Source: Roseomonas sp. KE0001
GTDB lineage: Bacteria > Pseudomonadota > Alphaproteobacteria > Acetobacterales > Acetobacteraceae
Direction: 5' to 3'
Length of the DNA stretch: 64,000 nt
NCBI RefSeq assembly: GCF_016107285.1
Contig: NZ_RCVQ01000003.1
Span: forward strand, 522,735-586,734
Shown here: positions 1 to 64,000 of the stretch, piece after piece
How the letters are laid out: each line of letters begins with the position of its first letter
Numbering within the stretch: the stretch's first letter is position 1
Notes under the pieces: model-generated
What the model saw: the letters and a program-made list of their open reading frames with translations, nothing else
Databases searched by the model: none
Told to the model about the DNA's origin: nothing
Translations under genes and position numbers: made by a program

Positions 1-137
1 GTGACGTAATCGGCGCTGCGCGCATCGGTCATCAGCGCGATGCGGTGGCCGCGCCGCAGCAACTCCGCCGCCAGCGCCTCGGCGGGGAAGAAGTGTCCGC
101 CGGTTCCGCCGGCGGCGATGACGATGGGAGCGCTCAC
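1..137 (-). CDS. murG: MurG, UDP-GlcNAc:undecaprenyl-PP-MurNAc-pentapeptide GlcNAc transferase (N-terminal fragment)
   Basis: Only the first 45 or so codons are in the window; the rest lies beyond position 1. The GTG start overlaps the ftsW stop in a GTGA, which fixes the start. The visible N-terminus reads [19 protein letters not shown], the glycine-rich GGTGGH motif that binds the lipid carrier in MurG. MurG converts lipid I to lipid II on the inner face of the membrane. Its place straight after ftsW is the standard dcw order, so the call is secure despite truncation. Confidence 0.93.
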
Positions 138-1258
138 GCGCCCTCCGCCATGCGGGCGATGCGCCGCCGCGTCAGGGCCAGCAGCATGCCCATGCCGGCG
201 GCCACCGCGACGACGGAGGAGCCGCCGTAGGAGATGAAGGGCAGGGTCATGCCCTTGGTCGGGATCAGGTGCAGCGCCGAGCCCATGTTGATGAAGGCCT
301 GCAGGCCGAACTGCGTCAGCAGCCCGGTGGCGGCCAGGATGATGAACATGTCCTTCTCGCCCAGCAGCCGCAGCAGGCCGCGCAGCACGATGAAGCCGAA
401 GACGCCGAGGATCAGCAGCAGGATGACCAGGCCGAACTCCTCGCCGGCGACGGCATAGACGAAGTCGGCATGCGCGTCGGGCAGCAGGCCCTTGAGCCGG
501 CCCTCGCCGGGGCCGACGCCGAGCAGCCCGCCATGACCGAAAGCCTCCATGGCGATGGTCACCTGGTAGGTGTCGCCCGAGGCGGGATCGAGGAAGCGGT
601 CGATGCGTGACTGGAAGTGCGGCAGGGTGAAATAGGCGGCGATGGCGCCCAGCACGCCGGCCACGCCGCAGACGCCCACCAGCATCATGTTGATGCCGAC
701 GATGAAGAGCTGCGCGCAGAACACCGAGGCGACGACCAGCAGCATGCCGATGTCCGGCTGCTTGGCCAGCACCGCCACCACCATCAGGAACATCACGATG
801 GCGGCCGCCGGCGCCCAGCGTCCCAGCGTCCTGGCCTCGGCCAGCAGCCAGGCGGCGACCACGGCGAAGCAGGGCTTCAGGAACTCGGAGGGCTGGATGG
901 TCATGCCGGGAAGATGGATCCAGCGCCGCGCGCCCTTGATCTCGACGCCGATCGACAGCGTCGCGGCGGTCAGCAGCAGCGCGCCCAGGAAGCCCAGCAG
1001 CGCCACGCGCCGCACCTGCTTCACCGACATGAGCGAGATGGCGACCATGACGCCGGTGGCGGCGGCCAGGAAGAAGACCTGCTTCAGGATGAAGATGTCG
1101 CGCGAGGAGGCGCCGATGCGCTGCGCCACGCCCGGGCTCGCCGCCAGCAGCATGACATAGCCGAAGCCTACCAGCATCAGCAGGGCCGCGAGCGTCCAGC
1201 GGTCCACCGTCCACCACCAGCGCCCGACGACGGAGGTATCGGCACGGGAGAGGGCCAT
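134..1258 (-). CDS. ftsW: FtsW, septal peptidoglycan glycosyltransferase (SEDS family)
   Basis: 374 residues, multi-pass membrane protein of the SEDS family that polymerises lipid II at the septum with FtsI. The start ATG overlaps the murD stop (TGATG), so the long in-frame extension into murD is not used. Near the C-terminus it carries the SEDS signature [15 protein letters not shown], and further in the GxRRW-type segment GARRWI. Its end overlaps the murG start. A second SEDS protein, RodA, is encoded at 50325-51473 and serves elongation; the dcw location assigns this one to division. Confidence 0.96.
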
Positions 1259-2652
1259 CACACGGTCTCCGGCAAGGCGGCGACGAGGGCGCGGAAGGCG
1301 TCGCCCCGCGCGTCGAAGCCGCTGAACTGATCGAAACTGGCGCAGGCCGGCGAGAGCAGCACCACGCCGGCGCCGAGCGCGCGCGCGGCGGCCAGCGCCG
1401 CCGGCACCGCCGCCTCCAGCGTGCCGGCGATCTCCACCGGCACGCCGGCGGCGGAGAGGGTGGCGGCGAAGTCCGCCGCGCTCTGGCCGATCAGCAGGGC
1501 GCGGGCGATACGCGGGAAACACGGCGCCAGGCTGTCGATGCCGCCCGCCTTCGGCACGCCGCCGGCGATCCAGACGACGCGGTCGTAGCTGGCCAGGGCC
1601 CGCTCCGCGCTGTCGGCATTGGTCGCCTTGCTGTCGTTGATGAAGACGACGCCGTCGCGCGCGCCGACGCGCTCCTGCCGGTGCGGCAGGCCGGGAAAGC
1701 TGGCGAGGCCGGCGGCGAGGCCCTCGCGCGGCAGGCCGAGGGCGAGCGCCGTGGCGGCGGCGGCGGCGGCATTCTGCGCGTTGTGGCGGCCGGGCAGGGC
1801 GGCGGCCTCGTCGAGATCGGCCAGGATGCCGCCGTCGTCGCGCAGCAGGCGACCCTCGGCCCAGACGCCGCCCGGCTGCGGCGTGCCGCCCGAGACGGGG
1901 ATCACGCGCGCGGCGGTGGCGTGGGCGAAGCGCGGGCCGCTGGCATCGTCCATGCCGATCACCGCGGCATCGCCCTCGCCCTGGCGGTTGAAGATGCGCG
2001 CCTTGGCGGCCGCGTAGCCCTCCATGCCGCCATGGCGGTCGAGATGGTCGGGCGTCAGGTTCAGCTGCACGGCCACGTCGAAGCGCAGCGTCTCGACGCG
2101 CTCCAGCATGTAGCTCGACATCTCCAGCACGTAGGTGCCGTCCCCCGGCAGCAGCGGCAGGCCGAGGGCGGCCGGGCCGAGATTGCCACCCACGGCCGAG
2201 ATCCGCCCGGCCTGCCGCAGCAGGTGGTGGATCAGCGCGGTGGTGGTGGACTTTCCGTTGGTGCCGGTGATGCCGACAAGGCGCGCCGTGCTGCCCGCGG
2301 TGCGCAGGGCGCGATGGAGCAGCTCGGCGTCGCAGAGCACGGGCACGCCGGCGGCCGCGGCCGCCGCGGCGGCGGGATGCGCCCGCGGCAGGCGGTGCGG
2401 GATGCCGGGCGAGAGCAGCAGCGCGTCGAAGGGAAAGCCCGGCCGTGCGGCGGGGTCGCCCACGGGCAGGCCCTCGGCCTCGGCCGCCGCGCGGCCGGCC
2501 GGCTGGTCGTCCCAGCACAGCAGCCCGGCGCCCCAGCCCCGCAGCCGCAGCGCCGCCGGCAGGCCGGCGCGGCCGAGCCCGACCACGGCGATGCGCTGCC
2601 CGGCGAAGGGCGCGAAATCCGTGCGTTCGGCGAGGGCGAGGGGCGCGGTCAT
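1258..2652 (-). CDS. murD: MurD, UDP-MurNAc-L-alanine:D-glutamate ligase
   Basis: 464 residues, normal length for MurD. Adds D-Glu to UDP-MurNAc-L-Ala in the cytoplasm. An N-terminal Rossmann-like UDP-binding segment ([11 protein letters not shown]) is followed by the Mur-ligase ATP loop [14 protein letters not shown] around residue 125 and the conserved [12 protein letters not shown] segment. The ATG at 2652 overlaps the mraY stop in TGATG, which marks the true start; a longer reading frame upstream is mraY in another phase. Both ends overlap neighbours, consistent with coupled translation. Confidence 0.96.
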
Positions 2653-3740
2653 CAGCGGATCTTCAGCGTGCTGAGGCCGACGAGGGCCAGGATCATGGCG
2701 ATGATCCAGAAGCGGATGACGATGGTCGGCTCGGCCCAGCCCTTCTTCTCGAAGTGGTGGTGCAGGGGCGCCATCAGGAAGACGCGGCGGCCGGTGCGCT
2801 TGTACCAGAAGACCTGGATGATGACCGAGACCGTCTCCACCACGAACAGGCCGCCGACGATGGCCAGCACGATCTCGTGCTTCGTCGCCACCGCCACCGC
2901 GCCGAGCGCGCCGCCGAGGGCGAGGCTGCCGGTGTCGCCCATGAAGACCTTGGCCGGCGGGGCGTTGAACCACAGGAAGCCGAGGCCGGCGCCGATCAGC
3001 GCCGAGCAGAACACCGCCAGCTCGGAGGTGCCGGGAACGCCGTTGAGCTGCAGGTAGTCGGCGAAGACGCGGTTGCCGACGAGATAGGCGATGAGCGCGA
3101 AGACGGCGGCGGCCAGCATCACCGGCACGGTGGCCAGCCCGTCCAGCCCGTCGGTCAGGTTCACCGCGTTGGAGGCACCCATCATCACCAGCATCGCCAG
3201 CACGGGGAAGAAGATGCCGAAGTTGATCATGGCCTCCTTGAAGAAGGGCATGGTCAGGTGCGTCGACAGCTCGGCCGGCATCAGCAGGGTGATCCAGATG
3301 GCGGTGAGCAGGCCGACGCCCGCCTGCACCACCAGCTTCATCCGGCCCGAGACGCCCTTGGTGTTGCGCTTGGTGACCTTCAGCCAGTCGTCCCAGAAGC
3401 CCAGCAGGCCATAGCCCAGCGTGACCAGCAGCACCGCCCAGACCAGGCCGTTGCGCAGATCGGCCCAGAGCAGGGTGGAGGAGACCAGGCCGAGCAGGAT
3501 CAGCACGCCGCCCATGGTGGGCGTGCCCTTCTTGGTCAGCAGATGGCCCTCCGGCCCGTCGGTGCGGATCGGCTGGCCGCCGTTCTGGAAGCTGCGCAGC
3601 CAGCCGATCACCCAGGGCCCCAGGAACAGGCAGATGAACAGCGCCGTCATGCAGGCCGCGCCGGCCCGGAAGGTGACGTAGCGAAACAGGTTGAAGAGGA
3701 TGAGCCCGTCCCCGAGGGGGGACAGGAGATTGAAAATCAT
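2652..3740 (-). CDS. mraY: MraY, phospho-MurNAc-pentapeptide transferase
   Basis: 362 residues, a polytopic inner-membrane enzyme that transfers phospho-MurNAc-pentapeptide to undecaprenyl phosphate to make lipid I. Recognisable motifs are the Asp-rich [25 protein letters not shown], and the C-terminal HHHFEKKGW loop. The start ATG lies inside the 3' end of murF (ATGA overlap), giving the usual N-terminus MIFNLLSPL. Upstream in-frame Met codons belong to the murF shadow frame and are rejected. Confidence 0.97.
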
Positions 3741-5134
3741 GAATGCGCCCCTTCGCGCGCTTCCCCGCGCGCGGATGTCAGGGCCTTCACGACCGCCGCC
3801 ATGCGGCTGCCGAGGGACCCCTTCACCAGAATGACATCGCCCGGACGCACGGCCCCCACGACCAGCGGGGCCAGTTCTTCGCTGCTCTCCCGATGCGCGC
3901 CGCGCCGGCAGGCCGGCAGGGCGTCGTACAGGCCGCGCATCAGTGCACCGCAGCAAAATACCAGATCGGCGGCGGCCAGAACATCCGGCAGCAGGGATGC
4001 GTGCAATGCGGGTCCGTGCTCGCCCAGCTCCCGCATGTCGCCCAGCACGGCGATGCGCCGCCCCGCCTGGGCGGCCAGCACGCCGAGCCCGGCGCGCATG
4101 GCCGGCGGCTGGCCGTTGTAGCTGTCGTCGATCAGCAGGGCGGTGCCGCCGGCCAGGACCAGGGTGGCGCGGCCACCACGTCCGGCGCCGGGGCGGAAGC
4201 CCGCCAGCGCCGCCAGGAAGTCGGCCGGATCGGCGCCGAGCGCCGCCGCCGTGGCCAGCGCGGCCAGGGCGTTGAGGGCGAGGTGGCGGCCGGGGGCGGC
4301 GAGCGGGAGGTGGTGGCGGGTGCCGCGGAAGGCGATCGCGGCCTCGCCCGATTCGGCGCCGCCGTGATAGTCGAGCAGCCGCGCCTCGGCCGCCGCATCC
4401 AGACCGAAGCCGGTCACGGCGAGGCCCGCGCGGGCGGCGCGCCGGGCCAGCAGCGGGTACATCGCGGAATCGCGCGGCAGGACGACCGGCGCGCCGGGCG
4501 CCAGCCCTTCCATGATATCGGCCTTCTCCTCGGCGATCTCCTCGAGGGAGCCGAGATGGCCGATATGCGCCGCCTCCACCGTGGTGATCGCCGCCACATG
4601 CGGCCGCGCCAGCCGGGCGAGGGGGGCGATCTCGCCCCGGTGGTTCATGCCGATCTCGATGACGCCGTAGGCCGCCCCGCGCGGCATGCGCGCCAGGGTC
4701 AGCGGCACGCCCCACTGGTTGTTGTAGCTGGCGACGGCGGCATGGGTCGGCGCCAGGGCGGAGAGGCCGTGGCGCAGCATCTCCTTGGTCGTCGTCTTGC
4801 CGACGCTGCCGGTGATGGCGGCGATGCGGGCCTGGCTGCGCGCGCGGCCGGCGGCGCCGAGGGCGGTGAGGCCGGCCAGCGTCTCGCGCACGCGAAGCAG
4901 CGGCGCGCCCGCCGCCACGCCCGGCGGATCCCGGTCCACCATGGCGCCGGCGGCGCCGCGCGCCAGCGCATCGGCCACGAAGTCGTGCCCGTCCCGCGCG
5001 TCGCGCAGCGCGACGAAAAGCTCGCCCGGGCCGGCCGCGCGACTGTCGATGCCGATGCCGCGGATGTCGAGCCCGTCGGGCGCCGTCCCGCCGGTCGCCT
5101 CGCGCAGCTCGCCAGAGGTCCAGAGCGGGCTCAT
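3737..5134 (-). CDS. murF: MurF, UDP-MurNAc-tripeptide:D-Ala-D-Ala ligase
   Basis: 465 residues, standard length. Adds D-Ala-D-Ala to the UDP-MurNAc tripeptide. Mur-ligase P-loop [14 protein letters not shown] near residue 108, then the [10 protein letters not shown] segment typical of MurF and [12 protein letters not shown] in the C-terminal domain. The start overlaps the murE stop and the end overlaps the mraY start, four bases each, so it is embedded in a translationally coupled chain. Confidence 0.96.
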
Positions 5135-6612
5135 GCGCCGCCGCCGGCGAGGCGGCGCACCGTCCCGGCATCGTCGAAGGGCAGGGTCTCGGTGCCGATG
5201 GTCTGGCCGGATTCGTGCCCCTTGCCGGCGATGGCCAGCACATCCCCCGGCCCCAGCGCGGCCAGGCCGGCGGCGATGGCGGCGGCGCGGTCGCCGATCT
5301 CGGTCACCTCGGCCTCGCCCGTCATGCCGGCGCGCACGGCGGCGCGGATCGCCGCCGGGTCCTCGGTGCGCGGATTGTCATCGGTCAGGATGGCGTGGTC
5401 GGCCAGCCGGGCGCAGACCGCGCCCATCAGCGGCCGCTTGCCCGGGTCGCGGTCGCCGCCGGCGCCGAAGACCACGTGCAACCGGCCAAGCGCATGCGGA
5501 CGCAGCGCGGTGAGCAGCCGCTCCAGCGCGTCCGGCGTATGGGCGTAGTCGACATAGACGGCGGCGCCGTGGGACAGCCGCGCCGCCAGCTCCATCCGCC
5601 CGCGCACGCCGACGAGGCGCGGCAGCAGGGCGAGCACCCGGTCGGCCGGCAGGCCGCAGGCGACGGCCAGGCCGGCGGCGAGCATCACGTTGTCGGCCTG
5701 GAAGCGGCCGGGCAGCGCCAGGATCAGATCGGCGCGGCGGCCGAAGGCGTCCAGCGCGATCTCCTGCCCCTCGGGGCGCGGCGCGTGGCGCAGCAGGCGG
5801 ATCTGCTCGCCGGCCTCGCCCACGGTGTGGAACTTCAGGTGCCGCCGCCGGGCGATGCGGCGCAGCGCCTCCAGCAGCTCAGGCGCCATGTCGGCATTGG
5901 CGACCGCGTGGTCGCCCTGGTCCAGCAGGGTGTCGAAGAGGCGCAGCTTGGCCGCGGCATAGGCGGCCATGTCGCCGTGATAGTCGAGATGGTCCCGCGT
6001 CAGGTTGCTGAAGCCGGCGGCGGTCAGCATCAGCCCGTCCAGCCGCCGCTGCTCCAGCCCGTGCGAGGAGGCCTCGAGCGCGGCGTGCTGCACGCCGGCG
6101 CGGGCCAGCCCGGCCAGGGTCTGGTGCAGCACCACCGGATCGGGCGTGGTCAGCGACGGCGTCTCGGGAAAGCCGGGCGCGCGCAGGCCGAGCGTGCCGA
6201 GCGAGGCCGCCTTGCTGCCGGCCAGGGTCCAGATCTGTCGCAGGAAATCGACCGTGCTGGTCTTGCCGTTGGTGCCGGTGACGGCGACGACCTTCGCCGG
6301 CTGCTGGCCGAAGAAGCTTGCGGCCAGGCGGGCCAGGGCGCGCCGCGGGTCGGCCACCGCCAGCAGCGGCCGCGGCGGCACCCCGGCGGGCCATTCGGTT
6401 CCCTCCGGCGCCAGCACCGCGCCGGCGCCACGGGCCACCGCCTCCTCGATGAAGGCACGGCCATCGGCCCGCGCGCCGGGCAGGGCGGCGAAGAGATAGC
6501 CGGGGCGGACGGCGCGGCTGTCGGCGGTCAGGCCGAGGATCTCGGCATTGCCGCCGGGCCAGCCCTGGGTGGATGCCGGAACCGCCTGCCGCATCAGGTC
6601 ACCGAGCCGCAA
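5131..6612 (-). CDS. murE: MurE, UDP-MurNAc-dipeptide:meso-diaminopimelate ligase
   Basis: 493 residues from a TTG start at 6612, chosen because it gives the family-like N-terminus MRLGDLMRQ and has GGGAG six bases upstream; it overlaps the end of ftsI by 14 nt. An ATG six codons further in (6594) is the alternative. P-loop [14 protein letters not shown] near residue 115. The DNPRTEDP motif is the meso-DAP specificity signature, so the wall should be DAP-type as in other Gram-negatives. The longer in-frame Arg/Cys-rich N-terminus is ftsI read out of phase. Confidence 0.94.
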
Positions 6613-8638
6613 GGCCCGCTCCCTGGTTGGAGGTGAGGCGCAGCGGCACAGGCGGCGGCAGCGCCCCCGGCGCGGCGCGGCCGGGCAGGGTCGGCATCGG
6701 CACGGCGCGCGGCAGCACGGGCGGCGCGGCGTCATCGCGCGGCGTGGCGGCGGGGCGGGGCGCCGCCGCGCGGGGCGGCTCGGCGGCGCGGCTGGCGGCC
6801 GGGGTGGCGGCGCCGGCCGCCACCGAGGCGCGCGGCCGACCCGGCTGCAGCGGGATGGAGGTGGCGGCGACGATCTGGGGATTGCCCGGATCCTCGGGCA
6901 CCAGGCCGAGGATCGGCGCGATGCGCGCGATCACCGAGCCCGCCGCCGGCGCCGCCACCCAGCCGGCGGTGGCGTAGCCGTAGCTCTTGGCGTTCGGCTT
7001 CGGCTCGTCGACCATGACATAGAGCGCGTAGCGCGGCGCGTTCATCGGGAAGGCGCCGACGAAGGCGGCGATGCGCTTGTTCATCAGGTAGCCGCCGCGC
7101 GGGCCGGTCTTCTGCGCCGTGCCCGTCTTGCCGCCGACGAAATAGCCCGCGACATCGGCGTTCTTGCCCGAGCCGTCGGTGACGACCAGGCGCATCAGCC
7201 GGCGCATCGTCTCGCTGGTGCGCTCGCCGATCAGCCGCACGCCCTCGCGCTGCGCGCCGGGCGGCTGCGCCAGCAGCGTCGGCTGGCGCAGGATGCCGCC
7301 ATTGGCGATCGCCGAGACACCGGTCACCACATGCAGCGGCGTCACGCTGATGCCGTGGCCGAAGGCGATGGTGAACATGTTGATGTCGCGCCAGCTGTTG
7401 GCCGGCGGGGCGAGCGGCAGCGCGGCCTCGGGCAGCTCGATCTGCTGCCGCGCCAACATGCCGGCGGCCTTCATGAACTCGCGCTGGCGCTGCGGACCGA
7501 AGGTCTGCGCCATGTGCGCGGCGCCGAGGTTGGACGAATAGGCCAGGACCTCAGGGAAGGTGATCCAGCGGTTCTTGCCCTTGTAGTCACTGATGGTGAA
7601 GCGGCCGAAGCGGATCGGGCGCGAGGCGTCGAAGCTCGAGGTGTTGACGTTGGCGGTGCCGTATTCGAGGGCGGCGGCGGCGGTCAGCAGCTTGAAGGTC
7701 GAGCCCGGCTCGTAGACGCCGACGGTGACGCGGTTGAAACGCTCGTCGGGTGTCGCGCCGCCGATGTCGCCGGCATCGTAGTCCGGCAGGCTGACCATCG
7801 AGATCACCTCGCCGGTGTTGATGTCGAGCACCACCCCCGCGCCGCCGATGCCGTTGAAGTCGGCGATGGCCTTGCTCACCGCGTCGCGCAGCGCGAGCTG
7901 CACGCGCACGTCGATCGACAGCCGCAGCGGCGTCTCGCGGTCGGTGGAGAGGCGCTCGTCGAAGCGCCGCTCGATGCCGGAGACGCCCTTGCCATCGACA
8001 TCGACATTGCCGAGCACGTGCACGGCGGCGCGGCCCTGCGGATAGTAGCGGCGCTCCGCCTCCTCGAAGTCGAGCCCGGCGATGCCGAGGTTGATGACGC
8101 CCTGCTGCTCGCGCGGGGTCAGGGCGCGGGAGATGTAGACGAAGCCGCGGTCGCCGGAGAGCCGCTCGATCAGGCGCTCGCGTTCCAGCTGCGGCATCAC
8201 CGTGCGCAGGCGGTCGGCCACTTCGGTCGGATTGTGGATGACGCGCGGATTGGCGATCAGCGCCGTGACGGGGAGGGAGATGGCCAGCATCTCGCCGTTG
8301 CGGTCGGTGATCGGCGCGCGGCTCGCGACATGCAGCGAGGGCGGCTGCAGGGCGCGCACGGCGGCGTTCAGCCGCTTCGGCTCGGCCGGGGCGATCACGG
8401 TGGACCAGGTGGCCTTCATCGCCACCGCGAGGAAGAGCGCGCCGAAGCCCAGCGCCGCCACCACCAGCCGCCCGCGACTCCGCTCCAGCTGGGCCCGGCG
8501 CTGCAGGTCCGGGCCGGTGACGCGCACGGTCACGCCGGGCAGCGACTCCTCATGCGGCGCCGGCCCGTCGCCGGTGGCGGACAGGACCGGGCGGCGCAGT
8601 GGCGGGGAATCGGGCGAGGGCGGCTGGATGGGCATCAT
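6599..8638 (-). CDS. ftsI: FtsI/PBP3, septal D,D-transpeptidase with extended Pro/Ala-rich C-terminus
   Basis: 679 residues, roughly 100 longer than usual. One N-terminal membrane anchor after a cytoplasmic tail (about residues 50-75), a dimerisation domain, then the transpeptidase: active-site serine in GSTFKLLT, SxN motif in YSSN, and KTGTAQ. After the catalytic domain comes a tail of about 100 residues rich in Pro, Ala and Arg, ending [12 protein letters not shown]. Crosslinks septal peptidoglycan with FtsW. Starts seven bases after the ftsL stop; two adjacent ATGs (8638, 8635) are both possible starts. Confidence 0.95.
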   Translation of the reverse strand: MMPIQPPSPDSPPLRRPVLSATGDGPAPHEESLPGVTVRVTGPDLQRRAQLERSRGRLVVAALGFGALFLAVAMKATWSTVIAPAEPKRLNAAVRALQPPSLHVASRAPITDRNGEMLAISLPVTALIANPRVIHNPTEVADRLRTVMPQLERERLIERLSGDRGFVYISRALTPREQQGVINLGIAGLDFEEAERRYYPQGRAAVHVLGNVDVDGKGVSGIERRFDERLSTDRETPLRLSIDVRVQLALRDAVSKAIADFNGIGGAGVVLDINTGEVISMVSLPDYDAGDIGGATPDERFNRVTVGVYEPGSTFKLLTAAAALEYGTANVNTSSFDASRPIRFGRFTISDYKGKNRWITFPEVLAYSSNLGAAHMAQTFGPQRQREFMKAAGMLARQQIELPEAALPLAPPANSWRDINMFTIAFGHGISVTPLHVVTGVSAIANGGILRQPTLLAQPPGAQREGVRLIGERTSETMRRLMRLVVTDGSGKNADVAGYFVGGKTGTAQKTGPRGGYLMNKRIAAFVGAFPMNAPRYALYVMVDEPKPNAKSYGYATAGWVAAPAAGSVIARIAPILGLVPEDPGNPQIVAATSIPLQPGRPRASVAAGAATPAASRAAEPPRAAAPRPAATPRDDAAPPVLPRAVPMPTLPGRAAPGALPPPVPLRLTSNQGAGLAAR

Positions 8639-8644
8639 GGCGGC

Positions 8645-9532
8645 CTACTGCCAGGTGCCGGGGCGAACGGGGACCGGCGCGGCCATCGGCACCGGCGGGG
8701 CCAGGCTGCTGCCGCCGACCATGCCGAGCGAGGAACCGCCCGGCGCGGCATTGCCGGGTGCGGCGACGGCGCGGGCGGCGGAGACATGGGCGGCGGTCCG
8801 CAGCAGGTCGGGGCGCGGCGCCGGGCGGGTGTCGGCGACCAGCGGGCCGCGCGGGACGGCGCGGACGGCCGGCGCCGCCACGACGGCCGCCGGGGCCTCG
8901 CGGGCGCTGTCCACCGCCGGCACCGGGCGGCGCGGCGCCGGCGCGGCGCGGGCGGCGGCGAGCTGGCTGGCGGCGTGCGGCGCCTCCCGGACGGTCTCCA
9001 CGGCGCGGGGCGCGGGACGCGGGGCGGGCTCGGCGGCGCGGCTGTCCTGCGGCCGGGACTCGGCACGGGCCGGGCGGGCCTCCGGCATCCGCGCCGCCGC
9101 GGCGGCGACGGTGATCGGCGCCGGGCGCGGCGCCTCGGCCAGGGCGGGGGCCTCCGCCGGCGGCTCGGGCGGCACCGGCAGCGCCGCCTCGGCGAGGGCG
9201 GTCTCCGGCGCCGGCCCGAACAGGCTCACCGGGCCGGCGAAGGCCACGGCCACCGGCAGGCGGCGCTCCAGCTCGGTCATGCGGACGAACTGGGACGGCG
9301 TCATGGTGTCCAGCGCCAGATGCTTCTGCGCCACCTGGCGCAGCCGCTCCGGCTGGTTCAGCAGGGCCCATTCGGCGCGCAGCACCTGGCTGCGCTCGCG
9401 CGCCGCCTCGATGCGCCTGCTGACGTCACGCAGCTCGCGGTCGAGCTGCGCCGCCGCCTCCTCCGCGCGGTAGACGTGCCAGCCCACGGCGCTGAAGGCG
9501 AGGATGGCAACCACGGTCAGGGGGCGGAACAT
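8645..9532 (-). CDS. ftsL: FtsL-like division protein with long low-complexity C-terminus
   Basis: 295 residues. The first 110 fit FtsL: a short N-terminus, one membrane helix (LTVVAILAFSAVGWHVY), then a coiled coil and a segment NQPERLRQVAQKHLALDTMTPSQ, the conserved end of the FtsL periplasmic domain. The remaining 180 residues are Ala/Pro/Arg-rich and low-complexity, not found in typical FtsL of about 100-120 residues. Position between rsmH and ftsI is the canonical ftsL slot, and the start overlaps the rsmH stop (TGATG). Confidence 0.88.
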   Translation of the reverse strand: MFRPLTVVAILAFSAVGWHVYRAEEAAAQLDRELRDVSRRIEAARERSQVLRAEWALLNQPERLRQVAQKHLALDTMTPSQFVRMTELERRLPVAVAFAGPVSLFGPAPETALAEAALPVPPEPPAEAPALAEAPRPAPITVAAAAARMPEARPARAESRPQDSRAAEPAPRPAPRAVETVREAPHAASQLAAARAAPAPRRPVPAVDSAREAPAAVVAAPAVRAVPRGPLVADTRPAPRPDLLRTAAHVSAARAVAAPGNAAPGGSSLGMVGGSSLAPPVPMAAPVPVRPGTWQ

Positions 9533-10467
9533 CAGGCCTCCTCCAGCTTCTCGAGAGCCCGCAGGCGGGCGGAACGGGCGCGCGGATTAGCCGAGACCTC
9601 GGCTTCCCCGGGACGCAGGGCATTGTTGGTGACGAGCCGGAACTCCGGCCGGCGCCCGGCCGCCAGCATGGCGGAGGGCGCATGGCGCGAAGCGCCTGGG
9701 GCGCGGCCCGCGGCGCTCTGCATGAAACGCTTGACGATGCGGTCCTCCAGCGAGTGGAAGGCCACCACCACCAGCCGCCCGCCGGGCGCGAGCAGCCTGG
9801 CGGCGGCGGCGAGGCCACGCTCCACCTCGCCCAGCTCGTCGTTCACCTTCAGCCGCAGCGCCTGGAAGGAGCGCGTCGCGCTGTCGATCCCGGAGGGATC
9901 GCGCGGCATCACCGAATGGATGATGCGCACCAGCTGGCCGGTGGTCTCGATCGGCGATTCGCGGCGGGCGGCCAGGATGGCGCGGGCGATGCGGCGGGAA
10001 TGCCGCTCCTCGCCGAGCTGCCAGAGGATGTCGGCCAGCTCCGCCTCGGGCAGGCGGTTCACCAGATCGGCCGCCGAGGGGCCGCTCTTCTCCATCCGCA
10101 TGTCGAGCGGGCCGTCGCCGCGGAAGGAGAAGCCGCGCTCCGCCTGGTCGAGCTGGAAGGAGGAGACGCCGAGGTCGAGCACCACGCCGTCGAGCGCCGC
10201 CACGCCGTGGCCGGCCATCAGCTCCAGCATGTCGCCGAAGCGGCCCTCGACCAGCTTCAGCCGCTCGGGGAAGGCGGCGAGCAGGCTGGCGCCACGGGCG
10301 ATGGCGTCCGGGTCGCGGTCGATGGCGTAGAGGGTGCAGGCGGCGCGCTCCAGGATGGCGCGCGCGTAGCCGCCGCCGCCGAAGGTGCCGTCGAGGTAGG
10401 TGGCGCCGTCGCGCGGGGCGAGGCTGTCCAGGACCTCGGTCAGCATCACCGGACGATGCCCGCTCAT
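9532..10467 (-). CDS. rsmH: RsmH, 16S rRNA (cytosine1402-N4)-methyltransferase
   Basis: 311 residues, normal length. N4-methylates C1402 of 16S rRNA in the P site. Begins [16 protein letters not shown], the family N-terminus, with a SAM-binding loop [16 protein letters not shown] and further motifs [13 protein letters not shown] and [13 protein letters not shown]. The ATG overlaps the mraZ stop (ATGA). An in-frame extension into mraZ is a shadow. Confidence 0.96.
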
Positions 10468-10937
10468 GCCGTGCCCTCCGGCGCGCGCGGGCCGCGCGGC
10501 GGCAGGGTCAGGCCGCGCTCGCGCGCCTGGAGTCGGCTCTGGGCGACACGCTGCTTCGCGCCTTCCGGCTCCCAGATCTCGAAGATGCGGCCGCGGCCCA
10601 TGAAGACGATGTTCTCCTGCAGGCCGGCGAAGGCGATGAGGTGTTCGGGCAGCATGATCCGGCCATCGGCGTCGGGGCGAAGCGGGCATGCCTCGGCATA
10701 GAGCGCGGCGGAGAGGTCGTCCTGGTCCTCGGAGAAGACATCGAAGCCTTCCAGCCGGTCCGCCAGCTCGTCGAAGACGGTGGCCGGCCAGCCCTCCAGG
10801 CAGCTGTGCTGGTGCGACGGGCGGAGGATCAGGTCCTCGCTCTGCAGCTGGGTCAGGACGGCACGAAACGGCGCCGGGACGGAGACCCGTCCCTTCTTGT
10901 CCAGCCGATTCGTGTGCATCCCCATGAAGCGGGTCAT
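10464..10937 (-). CDS. mraZ: MraZ, dcw operon transcriptional repressor
   Basis: 157 residues with two SpoVT/AbrB-like halves; each has the diagnostic signature, [13 protein letters not shown] near residue 13 and [12 protein letters not shown] near residue 92. In other bacteria MraZ binds repeated TGGG-type boxes before its own gene and represses dcw transcription. It is the first gene of this cluster, and matching repeats lie upstream at 11070-11104. The start at 10937 gives [10 protein letters not shown]; the internal Met codons at residues 5 and 7 are less likely starts. Confidence 0.95.
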
Positions 10938-11069
10938 GAAGCCGCCCTGTCCCCCTGCGGCGGTAAGCCTGACCGGCCGGGGAAGCGGCTGGCGGGGCCC
11001 CCCGACCCCGCCAGCTACCCGACCATCCCCTTCATCGGCCCCTCGCCCCCCCGAGCTCCGAGCCGTTCA

Positions 11070-11110
11070 TGGGATAATCTGGATTATCATGGGTTAACTC
11101 TGGGCAGCAA
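11070..11110 (-). promoter_or_regulatory. Candidate dcw promoter overlapped by MraZ-box repeats
   Basis: Read on the plus strand, TGGG, TGGA, TGGG and TGGG begin at 11070, 11080, 11090 and 11101, i.e. every 10-11 bases on one helix face. On the minus strand a GATAAT (11088-11083) with TTGCTG 16 bases upstream (11110-11105) would make a promoter reading into mraZ, right across the repeats. Two of the repeats also form a perfect palindrome, GATAATC-TG-GATTATC (11073-11088). MraZ in other species binds 10-bp-spaced TGGG repeats; orientation opposite to the gene is unusual. About 130 bases then separate it from mraZ. Confidence 0.5.
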
Positions 11111-11221
11111 GCTTAAAACCCGCGTCGGTGCTTGTATAAAATTACGGAAAACATGCGCTTAGACGGCGCAGCGCCGAATCGACGTGAATCGGTAAATAAA
11201 CGTGATGGGTGGGAGTCAAGA

Positions 11222-11636
11222 GCGTCAGACGGCCTGTAAGCCGGGTTCTGTCCAGAGCCTGGCGCAAGCCTGACCCTGGGGCGACCATTCCTCTGGGACA
11301 TGCCTCGCGGCATGCCTCTCGCGGCCAACCCGGGTGGCGGGGCGGGAATGCCCCTGCGGCCGAGACCCTCGCGGATCTCCCGCCGGCCACCCCTATTCGG
11401 CCTTGCTCCCGGTGGGGTTTACCCTGCCGCCCCTGTTGCCAGGGGCGCGGTGCGCTCTTACCGCACCGTTTCACCCTTGCCGGGGCGGCAAGCCGGCCCG
11501 GCGGTTTGATTTCTGTGGCACTGTCCCTGGGGTCGCCCCCGCCGGCCGTTGACCGGCACCGTATTCCCGTGGAGCCCGGACTTTCCTCCAGCCCCGGAAC
11601 CTGTCCGGGACCAGCGGCCGCCCGGCCGTCTGACGC
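11222..11636 (-). ncRNA. rnpB: RNase P RNA, bacterial type A
   Basis: The catalytic RNA of RNase P, which makes tRNA 5' ends (and here probably the tmRNA pieces). The ends pair to form helix P1: GCGTCAGACGG at 11222-11232 with its complement at 11626-11636. The 5' side has the conserved GGAGGAAAGTCCGGGCTCC block, and the 3' side has the conserved ACAGAACCCGGCTTACAGG block; a GGGTAAACCCCACC element lies in between. Length about 415 nt is normal. Exact termini are estimated from P1. It lies between the dcw promoter and the amidase gene. Confidence 0.95.
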
Positions 11637-11768
11637 GGTGTGCATGTGCGCCGGGGCCCGGCGGGTGTCAATGCGCCCGGTGCCCCGCGCCCGCCGGTGG
11701 AACGCTTTTCTGGAATAAGGTGTATTATTGCTACGCTTCTACCCGCGACAGCCGCGAATGCCTGGAAG

Positions 11769-12536
11769 CTATATATTATAAGGTGTGGCGTTGCCGGGTT
11801 CTTCCATCAGGGCGGCAAGCGATTCCAGGCGACGCAGCGTTCCGCTGCCGGCCCGGCCATCCACCCCTTCCGGGTACCAGTGGCGCTGGAAGGCGGTGAG
11901 CGCCAGGTGCGGCGCGGCGGGATCGACGGCATAGCCGATCCGCCGCAGCAGCGTGGCGGCCGCCACCAGGTCCTCGCCGCTTCCATCCCCGGTGTCATCC
12001 CCGGCCGCATCGGGCCACAGGCCGATGCCATTGGCCGCCAGGCCGCGCCAGTCGAACAGCTCGCCGGGGTCCTGCTTGCGGTCCGGCGCGATGTCGCTGT
12101 GCGCCACCACGTGTCCGGGCGGGATCGGATGCCGGGACAGGATGTCGAGGCAAAGCTCGGCCACGGCCGCCATCTGCAGCGCGGGGAAGGGCCGATAGCC
12201 CCATTCATGGCCCGGATTGACGATCTCGATGCCGATGCTGGTGGCGTTCAGCAGGCTGCGGCCGCGCCAGAAGGACAGGCCGGCATGCCAGGCGCGGCGC
12301 GATTCGGGCACCAGGCGCCAGATCGCGCCATCCTCCTCCACCAGATAGTGGCAGGAGACGCGCGGCAGCGGGGCCGGGGGTGCCGGGTCGCAGAGGCGGT
12401 CCAGCGCCGCGCGGCCCGTCGGCATGCCGGTGTAGTGCAGCACCAGCATATCGACCGGCGCGCCACCGGGCCGCTCGTCGTGGTTGGGGCTGGGCCGGTC
12501 GCGGCAGGGCAGGGCGGTCTCCGCCGCCTGCCTCAC
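11769..12536 (-). CDS. AmpD-type N-acetylmuramoyl-L-alanine amidase
   Basis: 255 residues from a GTG that overlaps the stop of the upstream gene (GTGA). Amidase_2 fold: zinc-ligand histidine in LVLHYTGM, NATSIGIEIVNPGHEW strand, and HSDIAPDRKQDPG with a second ligand and the catalytic region; C-terminus resembles a peptidoglycan-binding helix bundle (LRRIGY...LTAFQRHW). No signal peptide, so it probably acts in the cytoplasm on recycled anhydro-muropeptides. Its last codons fall in an AT-rich patch. Could also be called an amiD-like enzyme. Confidence 0.9.
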   Translation of the reverse strand: MRQAAETALPCRDRPSPNHDERPGGAPVDMLVLHYTGMPTGRAALDRLCDPAPPAPLPRVSCHYLVEEDGAIWRLVPESRRAWHAGLSFWRGRSLLNATSIGIEIVNPGHEWGYRPFPALQMAAVAELCLDILSRHPIPPGHVVAHSDIAPDRKQDPGELFDWRGLAANGIGLWPDAAGDDTGDGSGEDLVAAATLLRRIGYAVDPAAPHLALTAFQRHWYPEGVDGRAGSGTLRRLESLAALMEEPGNATPYNI

Positions 12537-13288
12537 AAGCCGCGTTCCCGCTTCACCTTGTCCCAGGCGGCATTGATCTCGGCCACGCGCTGGGAGGCCT
12601 GCCGCACCCCCTCGGCCGGGACGCCGCGCGCCGCCAGGCTGTCCGGGTGGTGCTCCTGCATCAGCCGGCGCCAGGCGAGGCGCACCTCCCGGTCGCTCGC
12701 CGTGGCGGAGACGCCGAGCACGGCATAGGCGTCGGTGACCGGGGGCGGCGCCAGGGTGGACCGGTCGTAGCCGGTGCGGAAGCTGCCGGCGGCATCGTTC
12801 AGCCGGAAGGACTGGCGCACGCGGGCGAGGAAGATCGCCTCCCCCCGCGTCATCGGCCCATCGGCGCGGGCGATATGGTGCAGCGCGGTCAGCACTTCCT
12901 CGAGCACGGTCGGGTTGTCGGCGAAGACCTCGCCGAGCCGCCGGGCGAAGGGCTCGTAGCCGCCGGCCTCGTCGCGTGCCTTGTCGAAGAGCAGGCCGAC
13001 CTGCCGCTGGTTCTCGGGCGGGATGCGGAAGACGCGCTTGAAGGCGTCGATCTCCTCCCGCTTCACCGGCCCGTCGGCCTTGGCCAGCTTGGCGGAGAGC
13101 ACGATGACGCTGACCGAGAAGATCTGGTCGCGGTTGGTCAGGCGGGACAGGGATTCCGGGCGGGCATCCAGCTCGTCCCGCGTGCCCTCGTCCGCGGCAT
13201 GGCCGAGCGCCGCGCCGACGACGGCGCCGAACGGCCCGCCCATGGCGAAGCCGGTCATGCCGCCGAGGATCTTCCCCCACAAACTCAA
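12533..13288 (-). CDS. TerB-domain and C-terminal J-domain protein (DjlA-like)
   Basis: 251 residues from a TTG at 13288 preceded by GGAGG eleven bases upstream; the longer frame from further upstream has no coding character. N-terminus [27 protein letters not shown] is a glycine-rich membrane-like hairpin, then a TerB-like helical domain (about 45-160), then a J domain with the intact HPD tripeptide (QEHHPDS). This order matches DjlA, a membrane co-chaperone for DnaK. Overlaps the amidase gene, so the two are co-transcribed. Confidence 0.85.
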
Positions 13289-13476
13289 GACTGGTCTGCC
13301 TCCATGCCCTGTCCTTCCCCTACCATGCGTCGGGCGAGGCTGCCATGCCATGTGGTGGCGAACGGGGTGGTGGCGAACGGGCTTGCATGCGCGGCGGGAC
13401 GGCGGCACAGGACAGGCGGAAACGGGCGGGTGGGCGGCGCGGGCGTCGATGCGCTGGCCGCCGGGAAGGAGCAGGG

Positions 13477-16400
13477 ATGAGCGGAGCGGGCTGGGAGTTC
13501 TGGATCGACCGGGGCGGCACCTTCACCGACATCGTGGCGCGCGATCCGGCGGGGCGGCTCTCCACCCGCAAGCTGCTTTCGGAGAATCCGGGCCGCTACC
13601 GCGACGCCGCCGTGGCCGGCATCCGCGCCTGCCTGGGCCTCGAGGAAGGCCAGCCGGTGCCGCCCGGCACCGTCGCCGCCGTCCGGATGGGCACCACCGT
13701 CGCCACCAACGCCCTGCTGGAGCGCAAGGGCGAGCGGGTCCTGCTGCTGGTCAATCGCGGCTTCGCCGACGCGCTCCGCATCGGCAACCAGGCCCGGCCG
13801 CGCCTGTTCGACCTCGACATCCGCCTGCCCGAGCTGCTGCATGAGCGCGCGGTCGAGGTCGGCGGCCGCATCGCCGCCGACGGCCAGGAGATCGAGGCGC
13901 TCGACGAGGCGGCCGCGCGCGCCGCGCTGGAGGCGGGCCTCGCGGAGGGCTTCCGGGCCGTCGCCATCGTGCTGATGCATGCCTGGACCAACCCGGAGCA
14001 CGAGCTGCGCCTGGGCGCGATGGCGCGCGGGATGGGCTATACGCAGGTCAGCCTGAGCCACCAGGCCTCGCCGCTGCCGCGCATCGTGCCGCGCGGCGAC
14101 ACCACCGTGGTCGATGCCTACCTCTCTCCCATCCTGCGCCGCTACGTGGAGCAGGTGGCCGGGCAGCTTCCCGGCGTGCCGCTCTACTTCATGCAATCCT
14201 CCGGCGGGCTGATCCTGGCCGAGCGGTTCCAGGGCAAGGACGCCATCCTCTCCGGCCCGGCGGGCGGCATCGTCGGCGCCGCCCGCACCGCCGGCATGGC
14301 TGGCTTCGACCGGATCATCGGCTTCGACATGGGCGGCACCTCGACCGATGTCGCCCTCTATGCCGGGCAGTTCGAGCGCGCCTTCGAGACGGTGGTGGCC
14401 GGCGTCCGGATGCGGGCGCCGATGATGGCGATCAACACGGTGGCGGCCGGTGGTGGCTCGATCCTGGCCTTCGACGGCGCCCGGCTGCGCGTCGGCCCGG
14501 AGAGCGCCGGCGCCGTGCCGGGCCCGGCCTGCTACCGCCGCGGCGGGCCGCTGACCGTGACCGACGCCAATGTCATGACCGGCAAGATCCAGCCGGCGCA
14601 TTTCCCGCCGATCTTCGGGCCGGAGGGGAATGCGCCGCTGGATGCCGCGGTGGTGCGCGAGAAGTTCGTGGCCCTGGCGCGCGAGATCGCCGCCGCCACC
14701 GGCCAGCCGGAGCAGGACCCGCGCGCGGTGGCCGAGGGCTTCCTGCGCATCGCCGTCGCCAACATGGCGCAGGCCATCAAGCAGGTCTCGATCCAGAAGG
14801 GGCATGACGCCGCCCGCCATGTCCTGACCTGCTTCGGCGGCGCCGGCGGCCAGCACGCCTGCCTGGTGGCCGACGCGCTGGGCATGGACACGGTCTTCCT
14901 CCACCCCTTCGCCGGCGTGCTCTCGGCCTATGGCATGGGCCTCGCCGACCAGAGCGTGATCGAGGAGGCGGCGGTCGAGGCGCCGCTCTCGCCCGAGGGC
15001 ATGGCGGATCTGGTCGCCACGGCGGAGGCGCTGGGCGGGAAGGGCCGTGCCGCCCTGGCGGCGCAGGGCGCCGATCCCGCGCGGCTGCGCTCCGAGCCGC
15101 GCCTGCACCTGCGCTATGCCGGCACCGACAGCTTCCTGCCCGTTCCCCTCGATGACCACGAGACGGTGCTGGAGGCCTTCACGGAGGCGCATCGCCGCCG
15201 CTTCGGCTTCGCCACCCCGGAGCGGCCGGTGCTGGTCGAGGCCTGCGTGGTGGAAAGCATCGCGCCGGGCGAGGCGATCGACGAGCCGGCCCTGCCGCCG
15301 CGCGCGGCGGGCCGGGGGCCGGCGCCGATCGACACGATCAGCCTCTTCACCGCTGGCGCCGAGCAGGCCGCGCCGGTCTTCGACCGCGAGGCGCTGCGCG
15401 CCGGGGACCGCCTGCCGGGCCCGGCGCTGATCCGCGAGAGCACCGCGACCACGGTGGTCGAGCCCGGCTGGACGGCCGAGGTGACGGCGGCCAACCACAT
15501 GATCCTGCGCCGCTCCGAGGCGCGGGCGGCGGCCGGCGCCGCGCCGGCGGAGGGCGAGGCGGCGCGGCCGGACCCGGTGCTGCTGGAGCTGTTCAACAAC
15601 CTGTTCATGAGCATCGCCGAGCAGACCGGCACGGTGCTGCAGAACACCTCGCTCAGCGTCAACATCAAGGAACGGCTCGACTTCTCCTGCGCCATCTTCG
15701 ACGCGCAGGGCCGGCTGGTGGCCAATGCGCCGCATGTGCCCGTGCATCTGGGCGCCATGGGCGAGAGCGTGCGCACCGTCATCCGCAGCCGCGGCCGGAC
15801 GCTGAAGCCGGGCGACGTGGTGGCGCTGAACAATCCCTCCAACGGCGGCAACCACCTGCCGGACATCACCGTCATCACCCCCGTCTTCGACGAGGCGGGA
15901 CGGGAGATCCTGTTCTTCACCGGCTCGCGCGGGCATCACGCCGATATCGGCGGGCTGACCCCCGGCTCGACGCCGCCGCAATCCCGCACCCTGGAGGAGG
16001 AGGGCGTCGTCATCGACGACTTCCTGCTGGTCGATGGCGGGCATTTCCGCGAGGCCGAGTTCCGCGCCCTGCTGGGCGGCGCGAGGTATCCCGCCCGCAG
16101 CCCGGATGTGAACGTGGCGGATGTGAAGGCCCAGGTCGCCGCCAACGAGACCGGCGCGCAGGAGATGCGCCGCGCCGTCCGCGCCTTCGGGCTGGAGACG
16201 GTGCGGGCCTATATGCGCCACGTCATGGACAATGCCGAGGCCAGCGTCCGCGCCGCCATCGACCGTCTGTCCGATGGCGCGTTCCACTACACCATGGACG
16301 ACGGCAGGCCGCTGCATATCGCGGTGCGGGTGAACCGGGCCGAGCGGTCCGCCGTCATCGACTTCACCGGCACCGGCGAGCAGAGCCCCGGCAACTTCAA

Positions 16401-17103
16401 CGCGCCGCCGCAGGTGCTGCATTCCGTGGTGCTGTACTGCTTCCGCTGTCTCGCGGGCGGCGACATCCCGCTGAACGACGGCTGCCTGGTGCCGCTCACC
16501 ATCGTCCTGCCGGAGGGCACCTTCCTCTCGCCGCGCCCCGGCGCCGCCGTGGTCGCCGGCAATACCGAGGTGTCGCAGGCCGTCTGCAACGCCCTGCTGG
16601 CGGCGCTGGATGCCTGCGCCTCCGCCCAGGCGACGATGAACAACCTGCTCTTCGGCGACGACACCTACCAGTACTACGAGACGGTCTGCGGCGGCGTCGG
16701 CGCCGGCCCGGGCTTCGACGGCGCCTCGGCGGTGCAGACGCACATGACCAACACGCGCATGACCGACCCCGAGATCCTGGAACTGCGCTACCCCGTCCGG
16801 CTGGAGGAGTTCTCGATCCGGCGCGGCTCGGGCGGCGCCGGGCAATGGCGGGGCGGCGACGGCGCGCGGCGGCGCATCCGCTTCCTGCGGCCGATGCAGG
16901 CCATCATCGTCGCCTCGCGGCGCGAGGTGCCGCCGCACGGGCTGCACGGCGGTGCCGATGGCGCGCCCGGCCGGCAATGGGTGGAGCGGGTCGATGGCAG
17001 CATCGAGCCGCTCGGCGGCCGTGACAGCGCCGAGCTGGTGGCGGGCGAGGTGCTCGGCCTGGAGACGCCGGGCGGTGGCGGCTGGGGACGGCCCGCCCCC
17101 TGA
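13477..17103 (+). CDS. Hydantoinase/5-oxoprolinase family protein (HyuA-HyuB fusion)
   Basis: 1208 residues, the length of the fused ATP-dependent 5-oxoprolinases. Residues 1-680 are the HyuA half: N-terminus [14 protein letters not shown], then [12 protein letters not shown], an actin-like ATPase fold. Residues from about 700 are the HyuB half, with [27 protein letters not shown] and GGGGWGRP at the very end. Such enzymes hydrolyse 5-oxoproline or hydantoins with ATP; substrate cannot be told from sequence. Start ATG has AGGAGCAGGG before it. The stop overlaps the next gene. Confidence 0.92.
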
Positions 17104-20027
17104 TGCGACAATGGCCCCGCCTTCGCCGGACCGGCTGGATCGCCCTCGCGTTGCTGCCCCTGCTGGTGCTGGCCGCCGCCTGGTTCGGCCCGCGCCTGAC
17201 CAACTGGGACCAGCACCGCGACCGGCTGGCCATCCTGGCGGCCGGGCGGCTGGGCCAGCCGGTGGCGCTGGCGGGGCCGGTCAGCCTGACCCTGCTGCCG
17301 CAGCCGATGCTGGAGGCCGGCGGCGTGACGGTGGGCGGGCCGGACGCGCAGATCTCGGTCACCGCGCGCGCGCTGCGCCTGCGGCTCGACTGGCTGGCCC
17401 TGCTCGGCCTGCGGCTGGAGCCGCGCGAGGTCGCGCTGGTCGGCGCCGAGATCCGCCTGCCCTGGCCGCCGGCGCCGGGCCAGGCCTTCCGCCCGCCACC
17501 CTGGCTGACCGAGCTGCAGGGCCGCATCCAGGATTCCCGCGTCATGCTGGGCGGCATCACGCTGGAGCAGGTGCAGGCCAGCCTGGTCGCCGCCGGCCCG
17601 TCCGACGCGCTCGGCCTGCGCGGGCATTTCCGCTTCCGCCAGACCGAGTTCGACTTCGAGACGGTACTCGGCCGCGCCGGGCCGGACGGGGTGGCGCCGC
17701 TGAACCTGACGCTCAGCGGCGCCAAGGCCTCGCTGTCCGCCAGCGGCGTGCTGCTGCCGGAGGGCGGCTTCGAAGGGGTGGCGCAGGGGGGCGGCAGCGA
17801 CCTCGCCGCCCTGCTGCCCGCGCCCCCCGGCAGCTTCCGCCTGCGCGGCCGGCTCAGCCTGACCGCCGAGCTGCTCACCGCCGACGAGCTCAACCTCGAC
17901 ATCGGCGGCAGCCCGGCGCGCGGCGCGGCGACACTGCGCCTGGCGCCCTCGCCACGCCTCGATCTCGCCCTGGCGACCGGGCGGGTCGACCTCGACCCCT
18001 GGATCGCGGCCCTGCGGAGCGCCGGGCCGCTGCCGCTGCCCTTCGGCGTCGATCTGTCGGCCGAGGCTGCCAGCTACCGCGGCCTGACCCTGCGTCGCCT
18101 GCGGGGCGCCGCCCTGCTGGAGAACGACCGGCTGACGCTGCGCGATGTCGGCGCCCTGCTGCCCGGCGACACCGAGGTGTCGCTGAACGGCGCCACCACC
18201 ACGCGGCCGGGCCCCGGGCGCCCGGCGCGGCTGGAGGGGTGGCTGCGGTTCCAGGGCACCGCCCTGCGCACCACGCTGCTGGCGCTCGGCCTGCCGCTGG
18301 AGGGGACCGACCCGGCCCGCCTGCGCGAGGGGGAGGGCCAGCTGAAGCTGCTGCTCGACGAGGCGCAGCTGGCGGTCTCCGATTTCACCGGGACGCTGGA
18401 TGGCGGCCGGGTGTCCGGGGCGGGCGTCTGGCGCTTCGGCGGCCGCCCGGCGCTCGGCCTCGGACTGACCTTCGAGGATCTGCGGCTGGACGGCTGGTGG
18501 CCGGAGGGCGCCGGCTGGGCCGGCGCGCGTCAGCGGCTCGCCGCGATCGACCTCAACCTGCGCCTCAACGCCGAGCATGCCCGCTACGGCGCCCTGGTGC
18601 TGGAGGGGCTCAGCGCCGACGCCTCGCTGGAGAACGGCCGGCTGACGGCGCGGCGCATCGGCGCCCGGATGGCGGAAAGCGACCTGGCGCTCTCCGGCGT
18701 GGTCCAGCTTGGCGAGGCGCCCCGCTTCACCGATCTGGCCTTCGAGGTCACCGCGCCGCGCGCCGCGCCGTTGATGGCGCTGCTGCCCGGCCCGTGGCCC
18801 GACGGGGTGGCGCTGGGCCAGGGCGCGCTGGCGCTCCGCCTCGCTGCCAGCGGGGCCTTCGAGGCGCTGGCCGTGCGGGGCAACCTGGAACTCGGCGACC
18901 TGCGGGGCGAGGTGAATGGTACGCTGGACCTCCGCCAGCCGCGCTATGCCGGCGCGCTCACCCTGCGCCATCCGGGCGCGCCGCGCCTGCTCGAGGAGAT
19001 GGGCCTGTCCGCCCCCGCCTGGCTGGGCCAGGGCTCCTTCTCGCTGATCGCCAATCTCGCCGCCGCGCCGCGGGAGCTGCGGGCCGAAGGCCTCGACGTC
19101 GTCGCGGCCGGGCTGCGCCTCGGTGGCCAGCTGGGGCTCGACCTGGCGGCGCTGCGACCCCTGCTGACCGGCCGCCTGGCCGCCGAGCGCCTGCCGCTGC
19201 CCGATCCCGACTGGCGCTCGCGCGAGCCGCTGCCGCTCGAGATGCTGGGATGGCTGGATGCCGAGCTGGCCCTCTCGGCGCAAAGGCTGGAGCCCGCCAC
19301 GCTGCCGCCGCTGGAACAGGCCTCGGCCCGGCTGCTGCTGCGCGACCGCGTGCTGCGGCTCGAGGAGATGCAGGCGCTGCTGACCGGCGGCCGGCTGGCC
19401 GGGGCGCTGGAGCTGAACGCCGCCGCGATGCCCCGGGCGCTGGACCTGCGGCTGGACGTCTCCGACCTGGCGCTGACCGGACCGCTCACCGGCCTGCCCA
19501 TCGATCTCACGGCCGGGCAGATGGAGGCCGGGCTGCGGCTCCACGCCACCGGCCACAGCCCGGCGGCGATGCTGGCGACCTTGTCGGGGGAGGGGCAGGT
19601 GGCGGTGCGCGATGGCGTCCTCCGCGGCGCCGACCTGCGGGCCGCGGCGATGGCGGCCGAGCTTCCGGCGCTGGATCAGGCCGAGGCGGGCCTCCGGGCC
19701 GCGCTGCTCGGCGGCGCCACCGCCTTCGAGGCGCTGGAGGCCGGGGTACGGCTGGAAGCCGGCCGCATCCTTCTGCAGGATGGCCGGCTGGCGGTGGGCG
19801 ATGCCGCCGAGGCGGTGCCGGGCGGAGCCGCGCTGGCGGCGACCCTGTCGGGCGAGTTCGATCCGGCGCGCGGCGGCATGGAACTGCTGCTGGCCACCCG
19901 GCCGGCCGATCCGCCGGGTGGATCCCCGGGCGGGCCAGGCTTCGGCCTGCGGCTGACCGGTCCGCTGAACCAGTTGCGGCGCGTGCCGGAACTGGCCGAC
20001 TGGCTGCGCTGGCGCGCCACGCGCTGA
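17103..20027 (+). CDS. AsmA-family inner-membrane/periplasmic protein
   Basis: 974 residues. One N-terminal membrane helix (WIALALLPLLVLAAAWFG) followed by a large periplasmic part typical of the AsmA/TamB-related group: an N-terminal AsmA domain beginning LTNWDQHRDRLAILAAGRLGQPV and a C-terminal AsmA_2-like segment with ARDGVLRGADLRA-type repeats. Proteins of this kind are implicated in lipid transport to the outer membrane. Its ATG overlaps the stop of the oxoprolinase gene, though no functional link is evident. Confidence 0.85.
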   Translation: MRQWPRLRRTGWIALALLPLLVLAAAWFGPRLTNWDQHRDRLAILAAGRLGQPVALAGPVSLTLLPQPMLEAGGVTVGGPDAQISVTARALRLRLDWLALLGLRLEPREVALVGAEIRLPWPPAPGQAFRPPPWLTELQGRIQDSRVMLGGITLEQVQASLVAAGPSDALGLRGHFRFRQTEFDFETVLGRAGPDGVAPLNLTLSGAKASLSASGVLLPEGGFEGVAQGGGSDLAALLPAPPGSFRLRGRLSLTAELLTADELNLDIGGSPARGAATLRLAPSPRLDLALATGRVDLDPWIAALRSAGPLPLPFGVDLSAEAASYRGLTLRRLRGAALLENDRLTLRDVGALLPGDTEVSLNGATTTRPGPGRPARLEGWLRFQGTALRTTLLALGLPLEGTDPARLREGEGQLKLLLDEAQLAVSDFTGTLDGGRVSGAGVWRFGGRPALGLGLTFEDLRLDGWWPEGAGWAGARQRLAAIDLNLRLNAEHARYGALVLEGLSADASLENGRLTARRIGARMAESDLALSGVVQLGEAPRFTDLAFEVTAPRAAPLMALLPGPWPDGVALGQGALALRLAASGAFEALAVRGNLELGDLRGEVNGTLDLRQPRYAGALTLRHPGAPRLLEEMGLSAPAWLGQGSFSLIANLAAAPRELRAEGLDVVAAGLRLGGQLGLDLAALRPLLTGRLAAERLPLPDPDWRSREPLPLEMLGWLDAELALSAQRLEPATLPPLEQASARLLLRDRVLRLEEMQALLTGGRLAGALELNAAAMPRALDLRLDVSDLALTGPLTGLPIDLTAGQMEAGLRLHATGHSPAAMLATLSGEGQVAVRDGVLRGADLRAAAMAAELPALDQAEAGLRAALLGGATAFEALEAGVRLEAGRILLQDGRLAVGDAAEAVPGGAALAATLSGEFDPARGGMELLLATRPADPPGGSPGGPGFGLRLTGPLNQLRRVPELADWLRWRATR

Positions 20028-20046
20028 GCCCCGGCCTTCGCCCGGC

Positions 20047-20328
20047 TCAGCGGGCCGGCAGCATGACCTCCCCCTCGCCGGGGGCCGCCTCCGCCGCCTC
20101 CGCCTCCGGCCCGATGACCTGCTGCAGCGCATGCACGCGCAGCGCGCTCGCCAGCGGCAGGTCCGGGTCGGCGCGCCCGGCATCCACGCCCTGGACCAGG
20201 GCCGAGAGGGTCTGGGCCCGGCGGGCGGCGATCAGCTCCAGCGCCGTCCAGAAGGGCGCCTCCAGGGCCACGCTGGTGCGGTGGCCGGCCAGGGTGAAGG
20301 ACCGCTTCAGCAGATGGCGCCCCGTCAT
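20047..20328 (-). CDS. Ribbon-helix-helix domain protein
   Basis: 93 residues. The first 50 (LLKRSFTLAGHRTSVALEAPFWTALELIAARR) match the small ribbon-helix-helix family common in Alphaproteobacteria, annotated as possible aryl-sulfate sulfotransferase in old records but really a DNA-binding fold. The acidic C-terminus is low-complexity. It lies ten bases before fumC on the same strand direction of reading (fumC is downstream of nothing else), so it is probably the second gene of a fumC operon. Confidence 0.75.
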   Translation of the reverse strand: MTGRHLLKRSFTLAGHRTSVALEAPFWTALELIAARRAQTLSALVQGVDAGRADPDLPLASALRVHALQQVIGPEAEAAEAAPGEGEVMLPAR

Positions 20329-20338
20329 CCCCGCCGCC

Positions 20339-21781
20339 TCAGCCCGCCCCGTCCAGCGAGGCGCCGGGGGAGACCATCAGCTCCGGCTTCACCCAGGCGT
20401 CGAAATCCTCGGGCTTCACATAGCCGAGCTGCTCCGCGGCGTCGCGCAGCGTCAGGTTCTCGGCCAGGGCCTTCTTGCCGATCTGCACCGCCTTGTCATA
20501 GCCGATGCGGGGGTTCAGCACCGTCACCAGCATCAGCGACTTGGCCAGGTTCTCGGCGATGCGGGGACGGTTGGGCTCCAGCTTGTCCACCATGTTGTGG
20601 GCGAAGCTCTCGGCGACATCGGCCAGCAGCGCGACCGACTGCAGGGTGGCGTTGATGATCACCGGCTTGAAGACGTTCAGCTCCAGATGCCCCTGTGCGC
20701 CGCCCACGGTGATGGTGACGTGGTTGCCCATGACCTGGGCGGCGACCATGGTCATCGCCTCCGACTGGGTCGGGTTGGTCTTGCCCGGCATGATGGAGGA
20801 GGAGAGGCCGTCGGCCGGGATGAACAGCTCGGAGAAACCCGAGCGCGGGCCGCTGCCGAGCAGCCGGATGTCGTTGGCGATCTTGTTCAGCGAGACGGCC
20901 AGGGTGTTCAGCACGCCTGACAACTCGACGAAGGCATCCTCCGCCCCCATGCCCTCGAACTTGTTGGGGTTGGGCTGGAAGTCGAGCCCGGTCAGCGCCC
21001 GCGCCCGCTCGCAGAAGACCGTGTCGAAATCCTTGTGGCGGTTCAGCCCGGTGCCGACGGCGGTGCCGCCCTGCGGCAGCAGCAGCAGGCGCGGCATGGC
21101 GCCCCGCAGCCGGTCCTGGCCATGCGCCACCTGCGCCGCCCAGGCGGCGAATTCCTGCCCCAGCGTCACCGGCACGGCGTCCATCAGGTGGGTGCGGCCG
21201 ACCTTGACGATGTCGCCCCATTCCCCAGCGCGCTTCTCCAGCGCCGCCCGCAGCACGCCGAGCGCCGGGATCAGGCGCTGCTCCACCGCCTCGGCGGCGG
21301 CGATGTGCATCATGGTCGGGAAGCTGTCGTTGGAGGACTGGCCGCGGTTGACGTGGTCGTTCGGATGCACCGGCTTGCGGGTGCCGAGCGGCTGGCCCAG
21401 CATCTCGTTGGCGCGGTTCGAGATGACCTCGTTGGCGTTCATGTTGGTCTGGGTGCCGGAGCCGGTCTGCCAGACGGGCAGGGGAAAGTCGGCGTCGCGC
21501 CGGCCCTCGGCGATCTCGGCGGCGGCGGCGATGATCGGATCGGCGATCTCGGCCGGCAATTCGCCCAGCGCCTTGTTGGCCTCGGCGGAAGCCTGCTTCT
21601 GCAGGCCGACGGCGCGGATCAGGCCGCGCGGGAAACGCTCGGTGCCGATCCGGAAGAGCCGCCGCGCCCGCTCCGTCTGCGGGCCCCAGTAGCGGCCGGC
21701 CTCGATCTCGATGGTGCCCAGGCTGTCGGTTTCCGTGCGGACGGTTTCCGGGCGGGCGGTCTCGGTGCGGGTCTCGGCCAC
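20339..21781 (-). CDS. fumC: Class II fumarate hydratase FumC (iron-independent)
   Basis: 480 residues, homotetrameric fumarase of the aspartase/fumarase superfamily. Interconverts fumarate and malate. Signatures: TGSGTQTNMNANEVI near residue 115, GRTHLMDAVPVTLGQEF, and the flexible catalytic loop SSSIMPGKTNPTQSEA. Start is GTG with AGGAG seven bases upstream; the N-terminal leader contains a repeated RTET, so a start a few codons later cannot be excluded. A perfect 8-bp palindrome lies just upstream (21794-21814). A second, iron-sulfur fumarase is encoded at 23142-24848. Confidence 0.95.
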   Translation of the reverse strand: MAETRTETARPETVRTETDSLGTIEIEAGRYWGPQTERARRLFRIGTERFPRGLIRAVGLQKQASAEANKALGELPAEIADPIIAAAAEIAEGRRDADFPLPVWQTGSGTQTNMNANEVISNRANEMLGQPLGTRKPVHPNDHVNRGQSSNDSFPTMMHIAAAEAVEQRLIPALGVLRAALEKRAGEWGDIVKVGRTHLMDAVPVTLGQEFAAWAAQVAHGQDRLRGAMPRLLLLPQGGTAVGTGLNRHKDFDTVFCERARALTGLDFQPNPNKFEGMGAEDAFVELSGVLNTLAVSLNKIANDIRLLGSGPRSGFSELFIPADGLSSSIMPGKTNPTQSEAMTMVAAQVMGNHVTITVGGAQGHLELNVFKPVIINATLQSVALLADVAESFAHNMVDKLEPNRPRIAENLAKSLMLVTVLNPRIGYDKAVQIGKKALAENLTLRDAAEQLGYVKPEDFDAWVKPELMVSPGASLDGAG

Positions 21782-21793
21782 GGCGGCGCTCCT

Positions 21794-21814
21794 AATTGAG
21801 AGTAGTTCTCAATT
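21794..21814. promoter_or_regulatory. Perfect palindrome at fumC, Fur-box-like
   Basis: AATTGAGA-GTAGT-TCTCAATT: eight perfectly matched bases on each arm with a five-base centre, in an otherwise very GC-rich stretch. The core TTGAGA...TCTCAA resembles the TGAGAA/TTCTCA form of Fur and Fur-like (Mur/Irr) sites. It ends 13 bases before the GTG of fumC and partly overlaps its RBS region, a position suited to repression. Iron-repressed fumC is known in pseudomonads; here the link is inferred. Confidence 0.5.
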
Positions 21815-21866
21815 GGTCCCGTCTGACGCCGTGACAAGGGGGCCGGTCCGGAAAGTGACCGCGCCC

Positions 21867-22235
21867 CTACCAGCCGCGATAGGGGCGCGGCGGCGGCGCG
21901 TAATAGGCGACCGGCGGCGGGGCGTAATAGGTCGGCGGCGGTGCATAGTAGGCGACCGGGGGCGGGGCGTAATAGGCCGGGGGCGGCGCGTAGTAGGCGA
22001 CCGGCGGTGGCGCGTAATAGGCCGGCGGCGGCTCGCGATAGACCACCGCCGGAGGGGCGGCGACGGCGCCGCCGATCAGCGCGCCGACGGCCAGCCCGCC
22101 GATGATGCCGGCGGCGACGGCGCCACCGCCGGGGCCGCGCCGGTGCCAGTCCCCGGCCTCCGCCGGCGGGGTGGCGAGGAGCAGGGCGGAGCCGGCGGCG
22201 GCGGCCAGGGCCAGGGTGCGGAAACGGGACTTCAT
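21867..22235 (-). CDS. Secreted Pro/Tyr-repeat protein of unknown function
   Basis: 122 residues starting at ATG 22235 (GGAGGGCGTC before it) rather than an upstream Met. Signal peptide KSRFRTLALAAAAGSALLLATPPAEA, then a Gly/Ala hydrophobic segment (VAAGIIGGLAVGALIGGAVAA) that looks like a glycine-zipper or second membrane span, then a tail of alternating VAYYAPPP and (A/T)YYAPPP units ending RPYRGW. Likely exported and membrane or wall associated. No known enzymatic domain. Related Pro/Tyr-tailed proteins are common in this order, function not established. Confidence 0.72.
   Translation of the reverse strand: MKSRFRTLALAAAAGSALLLATPPAEAGDWHRRGPGGGAVAAGIIGGLAVGALIGGAVAAPPAVVYREPPPAYYAPPPVAYYAPPPAYYAPPPVAYYAPPPTYYAPPPVAYYAPPPRPYRGW
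21888..22040 (-). repeat. In-frame tandem repeat coding YYAPPP units
   Basis: About 45-nt tandem repeat (15 residues: VAYYAPPP plus AYYAPPP) present roughly three times inside the secreted Pro/Tyr gene, with small base differences between copies. Unit number could vary by slippage. Confidence 0.7.
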
Positions 22236-22325
22236 GACGCCCTCCAGGGCTTGGACAGCGGCCATTCTATCCCGGATCCGAGCCAGATTGTGGCAGGCCC
22301 GGTAAAGGAATGTTTCCGCAGCCGC

Positions 22326-22730
22326 TCAGGCGCGCGGGCCGTAGGTGGCGATCTCGATCAGGTTGCGGTCCGGGTCGCGGCAATAGACCGAGGTGATCGG
22401 CCCCAGCGCTCCGGCCTTGGGCACCGGCCCCTTCTCGATGGTGACGCCGCATTCGTGCAGATGCGCGACCACGTCCTGCGCCGTCACCGCCACGACGAAG
22501 CAGAGATCCTGCGTCCCCGGTGCCGCGGCCTCGCCGCTGAACCAGGCCTCCTGCGTCGCCGTCTCCGGGCGCAGGTTGAGCTTCTGCCCGCCGAAGCGCA
22601 GCGCCGTCCGCCGCTCCTCGCCGAAGGCCTCGCGGTCCATGCCCAGCACGCGCTGGTACCAGGAGGCGCTGACCTCCACGTCGCGGCAGGTGATGACCAG
22701 ATGGTCCAGCCGGTCCACCGAGAAACGCAT
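22326..22730 (-). CDS. VOC-family (glyoxalase/dioxygenase fold) protein
   Basis: 134 residues, one vicinal-oxygen-chelate module pair: strand LDHLVITCRDVEVSASWYQRVLGM at the N-terminus with a metal-ligand His (DHLV), and near the C-terminus SVYCRDPDRNLIEIATY, whose Glu is a usual ligand. Resembles the virulence-protein/VOC group next to fosfomycin-resistance proteins, but substrate is unknown. The start overlaps the ridA-like stop (ATGA-type), so the pair is co-translated. Confidence 0.85.
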   Translation of the reverse strand: MRFSVDRLDHLVITCRDVEVSASWYQRVLGMDREAFGEERRTALRFGGQKLNLRPETATQEAWFSGEAAAPGTQDLCFVVAVTAQDVVAHLHECGVTIEKGPVPKAGALGPITSVYCRDPDRNLIEIATYGPRA

Positions 22731-23137
22731 CAGCCTTCCTTTCCTGGCGGCAGGGCGCTGCCGATCCGCGCCATGACCTCGATCTCGATCCGCATCGCAT
22801 CCGTCTGCAGCCCGGCATGGAGCAGGGTGGAGGCGGGGCGCGCCCGGCCGAGCCACTTCCGCGTCACCGGCCAGCAGGGCTCCCAATCCTCGCGCCGCGG
22901 CACGATGAAGGTGGCGCGCACCACTTCGTCCAGGCTGGAGCCGGCCTCGGCCAGCGCCGCCTGGATGTTGCGGAAGCACTGCTCGGCCTGCTCCACCACG
23001 CCCTCCGCGATGGTCATGGTCGCGTAGTCGTAGCCGGTGGTGCCGGAGACATAGACGGTATCGCCCACGACCACGGCGCGGGAATAGCCGATGTCCTCCT
23101 CGAAGCGGCTGCCGGAGGAGATCAGGCGGCGTGGCAT
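22730..23137 (-). CDS. RidA/YjgF-family protein
   Basis: 135 residues starting [26 protein letters not shown]. The Rid fold is supported by [39 protein letters not shown] and the Arg in VVRA that in RidA binds the imine substrate carboxylate; a later IEIEVMARI completes it. May deaminate reactive enamines/imines; without a closer match it could be one of the Rid subfamilies lacking that activity. Start is just four bases past the end of the class I fumarase gene. Confidence 0.85.
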
Positions 23138-23141
23138 GGGC

Positions 23142-24848
23142 CTATTCCAGCCCGTCGTAGAAGTCGTTGCCCTTGTCGTCCACGACGATGAAGGCCGGGA
23201 AGTCCTCCACCTCGATCTTCCAGATCGCCTCCATGCCGAGCTCCGGATATTCCAGCACCTCGACCTTGCGGATGCAGTCCTGCGCCAGCCGGGCGGCGGG
23301 ACCGCCGACCGAGCCCAGGTAGAAGCCGCCATGCTCCTGGCAGGACCGGGTCACCGCCTTGGAGCGGTTGCCCTTGGCCAGCATCACCAGCGAGCCGCCG
23401 GCGGCCTGGAAGCCGGCGACATAGCTGTCCATGCGGCCGGCCGTGGTCGGGCCGAAGGAGCCGGTGGGCAGGCCCTGCGGCGTCTTGGCCGGGCCGGCGT
23501 AGTAGACGGGGTGGTCCTTGATGTACTGCGGCAGGCCTTCGCCACGGTCCAGCCGCTCCTGCAGCTTGGCATGGGCGATGTCGCGCGCCACCACGATGGT
23601 GCCGGTCAGCGAGACGCGGGTCTTGACCGGGTGGCGGCTCAGCTCGGCGCGGATCTCGTCCATCGGCCGGTTGAGGTCGATGCGGACCACTTCCCCGCCC
23701 AGGATCTCGTCGGTCGCCTCCGGCAGGAAGCGGGCCGGATCGTGCTCCAGCGCCTCCAGGAACACGCCCTCCGGCGTGATCTTGGCCTTGATCTGCCGGT
23801 CCGCCGAGCAGGAGACGCCGATGCCGATGGGCAGGGACGCGCCGTGGCGCGGCAGCCGGATGACGCGGACGTCGTGGCAGAAGTACTTGCCGCCGAACTG
23901 CGCGCCGATGCCGAGGTTCTGCGTCAGCTTGTGCACCTCCGCCTCGAGCTCGGGGTCGCGCAGGCCGTGGCCGGACCTGTCGCCCGTGGTCGGCAGCGCG
24001 TCGAGGTAGCGGGTGGAGGCGAGCTTGACGGTCTTCAGCGTCGTCTCGGCCGAGGTGCCGCCGATGACGATGGCCAGGTGGTAGGGCGGGCAGGCCGAGG
24101 TGCCGAGCGTCTTGATCTTCTCCTCCAGGAAGGCCAGCAGCTTCGGCTTGTTCAGCACCGCGCGGGTCTGCTGGTAGAGGAAGGTCTTGTTGGCCGATCC
24201 GCCGCCCTTCAGCACGAACATCATGTGGAACTCGTCCGCATGGTGGTCACCGGGGGAGGCGTAGATGTCGAACTGGACGGGGAGGTTGTTGCCGGTGTTC
24301 ACCTCCTCGAACATCGAGAGCGGCGCCATCTGCGAGTAGCGCAGGTTGGTCTCGGTATAGGTGCGGTGCACGCCGTAGGAGAGCGCCTCCTCCTCGTCAC
24401 CCTCGATCCAGACCCGCTGGCCCTTCTTGCCGAAGACGATCGCGGTGCCGGTGTCCTGGCACATCGGCAGCACGCCACCGGCCGCGATCGAGGCGTTCTT
24501 CAGCAGGTCGAGCGCCACGAAGCGGTCATTGGCGCTGGCCTCGGGATCCTTCAGGATCCGCGCCAGCTGCTCCAGGTGGCCGGGGCGGAGGAAGTGGCTG
24601 ACTTCCCTGCAGGCGGTGAAGGCCAGTTCCTCCAGCGCCTGCGGGCTCACCTTCAGGACCTTGCGGCCCTCGACCTCGATGACCCGCACGCCCTCGATCG
24701 GCAGCTTGCGGTAGGCGGTCCTGTCCTCGCCCAGCGGCAGCATCGGGCTGTAGCGGAAGCTCTCCGGGCGCTGCGAGACCGGCATCCCGGCATCGGTGTC
24801 CTTGATCGGCGTGTCCGCGAGGGGGGCGGCGGGATCGGCAGGGGGCAT
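23142..24848 (-). CDS. fumA: Class I fumarate hydratase (iron-sulfur)
   Basis: 568 residues with fused alpha and beta domains, as in E. coli FumA/FumB. Cysteines expected to hold the 4Fe-4S cluster are visible in [24 protein letters not shown] and [13 protein letters not shown]. The beta half carries [17 protein letters not shown] and AKGNRSKAV. Start ATG at 24848 gives [10 protein letters not shown]; the frame runs open far upstream into the opposite-strand gene but without a start signal. Co-directional and nearly touching ridA-like and VOC genes. Confidence 0.95.
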
Positions 24849-25091
24849 GACGGCGCTCCGGCAGGAGGGCGGGGGGGAGACCGGTGGGCCGGGCAGGGTC
24901 CCGGGCGCCACCGGCGGGTGGTGGACTCCGGGCTGGAGGTAGCGCAGCCGGGCGGGCAAGCCAACAGGCGAGCCCCCGGGCCGCGGCCCGGACCGCGCGG
25001 CGGAGGGGCGGGAGGGCGCGGCTTCGCTGGACAGGCGGCACGGCGCATGGCTGCATGGACGTCCCCGGCCCGCCCGAGCGAGAGACGACCG

Positions 25092-26774
25092 ATGGACCAA
25101 GCGATTCTCCTGGGCGCCAGCGACACGCCGCAATGGCTGCACCTGGCGCTCGCCAACCGGCACGGGCTGGTGGCCGGCGCCACCGGAACCGGCAAGACCA
25201 TCACGCTCCAGGTCATGGCCGAGGCCTTCTCGCGCGCCGGCGTCCCGGTCTTCTGCGCCGACATCAAGGGCGACCTCTCGGGCATCAGCCAGCCCGGCCG
25301 GCCGAACCCCAAGGTGGAGCAGCGGGCGGCGGCGACCGGCGTCGCCGACTTCGCCTATGAGGGCGCGCCCGTCGTCTTCTGGGACGTCTTCGGCCGCCAG
25401 GGCCACCCGATCCGCGCCACGGTGGCGGAGATGGGGCCGCTCCTGCTCGCCCGCCTGCTGGAGCTGAACGACACCCAGGAGGGCGTGCTCAACATCGCCT
25501 TCGCCCTGGCCGACGATGACGGCCTGCTGCTGCTCGACTTCAAGGATCTGCGCGCCATCCTGGGCCATGTGGCGGAGCGCGCCGCGGAGCTTTCCGCCGA
25601 GTACGGCAATGTCAGCAAGGCGACCATCGGCACCATCCAGCGCCGCCTGCTGGTGCTGGAGCAGCAGGGCGCCGAGCATTTCTTCGGCGAGCCGGCCCTG
25701 GCGCTGACCGACCTGATGCTGCTGGCCCCGGACGGGCGCGGCGCGGTCAACGTGCTGGCGGCGGACGAGCTGGTGCAGCGGCCGCGCCTCTACGCCACCT
25801 TCCTGCTCTGGCTGCTCTCCGAGCTGTTCGAGGAGCTGCCGGAGGTGGGCGACCTGGAGAAGCCAAAGCTGGTCTTCTTCTTCGACGAGGCGCACCTGCT
25901 GTTCAAGGACGCGCCCCGGGCGCTTCTGGAGAAGGTGGAGCAGGTGGTGCGGCTGATCCGCTCCAAGGGCGTCGGCGTCTATTTCGTCACGCAGAACCCG
26001 CTCGACGTGCCGCAGGGCGTGCTGGGCCAGCTCGGCAACCGGGTGCAGCACGCGCTGCGCGCCTTCACGCCGGCCGACCAGAAGGCGGTGCGCGCCGCCG
26101 CCCAGACCTTCCGCGCCAATCCCGGATTCGACACCGAGGCGGCGATCACCGAGCTCGGCGTCGGCGAGGCGCTGCTCTCCACCCTGCAGCCGGGCGGCGC
26201 GCCCGGGCCGGTGCAGCGGACGAGGATCCGCCCGCCGCAGTCCCGCATGGGCACCATCACGCCGGAGGAGCGGCAGGCCCTGATCGGGCACAGCCCGCTG
26301 GGCGGCAAGTACGACACGCCGGTGGACCGCGCCTCGGCCTATGAGCTGCTGCAGCAGCGGGCCGCCACCGTGCCGGAGGAGGCCGGGCCGCACGCCTCTC
26401 CCTGGGGCGGGCCGGCGCCGGTGCGGGGCGGCAGCGCCTGGGGCAATGGTCAGGCAGGCGGCGCGGCGGAGGCGGGCGGGGAGGGCCAGGCCGGCGGCTG
26501 GAGCCCGGAGGCCTGGGGCCGTGGCGCCGGCACGCCGGCCCCGGGGCCCGCGCCGCGCCCTTCCGGCCGGCGGGCGCCGGCCCAAGCCGCGCCGCCGCAG
26601 GGCGCCGGCGGCGGGTTGTTGCAGGACATCCTCTTCGGCAGCGGCGGCGGGCGGCGCGACAGCCCGGTCGGCGCCCTGGCCAAGTCGGTGGCGCGCAGTG
26701 TGGGATCCCAGGTCGGCGGCCAGATCGGACGTGCCCTGGTACGCGGCATCCTGGGATCGATCAGCAAGCGCTGA
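25092..26774 (+). CDS. HerA-like ATPase, DUF853 family
   Basis: 560 residues. P-loop [18 protein letters not shown] near residue 30, Walker [11 protein letters not shown] near residue 265, and the family C-terminal stretch [26 protein letters not shown]. The last 130 residues are Gly/Ala/Pro-rich, ending with [30 protein letters not shown], a hydrophobic amphipathic tail typical of this family. Biological role unknown; related to the HerA/FtsK superfamily of DNA translocases. Start ATG lies in a weak RBS context, 243 bases from the divergent fumarase start. Confidence 0.88.
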
Positions 26775-26800
26775 GGCCCGCCGCCGTCGCGGGCGGGCCT
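26774..26800. terminator. Hairpin terminator between convergent genes
   Basis: AGGCCCGCC (26774-26782) pairs with GGCGGGCCT (26792-26800), nine GC-rich base pairs with a nine-base loop, beginning at the stop of the HerA-like gene and lying between it and the convergent sspB. No T-tract on the plus side, so efficiency is uncertain. Confidence 0.5.
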
Positions 26801-26808
26801 TCCGGCGC

Positions 26809-27348
26809 TCAGGCGCCGTCGCGTCCCGGGCGGCGGCGGAAGGCGTCCAGGCTGACCACCTGGGCGGGACTCTCGGCCTCCTCGGCCGGGGCGGCGGCGG
26901 GCAGCTCCTCGGCCTGCTCGGCCATGGGGGCGGGCTGCGCCGCCTGCGCCGGCTCCCGCGCGCTGGACTCCGCCGAGGGGAAGCGAAGCCCGACCCGGAC
27001 ATGGGGATCCCAGAAGGCGGTGAGCGCCGCGATCGGGATGACCAGCGTGGCCGGCACACCGCCGAAGGACAGGCCGGCGGTGACGAAGCCCTGGCTCCGG
27101 TCCACCTTCAGGTCCCAGAACTGGTGCTGGAGGACGATGGTCATCTCCTCCGGATAGCGGGCCTTGAGATGCGCGGGGATGGAGACACCGGGAAGATCGG
27201 TGCGGAAGGTCAGGTAGAAGTGATGCTCGCCGGGTAGGCCGTGCTCGCTCGCATGGTCGAGCGCGCGCAGCGCGACCTCGCGCATCGCGTCCTCGGTCCA
27301 GCTGTCATAGGGGAGCAGACTCTCGGTCTGCCTCGTCTCTTCGGTCAT
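26809..27348 (-). CDS. sspB: SspB, ClpXP adaptor for ssrA-tagged proteins (alpha type)
   Basis: 179 residues. The N-terminal 125 residues match the alphaproteobacterial Ssp[19 protein letters not shown], then [34 protein letters not shown], and [19 protein letters not shown]. The C-terminus holds an acidic low-complexity linker and a final motif [10 protein letters not shown], where SspB tails bind the ClpX N-domain. Delivers ssrA-tagged polypeptides to ClpXP. The ssrA gene lies directly upstream on the same strand. Confidence 0.93.
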
Positions 27349-27429
27349 CGGTCATATCCCGGCAGACGCTTCAAGGTAGACCCCCATACCGGAAGTCTCG
27401 GGCGGCCGGGAAGTGGGCCCCCGGCAAGA

Positions 27430-27745
27430 ATCGCCTGACAGGAATCGAGAGGACCCGGGCGGGGTTGCCTCGTCTGCGCGGAAGTGGGGGGATTCTGTTG
27501 CCCGGTTCCCCCCGGACCGCGCTTACCTATGGTTAGGCAGCGAGCGCCATGGTCTCGCGACCATTATCGTTGGCACTTGTGATATAGCCCGATAACGGCG
27601 GTACAATGCCGGGCAAAAGACATGGCTTTACCACGCGCGTCGAGCCTGTTTCGCCCCCCTATGGTGGAGGCGCCGGGCACTGCCCCCGGGTCCGCAACGC
27701 TTATTCCACATGCCGTTTATCGCCATAGCCACCCGAAGGTGAGCA
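27430..27745 (-). ncRNA. ssrA: tmRNA, two-piece (permuted) alphaproteobacterial type
   Basis: The tag frame GCC...TAA at 27574-27533 encodes ANDNGRETMALAA. Upstream (higher coordinates) lies the acceptor piece with T-arm-like CCCGGGGGCAGTGCCCGG, the acceptor strand and an encoded CCA ending at 27662. Three bases later the other acceptor strand GGGGGCG begins (27658), pairing with CGCCTCC in seven pairs with one G-U, followed by AAACAGGCTCGACG. So the 3' tRNA half precedes the 5' half, the circular permutation of alphaproteobacteria. Outer ends are estimated. tmRNA rescues stalled ribosomes; sspB is next door. Confidence 0.93.
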
Positions 27746-27908
27746 AAGCGCATATAGGACATTCCTCTGCCGATTGCGAGAGGGGTGGCGCCTCCGCCGG
27801 TGCCCTGTTCCCGGGCATGCTCTGTTCCCTTGGGGCGCCCGACGGGCTATGGGCAGGCGCCGGGCCGGTCCGCCGGCCCGCCACACCCTGGCTCAGCAAG
27901 GCGGTTCC

Positions 27909-28847
27909 ATGGCGCTCACCCCATCCCAGCTTCAGGACCTCGCCGAGGCCAAGGCCTTCCGCGCCGAGACCCGCCGCCCCACCGTGCCGGCGCTGGAGGC
28001 CATGCTCTTCGAGCCCGTGCCGGTGCTCGACCACGGCTTCGTCCGCGTCATCGACTACATGGGCGACGACGCGGCGGTGGTGCAGGCGGCGCGCGTCTCC
28101 TACGGGCGCGGGACGCGGGCGGCGAATGAGGACCGGGGGCTGATCCGCTACCTGATGCGGCACCGCCACTCGACCCCCTTCGAGATGTGCGAGATCAAGT
28201 ATCACGTGAAGCTGCCGATCTTCATCGCGCGGCAGTGGATCCGCCATCGCACCGCCAATGTGAACGAGTATTCGGCGCGCTACTCGATCCTGGACCGGGA
28301 GTTCTACCTGCCGGCGCCGGAGCAGCTCGCCGCGCAGTCGGCCAGCAACCGCCAGGGCCGCGGCACGGTGCTGCAGGGCGCCGAGGCCGAGCATGTGCTG
28401 CGCCTGCTGCGGCAGGACGCCATGACGACCTACGATCACTATGCCGAGATGCTGAACGAGGACGAGGCCGGTCAGCCGGCCGACCCCGCCCGCCAGGGGC
28501 TGGCGCGCGAGCTGGCGCGGATGAACCTGACGCTCAACACCTATACCCAGTGGTACTGGAAGACGGACCTGCACAACCTGCTGCATTTCCTGAGCCTGCG
28601 CGCCGATGCCCATGCCCAGTACGAGATCCGGGCCTATGCCGAGGCGATGATGCGCTCGCTGGAGGCCTGGGTGCCGGCGGTGGCCGAGGCCTTCCGCGAC
28701 TACCGGCTCGGCGCGGTGACGCTGTCGGCGCAGATGCTGGCGGTGGTGCGGCGACTGCTGGCGGGCGAGGCGGTGGAGCAGGGCGGCAGCGGGCTCTCGA
28801 AGCGGGAATGGCGGGAGCTGATGGAGCAACTGGGCCGTCCCGCCTGA
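27909..28847 (+). CDS. thyX: ThyX, FAD-dependent thymidylate synthase
   Basis: 312 residues. Makes dTMP from dUMP using FAD, NADPH and methylene-THF. The ThyX signature [14 protein letters not shown] is at residues about 115-128, preceded by IARQWI; C-terminus has [20 protein letters not shown]. Start ATG at 27909 yields [13 protein letters not shown]; the upstream in-frame stretch overlaps the ssrA 5' region on the opposite strand and is not coding. ThyX users generally lack ThyA. Confidence 0.95.
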
Positions 28848-28856
28848 TCCGCCGCC

Positions 28857-29201
28857 ATGGCACCCGCCCCGCGCAACGGCACCGGTGGTGCCTCCACGCC
28901 GCGCCGCGTCCCGGGCCGCCCCTCTGGCCGCCCCCGGACGGCGCCGGCCCGGCGCGGGGCGCGCCGCCTGCGGGCGCCCTTCGCCGCCCTCTCCGGCTTC
29001 CTGCGCGATTTTCCCTGGCGCCGCTGGATGGCCGTGCTCATCTGCGTGGGCGTGCTGCTGATCGGCGTGCCGCTGGCGCATGCCCTGGTGGGCGATCTCG
29101 GGGCCCTGCTGCTGCTGACCGGGCTGGGGGGCTTCGCTCTCGGCCGGGCCACCGCGCGGCGGCCGTCGCCCCCGGCCCGCAAGCCGCGCGGCCGTGCCTG
29201 A
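28857..29201 (+). CDS. Small membrane protein, unknown
   Basis: 114 residues. Basic, Pro/Arg-rich first 55 residues, then two hydrophobic spans (WMAVLICVGVLLIGVPLAHALV and GALLLLTGLGGFALG) and a basic tail. No motif recognised. The ATG follows the thyX stop by nine bases with no clear RBS, so coupling to thyX or a later start is possible. Codon use fits the neighbourhood. Confidence 0.5.
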   Translation: MAPAPRNGTGGASTPRRVPGRPSGRPRTAPARRGARRLRAPFAALSGFLRDFPWRRWMAVLICVGVLLIGVPLAHALVGDLGALLLLTGLGGFALGRATARRPSPPARKPRGRA

Positions 29202-29228
29202 CGCCGCTTTGACGAGAAGGAGAACCCG

Positions 29229-29474
29229 ATGGGTTGGGTGGTGCTCTTGCTGCTGCTGATCGGCTTCCCGCTGATGCTGGTCTTCGCCGCGCTGTCGCTC
29301 AGCCTCTGGCTGGTCTGGGCGGTGCTGGGCCTGGTCTGGGCGGTGCTGACCTTCCTCTTCCACGATCCGGCCACGGCGCTGCTGATCGTGGCGGCGCTGT
29401 TCATCGGCTACCGCTACGGCCGCCGGCGGCAGGATGGGGTCCCCCGGGACGGGAGACTGCCGCGCGGCCACTGA
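29229..29474 (+). CDS. Small hydrophobic membrane protein, unknown
   Basis: 81 residues with a good RBS (GAGAAGGAGAAC) before the ATG. Two to three hydrophobic stretches rich in Leu, Val and Trp (VVLLLLLIGFPLMLVFAAL, LVWAVLGLVWAVLTFLF, ALLIVAALFIGY) and a basic C-terminus. No family recognised. Transcribed after the preceding small membrane gene and convergent with mrp. Confidence 0.65.
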   Translation: MGWVVLLLLLIGFPLMLVFAALSLSLWLVWAVLGLVWAVLTFLFHDPATALLIVAALFIGYRYGRRRQDGVPRDGRLPRGH

Positions 29475-29491
29475 GCCGCGCGGCGCCGCCG

Positions 29492-30694
29492 TCACTCCAC
29501 GATGATGCGCGGCCCGGCGGGCGCGGCGGTCAGCTTGGCCGACAGCCGCCGGGCGATGGCGCGGTAGCTCTCCGCCTCGTGGCTCTCGGGGCGCGCCATG
29601 ACGATGGGCGTGCCGGCATCGGCGAGCTGGCGGATCTCCAGCTTGAGCGGCAGCTCGCCGAGGAACTCGACGCCCATCCGCTCCGCCTCCGCCCGCGCCC
29701 CGCCATGGCCGAAGAGATCGGCGCGGTGGCCGCATTGCGGGCAGCAGTAGTAGGACATGTTCTCGATCAGCCCGAGCACCGGCACGTTCACCTTCTGGAA
29801 CATGCGGACGCCGCGGCGGGCATCGATCAGCGCCACGTCCTGCGGCGTCGAGACGATCACGGCGCCGGCCAGCGGCACGCGCTGGCTCATGGTGAGCTGG
29901 GCGTCGCCGGTGCCGGGCGGCATGTCCACCACCAGCACGTCGAGCGGCCCCCAGTCCACCTGGCCCAGCATCTGCTCCAGCGCGCCCATCACCATCGGGC
30001 CACGCCAGATCATCGCCGTCTCCGGCTCGACCAGCAGGCCGATCGACATGGCCCGGAGCCCCCAGCGCTCCACCGGCTCCAGCCGGCCGGCCGCGGCGCG
30101 GGGCCTCTCCCGCAGGCCCAGCATCTGCGGCAGGGAGGGGCCGTAGATATCGGCGTCCAGCAGGCCGACCCGCTTGCCGTCGGCGGCCAGGGCGACGGCC
30201 AGGTTAACCGCCGTCGTGGACTTGCCGACGCCGCCCTTGCCCGAGGCGATGGCGACGATGGCGCGGACATCCGGCAACAGCATCTGCCCCTGTCCGGGGG
30301 GCGGGCGGCTGGAGCGCGCCGGGCCGGCGGGGGCGGCCGCCGGGCGCGGCGGAACGCCCTGGCCTGCCTCCTGGCCCCCCTCCCGACCGCGGCCCGGCGT
30401 CGGCGCGTCGCGATGCGCGGTCAGCACGCAGGTGGCCGAAAGGACGCCGGGCACCGCCGCGGCGACCCGCTCGGCGGCGGCGCGGAGAGGCTCCATCTGC
30501 CGCGCCCGCTCCCGCGGCACCGTCAGCGTGAACTGCACCATCCCGTCCCGCGCCGAGAGGCCCTGCAGCATGCCCGAGGCCACCACGTCCTGCCCCGTCT
30601 CCGGATCGTGCACCACGCGGAGCGCCGCCCGTACCGCCCGCGCCAGGGGAGGTTCCGAAGGATCTGCCGCGGGAGTCGCGACGGCGTCAGGCAT
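29492..30694 (-). CDS. mrp: Mrp/ApbC, P-loop iron-sulfur cluster carrier
   Basis: 400 residues. N-terminal MIP18-like domain (about 15-95), a Pro-rich linker, then the ParA-like ATPase: SGKGGVGKSTTAVNLA deviant Walker A, DADIYGPSLPQML, DMPPGTGDAQLT, and the paired cysteines YYCCPQCGH that bind a bridging 4Fe-4S cluster. Loads clusters onto apo-proteins. The gene is divergent from hflK across 178 bases. Confidence 0.93.
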   Translation of the reverse strand: MPDAVATPAADPSEPPLARAVRAALRVVHDPETGQDVVASGMLQGLSARDGMVQFTLTVPRERARQMEPLRAAAERVAAAVPGVLSATCVLTAHRDAPTPGRGREGGQEAGQGVPPRPAAAPAGPARSSRPPPGQGQMLLPDVRAIVAIASGKGGVGKSTTAVNLAVALAADGKRVGLLDADIYGPSLPQMLGLRERPRAAAGRLEPVERWGLRAMSIGLLVEPETAMIWRGPMVMGALEQMLGQVDWGPLDVLVVDMPPGTGDAQLTMSQRVPLAGAVIVSTPQDVALIDARRGVRMFQKVNVPVLGLIENMSYYCCPQCGHRADLFGHGGARAEAERMGVEFLGELPLKLEIRQLADAGTPIVMARPESHEAESYRAIARRLSAKLTAAPAGPRIIVE

Positions 30695-30872
30695 TGCTTG
30701 AAAACCCCTCTTCTGCGGACAATATCGGCCCGGCCCTCGCCATTACGTGATGTTCATGCATTGCGCCATGGCCCGGACAGGGCGACATATGGGCCGGCCC
30801 TGTCGCGCATGCATCCGCCGTGCGCAAGTACCGGGCGCCAGGACACGGATGCTGAGGGAGTAGAGCCAGTTT

Positions 30873-32078
30873 ATGCCATGGAACAGTAGCGGCGGATCCG
30901 GCCAGGGCGGCAGTCCCTGGGGCAATCCTCGCCCCGGCGGTCCCTGGGGTCAGCCGCCCCAGGGCGGTGGCTCCGGTGGCCGGGGCCCTGGCGGCGGGCC
31001 CGATCTGGACGAGGCCATCCGCCAGGCGCAGGAGGCGCTGCGCCGCATTCTGCCGCGCGGCGGCCGTGGCAGCGGCAAGTGGATCGGGATCGGCCTGGCC
31101 GCGCTGCTGGCGGTCTGGGCGGCGAGCGGGCTCTACCGGGTGCAGCCGGACGAACAGGGCGTGGTCATGCGCTTCGGCGCTTTCAACCGCACCACCGCTC
31201 CGGGCCTGAACTACCGCATCCCCTGGCCCGTCGAGAGCGTCACCACGCCGCGCGTGACCCGCATCAACCGCATCGACGTCGGCTTCCGCGCCGCCAACGA
31301 CTCGCCCCTGACCCGTCCCGTCTCCGCCCGCGACGTGCTGGAGGAGAGCCTGATGCTGACCGGTGACGAGAACATCATCGACATCGACTTCGCGGTGTTC
31401 TGGCGCATCCGCGATGCGGGGGAATACCTCTTCAACACCCGCAACCCCGACCAGACGGTCAAGCTGGCGGCGGAGAGCGTGATGCGCGAGGTTGTCGGCC
31501 GCACCCCGATCCAGCCCGCCCTGACCGAGGCGCGGGCGCAGATCGAGCAGGCGGTCCGCACCGGCACGCAGTTCATCCTGGACCAGTACGGCTCCGGCAT
31601 CGAGCTGACGCAGATCCAGCTCCTCAAGGTCGAGCCGCCGTCCGAGGTCATCGACACCTTCCGCGACGTGCAGCGCGCCAATGCCGACCGCGAGCGGATG
31701 CGCAACGAGGCCGAGGCCTACCGCAACGACATCATCCCCCGCGCCCGCGGCGAGGGGCAGCGCATGATCCAGGAGGCCGAGGGCTACCGGGAGAGCCAGG
31801 TGGCCCGGGCGCGCGGTGAGGCGGCGCGCTTCGTCAGCGTGCTGAGCGCCTATCAGACCGCCAAGGATGTCACCATCCGCCGGCTGTACCTGGAGACCAT
31901 GGAGGAGATCCTGCGCCGCAATCCGACGCTGGTGGTGGATGACCGCCTGCAGGGCGTGGTGCCCTACCTGCCGCTGGACGGCTCGACCCCGGCCGCGCCG
32001 CGCCAGCAGCAGACGCCGCCCGCTCCGCCCTCGGCGCTCAGCGTGCCGCAGGCCCGCCCGCAGGGAGGCGCCCGATGA
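30873..32078 (+). CDS. hflK: HflK, SPFH-family regulator of FtsH
   Basis: 401 residues. Gly/Pro-rich cytoplasmic N-terminus (residues 3-45), one membrane helix (IGIGLAALLAVWAASGLY), then the SPFH/band-7 domain starting VQPDEQGVVMRFGAFNRTTAPGL. Together with HflC it forms the cage that surrounds FtsH protease in the inner membrane. Ends in a Pro/Ala-rich tail. The start is MPWNSSGG, the conserved HflK N-terminus; hflC overlaps its stop. Confidence 0.95.
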   Translation: MPWNSSGGSGQGGSPWGNPRPGGPWGQPPQGGGSGGRGPGGGPDLDEAIRQAQEALRRILPRGGRGSGKWIGIGLAALLAVWAASGLYRVQPDEQGVVMRFGAFNRTTAPGLNYRIPWPVESVTTPRVTRINRIDVGFRAANDSPLTRPVSARDVLEESLMLTGDENIIDIDFAVFWRIRDAGEYLFNTRNPDQTVKLAAESVMREVVGRTPIQPALTEARAQIEQAVRTGTQFILDQYGSGIELTQIQLLKVEPPSEVIDTFRDVQRANADRERMRNEAEAYRNDIIPRARGEGQRMIQEAEGYRESQVARARGEAARFVSVLSAYQTAKDVTIRRLYLETMEEILRRNPTLVVDDRLQGVVPYLPLDGSTPAAPRQQQTPPAPPSALSVPQARPQGGAR

Positions 32079-33001
32079 ACCGCATGATGCTGCTCGGCGG
32101 CGTCGTCGTCGTCGGCCTGGCCGCCGCCGCCTCGGCGCTGTTCACCGTGCACCAGACCGAGCAGGTGCTGATCACCCAGTTCGGCGAGCCGATCCGGGTC
32201 ATCGAGAAGCCCGGCCTGCACGCCAAGCTGCCCTTCATCCAGTCGGTGATCAGCTTCGACCGCCGCCTGCTGGACTTCGACGCACCGGGCGAGGAGGTCA
32301 TCCTCGGGGACCAGCGGCGCCTGATCGTGGACAGCTTCACCCGCTTCCGCATCACCGATCCGCTGGTCTTCTTCCAGACCTCGGGCGCGCAGGAGGCGGG
32401 CATCCGCGGCCGGCTCTCCTCGATCGTGGTCTCGTCGCTGCGCCGGGTGCTGGGCAACGAGCCGCTGCTCGCCGTGCTCTCCTCCGACCGCGCGCGGATC
32501 ATGAGCGAGATCCAGCGGCAGGTGAACGAGGAGGCGCGCCGCTTCGGCGTGGCCGTGGAGGATGTCCGCATCCGCCGCGCCGACCTGCCGGAGGAGAACA
32601 CCCAGGCGATCCTGTCGCGCATGAAGTCGGAGCGCGAGCGGGTGGCGCGCGAGGCGCGCGCCGAGGGTGCGGAGGTGGCGGCGCGGGTGCGCGCCGGCGC
32701 CGACCGCGAGCGCACCGTCATCCTGGCCGAGAGCCAGGCCCAGGCGGACACGCTGCGCGGCCAGGGCGACGAGGAGGCGATCCGCATCTTCGCCGGCGCG
32801 TTCCAGCGGGATCCGGAGTTCTATGGCTTCTACCGCACCATGCAGGCCTACCGGGACGCCTTCTCGGAGGGTGAGGCGCGGCTGGTGCTGACCCCGGATT
32901 CGGAGTTCTTCCGCTACTTCCGGCAGAGCCAGCCCGGCATGCCGACACCCGGCCTGACCCGGCCGGAGACTCTGGGGGCGCAGCCCGCGCCGGCCGACTG
33001 A
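32075..33001 (+). CDS. hflC: HflC, SPFH-family partner of HflK
   Basis: 308 residues: membrane helix in the first 25 residues, then a band-7 domain beginning FTVHQTEQVLITQFGEPIRVIEKPGLHAK and a helical region with RADLPEENTQAILSRMKSERERVAREARAEG. The start overlaps the hflK stop (ATGA), so the two are translated together and assembled one to one. Confidence 0.95.
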   Translation: MNRMMLLGGVVVVGLAAAASALFTVHQTEQVLITQFGEPIRVIEKPGLHAKLPFIQSVISFDRRLLDFDAPGEEVILGDQRRLIVDSFTRFRITDPLVFFQTSGAQEAGIRGRLSSIVVSSLRRVLGNEPLLAVLSSDRARIMSEIQRQVNEEARRFGVAVEDVRIRRADLPEENTQAILSRMKSERERVAREARAEGAEVAARVRAGADRERTVILAESQAQADTLRGQGDEEAIRIFAGAFQRDPEFYGFYRTMQAYRDAFSEGEARLVLTPDSEFFRYFRQSQPGMPTPGLTRPETLGAQPAPAD

Positions 33002-33014
33002 GCCGGCCAGCGGC

Positions 33015-33209
33015 ATGACGCTGACCGAGCTGATCGCCGGGGTCGCGGTGGTCGTGGCGCTGGAGGGGCTGCTCTACGCGGCCTTTCCGGACGCCATGCG
33101 CCGCGCCCTGGCGGGCATCCTGGCCGTGCCGCCCGAGCGGCTACGGATGACCGGCCTGCTGGTGGCCGTGGCCGGCGTCGCACTGGCCAGCTTCCTGGTC
33201 GGCGGATAA
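33015..33209 (+). CDS. DUF2065 small membrane protein
   Basis: 64 residues, two hydrophobic helices (ELIAGVAVVVALEGLLYAAFP and GLLVAVAGVALASFLVGG) linked by PDAMRRALAGILAVPPERLR, the DUF2065 pattern. It follows hflC by 14 bases, its usual place in Proteobacteria, suggesting membership of the HflKC operon. Function unknown. Confidence 0.85.
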   Translation: MTLTELIAGVAVVVALEGLLYAAFPDAMRRALAGILAVPPERLRMTGLLVAVAGVALASFLVGG

Positions 33210-33401
33210 CCGATCCGTTACACGGACCGGCCTTACTGGTGCTTCGTTACCCCGGTGCGGCGGGGGACGCTCTTTGTAACAGCTTTTCCCGCCTTTGGGG
33301 TGGCCTGCCACCTTCCTGATCTCTCTCCGGCGCCCCATTCTCCAGGTCATGCCGGGCAGCCGCCCGGACACCGTCCTTTCGCCGCACAGCGAGGAATGCC
33401 G

Positions 33402-34946
<1,545 letters not shown>

Positions 34947-35012
34947 CGATGCGGGCCGGGAAGGGACCAAGCCTCTTCCCGGCCGCCTTCTCCGCGGGGC
35001 CGGGACCCTGCG

Positions 35013-35921
35013 TCAGCGCTGCCCGGAGCCCGCCGTAACGAACTCGGCGGCGCGGTAGCCCTGGACGAAGAGCAGGGCGCGCAGATCCGCGTGATCCACC
35101 CGCGCCCGCGCCGCCGCCGCCACCACCGGCTTGGCGCGGAAGGCGATGCCGAGGCCCGCCGCGCCCAGCATGGCGAGGTCGTTGGCGCCATCGCCCACCG
35201 CCAGGGTGTCGGAGAGCGGCAGGCCGAGATCGGCCGCGAGGCGCTTCAGCGTGGCGAGCTTGGATTCGCGGTCGAAGACCGGCTCCTCGACGCCGCCGGT
35301 CAGGGCCTGGCCGTCATCCAGCAGGATATTGGCGTGGTGGCTGGTGAAGCCGAGCTGCGCCGCCACGCGGCCGGTGAACCAGGTGAAGCCGCCGGAGGCG
35401 AGGGCGCAATGCGCGCCGTGCGCGACCATCGTGCCGACCAGCTCGGCGGCGCCGGGCATCGGGTGGGTCTGCCGCCAGGTGGCCTCCAGCGCGGAGAGGT
35501 CGAGCCCCTTCAGCATGGCTACGCGCTGGCGGAGCGCGGCGGCGAAGTCGATCTCGCCGTTCATGCTGCGGCGCGTGATCTCGGCCACCCGCTCCTTCAC
35601 CCCCGCATAGGCCGAGAGTTCGTCGAGCGTCTCGCTCTGCACGATCGTGCTGTCCATGTCGGCGATCAGCAGCCGCTTGCGGCGCCCCGCCGCCGGCTGG
35701 GCGATGGCATCGGCGGGGGCGCCGTCCAGCGCGCCGCGGGCGGCGGCGACGGCCTGCTCCGGCGCCAGCCCGTCGAAGGGAAGGTCCAGCGCCTCGGCCT
35801 CCGAGAGCCAGTCCGGCGTGCCGGTATCGGCGCCGAGCGCCATCAGCGCGGAGCGGACCCGCGCGGCGAGGGGCGCCGGCAGCTGGCCTGCGGGCGCGAT
35901 CAGGGTCAGAACATTCTGCAT
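35013..35921 (-). CDS. serB: SerB, phosphoserine phosphatase
   Basis: 302 residues. HAD phosphatase: nucleophile Asp in LLIADMDSTIVQSETLD, Ser/Thr region in LASGGFTWFTG, Lys in ESKLATLKRL and the metal site in AVGDGANDLAMLGAAGLGIAF. The last step of serine synthesis. The first 80 residues form a poorly conserved ACT-like N-terminal part. Divergent from miaA with 44 bases between starts. Confidence 0.95.
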   Translation of the reverse strand: MQNVLTLIAPAGQLPAPLAARVRSALMALGADTGTPDWLSEAEALDLPFDGLAPEQAVAAARGALDGAPADAIAQPAAGRRKRLLIADMDSTIVQSETLDELSAYAGVKERVAEITRRSMNGEIDFAAALRQRVAMLKGLDLSALEATWRQTHPMPGAAELVGTMVAHGAHCALASGGFTWFTGRVAAQLGFTSHHANILLDDGQALTGGVEEPVFDRESKLATLKRLAADLGLPLSDTLAVGDGANDLAMLGAAGLGIAFRAKPVVAAAARARVDHADLRALLFVQGYRAAEFVTAGSGQR

Positions 35922-35965
35922 GCGCGGCGGACCATGCCGCCCGGACGGGACGGGATCAACAGGCG

Positions 35966-36958
35966 ATGCGTGACGCTTTGGCGGTGCTGGTGGCGGGACC
36001 GACGGCGAGCGGCAAATCGGCGCTCGCCCTGGCCCTGGCGGAGCGCCTCGGCGGCGTGGTGATCAACGCCGACAGCATGCAGCTCTATGCCGGGCTGGCG
36101 GTGCTGACGGCGCAGCCCGCGCCGCAGGAGAGGGCGCGCGCGTCGCACCGGCTCTACGGCGTGCGCGACCCGGCGCTGGCCGGCAACCTCGCCGAATGGC
36201 GCGGCCTGGCGCTGGCCGAGATGGCGGCGGCGCGCGACGCCGGCCGCCTGCCCATCCTCTGCGGCGGCACCGGCCTCTACCTGCGCGGGCTGATCGAGGG
36301 CATCGTGGACATCCCGCCCATCCCGCCCGAGGCGCGGGCGGCGGCACGGGCGCTGCTGGCCGAGATCGGCCCCGCCGCGCTGCATGCCCGGCTGACGGCG
36401 GCGGACCCGGAGACGGCGGCGCGGCTGCGGCCGACGGACAGCCAGCGGATCGCCCGCGCCTGGGAGGTCCGGCAGGGTACCGGGCGCGGGCTCGCGGCCT
36501 GGCAGGCGGCGGCCGGGGAGGGGCTGGCCGGGGACGCTGCATCCTGGCGCTTCGCCGCCCTGCGGCTCGACCCGCCGCGCGACGCGCTGCGCGCGGCGAT
36601 CGGGCGACGCTGGCAGGCGATGCTGGCGGCGGGGGCGATGGAGGAGGTGCGCGCCCTGCTCGCGCGGCGGCTCGATCCCGCCCTGCCGGCCATGCGGGCG
36701 CATGGCGTGCCGGAACTCTCGGCCGTGCTGCGTGGGGAGGCCGGGCTGGAGGAGGCGGGGCGGCGCGCCTGCCTCGCCATCGGCCAGTACACCAAGCGGC
36801 AGGCCACCTGGTTCCGCCATCAGGCGCTGGCCGACCCCAGCGAAACGCATACGATCCATGCGCGAGTGACGGATATTGAGCAATTTTCGGAAAGAGAAAG
36901 TGAGGAAATTTTCTCGTTTGTTCGACGACGCGTTGACGCGACGGGGCAGGGGGCTTAG
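35966..36958 (+). CDS. miaA: MiaA, tRNA dimethylallyltransferase
   Basis: 330 residues. P-loop VAGPTASGKSALALALA, then NADSMQLYAGLAVLTAQP and CGGTGLYLRGLIEG, PTDSQRIARAWEV. Prenylates A37 of tRNAs that read UNN codons. The last 30 residues and the bases encoding them (36861-36945) are distinctly AT-richer than the rest, possibly because they double as the promoter for ilvB. Confidence 0.94.
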   Translation: MRDALAVLVAGPTASGKSALALALAERLGGVVINADSMQLYAGLAVLTAQPAPQERARASHRLYGVRDPALAGNLAEWRGLALAEMAAARDAGRLPILCGGTGLYLRGLIEGIVDIPPIPPEARAAARALLAEIGPAALHARLTAADPETAARLRPTDSQRIARAWEVRQGTGRGLAAWQAAAGEGLAGDAASWRFAALRLDPPRDALRAAIGRRWQAMLAAGAMEEVRALLARRLDPALPAMRAHGVPELSAVLRGEAGLEEAGRRACLAIGQYTKRQATWFRHQALADPSETHTIHARVTDIEQFSERESEEIFSFVRRRVDATGQGA

Positions 36959-36960
36959 AT
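36933..36960 (+). promoter_or_regulatory. Possible ilvBHC promoter inside the miaA 3' end
   Basis: TTGACG (36933-36938) and TTAGAT (36955-36960), spacer 16, lie in the AT-rich end of miaA 50-80 bases before ilvB. The -35 is good, the -10 weak. It is the only promoter-like pair before ilvB. Confidence 0.3.
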
Positions 36961-37015
36961 CGGGGCCCCCGGCACGGCTGCCGCCGGGCCGAACCAAGGA
37001 AAGCCAGTACCCATC

Positions 37016-38812
<1,797 letters not shown>

Positions 38813-38869
38813 CGCCGCGCCGCCATCCCCCCTTTCGCTCCGCGCCCCCGATCCCCGACTGGACGAACC

Positions 38870-39394
38870 ATGCCCGATCCCACCGACAACAGCTTCCGGG
38901 CCGCGACCATCGCGGTGCTGGTGGAGAATGAGGCCGGCGTGCTGGCGCGCGTCATCGGCCTGTTCTCCGGCCGCGGCTACAACATCGACAGCCTGACCGT
39001 GGCGCCGGTCGATGCCGAGGGCCGCCTGTCGCGCATCACCGTCGTCACCTCCGGCACCGAGATGGTGATCGAGCAGATCAAGGCGCAGCTCGACCGGCTG
39101 GTGCCGGTGCACAAGGTGGCCGACCTGACGCTGGAGGGGCCGCATCTCAACCGCGAGCTGGCGCTCGTCAAGGTCGCGGGCTCCGGCTCGGCGCGGCAGG
39201 AGGCGCTGCGCCTGGCCGACGCCTTCCGCGCCCGCGTCGTCGATGCCACCATCGAGAGCTTCGTCTTCGAGATGACGGGCAGCGGCGAGAAGCTCGATGC
39301 CTTCATCAACCTGATGCGGCCGCTCGGCCTCGTGGAGGTCAGCCGCACCGGCGCGGTGGCGATCGCCCGGGGCACCGCCGCGCTGCAGGCCTGA
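38870..39394 (+). CDS. ilvH: IlvH, acetolactate synthase regulatory subunit
   Basis: 174 residues. N-terminal ACT domain TIAVLVENEAGVLARVIGLFSGRGYNIDSL and a C-terminal domain with RVVDATIESFVFEMTG. Binds valine for feedback control and raises activity of IlvB. Normal length; it lies 57 bases after ilvB with no obvious hairpin between. Confidence 0.95.
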   Translation: MPDPTDNSFRAATIAVLVENEAGVLARVIGLFSGRGYNIDSLTVAPVDAEGRLSRITVVTSGTEMVIEQIKAQLDRLVPVHKVADLTLEGPHLNRELALVKVAGSGSARQEALRLADAFRARVVDATIESFVFEMTGSGEKLDAFINLMRPLGLVEVSRTGAVAIARGTAALQA

Positions 39395-40447
<1,053 letters not shown>

Positions 40448-40473
40448 GCCCGCGATCAGGTTCGGACAGGGGA

Positions 40474-40495
40474 GGGGCGCTTCGGCGCCCCTTTT
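40474..40495 (+). terminator. Intrinsic terminator of ilvBHC
   Basis: GGGGCGC-TTCG-GCGCCCC then TTTT: seven GC pairs closed by a stable UUCG-type tetraloop followed by a U run, 26 bases after the ilvC stop. Confidence 0.92.
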
Positions 40496-40586
40496 GCGTT
40501 CAGCGAGGAGGAGATGCGCGATTGCGGCATCGCAACCACCCGCCCATGGTGCCGTTCCAGCCAGGACCCGCGCCGGAGGACCCCCC

Positions 40587-41783
40587 ATGCGTCTGTTCAA
40601 CTGTGAAGTCTGCGGCCAGCTGCTCTATTTCGAGAACACCCAGTGCATGAAGTGCGGCGCGACGCTCGGCTATCTGCCCGGGCGGAACCGCCTCTCGGCG
40701 CTGGACCCGATAGAGCCGGAGGAGGGCATCCCGCAGGAGGTCTCGCCGGAGGAGGCTGACAAGCAGGCGGCGGGCGACCTCGACGGCGAGCAGGCGGGGA
40801 CGGCCTCGGCACCCCCCCGCCAGCTCTGGCGGCCGCGGGCCGATCCGGACAGGCTCCACCGTTTCTGCGAGAATGCCGCGCAGGATGCCTGCAACTGGCT
40901 GGTGCCGGACGATTCCCCCGAGCGCTTCTGCCTGGCCTGCCGGCACAACCGCACCATCCCCGATATCTCCGATCCGCTGAACCTGGCGCGCTGGCAGAAG
41001 ATCGAGGAGGCGAAGCGGCGCGCCTTCTACGGCTTCATCCGCCTGGACCTGCCGCTGCCCAACCGGGTCGACGATCCGCAGAACGGCCTGGTCTTCGACT
41101 TCCTGGCGGATATGCCGGATGGCGGCCCGAATGTGATGACCGGGCATGACAACGGCCTCATCACCCTGGCGCTCGCCGAGGCTGACGACGCCGAGCGGGT
41201 GCGCCGGCGCGAGGCGATGGGCGAGCCCTACCGCACGCTGCTCGGCCATTTCCGCCATGAATCCGGGCATTACTTCTGGGATCGGCTGGTGCGGGATGGC
41301 GGCCGGCTGGAGCAGTGCCGTGCCGTCTTCGGCGACGACAGCCAGGATTACGGTGCCGCCCTGCAGCGCCACTACAACGAGGGGCCGCCGGCCGACTGGC
41401 AGGAGAACTACGTCTCCACCTACGCCACCGCGCATCCCTGGGAGGACTTCGCCGAAACCTGGGCGCACTATCTGCACATCGTCGACACCCTGGAGATGGC
41501 GCGCGCCTTCGGCCTCGGCATCGACCCGCATGCCGACAAGTCCGGCACGCTGACCGCCGAGGTGGATTTTGACCCCTACCGTGAGACCCGCATCGAACCG
41601 CTGATGGAGGCCTGGGTGCCGCTGACCGCGGCGGTGAACAGCCTTAACCGCTGCATGGGCACGCCGGATCTCTATCCCTTCGTGCTCTCGCCGGCGGTAG
41701 TGGCGAAGCTGGCCTTCATCCAGTCCCTCGTGCATGGCGAGCTGCCCGGGGCCCAGGCCGAGGCGGTGCCGGTGGCGGCATGA
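40587..41783 (+). CDS. Zinc-ribbon metallopeptidase family protein (DUF2248 type)
   Basis: 398 residues starting MRLFNCEVCGQ (GGAGG before the ATG). N-terminal zinc ribbon with CEVCGQ and CMKCG, another C-rich site (RFCENAAQDACNW...FCLACRHNR), and a catalytic HExxH helix RHESGHYFWDRL at about residue 224 followed by downstream acidic ligands (EDFAETWAHYLH). Matches the family annotated putative zinc-binding metallo-peptidase; substrate unknown. No signal peptide, so cytoplasmic. Confidence 0.85.
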   Translation: MRLFNCEVCGQLLYFENTQCMKCGATLGYLPGRNRLSALDPIEPEEGIPQEVSPEEADKQAAGDLDGEQAGTASAPPRQLWRPRADPDRLHRFCENAAQDACNWLVPDDSPERFCLACRHNRTIPDISDPLNLARWQKIEEAKRRAFYGFIRLDLPLPNRVDDPQNGLVFDFLADMPDGGPNVMTGHDNGLITLALAEADDAERVRRREAMGEPYRTLLGHFRHESGHYFWDRLVRDGGRLEQCRAVFGDDSQDYGAALQRHYNEGPPADWQENYVSTYATAHPWEDFAETWAHYLHIVDTLEMARAFGLGIDPHADKSGTLTAEVDFDPYRETRIEPLMEAWVPLTAAVNSLNRCMGTPDLYPFVLSPAVVAKLAFIQSLVHGELPGAQAEAVPVAA

Positions 41784-41832
41784 CCGGGAGCGATTGACCC
41801 GCGGGCCCCGGCCGATCCAGGCTGGGGCCGCC

Positions 41833-42759
41833 ATGACCATCCTCGCACCCGACAGCCCCTATCCCCGCGACTTCACCGGCTACGGCCGCAACCCGCCGGA
41901 CCCGCGCTGGCCCGGCGGCGCGCGGCTCGCCCTGTCCTTCGTGCTGAACTACGAGGAGGGCGGCGAGAACAGCGTGCTGAACGGCGACCCGGGCGGCGAG
42001 ATCTATCTGAACGAGACGCCGGGCGGCGATCCGGTCATGGGCGCCCGCGACATCGGCAAGGAAAGCCAGTTCGATTATGGCGCCCGCGCCGGGGTCTGGC
42101 GCGTGCTGCGGCTCTTCGCCGAGCGCGGGCTGAGGCTGACCGTCTATGGCGTCGGCCGCGCGCTGGAGCTGAACCCCGCGATCGGCCGCGCCTTCGCCGA
42201 GGCGGGGCACGAGGTGGCCAGCCATGGCTGGCGCTGGATCAACTACCAGGCGGTGGATGAGGCGACGGAGCGCGCGCATATCGCGCGATGCGTCGAGACC
42301 ATCGAGACGCTTGTCGGGAAGAAGCCCGTGGGCTGGTACACCGGCCGCATCAGCCCGCGCACGCGCCGGCTCGTCGCCGAGCATGGCGGCTTCCTCTACG
42401 ACAGCGATGCCTATGACGACGACCTGCCCTACTACGTCACCGTCGCCGGTCGGCCGCTTCTGATCATCCCCTACACGCTCGACAACAACGACATGAAGTT
42501 CGCGGTGCCGCCCGGCTTCTCGGCCAATGACGGCTTCACCCAGCATCTGACGGATGCCTTCGACTTCCTGCGGCGGGAGGGGGCGACGGCGCCGAAGATG
42601 ATGAGCGTCGGGCTGCATTGCCGGCTGGTCGGCCGGCCGGCGCGCGCGGCGGCGCTGGAGCGTTTCCTGGACCACGTCGTGGCGCAGAAGGATGTCTGGG
42701 TGGCGACGCGGGAGGAGATCGCCCGGCACTGGATGGCGGTGCATCCGCCAGGCCCCTGA
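41833..42759 (+). CDS. puuE: PuuE-type allantoinase (polysaccharide-deacetylase fold)
   Basis: 308 residues. NodB-like TIM-barrel fold; the family-specific LSFVLNYEEGGENSVLNGD, then EVASHGWRWINYQ and RISPRTRRLV. Members act on allantoin in purine breakdown without needing the metal of the classical DHOase-like allantoinase. Short non-coding leader before the ATG; strong convergent terminator after it. No other ureide genes are visible in the window. Confidence 0.88.
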   Translation: MTILAPDSPYPRDFTGYGRNPPDPRWPGGARLALSFVLNYEEGGENSVLNGDPGGEIYLNETPGGDPVMGARDIGKESQFDYGARAGVWRVLRLFAERGLRLTVYGVGRALELNPAIGRAFAEAGHEVASHGWRWINYQAVDEATERAHIARCVETIETLVGKKPVGWYTGRISPRTRRLVAEHGGFLYDSDAYDDDLPYYVTVAGRPLLIIPYTLDNNDMKFAVPPGFSANDGFTQHLTDAFDFLRREGATAPKMMSVGLHCRLVGRPARAAALERFLDHVVAQKDVWVATREEIARHWMAVHPPGP

Positions 42760-42775
42760 GGGCGGGGAGCTGAAA

Positions 42776-42796
42776 CCGGGGGCCTTGGGCCCCCGG
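42776..42796. terminator. Bidirectional hairpin between puuE and the GNAT gene
   Basis: CCGGGGGCC and GGCCCCCGG pair perfectly (nine pairs, three-base loop) midway between two convergent stops. T-runs are short on either side. Confidence 0.7.
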
Positions 42797-42804
42797 CCTC
42801 TTCG

Positions 42805-43335
42805 TCACGCGGCCTGTCGCACCGCGGCGGCCGGGGCGCGGCGGGTGGTGGCCCGTCCGTCCAGGCTGGCCGCGAGCGGCTTCACCAGCGGCACGCCCTC
42901 GGGGCAGGTGGTGCAGCCATCCCAGTGGCCGGGCTGGAAGCCGGACCGGCTGTAGAAGCCGAGCGCCGGCCGCCGCGCGTTGACGCAGAGCCGGGTGGCG
43001 CCGGCGCGGCGCGCGAAGGCCTCGGCCTCGGCCAGCAGCGCCCCACCCAGCCCCTCGCCGCGGTATTCCGGCGCGATGGCGATCAGGCGCAGCACGGCGC
43101 GGCCATCCGGCTTCATGTCGATGCGGATGGTGCCCGCCACCGCGCCATCGAGGCACAGCACCAGGGGGTGGTGCCCCGGCGCGGACTCATCCGGATGTCC
43201 GGGGTCGTAGCGGCAGGGATAGGGCCCGTCCGCATGGTGATACAGCTCGAAAATGCAAGTTTCGCGGATGGCGTGGTAGCGGGTCCGCTCGACATCGCTC
43301 CGCATCGCGCGGAGCTCGATAGTTCGGGGGCGCAC
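42805..43335 (-). CDS. GNAT-family N-acetyltransferase
   Basis: 176 residues from a GTG at 43335, chosen for the AAGG six bases ahead and the N-terminus RTIELRAMRSDVERTRYHAIR; an ATG 30 bases later is the alternative. The acetyl-CoA loop is IAPEYRGEGLGGALLAEAEAFARR. It also has Cys-rich HWDGCTTCPEGVPL near the C-terminus. Substrate unknown; related entries are annotated as acetyltransferases of the YdjL/PH0736 type. Confidence 0.82.
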   Translation of the reverse strand: MRPRTIELRAMRSDVERTRYHAIRETCIFELYHHADGPYPCRYDPGHPDESAPGHHPLVLCLDGAVAGTIRIDMKPDGRAVLRLIAIAPEYRGEGLGGALLAEAEAFARRAGATRLCVNARRPALGFYSRSGFQPGHWDGCTTCPEGVPLVKPLAASLDGRATTRRAPAAAVRQAA

Positions 43336-43510
43336 AAGGCACCTTGCTGTTGTGACGGAGACCGCCTGCGGCGGCCCTTGTCGGCGCGGCGCGCCCTGGC
43401 GCCGCACGCCACCAGGATAGCGGGGCCCGGCGGGGGGCCGCCAGTCATCCGGCAGCCCGTCAGAAAAGCTTCATCGAAACCGATTTCCGCCTCCGCCCGG
43501 CGGCCGCGGC

Positions 43511-43539
43511 TTGCATCCCGCCGCGGCTCTGCCTATCGT
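43511..43539 (+). promoter_or_regulatory. Possible leu leader promoter, giving a leaderless transcript
   Basis: TTGCAT (43511-43516) and TATCGT (43534-43539) with a 17-base spacer. The -10 ends seven bases before the ATG of the leader peptide, so transcription would start at or near that A. Leaderless leader-peptide mRNAs are known for trpL in rhizobia. Confidence 0.4.
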
Positions 43540-43546
43540 TCCGGCC

Positions 43547-43654
43547 ATGATCCCGACCCCGCGCGCCTTCGAGCTGCAGCACGGCCTCACCGCCGTCCTC
43601 GGTGCGCGTCCGCTGGCCGGCCTCCTCCTTCGACTTAGCCGCCCCTGGGCGTGA
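43547..43654 (+). CDS. leuL: LeuL-like leader peptide (35 codons)
   Basis: A short frame ATG...TGA 140 bases before leuA with eight Leu codons among 35, three consecutive (CTC CTC CTT, codons 26-28) then CGA and CTT. The end reads AGLLLRLSRPWA. Ribosome stalling at the Leu run when leucyl-tRNA is scarce would change folding of the segment that follows, the classical attenuation design. No strong RBS; the frame may be leaderless. Too short to be noticed by length filters. Confidence 0.68.
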   Translation: MIPTPRAFELQHGLTAVLGARPLAGLLLRLSRPWA

Positions 43655-43726
43655 CGCCCGGCTGACCGGCCGGCATCGCTCAGGGGAAGTCCCCTCAGGG
43701 GAGACCCGGGCGCCTTCGCGCGCCCC
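43647..43726 (+). promoter_or_regulatory. Attenuator-like hairpins before leuA
   Basis: Just past the Leu run, GGGCG-TGA-CGCCC (43648-43660) spans the leader stop codon. Then AGGGGA (43682-43687), TCCCCT (43690-43695) and AGGGGA (43697-43702) can pair either as first-second or second-third, mutually exclusive. A further GGGCGC/GCGCCC hairpin (43708-43725) follows without an obvious U-run. The arrangement is what an attenuator needs, though the terminator proper is weak. Confidence 0.5.
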
Positions 43727-43795
43727 ACCGGCACCGTCACGGCCGCGCCCGCCAGGGCCCAGAATCGCGGCAGGAATTATCGAGGGACGCTCTCC

Positions 43796-45379
43796 ATGGC
43801 CATCCATCATCCCAGCTTCGGCAAGCTGGACGACGACCGCATCATCTTCTTCGACACCACGCTGCGCGACGGCGAGCAGTCGCCCGGCTTCTCCATGAAC
43901 CTGGAGGAGAAGCTGCGCATGGCCGAGGCCCTGTCCGAGCTGGGCGTCGACGTCATGGAGGCCGGCTTCGCCATCGCCTCGCCGGGCGATTTCGACAGCG
44001 TGCATTCCATCGCCACCCGCTTCGCCAAGGACGGGCCGGTGGTGGCCAGCCTGAGCCGCGCCGCCCAGGCCGACATCCTGCGCTCGGCCGAGGCGGTGAA
44101 GCCTGCCGCGCGGGGCCGCATCCACATCGTCCTCGCCACCTCCGACCTGCACATGCGCGTCAAGCTGCGCATGTCGCGCGAGGAGGTGCTGGAGCTGATC
44201 CACAGCAGCGTGACGCTCGGCCGCAACCATGCCGAGGATGTCGAGTGGAGCGCCGAGGATGGCAGCCGCAGCGACATCGACTTCCTCTGCCGCTGCGTCG
44301 AGACCGCCATCAAGGCGGGCGCGACCACCATCAACATCCCCGACACCGTCGGCTACTCCATGCCGGAGGACATGGCGGCGATCTTCCGGGCGCTGCGCGA
44401 GCGGGTGCCGGGCGCGGATCAGGTGATCCTCTCGGCGCACAATCACAACGACCTCGGCATGGCGGTGGCCAATACCATCGCCGCCATCCAGGCCGGCGCG
44501 CGGCAGATCGAGAGCACGATCAACGGCATCGGCGAGCGGGCCGGCAATGCCAGCCTGGAGGAGGTGGCGATGGCGCTGCGCACGCGCCATGACGCGCTGC
44601 CCTACCGGACCAACATCGTCACCCAGAACATCCTCCGCACCAGCAAGCTGCTGGCCACCATCACCGGCTTCGACGTGCAGCCGAACAAGGCGATCGTCGG
44701 CCGCAACGCCTTCGCGCACGAGAGCGGCATCCACCAGGACGGCGTGCTCAAGGACAAGTCCACCTATGAGATCATGACGCCCGAGAGCGTCGGCTGGACG
44801 ACCAACTCCATCGTGCTCGGCAAGCATTCCGGCCGCGCCGCCTTCCGCGACAAGCTGGCCGGGCTCGGCTACACGCTGGGCGACAATCAGCTGAACGATG
44901 CCTTCCGGCGCTTCAAGGACCTGGCCGACCGCAAGAAGACGGTGTTCGACGAGGACATCATCGCCCTGGTCGATGACGAGGTGGTGCGCATCAAGGACCG
45001 GGTGAAGCTGCTGGCGCTCACCGTCGCCACCGGCATCGGCACGCGGCCGACCGCGAGCGTCGCGCTGGAGGTGGATGGCGAGCAGTGCGACGGCGTGGCC
45101 GGCGGCGACGGCGCGGTGGATGCCACCTTCAACGCCCTGCAACAAGTGGTGCCGCACCGCGCCGAGCTGAAGCTCTATGCCGTGCAGTCCGTCACCGGCG
45201 GCACCGATGCCCAGGCCCGTGTCACCGTGCGGCTGGAGGAGGACGGCAAGCTCGTGGACGGGCAGGGGGCGGATACCGATACCATCATCGCCTCGGCCCG
45301 GGCCTATGTGCACGCCCTCAACAAGCTGCTGGCCAAGCGCGCCCGCACCGCGCCGCCGGAGATCATGCGCAGCGCCTGA
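43796..45379 (+). CDS. leuA: LeuA, 2-isopropylmalate synthase
   Basis: 527 residues. First committed enzyme of leucine synthesis. HMGL-like barrel: DTTLRDGEQSPGFSM with the metal Asp, SAHNHNDLGMAVANT, and RAGNASLEEVAMA; then an allosteric C-terminal domain ending KRARTAPPEIM. Preceded by a Leu-rich leader peptide and hairpins, so probably controlled by attenuation as well as feedback. Followed by a strong terminator. Confidence 0.96.
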   Translation: MAIHHPSFGKLDDDRIIFFDTTLRDGEQSPGFSMNLEEKLRMAEALSELGVDVMEAGFAIASPGDFDSVHSIATRFAKDGPVVASLSRAAQADILRSAEAVKPAARGRIHIVLATSDLHMRVKLRMSREEVLELIHSSVTLGRNHAEDVEWSAEDGSRSDIDFLCRCVETAIKAGATTINIPDTVGYSMPEDMAAIFRALRERVPGADQVILSAHNHNDLGMAVANTIAAIQAGARQIESTINGIGERAGNASLEEVAMALRTRHDALPYRTNIVTQNILRTSKLLATITGFDVQPNKAIVGRNAFAHESGIHQDGVLKDKSTYEIMTPESVGWTTNSIVLGKHSGRAAFRDKLAGLGYTLGDNQLNDAFRRFKDLADRKKTVFDEDIIALVDDEVVRIKDRVKLLALTVATGIGTRPTASVALEVDGEQCDGVAGGDGAVDATFNALQQVVPHRAELKLYAVQSVTGGTDAQARVTVRLEEDGKLVDGQGADTDTIIASARAYVHALNKLLAKRARTAPPEIMRSA

Positions 45380-45401
45380 TCCGGCGCGCCGAGACAAGAA
45401 A

Positions 45402-45429
45402 AGGCCGGGGAAGTCGCCCTCCCCGGCCT
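45402..45429. terminator. Bidirectional terminator between leuA and lipoprotein gene
   Basis: AGGCCGGGGA (45402-45411) and TCCCCGGCCT (45420-45429) pair in ten base pairs with an eight-base loop. On the minus strand it is followed by TTTTCTTG, a good U-tract, so it terminates the lipoprotein gene and probably also leuA. Confidence 0.85.
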
Positions 45430-45471
45430 GTTCCGTCCCTGGTGGCCGGGTGCGCGCTCAGCGCCCGGGGC

Positions 45472-45711
45472 TCAGCGCCAGGCCGGCCGGCCCAGATTGA
45501 CCTGGTCCGAGCTGGTGGCGGCACCGCCCAGGGCACCGACGCCACCGCCGATCAGCGCACCCGTGCCGGCATTGCCGGAGAGGGAGCCGATGGCGGCACC
45601 CGTGCCGGCGCCCAGCAGGCCGCCCGAGGCGGCGCGATCACCGGTGCTGTAGCCGCAGGCCGAGAGGCCGAGGCCGGCCAGGGCCAGGAGCAGGAGAGGG
45701 GCTTTCCGCAT
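45472..45711 (-). CDS. Glycine-zipper lipoprotein
   Basis: 79 residues. Lipoprotein signal MRKAPLLLLALAGLGLSACGYS with the lipobox LSAC, Cys19 as the lipidation site; the rest is a glycine-zipper (SGGLLGAGTGAAIGSLSG, TGALIGGGVGALGGAA), similar to the YMGG-like small proteins of the outer membrane. Ends VNLGRPAWR. Confidence 0.85.
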   Translation of the reverse strand: MRKAPLLLLALAGLGLSACGYSTGDRAASGGLLGAGTGAAIGSLSGNAGTGALIGGGVGALGGAATSSDQVNLGRPAWR

Positions 45712-45821
45712 TCGCTGTGCTTCCTTTGTCTGCAGGAACTTGCGGCTGTGTAACGCGCTCCTGGGTTGAAGGTTGCCGAGGTGTCATTCTTGGCACGGCA
45801 TGGCTCACGATTGCGGCTTGA

Positions 45822-46964
<1,143 letters not shown>

Positions 46965-46981
46965 GGTATAAAGGCGCCGGG

Positions 46982-46999
46982 CCCGCCCAAGGCGGGTTT
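46982..46999 (+). terminator. Terminator-like hairpin between mreB and mreC
   Basis: CCCGCC-CAA-GGCGGG followed by TTT, in the 46-base gap between the mreB stop and the TTG of mreC. Short (six pairs), it could reduce downstream transcription so that MreB exceeds MreC. Confidence 0.45.
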
Positions 47000-47010
47000 C
47001 TGGAGGCCGC

Positions 47011-47874
47011 TTGATCCGTCTCAGCATACCGCTGCGCCAGGCCCTGTCCCGCCTGTTCCTGCCGATGCTCCTGGCGGTGGCGCTGGGCCTGGTGCTGCTC
47101 GGCAAGGCCGATCCGGCGCTGGTCGAGCGCGGGCGCATGGCCCTGGCCGACGCCCTCACCCCCTTCTACGTCCTGCTGACCCGGCCGGCCGGGGCGGTGC
47201 GCGGCGCCCTGCAGGAGCTGCGGCAGATTTCCGAGATCCAGGCCGAGAACCGGCGCCTGCGGGAGGAGAACGGGCGGCTGCACCGCTGGCAGGCCGCCGC
47301 CCTGGCGCTGGAGACGGAGAACGCCCTGCTGCGCCGCCAGCTCCGCTTCATCCCCGATCCGCCCGCGGCCTTCCAGACCGCCCGTGTCGTCGCCGATGCC
47401 GGTGGCACCTACGCCCGGGCGGTGCTGCTGGCCACGCCGCCGGGCGTCACGCTGCGCAAGGGGCAGGTGGCGCTGGACGAGAACGGGCTCGCCGGGCGCG
47501 TCACCGAGGTCGGCAGCCGCTCGGCCCGCGTCCTGCTGCTCACCGACATGAACAGCCGCCTCCCCGTGGCGCTGGAGGACAGCCGGTCCCGCGCCATCCT
47601 GGCCGGCACCAACGGCGCCCGGCCGCGCCTGCAGCACTGGCCGGAGGGCAGCCCCCCGCGCGAGGGCGAGCGGGTGGTGACCAGCGCCGAGGCCGGCATC
47701 TTTCCCGCCGGCCTGCCGGTGGGCGTGGTCCGCTGGCCGGAGGGCGGGGCGCCCGAGGTGGAGCTGTTCGCCCGTCTGGAGCGGCTGGACCTGCTGCGGA
47801 TCTTCGATTTCGGGCTGTCCGGCATCCTGCCGCCCGAGGCGGTCGCCCGGCCCGAAGCGCGCGGCCGTCCTTGA
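47011..47874 (+). CDS. mreC: MreC, rod-shape periplasmic scaffold
   Basis: 287 residues from a TTG with TGGAGG eight bases upstream. One N-terminal membrane helix (LFLPMLLAVALGLVLLG), a coiled coil at about 65-112, then the MreC beta-domain with LDENGLAGRVTEVGSRSARVLLLTD and EVELFARLERLDLLRI near the end. Links MreB to PBP2. Confidence 0.95.
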   Translation: MIRLSIPLRQALSRLFLPMLLAVALGLVLLGKADPALVERGRMALADALTPFYVLLTRPAGAVRGALQELRQISEIQAENRRLREENGRLHRWQAAALALETENALLRRQLRFIPDPPAAFQTARVVADAGGTYARAVLLATPPGVTLRKGQVALDENGLAGRVTEVGSRSARVLLLTDMNSRLPVALEDSRSRAILAGTNGARPRLQHWPEGSPPREGERVVTSAEAGIFPAGLPVGVVRWPEGGAPEVELFARLERLDLLRIFDFGLSGILPPEAVARPEARGRP

Positions 47875-47890
47875 GCCGGGGCGGGCGGGC

Positions 47891-48433
47891 ATGGTGCTGA
47901 GCGGCGGCCGGCAATCGCCCCCGGGGCTGCTGACGCGGCTCGATGCCCTGGCGCGCGCCGCCTGCCCGGCGGCCGGCACGGCCCTGCTGATGGTGCTGCT
48001 CTCCGCGCCCACCGGCCTGCCCTCGGCGGTGCCGGCCGTGGCGCTCGGCTGCGTCTTCTTCTGGTCCCTGTTCCGCCCCGCCGTCATGCCGCCGCCCGCC
48101 TGCTTCGCCCTGGGCCTGCTGCAGGACCTGCTGGGCTTCGCGCCGCTCGGCATCGGCGTGCTGACCCTGCTGCTCACCCATGGCACGGTGCTGCGCCTGC
48201 GCCGCCTGCTGGCCCGGCAGCCCTTCGCGCTGGTCTGGCTGGCCTTCTCGGGCTTCGCCCTGGCCGCGGCGGGGCTCGGCTGGCTGCTCACGGCGCTGCT
48301 GGGCTGGCGGCTGCCCTCGCCGGTTCCGGCGCTGGTGCAGGGCGCCCTCAGCCTTGGCCTCTATCCCGCCCTCGCGGCGCCACTCACCGCGCTGCACCGG
48401 GCGATGCGCCGGGCCGAGGAGACGGCCGGGTGA
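47891..48433 (+). CDS. mreD: MreD, rod-shape membrane protein
   Basis: 180 residues, four to five membrane spans, e.g. LLMVLLSAPTGLPSAVPAVALGCVFFW, ALGLLQDLLGFAPLGIGVLTLLLTHG. The second motif is the MreD signature region. Ends inside the mrdA start (GTGA overlap). MreC-MreD activates the PBP2-RodA pair. Confidence 0.9.
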   Translation: MVLSGGRQSPPGLLTRLDALARAACPAAGTALLMVLLSAPTGLPSAVPAVALGCVFFWSLFRPAVMPPPACFALGLLQDLLGFAPLGIGVLTLLLTHGTVLRLRRLLARQPFALVWLAFSGFALAAAGLGWLLTALLGWRLPSPVPALVQGALSLGLYPALAAPLTALHRAMRRAEETAG

Positions 48434-50328
48434 GCCGGCGTGAGGAGGAGCGGCGTCGCGCCCTCTTCACCCGCCGCGCCCTGCTGCTCGGCGCCGGGCA
48501 GCTCGGCCTGCTCGGCTTCCTGGGTTACCGGCTGCAGAAGCTGCAGCTGGAGGAGGGCGAGCGCTATGCCACCCTGGCCGAGGAGAACCGCATCTCCACC
48601 CGGCTGCTGGCACCGCCGCGCGGCCGCATCCTGGACCGCGCCGGCCGCGTGGTCGCCGCCAACGCGCTGAACTGGCGCGTGCTGCTGACCGCCGAGCAGG
48701 CGGAGGATGTCGGCGCCACGCTCGCGACCCTTAGCCGGCTGCTGCCCCTGGCCGAGGGCGAGGTGGCGCGGATCGAGCGCGACATCCGCCGCCGCCGCCG
48801 CTTCGTGCCGGTGGTGGTGCAGGAGTTCCTGAGCTGGGAGGAGATGGCTCGCATCGAGGCCAATGCCCCCGACCTTCCCGGCATCAGCGTCGATGTCGGC
48901 ACCACGCGGACCTATCCGCTGGCCGAGCATCTGGCGCATGTCGTGGGCTATGTCGCCCCTCCGGCGGAAGCCGACATGGATGGCGACCCGCTGCTCAGCC
49001 TGCCCGGCATCCGCGTCGGCCGCGCCGGCATCGAGCGGCATCACGAGCGCGTGCTGCGGGGCCGCGCCGGCACGGTGCAGATGGAGGTGAACGCGGTGGG
49101 CCGCGTCATCCGCGAACTGGACCGGCGGGAGGGCGTGGCGGGGCGGGAGGTGCGGATCTCGGTCGATGCCGGGCTGCAGAAGGCGGTGCGCGACCGCATC
49201 GAGGAGGGCACCAGCGTCGTCGTGATGGATGCGCGGAACGGCGAGGTGCTGGCCATGGCCAGCCAGCCGGGCTTCGATCCCAACCTGTTCAGCTCCGGCA
49301 TCTCGGCGGCGCAATGGCGGGAATGGACGCGCAGCCGCGCCACGCCGCTGATCAACAAGACCACCAATGGCCTCTACGCGCCCGGCTCCACCTTCAAGAT
49401 GGTGGTCGGCCTGGCGGCACTGGAGGCCAGGGTCGTCACGCCCACCGACCGCCTGACCTGCCCGGGGCATTACGACCTGGGCGACAGCCGCTTCCACTGC
49501 TGGAACCGGCGCGGCCACGGCGCGCTGGACCTGCGCGGGGCGCTGAAGCAATCCTGCGACGTCTACTTCTACGAGGTGGCGCGGCGGCTCGGCATCGACC
49601 GCATCGCCGCCATGGCGAAGCGGCTGGGCCTCGGCGTCGAGCTGGAGATCGAACTGCCTGGAACCCGCCCCGGCTTCGTGCCGACGCGGGAATGGCGCAC
49701 CCGGCAGGGCAAGCCCTGGAACCTGGGCGACACGGTGGTGCACGGCATCGGCCAGGGCTTCTATCAGCTCACCCCGCTCTCGCTCGCCACCATGGCGGCG
49801 CGGCTGGCCAGCGGGCGGGCGGTGCAGCCGCACCTGACCCAGGCCATCGGCGGCCGGCCGGTCATGGGCGCCCGGGCGGAGGACTGGCCCTCCCTCGGCC
49901 TGGCCGAGCGTGACCTGAAGCTGGTCCGGGAGGCGATGTGGGCGGTGGTGAACGAGGCCGGGGGCACCGCGCGGGTGGCGCAGCTGCCGCCGGGCCTCGG
50001 CGCGCTGGCCGGCAAGACCGGCACCACCCAGGTGCGGCGCGTCAGCCGGGAGCAGCGGGAGCGGGGCTTCCGGGTCGAGAGCCAGCCACGCGAATGGCGG
50101 CCGCACGCCCTCTTCGTGGCCTTCGCGCCCTATGACGATCCGCGCTACGCCATCTCGGTGGTGGTCGAGCACGGCACCAGCGGCTCGGGCGCGGCGGCGC
50201 CGCTGGCGCGGGAGGTGATGGTGGAGGTGATGACCCGGCTGCGGCCGCCCGCCGCGCCGCAGGCCGGAGGCGCCGCGGAGGCGGGGCGGCTCGCGGAGGC
50301 GCCGCCGCCGGCGAGAGGCCGGCCGTGA
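48430..50328 (+). CDS. mrdA: MrdA/PBP2, elongation-specific D,D-transpeptidase
   Basis: 632 residues from a GTG overlapping the mreD stop. N-terminal helix LLLGAGQLGLLGFLGYRL, PBP dimer domain starting with ARLLAPPRGRILDRAG-like RG segment, transpeptidase with active-site GSTFKMVVGL, SCD (KQSCDVYF) and KTGTTQV. Crosslinks lateral wall with RodA. Confidence 0.96.
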   Translation: MSRREEERRRALFTRRALLLGAGQLGLLGFLGYRLQKLQLEEGERYATLAEENRISTRLLAPPRGRILDRAGRVVAANALNWRVLLTAEQAEDVGATLATLSRLLPLAEGEVARIERDIRRRRRFVPVVVQEFLSWEEMARIEANAPDLPGISVDVGTTRTYPLAEHLAHVVGYVAPPAEADMDGDPLLSLPGIRVGRAGIERHHERVLRGRAGTVQMEVNAVGRVIRELDRREGVAGREVRISVDAGLQKAVRDRIEEGTSVVVMDARNGEVLAMASQPGFDPNLFSSGISAAQWREWTRSRATPLINKTTNGLYAPGSTFKMVVGLAALEARVVTPTDRLTCPGHYDLGDSRFHCWNRRGHGALDLRGALKQSCDVYFYEVARRLGIDRIAAMAKRLGLGVELEIELPGTRPGFVPTREWRTRQGKPWNLGDTVVHGIGQGFYQLTPLSLATMAARLASGRAVQPHLTQAIGGRPVMGARAEDWPSLGLAERDLKLVREAMWAVVNEAGGTARVAQLPPGLGALAGKTGTTQVRRVSREQRERGFRVESQPREWRPHALFVAFAPYDDPRYAISVVVEHGTSGSGAAAPLAREVMVEVMTRLRPPAAPQAGGAAEAGRLAEAPPPARGRP

Positions 50329-51473
50329 CGGTCTTCGAGCGCCGCCTGCTGACGCGCAACCGCGGCCCCGGCCTGCTGGAGAAGTTCTGGCTGATCCCCT
50401 GGGGCTTCGTGCTGCTGCTCTGCGCCATCGCCGCTGTCGGCTATGTCGCGCTCTATTCCGCCGGCGGCGGCTCGCCCGAGCCTTATGCCGGCCGCCATGC
50501 CCTGCGCTTCGGCTTCGGCCTGGTGCTGATGCTGGGCCTGGCCATGACCGATCTGCGGCTGGTCGCGCGGCTGTCCTGGGCAGGCTATGCGCTGGGCGTG
50601 GGGCTGCTGGTCCTCGTCGCGCTGCACGGCCAGGTGGGGAAGGGGGCGCAGCGCTGGATCGAGCTGGGTCCCTTCCAGCTGCAGCCTTCCGAGCTGATGA
50701 AGATCCTGCTGGTCCTGGCCCTGGCGGCGTGGTTCCACCGCGCCGGCGAGGAGCGGATCGGGCAGCCGCTGTTCCTCGTCCCGCCGCTGCTGGCCGTGCT
50801 GCTGCCGGTCGGGCTGATCCTGAAGCAGCCCAACCTGGGCACCGGCCTGATCACGCTGATGGTCGGCGGCGCCGTGTTCTGGGCGGCCGGGGTGCGGTGG
50901 TGGAAGTTCGCCCTGGTGGGCGGCGCGGCCCTGGCCATCGCGCCCCTGGCCTATGAGCGCCTGCGCGACTACCAGAAGGCCCGCATCCTGGTCTTCCTCG
51001 ATCCGGAGAGCGATCCGCTCGGATCCGGCTACAACATCATCCAGTCGAAGATCGCGCTGGGCTCGGGCGGGCTCTGGGGCAAGGGCTTCCTGCAGGGGAC
51101 GCAGGGGCACCTGAACTTCCTGCCGGAGAAGCAGACCGACTTCATCTTCACGATGTGGGCCGAGGAGTTCGGCCTGGTCGGCTCGCTGGCCGTGCTGGCC
51201 CTGCTGGCGCTGGTGGTGATCTTCGCGCTGCTGACGGCGCTGCGCTGCCGCAGCCAGTACGGGCGGCTGGTCGCCCTGGGGCTTGGGGTGAACTACTTCC
51301 TCTATGTCTTCGTGAACATCGCCATGGTCACCGGCAGCATTCCGGTGGGCGGTGTTCCGCTGCCGCTGATCAGCCATGGCGGCTCGGCCATGCTGACCAG
51401 CATGGTGGGCTTCGGCCTGCTGGCCTCCGTCCATGTGCATCGGGACACGGAATTTGGCGCGGGCGGCGATTAG
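50325..51473 (+). CDS. rodA: RodA, elongation peptidoglycan glycosyltransferase (SEDS)
   Basis: 382 residues, GTG start overlapping the mrdA stop. Ten or so membrane helices; SEDS signature IPVGGVPLPLISHGGSAML near the C-terminus and GAQRWIELGPFQLQPSELMK in the periplasmic loop. The partner of PBP2 for lateral wall synthesis; last gene of the mre operon. Confidence 0.96.
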   Translation: MTVFERRLLTRNRGPGLLEKFWLIPWGFVLLLCAIAAVGYVALYSAGGGSPEPYAGRHALRFGFGLVLMLGLAMTDLRLVARLSWAGYALGVGLLVLVALHGQVGKGAQRWIELGPFQLQPSELMKILLVLALAAWFHRAGEERIGQPLFLVPPLLAVLLPVGLILKQPNLGTGLITLMVGGAVFWAAGVRWWKFALVGGAALAIAPLAYERLRDYQKARILVFLDPESDPLGSGYNIIQSKIALGSGGLWGKGFLQGTQGHLNFLPEKQTDFIFTMWAEEFGLVGSLAVLALLALVVIFALLTALRCRSQYGRLVALGLGVNYFLYVFVNIAMVTGSIPVGGVPLPLISHGGSAMLTSMVGFGLLASVHVHRDTEFGAGGD

Positions 51474-51548
51474 GGGGTTGCCAAGCCGGGCGGATGCGGT
51501 AAAAGCCGCCCCCACGGAACGGCGGCCATCACCGCCGAGATCCGGGTG

Positions 51549-51624
<76 letters not shown>

Positions 51625-51681
51625 ACGCCTTCAATGACTTAGAGTGATTTAGAAGAGTGGCCAAATGCGGGCAGCCTCTTC

Positions 51682-51702
51682 TGCGGACTCACTGCGGACT
51701 CA
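51682..51702. repeat. Direct repeat TGCGGACTCA x2 near the left attachment site
   Basis: TGCGGACTCA occurs at 51682 and 51693, eleven bases apart, about 60 bases inside the tRNA junction. Spacing of one helical turn suggests binding sites for integrase arms or an excision factor. The TerS gene ends inside the first copy. Confidence 0.4.
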
Positions 51703-52288
51703 GCGGCAGCTCACTCTTCTCCATCGTATCGCCGGCTGGCCGGGGCTGCTCCATACCTGACATCAGGTGCTGAAGGTCGCGGACCAAGTTCCTCTGAAAC
51801 GTGTCCACTGAGCCGCGGATCGAGCGCACAACAGGCTCGGGTAGCCCATGCGTGCGGCCGATTTGACCAGGAAGGCTCTGGAGTGCCTTGCCGAGGTTTG
51901 AGAAGGCCGCGCCTAGAGCTTCCCGCACCTCCGAGGCTTGCACGAGGAAGCCGGCCTCCCGGGCCATCTCCAGCTCCAGACGGCGCTTACGGACCAGCGC
52001 CAGGGCCTGCTGCGGCGTGAAGTCGGTGTCATCAGCGGCGGCGCCTTCCTGGCCGGTAAGCGGCAATCGGTACTGCTCCAACCGCTCCCTTCGCTCCCGC
52101 TGTGCCTCCAGCTCGGCTTCCTCTTTGTGCTGCAGGTGCGCCATCACCTGGTCCGCATCGAACTGCCACTCGACGCCATAACTTCCGCGCGTATGAACAG
52201 GAAAAGCAGGGTCCTTGCGGATCCATTCGTGCAGCGTAGACAAAGAGACAGACAGTATCGTCGCCAGCTCAGATTTATTGACCAGCAT
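51689..52288 (-). CDS. Phage terminase small subunit, Nu1-like
   Basis: 199 residues from ATG 52288 with TTGGAGGATC before it. N-terminal winged-helix MLVNKSELATILSVSLSTLHEWIRK followed by a DADQVMAHLQ element and a long charged helix, the layout of lambda Nu1 (DNA-binding small terminase). The C-terminal half is helical with an ESLPGQIG-like segment for assembly. Recognises the packaging site. No large terminase nearby. Satellite small terminases of this type redirect helper packaging. Confidence 0.82.
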   Translation of the reverse strand: MLVNKSELATILSVSLSTLHEWIRKDPAFPVHTRGSYGVEWQFDADQVMAHLQHKEEAELEAQRERRERLEQYRLPLTGQEGAAADDTDFTPQQALALVRKRRLELEMAREAGFLVQASEVREALGAAFSNLGKALQSLPGQIGRTHGLPEPVVRSIRGSVDTFQRNLVRDLQHLMSGMEQPRPAGDTMEKSELPLSPQ

Positions 52289-52452
52289 TCCAGATCCTCC
52301 AATCATCGACGCAGTCCACAACTTAGGGTCTGTCTTTCTATATCAGACGGAGTCTGAAACCGGGCGCGAATTACCCCCCGGTCCAGGACCCCCTTTGGAA
52401 GGACCCGTTGGGGGGGGTGGGGGAGGCAGGCAGATCGCCTGCCATCCGTGGC

Positions 52453-53178
52453 CTACCGCCTCCTGGCCGTCGCCAGAGCATGGCGCAGCGCCTTGCGGAA
52501 CTCGTCGGTCAGCGCAGCTTCAGCAGCCTCGCGCACGATGCCGTAGAGGTCGAAGATCGGTTCGTAGCGCGGCTGCGATCCGAAACCGTAGACGGGCACC
52601 ACGTTCCGGCCGATCCGCTCGTAGACAGCCGGCTTCAGCCCGCCACGATTGGTGCCGGGACGGATCGCGAAATACTTTTCATTGCGACGCTTTCCCTGTC
52701 CGCGACGTCGGAATGCGCTTGTGCCGTCCAATGCCTTGACGACCGACAGGACCTTCGTGAGTTGCCCTTTGTTGATGTTGCGGTAAGCATCGAGTTCCGC
52801 AGCCAGCCCCGGCATCAGGAACTTTCCCGGCGCCAGGATGCCCGCGGCGCGGAGGATGAGCTCCGATTTCTTGAGAGCCCGCGGCCCTCCGATGATGTTC
52901 GGCGCCAGATACCGACTGGTGGCCGCGCCGTTTGACGCCCTGTCGCGCAGATGTACCGCCGCGACCAGATCCGTTCTGGTCGCTGGCTTGACGTAATTGC
53001 TCCGCATGGTGAAGGGCGTCGGCTTGTCGAAGATGCTGGGCATCTCCCGTGCGACGGCCCTCTGACCAGCCTGCGCCGACCTAGTCAGCGCCAGCGCCGT
53101 GGCGAATGGAATCTGCCGTTTCTCCAGATCATTCAGCGTGCGGATAAGAGGGCGAAAATCCGCCTTGATGTCGAACAT
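52453..53178 (-). CDS. Phage minor tail-like protein (gpZ type)
   Basis: 241 residues from ATG 53178 with strong AGGAGG nine bases upstream. N-terminus MFDIKADFRPLIRTLNDL, then an arginine/alanine-rich body with QIPFATALALTRSAQAGQRAV and a C-terminal DEFRKALRHALATARRR. It resembles lambda minor tail protein Z and related phage proteins, but similarity by eye only. The role in a satellite is unclear; it may be structural or a remnant. Confidence 0.55.
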   Translation of the reverse strand: MFDIKADFRPLIRTLNDLEKRQIPFATALALTRSAQAGQRAVAREMPSIFDKPTPFTMRSNYVKPATRTDLVAAVHLRDRASNGAATSRYLAPNIIGGPRALKKSELILRAAGILAPGKFLMPGLAAELDAYRNINKGQLTKVLSVVKALDGTSAFRRRGQGKRRNEKYFAIRPGTNRGGLKPAVYERIGRNVVPVYGFGSQPRYEPIFDLYGIVREAAEAALTDEFRKALRHALATARRR

Positions 53179-53383
53179 TCGGAAGCCTCCTGAGCTTTCC
53201 ATGATGGCCGCCAGCGACAATGCACGACGGTCGATATACAACCTAAGAGAGAAATCCCTGACCCTGGGATTAGCCCTAATCCTCAACTATTTAGTGTGTT
53301 CAGCGTGAGGCCAATTGCCCCGGATCGGACCCAAATTCCTCTTTCATTCTCCCACCTTTCTTCCTTTATCTATCCAGAAATCC

Positions 53384-53458
53384 GTGTTCCAGTGTTCCCG
53401 TGTTCCAACCGTTTATTATCAATGGCTTGTACGGAACACAGGGTTTTCTTCGTGTTCC
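53384..53458. repeat. GTGTTCC iteron cluster, candidate replication origin
   Basis: GTGTTCC at 53384, 53392 and 53400 (8-base period), then inverted GGAACAC at 53433 and direct GTGTTCC at 53452. It lies in an AT-rich, gene-free stretch between the DUF927 gene and the tail gene. The five copies in 75 bases, next to primase and helicase genes, resemble iterons such as the TGTTCACC boxes used by P4 alpha protein. The rest of 53179-53489 holds nothing else I can name. Confidence 0.55.
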
Positions 53459-53489
53459 AAATCGAGGCTTTTTGGCACACAAACCGGGG

Positions 53490-55385
53490 TCAAAGGTCGG
53501 CTTCGTCCTCCGAAAACAGCTTGTCGGCGATGACATAGAGCCTCTGCTTCGGCTCCCCGGTTGGCCTCAAGGACTGCGAACTGCGGCCGTTCTGATCGCT
53601 GACCAGGAACCCGCGCTCAGTCAAAGACGCAACTGATTGGCGAAACTGGAGGCCGGCCAATGCTTCGTTCATGCCCGTGCTGGTTGCATAATAGACCCAT
53701 CGCCAACGGGTTCCCTTGCCCTCCTGGACGGGCTCCCAGCGACGAAATCCAGCACGATTGACAGTGCGAAAACGTTCATGCGGTGGCTGATCGGGACGCG
53801 TATCCGCATCGTCTTGCACCTCATCCGGCGCCCTGCCCCAGAGCTGAAATCGGCCGGGCCCGTGAAGTTGGATGAAGCGACGGAGTTGGGTCTCGGCCTG
53901 CTGGTCTTCCTGCGCGCCAACCGTCCCGCGCTCTCCGATCCAGGCCTCGAAGCACTGCCGGGCGGCATCGGCAGCTTCGTCGTCAGGCCAGTCGAGAATG
54001 CCAGCCTCGACGGCCAGTTCTCCAGCCAACGCGACCACCGCAAAAAGAGATGCGACGCTCGTCACCTGACCCGTCGCACCGGGCGGCAAGAGCTGACGCG
54101 CCAGCGCGTCCCGGCGCCGCGCCAGCTCAGCTCGGAACCCGCCCTCGTCCGCCGCAAGGCGTTGCGCCAGCCACGCGAGCCAGGCCATCGCCGCCGTGCC
54201 GAAATGCACGGAGGTGACGGCACGGATGTGATCGGAGAAGGCGGCGCCACTCGCATGACCGTGCAGCTGTTCGAAGAGACCATGGCCAGCTCCGGCATCT
54301 GCGTTGACCTCCACGAGCCGAATCAACTGCCCTGCACGAGTTTGCTTGCCGGCCTCCGCGTTCTTTTCAACCACGCCGACCTCGCCGGAAGACAAGACCA
54401 GCACGCGCCATCGTAGTTCAGGCCGAACCATGCCACTGCGGCTGGCCCTGATCTTCCCGCGGCCACCCATCAAGACGTAAGCGGCCTCGCCGAGTTCCCG
54501 ACTGTCGACCAGCCCGATTTCGTCGAGCGGCAGCAGCGCGTCGGAATGGCCGGCAGCCGTCCCCTCCAAGGCGTTCGCCGTGGTTTTCCAGGAACGCAGA
54601 TACCCAGCCGCACCCCCGCCTGCCTCGCCGCCCCAGACGCTGCAGGCCATCAACAGCGCGGAGGTCTTGCCAGTTCGCGATGACCCCCTGAAGTGGACCC
54701 CGCCGCCCTCGGCACCGACTAGATACAGGAGCGGCGCGGCGAAGGCGGCCGCCACGCCCAGGGCGAGCCGGGAGTTTCCTATGCAGAGCTGGCCGACCTT
54801 GGCTTTCCAATCCGCTAACTCCCCGTGCTGCGCGAAGGCGTTGGGTGGGCGCGTCTCCTGCTCGATGAAGACACCCTCGTCACCGGCGCCAATCGCGTGG
54901 CCAGGCAAGGCGAAGACGAGCTTTCCGCCAACACGGTGCCACCCGACCCGCGGAACGGCGGTTGCCCGTGTAGGTGAGCGTGCCTGGCCCAGCAGCTCAA
55001 GAAGCGCTTGGCGCGCGGGCGGACTGACGCCGAGGCGCAAGCCACCATCAGCGAGCATCTCGCGCACCATCGCGCCATCGCCTGCCAGGGCTCGGCGGGG
55101 GATCACCAGCTGCTTCTGCTTGCCGTCGCTGTCGCGGAACTCGACCAGAAGACCCCATCCATTCCCATCGCTGGAGCGAGTTTCCGCCAGCAGCCGCATC
55201 GGCCCGCAGACCCAGATTGGGCTCTTTTCAGTGTCCCGCCAGATTCCGTCAGCATCGACTTTGAAGAAGCGACCGAGGCCATGCCATTCCACGACATTGG
55301 AAGAGCTGGGGGTAATGGAGGCGGGCTTCGCTTCAGCGATGGCTGCCTTAATTCGGCGCTTTCCAGGTTTATCGTCAGTGGACAT
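53490..55385 (-). CDS. DUF927 family ATPase/helicase-like protein
   Basis: 631 residues. P-loop HFRGSSRTGKTSALLMAC near residue 238 and Walker B ALLPLDEIGLVDSRE near 290; upstream a small domain with VWVCGP-like core typical of DUF927 proteins of phages, plasmids and islands. The C-terminal 200 residues look like a winged-helix/linker region. Probably the replicative helicase of the element. The gene is 17 bases after the Toprim gene, same strand. Confidence 0.8.
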   Translation of the reverse strand: MSTDDKPGKRRIKAAIAEAKPASITPSSSNVVEWHGLGRFFKVDADGIWRDTEKSPIWVCGPMRLLAETRSSDGNGWGLLVEFRDSDGKQKQLVIPRRALAGDGAMVREMLADGGLRLGVSPPARQALLELLGQARSPTRATAVPRVGWHRVGGKLVFALPGHAIGAGDEGVFIEQETRPPNAFAQHGELADWKAKVGQLCIGNSRLALGVAAAFAAPLLYLVGAEGGGVHFRGSSRTGKTSALLMACSVWGGEAGGGAAGYLRSWKTTANALEGTAAGHSDALLPLDEIGLVDSRELGEAAYVLMGGRGKIRASRSGMVRPELRWRVLVLSSGEVGVVEKNAEAGKQTRAGQLIRLVEVNADAGAGHGLFEQLHGHASGAAFSDHIRAVTSVHFGTAAMAWLAWLAQRLAADEGGFRAELARRRDALARQLLPPGATGQVTSVASLFAVVALAGELAVEAGILDWPDDEAADAARQCFEAWIGERGTVGAQEDQQAETQLRRFIQLHGPGRFQLWGRAPDEVQDDADTRPDQPPHERFRTVNRAGFRRWEPVQEGKGTRWRWVYYATSTGMNEALAGLQFRQSVASLTERGFLVSDQNGRSSQSLRPTGEPKQRLYVIADKLFSEDEADL

Positions 55386-55402
55386 GGCGTCTCCGGCGCG
55401 CC

Positions 55403-56437
55403 TCAGCGCGAAACAATGCAGTCGTTGAAATCCTTGCCAACCGGCGAACGGGCGATGCGCACTTCGCGACCCTCGGCGGTGAAGCGATCAATGGCACGCT
55501 GCAGGGCTTGCGCAGCGGCCGGGTTGTCGCCGTCGTTGTCGGCGGCGACGATCACGGTGGTGATGGCGGGCGGCAGGCTGATCGACCCGAGATTCCCCAG
55601 CGAGACAGCGCACACCACGCGCTGCTCCGGCACCGACACGACGATGGAAAGCGCGGCCTCCAGCCCCTCGGCGATGACGATCTGCTCACCGGGTGGCGCC
55701 ATCTTAAGGGGCAGCCCACTGCTGCCGCGCCAGAGCGGAACGACGCCGCCGCCATACGATCCATAGACCTTCTTCGGGTGCCGAAGCGCAGCCTTGCGCC
55801 AGATGCCGGCGCCATCCTGGGCGAGATAGGTCCGGTGGGTGGCGATGTGACGCCCGCCGGGCTCGCAGATCGCGGCGAGCAATGCGGGAAGAGGATGTCC
55901 TGCCTCGCTGCACCAGATCGCTTCATGGAAACGGAGCGCGGCCGGCTGCCGGCCCAGGTCGCGAAGCTGAATCCCTCGCCCGGCCAGATAGTCCTCCGCC
56001 GGCGTCCCCAGGATCTGTCGTTGACCGGCGAGGAACAGGCCAAGCGCCTGGCGACGACGTCGCATCAGCTCCTTGTCGGGCTCCCTATCAGACAGCGCTC
56101 TTCCGACTTGTCTTGGTCTTGCAGCGGGAGCGATTCCGTTGCTCAGGCCGAGCCATCGGGACGCCCAGCGAAGGGCGTCACCCTTGTTTCCACCGAACAG
56201 AACTCCGGCGACCAGATCCAGCGCGTCACCGCGCTCCCCCGAGCTGAAGTCGCTCCACACGCCTGCGCGTTCGCCGTGGAGCCTGACCGCCAGCGATTGC
56301 CCTTTCTCACCTTGAAGGCTTCCGCATCGCCATTCATGCCCCTCACGCCGGCCATTAGGAAGCAGCTCACGCGCCAGTTCGGGCGCGCGCGCCGCCAGCA
56401 TCCGCGATACTTCGTGCGCGCCGGGCCCCCGCGTCAC
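55403..56437 (-). CDS. Toprim-domain primase-like protein
   Basis: 344 residues from a GTG overlapping the preceding stop (GTGA). N-terminal zinc-binding-like region (EWRCGSLQGEKGQSLAV...GVWSDFSSGERGDALDLVAG), the usual CHC2-type stretch of element primases though few Cys remain; Toprim core IVIAEGLEAALSIVVS (Glu) and VIVAADNDGDNPA (Asp-Asn-Asp). Likely lays primers for the element's replication with the DUF927 protein. Confidence 0.82.
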   Translation of the reverse strand: MTRGPGAHEVSRMLAARAPELARELLPNGRREGHEWRCGSLQGEKGQSLAVRLHGERAGVWSDFSSGERGDALDLVAGVLFGGNKGDALRWASRWLGLSNGIAPAARPRQVGRALSDREPDKELMRRRRQALGLFLAGQRQILGTPAEDYLAGRGIQLRDLGRQPAALRFHEAIWCSEAGHPLPALLAAICEPGGRHIATHRTYLAQDGAGIWRKAALRHPKKVYGSYGGGVVPLWRGSSGLPLKMAPPGEQIVIAEGLEAALSIVVSVPEQRVVCAVSLGNLGSISLPPAITTVIVAADNDGDNPAAAQALQRAIDRFTAEGREVRIARSPVGKDFNDCIVSR

Positions 56438-56877
56438 GCCATACCGCCATGCGCGGGAGCGTCTGACCAATCGGACTGGCGAAGCGCCGCCTCAACCCAA
56501 CGGATCCGGGCAGACGGCGGAAGAAGCCTGACCCGCTCCGCAAGCGCGTCGCGGGCGGCAAGATCCAGGCGGAGCAACAGACTGCTCACGCCACGACGAT
56601 GGCCTGCAATGCCGCGCGCTATGGAGCGCGCTATCCACGTCGGGACAGTCAGCGCAATTTCATCGTCCAGATAGACACGGCAGACCTCGTGAATTGCGCC
56701 GGACCGAAGGCGACGAACAAGAGCCATCCGGTCGGCTGCTTCGAAGCCGAGAACGGCCAGAACATCGCTGAGCACGACATACGGCATGTCCGGGTGAGGC
56801 GTCGGGCTGGCGACGAAGCGGACCCCGTCAGTTCCGATTGCGGCGATGAAGAGGGCCTCGGTCCTTCGGGAGGGCAT
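56434..56877 (-). CDS. Unknown element protein (147 aa)
   Basis: 147 residues; no family recognised. Looks globular: FVASPTPHPDMPYVVLSDVLAVLGFEAADRMALVRRLRSG resembles an antirepressor/HTH-like start; a basic middle follows. The stop overlaps the Toprim gene start, so it is the first gene of the replication set. RBS GAGG. A terminator hairpin stands just upstream (56908-56933). Confidence 0.62.
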   Translation of the reverse strand: MPSRRTEALFIAAIGTDGVRFVASPTPHPDMPYVVLSDVLAVLGFEAADRMALVRRLRSGAIHEVCRVYLDDEIALTVPTWIARSIARGIAGHRRGVSSLLLRLDLAARDALAERVRLLPPSARIRWVEAALRQSDWSDAPAHGGMA

Positions 56878-56907
56878 TGCGATGCCTCGCTTCTACAATA
56901 AGGAAAT

Positions 56908-56933
56908 GGGAGCCACGCTGCTGCGAGGCTCCC
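56908..56933 (-). terminator. Intrinsic terminator separating element operons
   Basis: GGGAGCC (56927-56933 read on minus) and GGCTCCC pair in seven base pairs with a 12-base loop, followed on the minus strand by ATTTCCTT. It ends the upstream structural set before the replication set. Confidence 0.5.
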
Positions 56934-56938
56934 GTCAA

Positions 56939-57259
56939 TTACTCGCGCGTCGGAAACATCGACTTCAGCCTGCCGCGTGCGGCGTACAGCGGCAGGTCGA
57001 CATCGGCGATCGTGAACTCATCGCCAGCCTCGACGATGCGGCCGTCGGGATGCAGATCATCCACGATGGTAAAGCCGGTGATGGCGACCAGCGTGATGCG
57101 CGGCGCGGCGGCACGCGCGCGGTCCATCGCGTCCGCCTCACGGCTGATGCGCTCGCGCTCGCGCCGCCAAGACAGGTCGGTCTCCGACACCGCGACGCCG
57201 GTCGGTGCGGCGATGGGCGATGCCAGGGTAAAGGCGCCCGGCCGGTTCGTGCTGCTCAT
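56939..57259 (-). CDS. Unknown element protein (106 aa)
   Basis: 106 residues with no family recognised. Begins MSSTNRPGAFTLASPIAAPTG, ends with a compact beta-like region ITLVAITGFTIVDDLHPDGRIVEAGDEFTIADVDLPLYAARGRL. Probably a small phage-type structural or accessory protein judging from position; no further support. Confidence 0.6.
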   Translation of the reverse strand: MSSTNRPGAFTLASPIAAPTGVAVSETDLSWRRERERISREADAMDRARAAAPRITLVAITGFTIVDDLHPDGRIVEAGDEFTIADVDLPLYAARGRLKSMFPTRE

Positions 57260-57275
57260 CTATTGCTTCCTTCAA

Positions 57276-57719
57276 TCAGATATCGGTGTCGCGGAACTGG
57301 AGCGGCGCCAGCAGCAACTGCTCCTCAATAGTCACCCTCGGCCGGATATGCGGATCGGCCTCCCGCAGCGTCTTTGCCTCCAATGCCTTGCGCTCCGCAT
57401 GCTCATTGAGGAGCCGGCGTTCATCCGAGGCCAACTGCATTCCCCATACTCCATTGGCGGACAGCGGAACGGCCGGCCGGCCACCGATGCTGATCGTGGC
57501 GCCATCCGGCGTCGGCAGCACCGGCTTCACCGCGCCGGTGTCGGGATGCAGGATCTGCCGCCGCTCATAGAGCAGCGCCGCTTCGGCGCGGGTCACCTGG
57601 AGTGACTCTCCTGCATCTAGCAAAAGATCCGACAGGCCGGTCCATCCGGAGGGATGCGGATGGAGGCGTACGCGCGCGCCCGGCGCGACCGTGACACGGA
57701 TGCTGTCATCGTTCTGCAT
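57276..57719 (-). CDS. Unknown element protein (147 aa)
   Basis: 147 residues from ATG 57719 (GGAGG upstream; GTG at 57722 is an alternative). No family recognised. Beta-rich N-terminal half (RVTVAPGARVRLHPHPSGWTG) and a charged C-terminus. Start overlaps the stop of the next gene upstream in TGATG, so translation is coupled. Confidence 0.62.
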   Translation of the reverse strand: MQNDDSIRVTVAPGARVRLHPHPSGWTGLSDLLLDAGESLQVTRAEAALLYERRQILHPDTGAVKPVLPTPDGATISIGGRPAVPLSANGVWGMQLASDERRLLNEHAERKALEAKTLREADPHIRPRVTIEEQLLLAPLQFRDTDI

Positions 57720-58318
57720 CACGTGATCCTCCAGGTCGGAAAGACGGCGCGCGGCAGAAGATCCGGCATCACCGGCTGCTTCAGCGACAGGGCGCCCCGC
57801 GCGCGGATGGTCGGATCCTGGTAGGCGGCCTCGACCGCCTCCATCAGTTCCACCCGCGCGCGCTCGGCCTGATCATGAAGCCGCAGTCCTTTCCCGATAA
57901 GGTTCCGGATTTCCTCATAGTCCGCCGCCCAGCTTTCCAGCGCCTCGATGGCCATCACGGCCGAAGCGTGGAGCGCCTCGATTTCGGCCAGCATCCTGCC
58001 CGTGCCCTCGCGCTGCGAAGCCGCGGCGTATCGCTGGGCCAGGTCATTCAGGAGAGTGTTCACCCGCTCACTCGCCAGCCCCGCACTTGCAATCCGCGCA
58101 TCGATCGCCAGGATGTCGGCATGCGCCGCGTGCAGCAGCATGTCGGCGCGTCGGCCGCGTAGGGCATCGAGCTGCAAGGTCAGCTTCTCCGAAGCCCGCT
58201 TGGCCGAGGCGACGGCCGCCGCCAGCGAGGCCGCCGTCTCGTCAGCAGGTTGGAGCGCCCGGATGTCGATCTCCGTGGCGTCGCTTTCGTCAACTACATC
58301 AATGCTGTCCGTCGTCAC
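57719..58318 (-). CDS. Coiled-coil element protein (199 aa)
   Basis: 199 residues from a GTG overlapping the gpD-like gene stop. Almost entirely helical with long Ala/Arg/Glu/Leu heptads (AASLAAAVASAKRASEKLTLQLDAL), so a coiled coil is likely; acidic N-terminus. No family assigned. Position between decoration protein and unknown proteins suggests a virion or scaffolding role, inferred only. Confidence 0.65.
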   Translation of the reverse strand: MTTDSIDVVDESDATEIDIRALQPADETAASLAAAVASAKRASEKLTLQLDALRGRRADMLLHAAHADILAIDARIASAGLASERVNTLLNDLAQRYAAASQREGTGRMLAEIEALHASAVMAIEALESWAADYEEIRNLIGKGLRLHDQAERARVELMEAVEAAYQDPTIRARGALSLKQPVMPDLLPRAVFPTWRIT

Positions 58319-58692
58319 GCCGCGATACTCCCCTTCAGGACGATCCCGGCATCGCGCAGAGGATCGCGGACGGAGGCCAGGTTGTGGCCGGCGCCAAGGA
58401 TGACGGCGTTCTCGTTGAACTCACCCTTGACGTAGACGCCGACATTGCCGAGGTCGACGGCGCTGGCGTCATAGTCGTCGGCGATGATGCCGAAGGGCAC
58501 CTGACTGCCGTCCGAGCTTGCCGAGGCGCTCAACGTGACCTTGCCGGACGCCGTGATCCGGCCGACCACCGCACCGCGCTTGAGGTTCTGGCCGGCGATC
58601 AGCACGCCGTTCCAGGTCGCGATCTGGGTGAGGCCGGCGATCAGCTTGTCCGGTTCGTAGGCCTCGGATGTCTGGAAGACACTCTGCGCCAC
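58315..58692 (-). CDS. Head decoration protein, lambda gpD-like
   Basis: 125 residues from GTG 58692 with GGGAGGGG nine bases ahead; a GTG at 58701 is too near that RBS. Features of the HDPD family: N-terminal arm, then LIAGQNLKRGAVVGRITASGKVTLS with a beta-barrel core, VPFGIIADDYDAS, VYVKGEFNENAVIL. Such proteins cap phage heads. In satellites a decoration protein may be specific to small capsids. Overlaps the 199-aa gene. Confidence 0.8.
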   Translation of the reverse strand: MAQSVFQTSEAYEPDKLIAGLTQIATWNGVLIAGQNLKRGAVVGRITASGKVTLSASASSDGSQVPFGIIADDYDASAVDLGNVGVYVKGEFNENAVILGAGHNLASVRDPLRDAGIVLKGSIAA

Positions 58693-58693
58693 G

Positions 58694-59140
58694 TTAGCCA
58701 CCCCTCCCGCGGCCCTTCGCGGTCGCGCGCAGGACGGCGTCCGCCGCGGCCTCGGCGCTGGGATAGCGGGTGCTGTCAGCCCTGAAGCCGCCGCCGCCAT
58801 TCATCACGGCATGCTGCGGCCAGGATGCCTCCTGCAGCGCCTGATGGGGCGGCTCGACCTTGCTCGCAAGGCGAGGAAGCTGGACGTTCGCGAGGTGCGC
58901 AAAGCGGCACACCGGGGCACCCGCGGCCGAGGCCTTGGGCTTGAGCAAAGCTTGCTTCAAACGCTTCTTCAACGCCGACTTCAACTGCCTGGACTTCCGG
59001 TTCACCTCGAACAGCTTCAGGCCGTCCCTGCTATCGAGCGGCGGCGCGCAGAGGCCGAGCGTGGCCGCCATACGGCGGTTCATCACCGGCAAGGGGCCGC
59101 TGTTCCCCGCCGGAGCCCGGCGAAGTGGTTTCGTCATCAT
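58694..59140 (-). CDS. Basic element protein, unknown (148 aa)
   Basis: 148 residues, Lys/Arg-rich (RKSRQLKSALKKRLKQALLKPKA) with a Ser/Gly C-terminus. No family known. Starts after GAGGAACC; two ATGs in a row (59140, 59137). It immediately precedes the decoration gene, with its stop overlapping that gene's RBS. May bind DNA. Confidence 0.55.
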   Translation of the reverse strand: MMTKPLRRAPAGNSGPLPVMNRRMAATLGLCAPPLDSRDGLKLFEVNRKSRQLKSALKKRLKQALLKPKASAAGAPVCRFAHLANVQLPRLASKVEPPHQALQEASWPQHAVMNGGGGFRADSTRYPSAEAAADAVLRATAKGRGRGG

Positions 59141-59170
59141 TTCGGTTCCTCGAATTATTAGTTGGCTGGA

Positions 59171-59380
59171 TCAGCGCTCGCTGGTGCTGCGGACCAGGCG
59201 CGAGGTCAGCCAGGAATCAAGCTCGTCTTCGGCATAGAAGACCATCCGGCCCACCTTGGCGAAGGCAGGGCCTCCGCCCTTGATCGCCAAGTTCTCCAAG
59301 GTCCGCTCGCTGCAGCCAGCATACTCAGCTGCTCCGCGGCGACGGTGCCAGCGGCGCGACGTCTCACTCGGCTTCCGCAT
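59171..59380 (-). CDS. AlpA/Xis-like helix-turn-helix protein
   Basis: 69 residues. HTH_17-type: AAEYAGCSERTLENLAIKGGG, then GRMVFYAEDELDSWLTSRL, the excisionase pattern. GGAGGAG precedes the ATG. Probably controls excision or the gene set downstream. A paired AGTTCGC repeat lies upstream at 59430-59456. Confidence 0.82.
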   Translation of the reverse strand: MRKPSETSRRWHRRRGAAEYAGCSERTLENLAIKGGGPAFAKVGRMVFYAEDELDSWLTSRLVRSTSER

Positions 59381-59429
59381 TATCTCCTCCAGTTACTGCC
59401 TGCGCCCCTTGTGGCCTCGGCAGGACTAA

Positions 59430-59456
59430 AGTTCGCTCAGTGCGGTTGGAGTTCGC
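59430..59456. promoter_or_regulatory. Direct repeats upstream of the Xis-like gene
   Basis: AGTTCGC occurs at 59430 and 59450, exactly 20 bases apart (two helix turns), 50-76 bases before the HTH gene start. Candidate operator; binding protein unknown. Confidence 0.4.
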
Positions 59457-59481
59457 CAGATGCGTTAAATGCGTCGGTCTA

Positions 59482-60480
59482 CTATTCCGACTTATCTGTT
59501 TTGACGGCTTTCGTCGGTAGCCCGCCGACCGGCACTATGTGCGCCTTATCAATCTTGCCCCACGCGACTCTCCATGGCCGCTGACGAACTATCAGCCGGC
59601 CATCGAAGCTTCGCTCAATCCATTCCTCCGTCGCTTTCAGCGCATCAGCCTCTTTCACCGGCAAGCCAGCCTTCGCATGCTTCTCCATGTGAGGGGCAAG
59701 GAACTCAAGAATCTGCTCCGGCTTCGCGTTCTTCTTCGGACCATTCAGGAGCCGCCTATCCATCTCCAGCAGATCGGGCCGGTCGAACGTCAGAATCTGC
59801 CCGCCCCTCAGCCGGAGTAAGCGAAAGCCGTTTGGAATGATGCTTGCCATCTCAGCATCCGAGCCGACGGAGGAGGGTAGCGGGAGTCGATAAGACAGGC
59901 GTGCCATTGTCTGCCACTCGGAGCTCGTGAAGACGCGTAAGGAGTGACGCGGATCACCAGATCCGTCACGCAGTTCGGCGCGATCTTCACCAAGGCGCAG
60001 ATCCCATAGGCCAATGGTCTCAGGAGCGAATGCGACGTACATCGGCCTTGGCGTTGGCGGCCACGCCAAGCTGGCCAGGACCAGGCTGCCACGACGGATC
60101 CCATGCAGAATGGGCATCAGAAGTTCGGCAATCTGACGACTGGTCAATGGCTGGCCGGCATTATGAAGCAGACGGTCGAGAAAGTCCGATTCCTGATAGT
60201 CTATGGCTGCGGAGCTGAGGGGCTGGCCGAGCTGGCCCGGCAGGTCGAAGTGCAGCCGTTCTATGAGCTGGCTTTCCAGAAAGCTCCCGCCTGAGCTGAT
60301 CAGCCAGGCGATACTTTGGTCCCACGGATCTTTGATGACGACATCGATGGTGGGCTTTGTCGTGCCGGTATCGTTCCCGCGCACGAAGAGAACGGGCGCG
60401 CCCACGACATTCACGTCCGGATGACTTTGCCGCCGCACCAGCACAGGCACAGCGACAGGTGGAAGCCTGATGATGCTCAT
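59482..60480 (-). CDS. Unknown protein of the element (332 aa)
   Basis: 332 residues from ATG 60480 with a GAGGTGG-type RBS. No known domain. N-terminus SIIRLPPVAVPVLVRRQ; middle region rich in hydrophobic strands; C-terminus with a helical stretch KNAKPEQILEFLAPHMEKHA. AT content higher than the chromosome. It lies before the Xis-like gene on the same strand, separated by 101 bases containing the direct repeats. Possibly a satellite-specific or cargo gene. Confidence 0.6.
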   Translation of the reverse strand: MSIIRLPPVAVPVLVRRQSHPDVNVVGAPVLFVRGNDTGTTKPTIDVVIKDPWDQSIAWLISSGGSFLESQLIERLHFDLPGQLGQPLSSAAIDYQESDFLDRLLHNAGQPLTSRQIAELLMPILHGIRRGSLVLASLAWPPTPRPMYVAFAPETIGLWDLRLGEDRAELRDGSGDPRHSLRVFTSSEWQTMARLSYRLPLPSSVGSDAEMASIIPNGFRLLRLRGGQILTFDRPDLLEMDRRLLNGPKKNAKPEQILEFLAPHMEKHAKAGLPVKEADALKATEEWIERSFDGRLIVRQRPWRVAWGKIDKAHIVPVGGLPTKAVKTDKSE

Positions 60481-60610
60481 CGCCACCTCATGCCGGCTGC
60501 CCCATGATGGCAAGACGGCGCGGCGGGCCGGCCATGAGGAGCCGGCTTTCGGCGGCCAGTCCTAGCCGCGCCTGGCAGGCAGCCTAGCCCAGCCAGAGCG
60601 GCCGGGGCCA

Positions 60611-60651
60611 GGGCCCGGCGCCATCCCACTATCCCCTCCTGCGCCGGGCCC
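60611..60651. repeat. 11-bp perfect inverted repeat, hairpin or terminator
   Basis: GGGCCCGGCGC (60611-60621) and GCGCCGGGCCC (60641-60651) with a 19-base loop. It lies in the 271-base gap between the 274-aa and 332-aa genes, after the stop of the former; the most likely role is a terminator. The rest of this gap holds nothing I recognise. Confidence 0.5.
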
Positions 60652-60751
60652 ATGGCGCCCTCCTACAAACCGAGGGATGGTGGGCGGCCTTCGGCGCGCA
60701 GGCGCTGCGCTACCTGGTCACCGTTAACAGGAAGGCCAAGGCTGATCGGCA

Positions 60752-61576
60752 TCACCACACCACCTGGTGGATCTGCGGAAAGTTGCGGGCCAAGTCGGCG
60801 CGCAGGGAGCGGGCCACCTCTCCCTCGGGCCTGTTGAGATCAAAATTCTCCAGCTCGCGAAGGATAATGGCTGCCTTCAGCACCATGCCGAGGGGATCGC
60901 GGGCAGGCAGGGCCGCAATGCGCGACAGCATTGCCTCATACTCGACCTCGGCGGCTTTGGCCTCCACGAGTTCGGGGGTTCCCTCCTGATGGAGCAGCTT
61001 CCCGCAGGTATCCCAAGCCGTCAGGTATCGGGCCGTGACAGTGCTCAGCTCTTCCAACAGCAGGGCAAACGGGGAATCCGTCGAGAGAGCGAAAGCGGGA
61101 TACAAGATGTCGCTAGCCAGCGAGTCCATCACGGCATCCTCCAACCCGTAGGGATACCCGTCGCGATCACGCTGAACCCTCGTCAGCGCGGCGGTGGCTT
61201 TCGCCTTGGCGCCTTCGGCCGTTCGGGCCGGGATGTCCATGATGTCGAAGAGCAGGTCTCGCATCACGGGAGCGCGGATGTCTTGTTCTTTGCTGAAAGC
61301 GTCCTCGGCCGCCTGGTCGCCGCGCTCTTCGGCAGCCAGCATCTCCTCAAAGCAGCGGTTGTAGGCCTCCTCCATCACCATGTAGCGGCGGCAGAGGGCA
61401 ATCAGCTCAACGTCCGGGTTCTCGCCCCGCGGCGCGTAAATGTGCCCGCTTGGCATGTTTTCACCAGAGCTGGGGGAAATATGGGAATTCCCCATACTGG
61501 CGGCTGAGGCCGCAGGCCGGGCGGATGCCAGCAGGCCGGCGGCGATCATGGTGTGTCTTCTTCCGATCGAGTCCAT
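60752..61576 (-). CDS. Unknown protein with possible N-terminal signal (274 aa)
   Basis: 274 residues from ATG 61576, overlapping the stop of the 60-aa gene (TGATG). N-terminus GRRHTMIAAGLLASARPAASAAS has a twin-arginine/signal-like look; the rest is helical and acidic, with RRYMVMEEAYNRCFEEMLAAEERGDQ. This resembles the small hypotheticals frequent in rhizobial and Acetobacteraceae islands; function unknown. First of the leftward operon's translational chain is the gene at 61755-62090. Confidence 0.62.
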   Translation of the reverse strand: MDSIGRRHTMIAAGLLASARPAASAASMGNSHISPSSGENMPSGHIYAPRGENPDVELIALCRRYMVMEEAYNRCFEEMLAAEERGDQAAEDAFSKEQDIRAPVMRDLLFDIMDIPARTAEGAKAKATAALTRVQRDRDGYPYGLEDAVMDSLASDILYPAFALSTDSPFALLLEELSTVTARYLTAWDTCGKLLHQEGTPELVEAKAAEVEYEAMLSRIAALPARDPLGMVLKAAIILRELENFDLNRPEGEVARSLRADLARNFPQIHQVVW

Positions 61577-61758
61577 CAGATGGCCCCCGCCCAAGTGCCG
61601 AGGCCGGCGGCGAGGGCCGCCATGGCGTAGGCAAAGATGCGGAGGCCGCGGTCACCGGCCGGCACGGGATCAGCCGGACGGTGGAGGATGGAAAGCGGCG
61701 GAAGGTCGCCATTGGCAACATAGGCGAGCGCCATCTGGGCGCGGCTGGGGCGGATCAT
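61576..61758 (-). CDS. Small one-span membrane protein (60 aa)
   Basis: 60 residues, both ends overlapping neighbours by one to four bases, strong evidence of real translation. C-terminal hydrophobic stretch IFAYAMAALAAGLGTWAGA as a membrane span; cytoplasmic N-terminus. No family recognised. Confidence 0.6.
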   Translation of the reverse strand: MIRPSRAQMALAYVANGDLPPLSILHRPADPVPAGDRGLRIFAYAMAALAAGLGTWAGAI

Positions 61759-62090
61759 CGGCCGGCCTCCAGCGGTGCGGGCTTGCTGAAGTTAGCGCGG
61801 GCCCGCCGCGGCCCGGGAAGCCGGATGACATTGTTCACCGCCGGATGCTGCGCCGGCTGCAGCGAGGCTTCGTCGGCCTCAGCCTCGCCATCGGCGTCCG
61901 GCTCCAGGTCGGGATCGCCGTCCAGGGCATCGGCCTGGGCCAGCAGGAGCTCCACCTGGTCGAGGAGGTGCTCGATCTCGTCTTGGAGCCGGCGCTTCTC
62001 CAGGAGGTAGGCGGCCGCCCACGGTCGGAGGACGGCTCTTCTTCTGCTGGACGCAATAAGGGCGTCGGGGGTATGGGCGCGTTCAGCCAT
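61755..62090 (-). CDS. Unknown acidic coiled-coil protein (111 aa)
   Basis: 111 residues from ATG 62090 with GGAG. A helical segment EKRRLQDEIEHLLDQVELLLAQADAL is probably a coiled coil; next an acidic block and a basic tail. First gene of a three-gene overlapping operon (62090 to 60752). Divergent from the XRE regulator. Confidence 0.6.
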   Translation of the reverse strand: MAERAHTPDALIASSRRRAVLRPWAAAYLLEKRRLQDEIEHLLDQVELLLAQADALDGDPDLEPDADGEAEADEASLQPAQHPAVNNVIRLPGPRRARANFSKPAPLEAGR

Positions 62091-62160
62091 AGCCAGCTCC
62101 GTTCACGAGCGGGTTGCGGTCAGGCCGGGCGACGGTGCTGGTAACACCCGCTCGGCCGCA

Positions 62161-62192
62161 GTTCCTTGTGGAACGTCGCCATTAGTGACACT
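62161..62192. promoter_or_regulatory. Palindromes in the divergent XRE intergenic region
   Basis: GTTCC-TTGT-GGAAC (62161-62174) and AGTG-A-CACT (62184-62192) lie 9-40 bases before the XRE start, in the 110-base gap to the divergent operon. Either could be the operator of the XRE protein. The GTTCC half is shared with the iterons at 53384. Confidence 0.35.
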
Positions 62193-62200
62193 GTGCAGCT

Positions 62201-62467
62201 ATGGCCGCAAGCGCTAAAGTCTCTTTAAGCGACATTACTCCAGAGCAGTCTAGGGCAGCGCGTGGGCTGCTGGACTGGAGCCGCGATCAACTCGCGCTAG
62301 CGGCCGGAGTGCCGAAGCGGACGATCATGCGCTTCGAAGGTAGAGAGGTGCAGCCTCGGGTAACTACGATCACTGCTATCCGCGCCGCCCTGGAGGCGGC
62401 CGGGGTCGAGTTCATCGCGGAGAACGGGGGAGGGGCGGGGGTGAGGCTTCGCAACCCCGCTCCCTAG
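62201..62467 (+). CDS. XRE-family transcriptional regulator
   Basis: 88 residues. HTH_3 fold ITPEQSRAARGLLDWSRDQLALAAGVPKRTIMRFEGRE, then a C-terminal AIRAALEAAGVEFIAENGGGAGVRL. Typical of small prophage-type repressors. Divergent from the 62090 operon, so probably controls it and itself. Confidence 0.85.
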   Translation: MAASAKVSLSDITPEQSRAARGLLDWSRDQLALAAGVPKRTIMRFEGREVQPRVTTITAIRAALEAAGVEFIAENGGGAGVRLRNPAP

Positions 62468-62473
62468 GTCAAG

Positions 62474-62773
62474 CTACTCGCGGAGTTCTGCCTTGATGGC
62501 GCGGGCGGCTTGAGAATAAGTCCTGCACCCTTCGATCCCGATCAACACCAGGCCATAGATTTCCACGTTCGGCAGGTAATCGGTGCAGTTCCAAAGTAGG
62601 CCGCAGAGCTGGCTCAGCGAAAACTCGCGACCCTGCATTTGGGCCACAGGGAGAGGGTCCGTCTCAGATAGCCCAGAGTAGATGTCGATCGCGTCAAGAA
62701 ACTCTCTACGGAGAGCGTGAGGCGCGTGGCCACCACGCATCCGGTCATAGCCAAGGAACTGAGTATTTCTCAT
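62474..62773 (-). CDS. Unknown protein (99 aa)
   Basis: 99 residues, convergent with the XRE gene, six bases between stops. Contains GREFSLSQLCGLLWNCTDYLPN and YGLVLIGIEGCRTYSQAARAIKAEL. No family recognised; codon use and start look genuine but no clear RBS. Confidence 0.5.
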   Translation of the reverse strand: MRNTQFLGYDRMRGGHAPHALRREFLDAIDIYSGLSETDPLPVAQMQGREFSLSQLCGLLWNCTDYLPNVEIYGLVLIGIEGCRTYSQAARAIKAELRE

Positions 62774-62801
62774 TTAGACGTGCTCCAGCATCGGCGCCGA
62801 T

Positions 62802-63086
62802 ATGGCGCGGGATGCCGCAGAGCGTCGCGTTGATCAGAAGCCAGACGCGCGGCGATTGTCTGGGCTCGATACCCTCAAGCAGGCGCTGCTATCGTATCAA
62901 CGGCGAATGATCGCTGCAATCCGCGCTGCCTTGGAGGTGGCTGGGGTCAAGTTCATCGCGGAGGCCTGGGGCGGGGCGGGGACTAGGTTTGTCCGGACCG
63001 AGCCCGCGGCAGAGCAGCCAGATCGGCCCGACTTCGCCATCACCATCGGCGCCGCCCTCGACCGGCTCAAGCCCGACGACGCCTAG
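62802..63086 (+). pseudogene. Truncated XRE-like copy
   Basis: The middle of this 94-codon frame, MIAAIRAALEVAGVKFIAEAWGGAGTRF, closely matches the C-terminal half of the XRE protein at 62201-62467, but no HTH precedes it. The upstream part does not match. Likely a decayed duplicate or domain fragment; could be a short gene. Confidence 0.4.
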
Positions 63087-63096
63087 GCAAAAAGAA

Positions 63097-63114
63097 GCCC
63101 AGCACGGGCTGGGC
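63097..63114. terminator. Bidirectional terminator hairpin
   Basis: GCCCAGC (63097-63103) and GCTGGGC (63108-63114) pair with an ACGG loop. On the minus strand it is followed by TTCTTTTT, a good U-tract; on the plus strand by CAATTTC. It lies downstream of the truncated XRE frame. The rest of 63115-63411 holds no gene I can support. Confidence 0.7.
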
Positions 63115-63411
63115 CAATTTCACACGCAGAAGGCAATAGGCAATGCGCTGCGGGGAGGAATTGTGCGGCGCGATAGATCAACTGGCCAGATTGTTTTTGG
63201 TTGCGGCACCGCCTGGGAGGAGCAGCCCATGACCACGGACCTTGATGCTCTGCCCGCTGCGCTGACTGATCTCTATCGGGCGACACGAGGCAGATCTGCA
63301 TCCCTTGGGGCGCCACGCGCTTAGCGATATCCACCAGCCTCTCGAGGTTGACCATCTGATTGCGGCTCGTCCGCCGGCTGGCGCCGCGCACGCTGTCGAC
63401 CTACCGGCCGA

Positions 63412-63750
63412 TTATCCCCACCCATGCTCCAGGAGCCTTCGTAGGATCTCTGACTTCAGCTCCATCTCTCGGCGCAGCTCTGCCCACCTGCTGCCAAGTA
63501 CTTTGTCTCCCCGACCGAAGGCCTCAGAGGAAAACACCTCGCTAAGCAACGCTCTCTCGTTGATCAGGCGCCGGACCGACGCCAATGCCTGATCAATCAA
63601 ATCCATCTGCGCCAAGCTCATCTCGCTCGCAGAGTAGCCATGTCCGAGATGGCAAATGAAGGCGAGCGGATCATCTACCCTCTTCAGAACTCCGCCACAG
63701 TTCGGGCATGTTAGCCCAAAGGGCTTACTACTTTCTGGCTCCTCATTCAT
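63412..63750 (-). CDS. Stand-alone zinc-ribbon protein, CheB-tail-like
   Basis: 112 residues. TCPNCGGVLKRVDDPLAFICHLGHGYSASEM has the paired CxxC and CxxGH arrangement seen in the C-terminal zinc ribbon often fused to CheB methylesterases in Alphaproteobacteria. Here it is alone, followed by an all-helical region (LAQMDLIDQALASVRRLINERALLSEVF). Role unknown. Confidence 0.6.
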   Translation of the reverse strand: MNEEPESSKPFGLTCPNCGGVLKRVDDPLAFICHLGHGYSASEMSLAQMDLIDQALASVRRLINERALLSEVFSSEAFGRGDKVLGSRWAELRREMELKSEILRRLLEHGWG

Positions 63751-64000
63751 GGCTGATAACCATCTCTGTTCCTAAAGGCCTGGCAGCCCCAGCCTGCGGC
63801 GAAGCTAACTCATCACCGCGCCGACTTTGATCATGTTGCTGTTTTGAAACGCATGAGGGGCTGAATATTATCCACCCGTTTTAGCAAGATGCTGTGATCA
63901 GGCCTTTGTTTGGATGGTCGCTGATGCGCCACACCGCCTTTACAACCATCGACAACAGCTTGGCGTGAGCACCCGCTCCCCGCCGAGATCCGCGATCAGC
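63751..64000. other. AT-rich end of window, no gene recognised
   Basis: Contains several stops in all frames. Nothing identified; could be a degraded insertion sequence or the start of the next element gene. The element's right end may lie beyond 64000. Confidence 0.3.

What the first reader, a model, noticed from the sequence alone, without database searches (positions are those of the whole stretch)
51625..64000. Possible phage-satellite element at tRNA-Lys with small terminase, decoration protein, primase and helicase but no capsid genes
Seen: an AT-richer block after a tRNA with TerS-like, gpD-like, tail-like, Toprim and DUF927 genes, mostly on one strand, and no portal, large terminase, major capsid or integrase. 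Known: P4 and PICI satellites carry their own replication and a TerS or decoration protein and borrow capsids from a helper. Inference: this may be a new alphaproteobacterial satellite type combining PICI-like TerS with a P4-like primase set. Two transcript blocks are split by a terminator at 56908-56933.
Basis: partly seen in the sequence, partly recalled or inferred. Interest (0 to 1): 0.78.

Follow-up and report, generated by a model that had tools for sequence, protein, structure and literature searches.

The report
Cos-bearing phage satellite beside tRNA-Lys
Next to a tRNA-Lys gene lies a small DNA element, likely mobile, with replication genes, a small terminase and a predicted phage packaging site but no recognisable packaging motor, portal or main capsid gene, so it likely spreads by riding in the particles of a lambda-like helper phage, as a family of similar islands in related bacteria would too.

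Summary
The tRNA-Lys(CTT) 3' end (45 bp) recurs once elsewhere in the genome, on contig C1, beside an inward-facing tyrosine integrase; the window ends at a contig end, and C1's start is the only one of 68 fetched contig ends that overlaps it (7 bp). Joined, the element would be about 17.0 kb. The genome has no match to the GpA large-terminase or gpE capsid families. The decisive new find is a lambda-type cos motif (52363-52406, minus strand) directly upstream of TerS, as in full GpA prophages; phage JBD68's record ends inside this motif. As bait in 397 genomes of the family it gave 35 sites: 11 in prophages, 15 (this one included) in islands with DUF927 or Toprim replication genes and no large terminase, 9 unclear. 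Twelve of the 15 islands have a tRNA gene facing cos within 2.5 kb. So this is likely one of a family of cos-type satellites in Acetobacteraceae, organised like Gram-negative PICIs; it is unusual in carrying cos, TerS and a gpD-like decoration protein together. No GpA helper is resident, not every island of this plan has the cos, induction and packaging are untested, and the contig join is unproven.

The parts
51549..51624 (+). tRNA-Lys(CTT), integration target; last 45 bp (51580-51624) = attL
   Evidence: 45-bp identical copy at G000:C1:4613-4657, the only other match in the genome
51689..52321 (-). small terminase, Nu1/phrog_141 type (ATG start probably at 52288)
   Evidence: PHROG E=3e-17; Pfam Nu1 2e-4, below cut-off
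52363..52406 (-). predicted cos site: cosQ-like GGGTCCTTCC plus cosN-like GGGTAATTCGCGCC
   Evidence: only match in window, 0 of 100 shuffles; only match in genome; same motif upstream of TerS in prophages and islands
52453..53286 (-). phrog_1924 protein ('minor tail protein'; ATG start at 53178), next to cos as in phages Solano and JBD68
53490..55385 (-). DUF927 primase/helicase-like replication protein
   Evidence: Pfam E=1e-74; PHROG 'DNA primase' 5e-82
55403..56470 (-). DUF7146+Toprim primase
56434..56877 (-). 147-aa protein, no family
   Evidence: no relative in the loci compared
56908..56933 (-). stable hairpin after the 106-aa gene, possible terminator
   Evidence: -21.1 kcal/mol, z -4.3; not in the strict terminator list
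56939..57259 (-). 106-aa protein, no family
57276..57722 (-). 148-aa orphan
   Evidence: no match but itself in 5.8 billion proteins at the tool's sensitivity
57719..58318 (-). 199-aa predicted all-helical protein
   Evidence: one relative, 87% over 66% of its length, on a 923-bp contig; weak similarity to a protein two ORFs from TerS in locus L290 (31% over 131 aa); AF2 pLDDT 65
58315..58800 (-). gpD-like head decoration protein (GTG start probably at 58701)
   Evidence: HDPD E=5e-16; phrog_49 2e-25; 52% to a prophage copy in L292
59171..59380 (-). HTH_17 regulator/excisionase, AlpA-like by place and PHROG match
   Evidence: HTH_17 E=3e-8; phrog_66 6e-6; Pfam Phage_AlpA not matched
59482..60513 (-). 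343-aa protein, no family
60752..61594 (-). 280-aa protein, no family
61755..62090 (-). 111-aa protein, no family
62201..62467 (+). XRE/HTH_3-like regulator on the opposite strand; relatives in sister islands
   Evidence: E=2e-4, just under cut-off; 60% to L036, 54% to L082
62474..64000 (.). small ORFs up to the contig end; the integrase end of the element is on contig C1 (INT C1:2914-4263 minus; attR C1:4613-4657)

Best explanation
The block after tRNA-Lys is likely most of an integrative element, bounded by a 45-bp repeat of the tRNA 3' end, and is predicted to be a cos-type phage satellite: it would excise and replicate with its own genes and then have its DNA packaged, from its own predicted cos site and with its own small terminase, into the particles of a lambda-like helper phage. 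Inferred steps: (1) on helper infection or induction the AlpA-like HTH_17 protein turns on excision by the C1 integrase; (2) the Toprim and DUF927 proteins replicate the excised DNA; (3) the satellite's TerS binds the cosB-like stretch beside its cos and recruits the helper's GpA-type large terminase, which cuts at cosN and fills a helper procapsid; (4) the gpD-like protein, perhaps with the helical 199-aa protein, decorates or adjusts that capsid. Shown by sequence: the 45-bp repeat, the integrase, the gene order, the cos motif, TerS, gpD, and no match to the GpA large-terminase and gpE capsid families in the genome.
For: 45-bp tRNA repeat with an inward-reading integrase. That integrase's eight best matches among the loci compared (44-54%; L102 and L265 are one element) all lie in DUF927 islands, then identity drops to 28%. 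C1 start is the only one of 68 fetched contig ends that overlaps C23's end by 5 bp or more. No PF05876 or PF03864 match in the genome; the models ring in 3 and 2 of 14 control genomes. cos motif: one in the window, 0 in 100 shuffles, one in the genome, 42-84 bp from the matched part of TerS in islands and prophages alike; JBD68's linear record ends inside it. Bait scan: 35 sites in 32 of 397 family genomes, against 7 hits of the reversed control; 15 satellites, 11 prophages, 9 unclear, with a facing tRNA within 2.5 kb in 12/15, 0/11, 2/9. Same HTH_17-Toprim-DUF927-p1924-cos-TerS order in L267. Islands closed by 41-55-bp tRNA repeats, 7.4-16.5 kb, in 6 of 14 loci tested. Toprim tree: satellite label clustered, 5 changes against 11.3, 0 of 500 shuffles as low. 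phiAH14b, reported packed in the capsids of its presumed helper (PMC4936722, abstract and passages), has int, AlpA, Toprim and DUF927 genes.
Against: The C23-C1 join is not proven: the overlap is 7 bp, the frame across it has no start codon nearby, and in relatives G386 and G374 the C1-side gene lies 1.4 Mb away or on another contig from rodA/tRNA-Lys. No GpA helper in this genome. Not all islands of this plan have the motif: no cos by the tRNA in 9 of 13 loci, among them 4 of the 6 closed ones. Lack of a nearby tRNA in prophages is partly expected, since late genes follow their cos; and the 15 satellite sites are not all independent (L274-L276 and L264-L265 are close kin). The window's own place in the Toprim tree is open, its nearest rows being islands without a cos match; TerS rows of satellites are not one clade. 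The private cosB/TerS idea is only suggestive (5 of 11 against 1 of 5). Several genes have no known relative. No induction or particle data.
Confidence: 0.8

Rival explanations
1. A decayed lambda-like prophage that lost its late genes, leaving TerS, a gpD and a tail gene by chance.
For: The retained genes have prophage homologues; the p1924-cos-TerS order is also that of full prophages such as L035/L104 and L154-L156; L268 shows that such remnants exist (TerS plus a 237-aa large-terminase fragment).
Against: gpD lies upstream of the primase genes, not downstream of TerS, so simple deletion does not give this order; the main ORFs are open; 15 sites of the same kind, 12 of them with a facing tRNA; the integrase reads inward, as described for PICIs and unlike prophages (PMC10111431, passages).
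Confidence: 0.1
2. The left end of a complete prophage whose structural genes lie in the assembly gap.
For: The window stops at a contig end and the join to C1 is not proven.
Against: No GpA_ATPase and no gpE capsid match in a genome estimated 100% complete; TerS ends 65 bp from the tRNA, where a prophage would continue with its large terminase; sister islands closed by tRNA repeats show no GpA terminase or lambda portal either.
Confidence: 0.06
3. A dead or domesticated satellite, kept for another function (for example blocking superinfecting phages) and no longer mobile.
For: No GpA helper resident; degenerate duplicated pieces near both contig ends.
Against: The two att copies are identical over 45 bp; int, replication genes, TerS and the cos motif are open or intact by sequence.
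Confidence: 0.15

Closest known systems
Gram-negative PICIs, above all EcCICFT073 of E. coli (PMC6092414)
   Same: int, AlpA-type regulator, own replication genes, lambda-type cos, a head decoration protein, transfer by helper phages in EcCICFT073 (passages read); four-zone order with inward integrase (PMC10111431, passages)
   Different: Replication pair is Toprim+DUF927; this element has its own Nu1-type TerS beside cos, whereas EcCICFT073 has none; host family is inferred to be Acetobacteraceae; no capsid homologue found; gpD lies before the replication genes
phiAH14b, putative satellite of Pseudomonas sp. ANT_H14 (PMC4936722, KU708005)
   Same: int, AlpA, Toprim primase, DUF927 protein (33% identity to the window's), 16.8 kb, reported in the same capsids as its presumed helper
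   Different: No match to the window's TerS or gpD in it; its packaging site was not established in the passages I read
P4 of P2/P4
   Same: Small integrative satellite with primase/helicase, cos packaging and a decoration protein (Psu; recalled)
   Different: No P4 alpha domain, Psu or Sid among the Pfam matches; TerS and gpD are lambda-type
Capsid-forming PICIs
   Same: Same integrase/regulator/primase plan (recalled); a similar element sits in this genome on C45
   Different: They carry portal, capsid and both terminases; none of these but TerS was found here

Membership tests
Gram-negative PICI | conserved organisation: integrase, replication module, master regulator (criterion i, PMC6092414) | tested here: met
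   INT on C1, Toprim+DUF927, HTH_17/phrog_66 regulator; the join of the contigs is inferred and Pfam Phage_AlpA itself did not match
Gram-negative PICI | att sites never used by prophages (criterion ii) | tested here: inconclusive
   facing tRNA by cos in 12 of 15 satellites and 0 of 11 prophages, but prophage att sites were not mapped
Gram-negative PICI | no phage structural or lytic genes (criterion iii) | tested here: inconclusive
   no portal, TerL or capsid match; but gpD and phrog_1924 are present. EcCICFT073 itself has a decoration protein and a capsid-like protein
Gram-negative PICI | size around 12-15 kb (criterion iv) | tested here: inconclusive
   about 17.0 kb if C23 and C1 abut; six closed relatives 7.4-16.5 kb
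Gram-negative PICI | integrase reads inward (PMC10111431) | tested here: met
   INT C1:4263 to 2914, away from attR at 4613
Gram-negative PICI | induced and packaged by a helper phage | not testable with these tools
   needs culture
P4-like satellite | alpha-type primase-helicase, Psu, Sid | tested here: not met
   no such Pfam match among the 20 scanned ORFs or the 7 on C1
Capsid-forming PICI | own portal, major capsid, both terminases | tested here: not met
   absent from the scanned ORFs; GpA TerL and gpE not matched genome-wide; the HK97-type set of this genome is on C45, in another element
lambda-like prophage | GpA large terminase, portal, gpE capsid | tested here: not met
   (GpA, gpE genome-wide); portal tested in the block and on C1 only

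The most novel reading that the evidence does not exclude
A lineage of satellites in Acetobacteraceae, not in print as far as I could search, that do not just steal a helper's shell but bring a private packaging address (cos plus matched TerS) and their own single virion parts - gpD and a helical cofactor here, tape-measure proteins, a stand-alone head protease or a baseplate hub in sisters - to assemble particles made to their own measure.
Probability: 0.3. Interest if true: 0.78.

Novelty: new variant of a known kind. Interest (0 to 1): 0.6.

Why it matters
It gives a sequence bait, the cosQ-cosN motif, that finds satellites and possible helpers in one pass, in a bacterial family for which my searches of an open-licence paper library showed no satellite described (no paper holds 'phage satellite' with 'Acetobacteraceae'; two unrelated papers; none of the 10 listed of 1,094 holds 'phage satellite'). 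Because some islands carry cos with TerS and others cos alone, one of them in a genome that also holds a full GpA prophage (G366: L276 and L277), how satellites gain or lose packaging independence becomes testable. Single virion genes in satellites also offer test cases for how capsid and tail assembly are redirected.

Tried and rejected
TerS phylogeny to ask whether satellites have a TerS lineage of their own: unresolved; satellites need 2 changes and only L086+L088 pair firmly. Structure of the two orphans next to gpD: 199-aa model all-helical at pLDDT 65, 148-aa model at 51, too poor for fold searches, so none was run. Homologue searches for these two: themselves, and for the 199-aa protein one 87% piece. 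Relaxed cos search by the tRNA: nothing in 9 of 13 loci; the other 4 already had strict matches. Second search for att repeats, in 13 cos loci: none found, since the stretches reach only about 12 kb upstream of cos. Flank synteny to prove the C23-C1 join: did not support it. Defence-gene scan of seven proteins: only a partial DrmA match of the STAS/ATPase protein on C1. P4 hybrid reading: dropped.

Rows dropped or limited: the tree uses 41 chosen rows out of the 152 loci and later loci; the TerS tree uses 16 rows, 14 different. L088 is not from the 397-genome scan and is left out of the 15/11/9 counts, but is one of the 5 TerS-bearing satellites. L035 and L104 are the same contig, as are L036 and L081, L102 and L265, L086 and L286, L094 and L289. 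The satellite rule is Toprim or DUF927 upstream and no GpA TerL downstream; L267 and L287 have only about 3 kb of sequence downstream of cos, L267, L271 and L287 have no tRNA found, L263 has a DUF927 match only (in two pieces) and L287 a Toprim match only. Four TerS-bearing prophage loci (L030, L031, L157, L161) miss the strict cos pattern and show looser versions by eye.
Full report
WHAT IS THERE. The window is G000:C23:522735-586734 and ends at the contig's end. After tRNA-Lys(CTT) at 51549-51624 GC per kb falls from 66-79% to 58-68%. Reading leftwards: an XRE-like regulator (plus strand), then on the minus strand three proteins of unknown family, an HTH_17 regulator, gpD-like HDPD, a 199-, a 148-, a 106- and a 147-aa protein, DUF7146-Toprim primase, DUF927 protein, phrog_1924 protein, small terminase, then the tRNA.

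THE OTHER END. The tRNA's last 45 bp recur once in the genome, at C1:4613-4657. Beside it, 350 bp away and reading away from it into the element, lies a tyrosine integrase with an arm-binding domain (C1:2914-4263). Its eight best matches among the loci compared (44-54% identity; two of them are one element) all lie in islands with DUF927; the next is at 28%. C23's end and C1's start share 7 bp, the only overlap of 5 bp or more among 68 fetched contig ends (of 91 others). If they abut, the element is about 17.0 kb. Against this: the reading frame across has no start codon nearby, and in two relatives with large contigs the C1-side neighbour gene is not near tRNA-Lys (G386: 1.4 Mb away; G374: other contig). 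In none of the ten relatives' stretches beyond tRNA-Lys that I fetched does C1's flank match, so synteny does not support the join; that region varies in the genus.

WHAT IS MISSING. GpA_ATPase and Phage_cap_E match nothing in the genome, estimated 100% complete; the models ring in 3 and 2 of 14 control genomes. Other capsid types were not searched genome-wide; an HK97-type set exists on C45 in another element.

THE COS SITE. Between phrog_1924 and terS lies a GGGTCCTTCC block followed by a GGGGGTAATTCGCGCC block. The same pair at nearly constant spacing precedes terS in prophage loci L028, L035 (=L104), L095, L154-L156 and in islands L086, L088, L094; prophages L030, L031, L157 and L161 miss the strict pattern and have looser versions. 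In phage Solano the order is phrog_1924, the motif, terS, terL, portal, and the linear record of phage JBD68 ends inside the motif, 93 bases after its phrog_1924 gene. GGGTCCT is lambda's cosQ core as I recall it; the roles of cosQ, cosN and cosB are given in PMC6092414 (passages). In the window the pattern occurs once, never in 100 shuffles, and once in the genome.

THE FAMILY. A Toprim profile found 72 loci in GTDB genomes and, in IMG/VR, 103 of which 80 were kept; annotation with HMMs built here separated prophages with GpA large terminase and portal from islands with int, HTH_17, Toprim and DUF927 and no such match, many ending at a tRNA. Six of 14 tested are closed by 41-55-bp tRNA repeats: L082 11.9 kb, L086 16.5, L093 14.3, L102 13.2, L107 7.4, L127 8.9; of these only L086 and L102 have the cos. 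The cos motif as bait in 397 genomes of the host's family gave 35 sites in 32 genomes, against 7 for the reversed pattern; I fetched the 32 sites not already held. Classification: 11 prophages, 15 satellites including the window, 9 unclear. A tRNA facing cos within 2.5 kb: 12 of 15 satellites, 0 of 11 prophages (partly expected, since late genes follow their cos), 2 of 9 unclear. DUF927 lies upstream in 14 of the 15. TerS is present in 4 of 15 satellites (window, L267, L286, L289); the rest show cos alone. L267 shares the window's order HTH_17-Toprim-DUF927-phrog_1924-cos-TerS. In a Toprim tree of 41 rows the satellite label is clustered (5 changes, shuffled mean 11.3, 0 of 500 as low), though the window's own place is open and close kin (L274-L276, L264-L265) add to the clustering. 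Host family: two of the same contigs (L036=L081, L094=L289) are titled Acetobacteraceae, so family f1 is inferred to be that.

BORROWED VIRION PARTS. The window has gpD; the closed island L093 a 943-aa tape-measure protein; L267 a tail protein, a 541-aa tape-measure protein and a protein matching the first half of a head-protease family, with its integrase end not in the fetched stretch; L276's locus a tape-measure ORF whose place inside the element is not proven; L290, an unclear locus, a baseplate hub and a weak relative of the 199-aa protein. The 148-aa protein is an orphan and the 199-aa one nearly so.

HOW IT LIKELY WORKS. Helper-triggered expression, excision at the 45-bp att sites, Toprim/DUF927 replication, recognition of cos by the satellite TerS, cutting and filling by the helper's GpA large terminase, decoration by the satellite gpD. 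Only the parts are shown; each step is inferred from lambda and PICI biology. Of the TerS-bearing satellites 1 of 5, of the TerS-less ones 5 of 11, have a cosB region more like a prophage's than any of 100 shuffles; that would fit a private TerS-cosB pair but is too few, and three of the five are close kin. Full GpA prophages exist in the same genus (L029 of G016; L284 of G107 and L285 of G162), so helper-type phages are around, though none is resident.

COMPARISON. EcCICFT073 already shows a PICI with lambda-type cos, a capsid-like and a head decoration protein, and no TerS (PMC6092414, passages); PMC10111431 (passages) gives the four-zone PICI plan, inward integrase and capture of late genes. 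phiAH14b (PMC4936722, abstract and passages), described by its authors as a putative satellite, has the same int-AlpA-Toprim-DUF927 core. So the kind is known; the lineage, the TerS+cos+gpD combination and the cos-bait family did not turn up in the listings of my open-library searches. de Sousa et al. 2023 on satellites across bacteria could not be read.

VERDICT. Likely a cos-type, PICI-like satellite; a new variant of a known kind, interest 0.6.

Noticed in passing
L005 (G000:C45:160000-179000), 3409-17617: A second satellite-like element in the same genome at tRNA-Arg: P27-type TerS, TerL, HNH, HK97-type capsid, portal, DUF927, weak HTH_17, XRE-like gene; looks like a capsid-forming PICI. 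Tail genes were not searched in full.
   Followed up: partly
L276 and L277 (genome G366, contigs C5 and C10): A cos-only satellite at tRNA-Lys and a full GpA prophage with TerS, portal and gpD in one genome: a candidate satellite-helper pair. Their cosQ-cosN blocks are alike, but in the cosB region L276 is closer to prophage L095 (0.69) than to L277 (0.62, shuffles up to 0.61).
   Followed up: partly
L267 2714-3628: Stand-alone protein matching only the first half of head maturation protease family phrog_53, beside a tape-measure gene in a satellite-like locus.
   Followed up: no
G000:C1 (L008) 1025-2334: DUF4325 STAS-like protein and a STAS/HATPase protein as cargo near the integrase; partial DrmA match.
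   Followed up: partly
window 62368-62440 and 62909-62981; C1 135-355 and 2612-2839: Short degenerate duplications (85% and 76%) near both contig ends, possibly why the assembly broke there.
   Followed up: no
window 63412-63750: Zinc-ribbon-like 112-aa ORF that resembles the C-terminal tail of CheB-type proteins (recalled; no family match).
   Followed up: no
L036 / L081 (10,458-bp contig): A related island whose contig seems to end on both sides in the same tandem-repeat-like sequence, judged by eye from translated ORFs.
   Followed up: no
PP003922.1 (L025), vB_Pae_U10: 10.2-kb record deposited as a phage: int, excisionases, two primase genes of the Toprim/DUF927 kind and one annotated capsid gene; reads like a satellite.
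   Followed up: no
L284, L285 (same genus, G107 and G162): GpA prophages with a shortened 39-bp cos variant and no TerS found by the HMM used.
   Followed up: no
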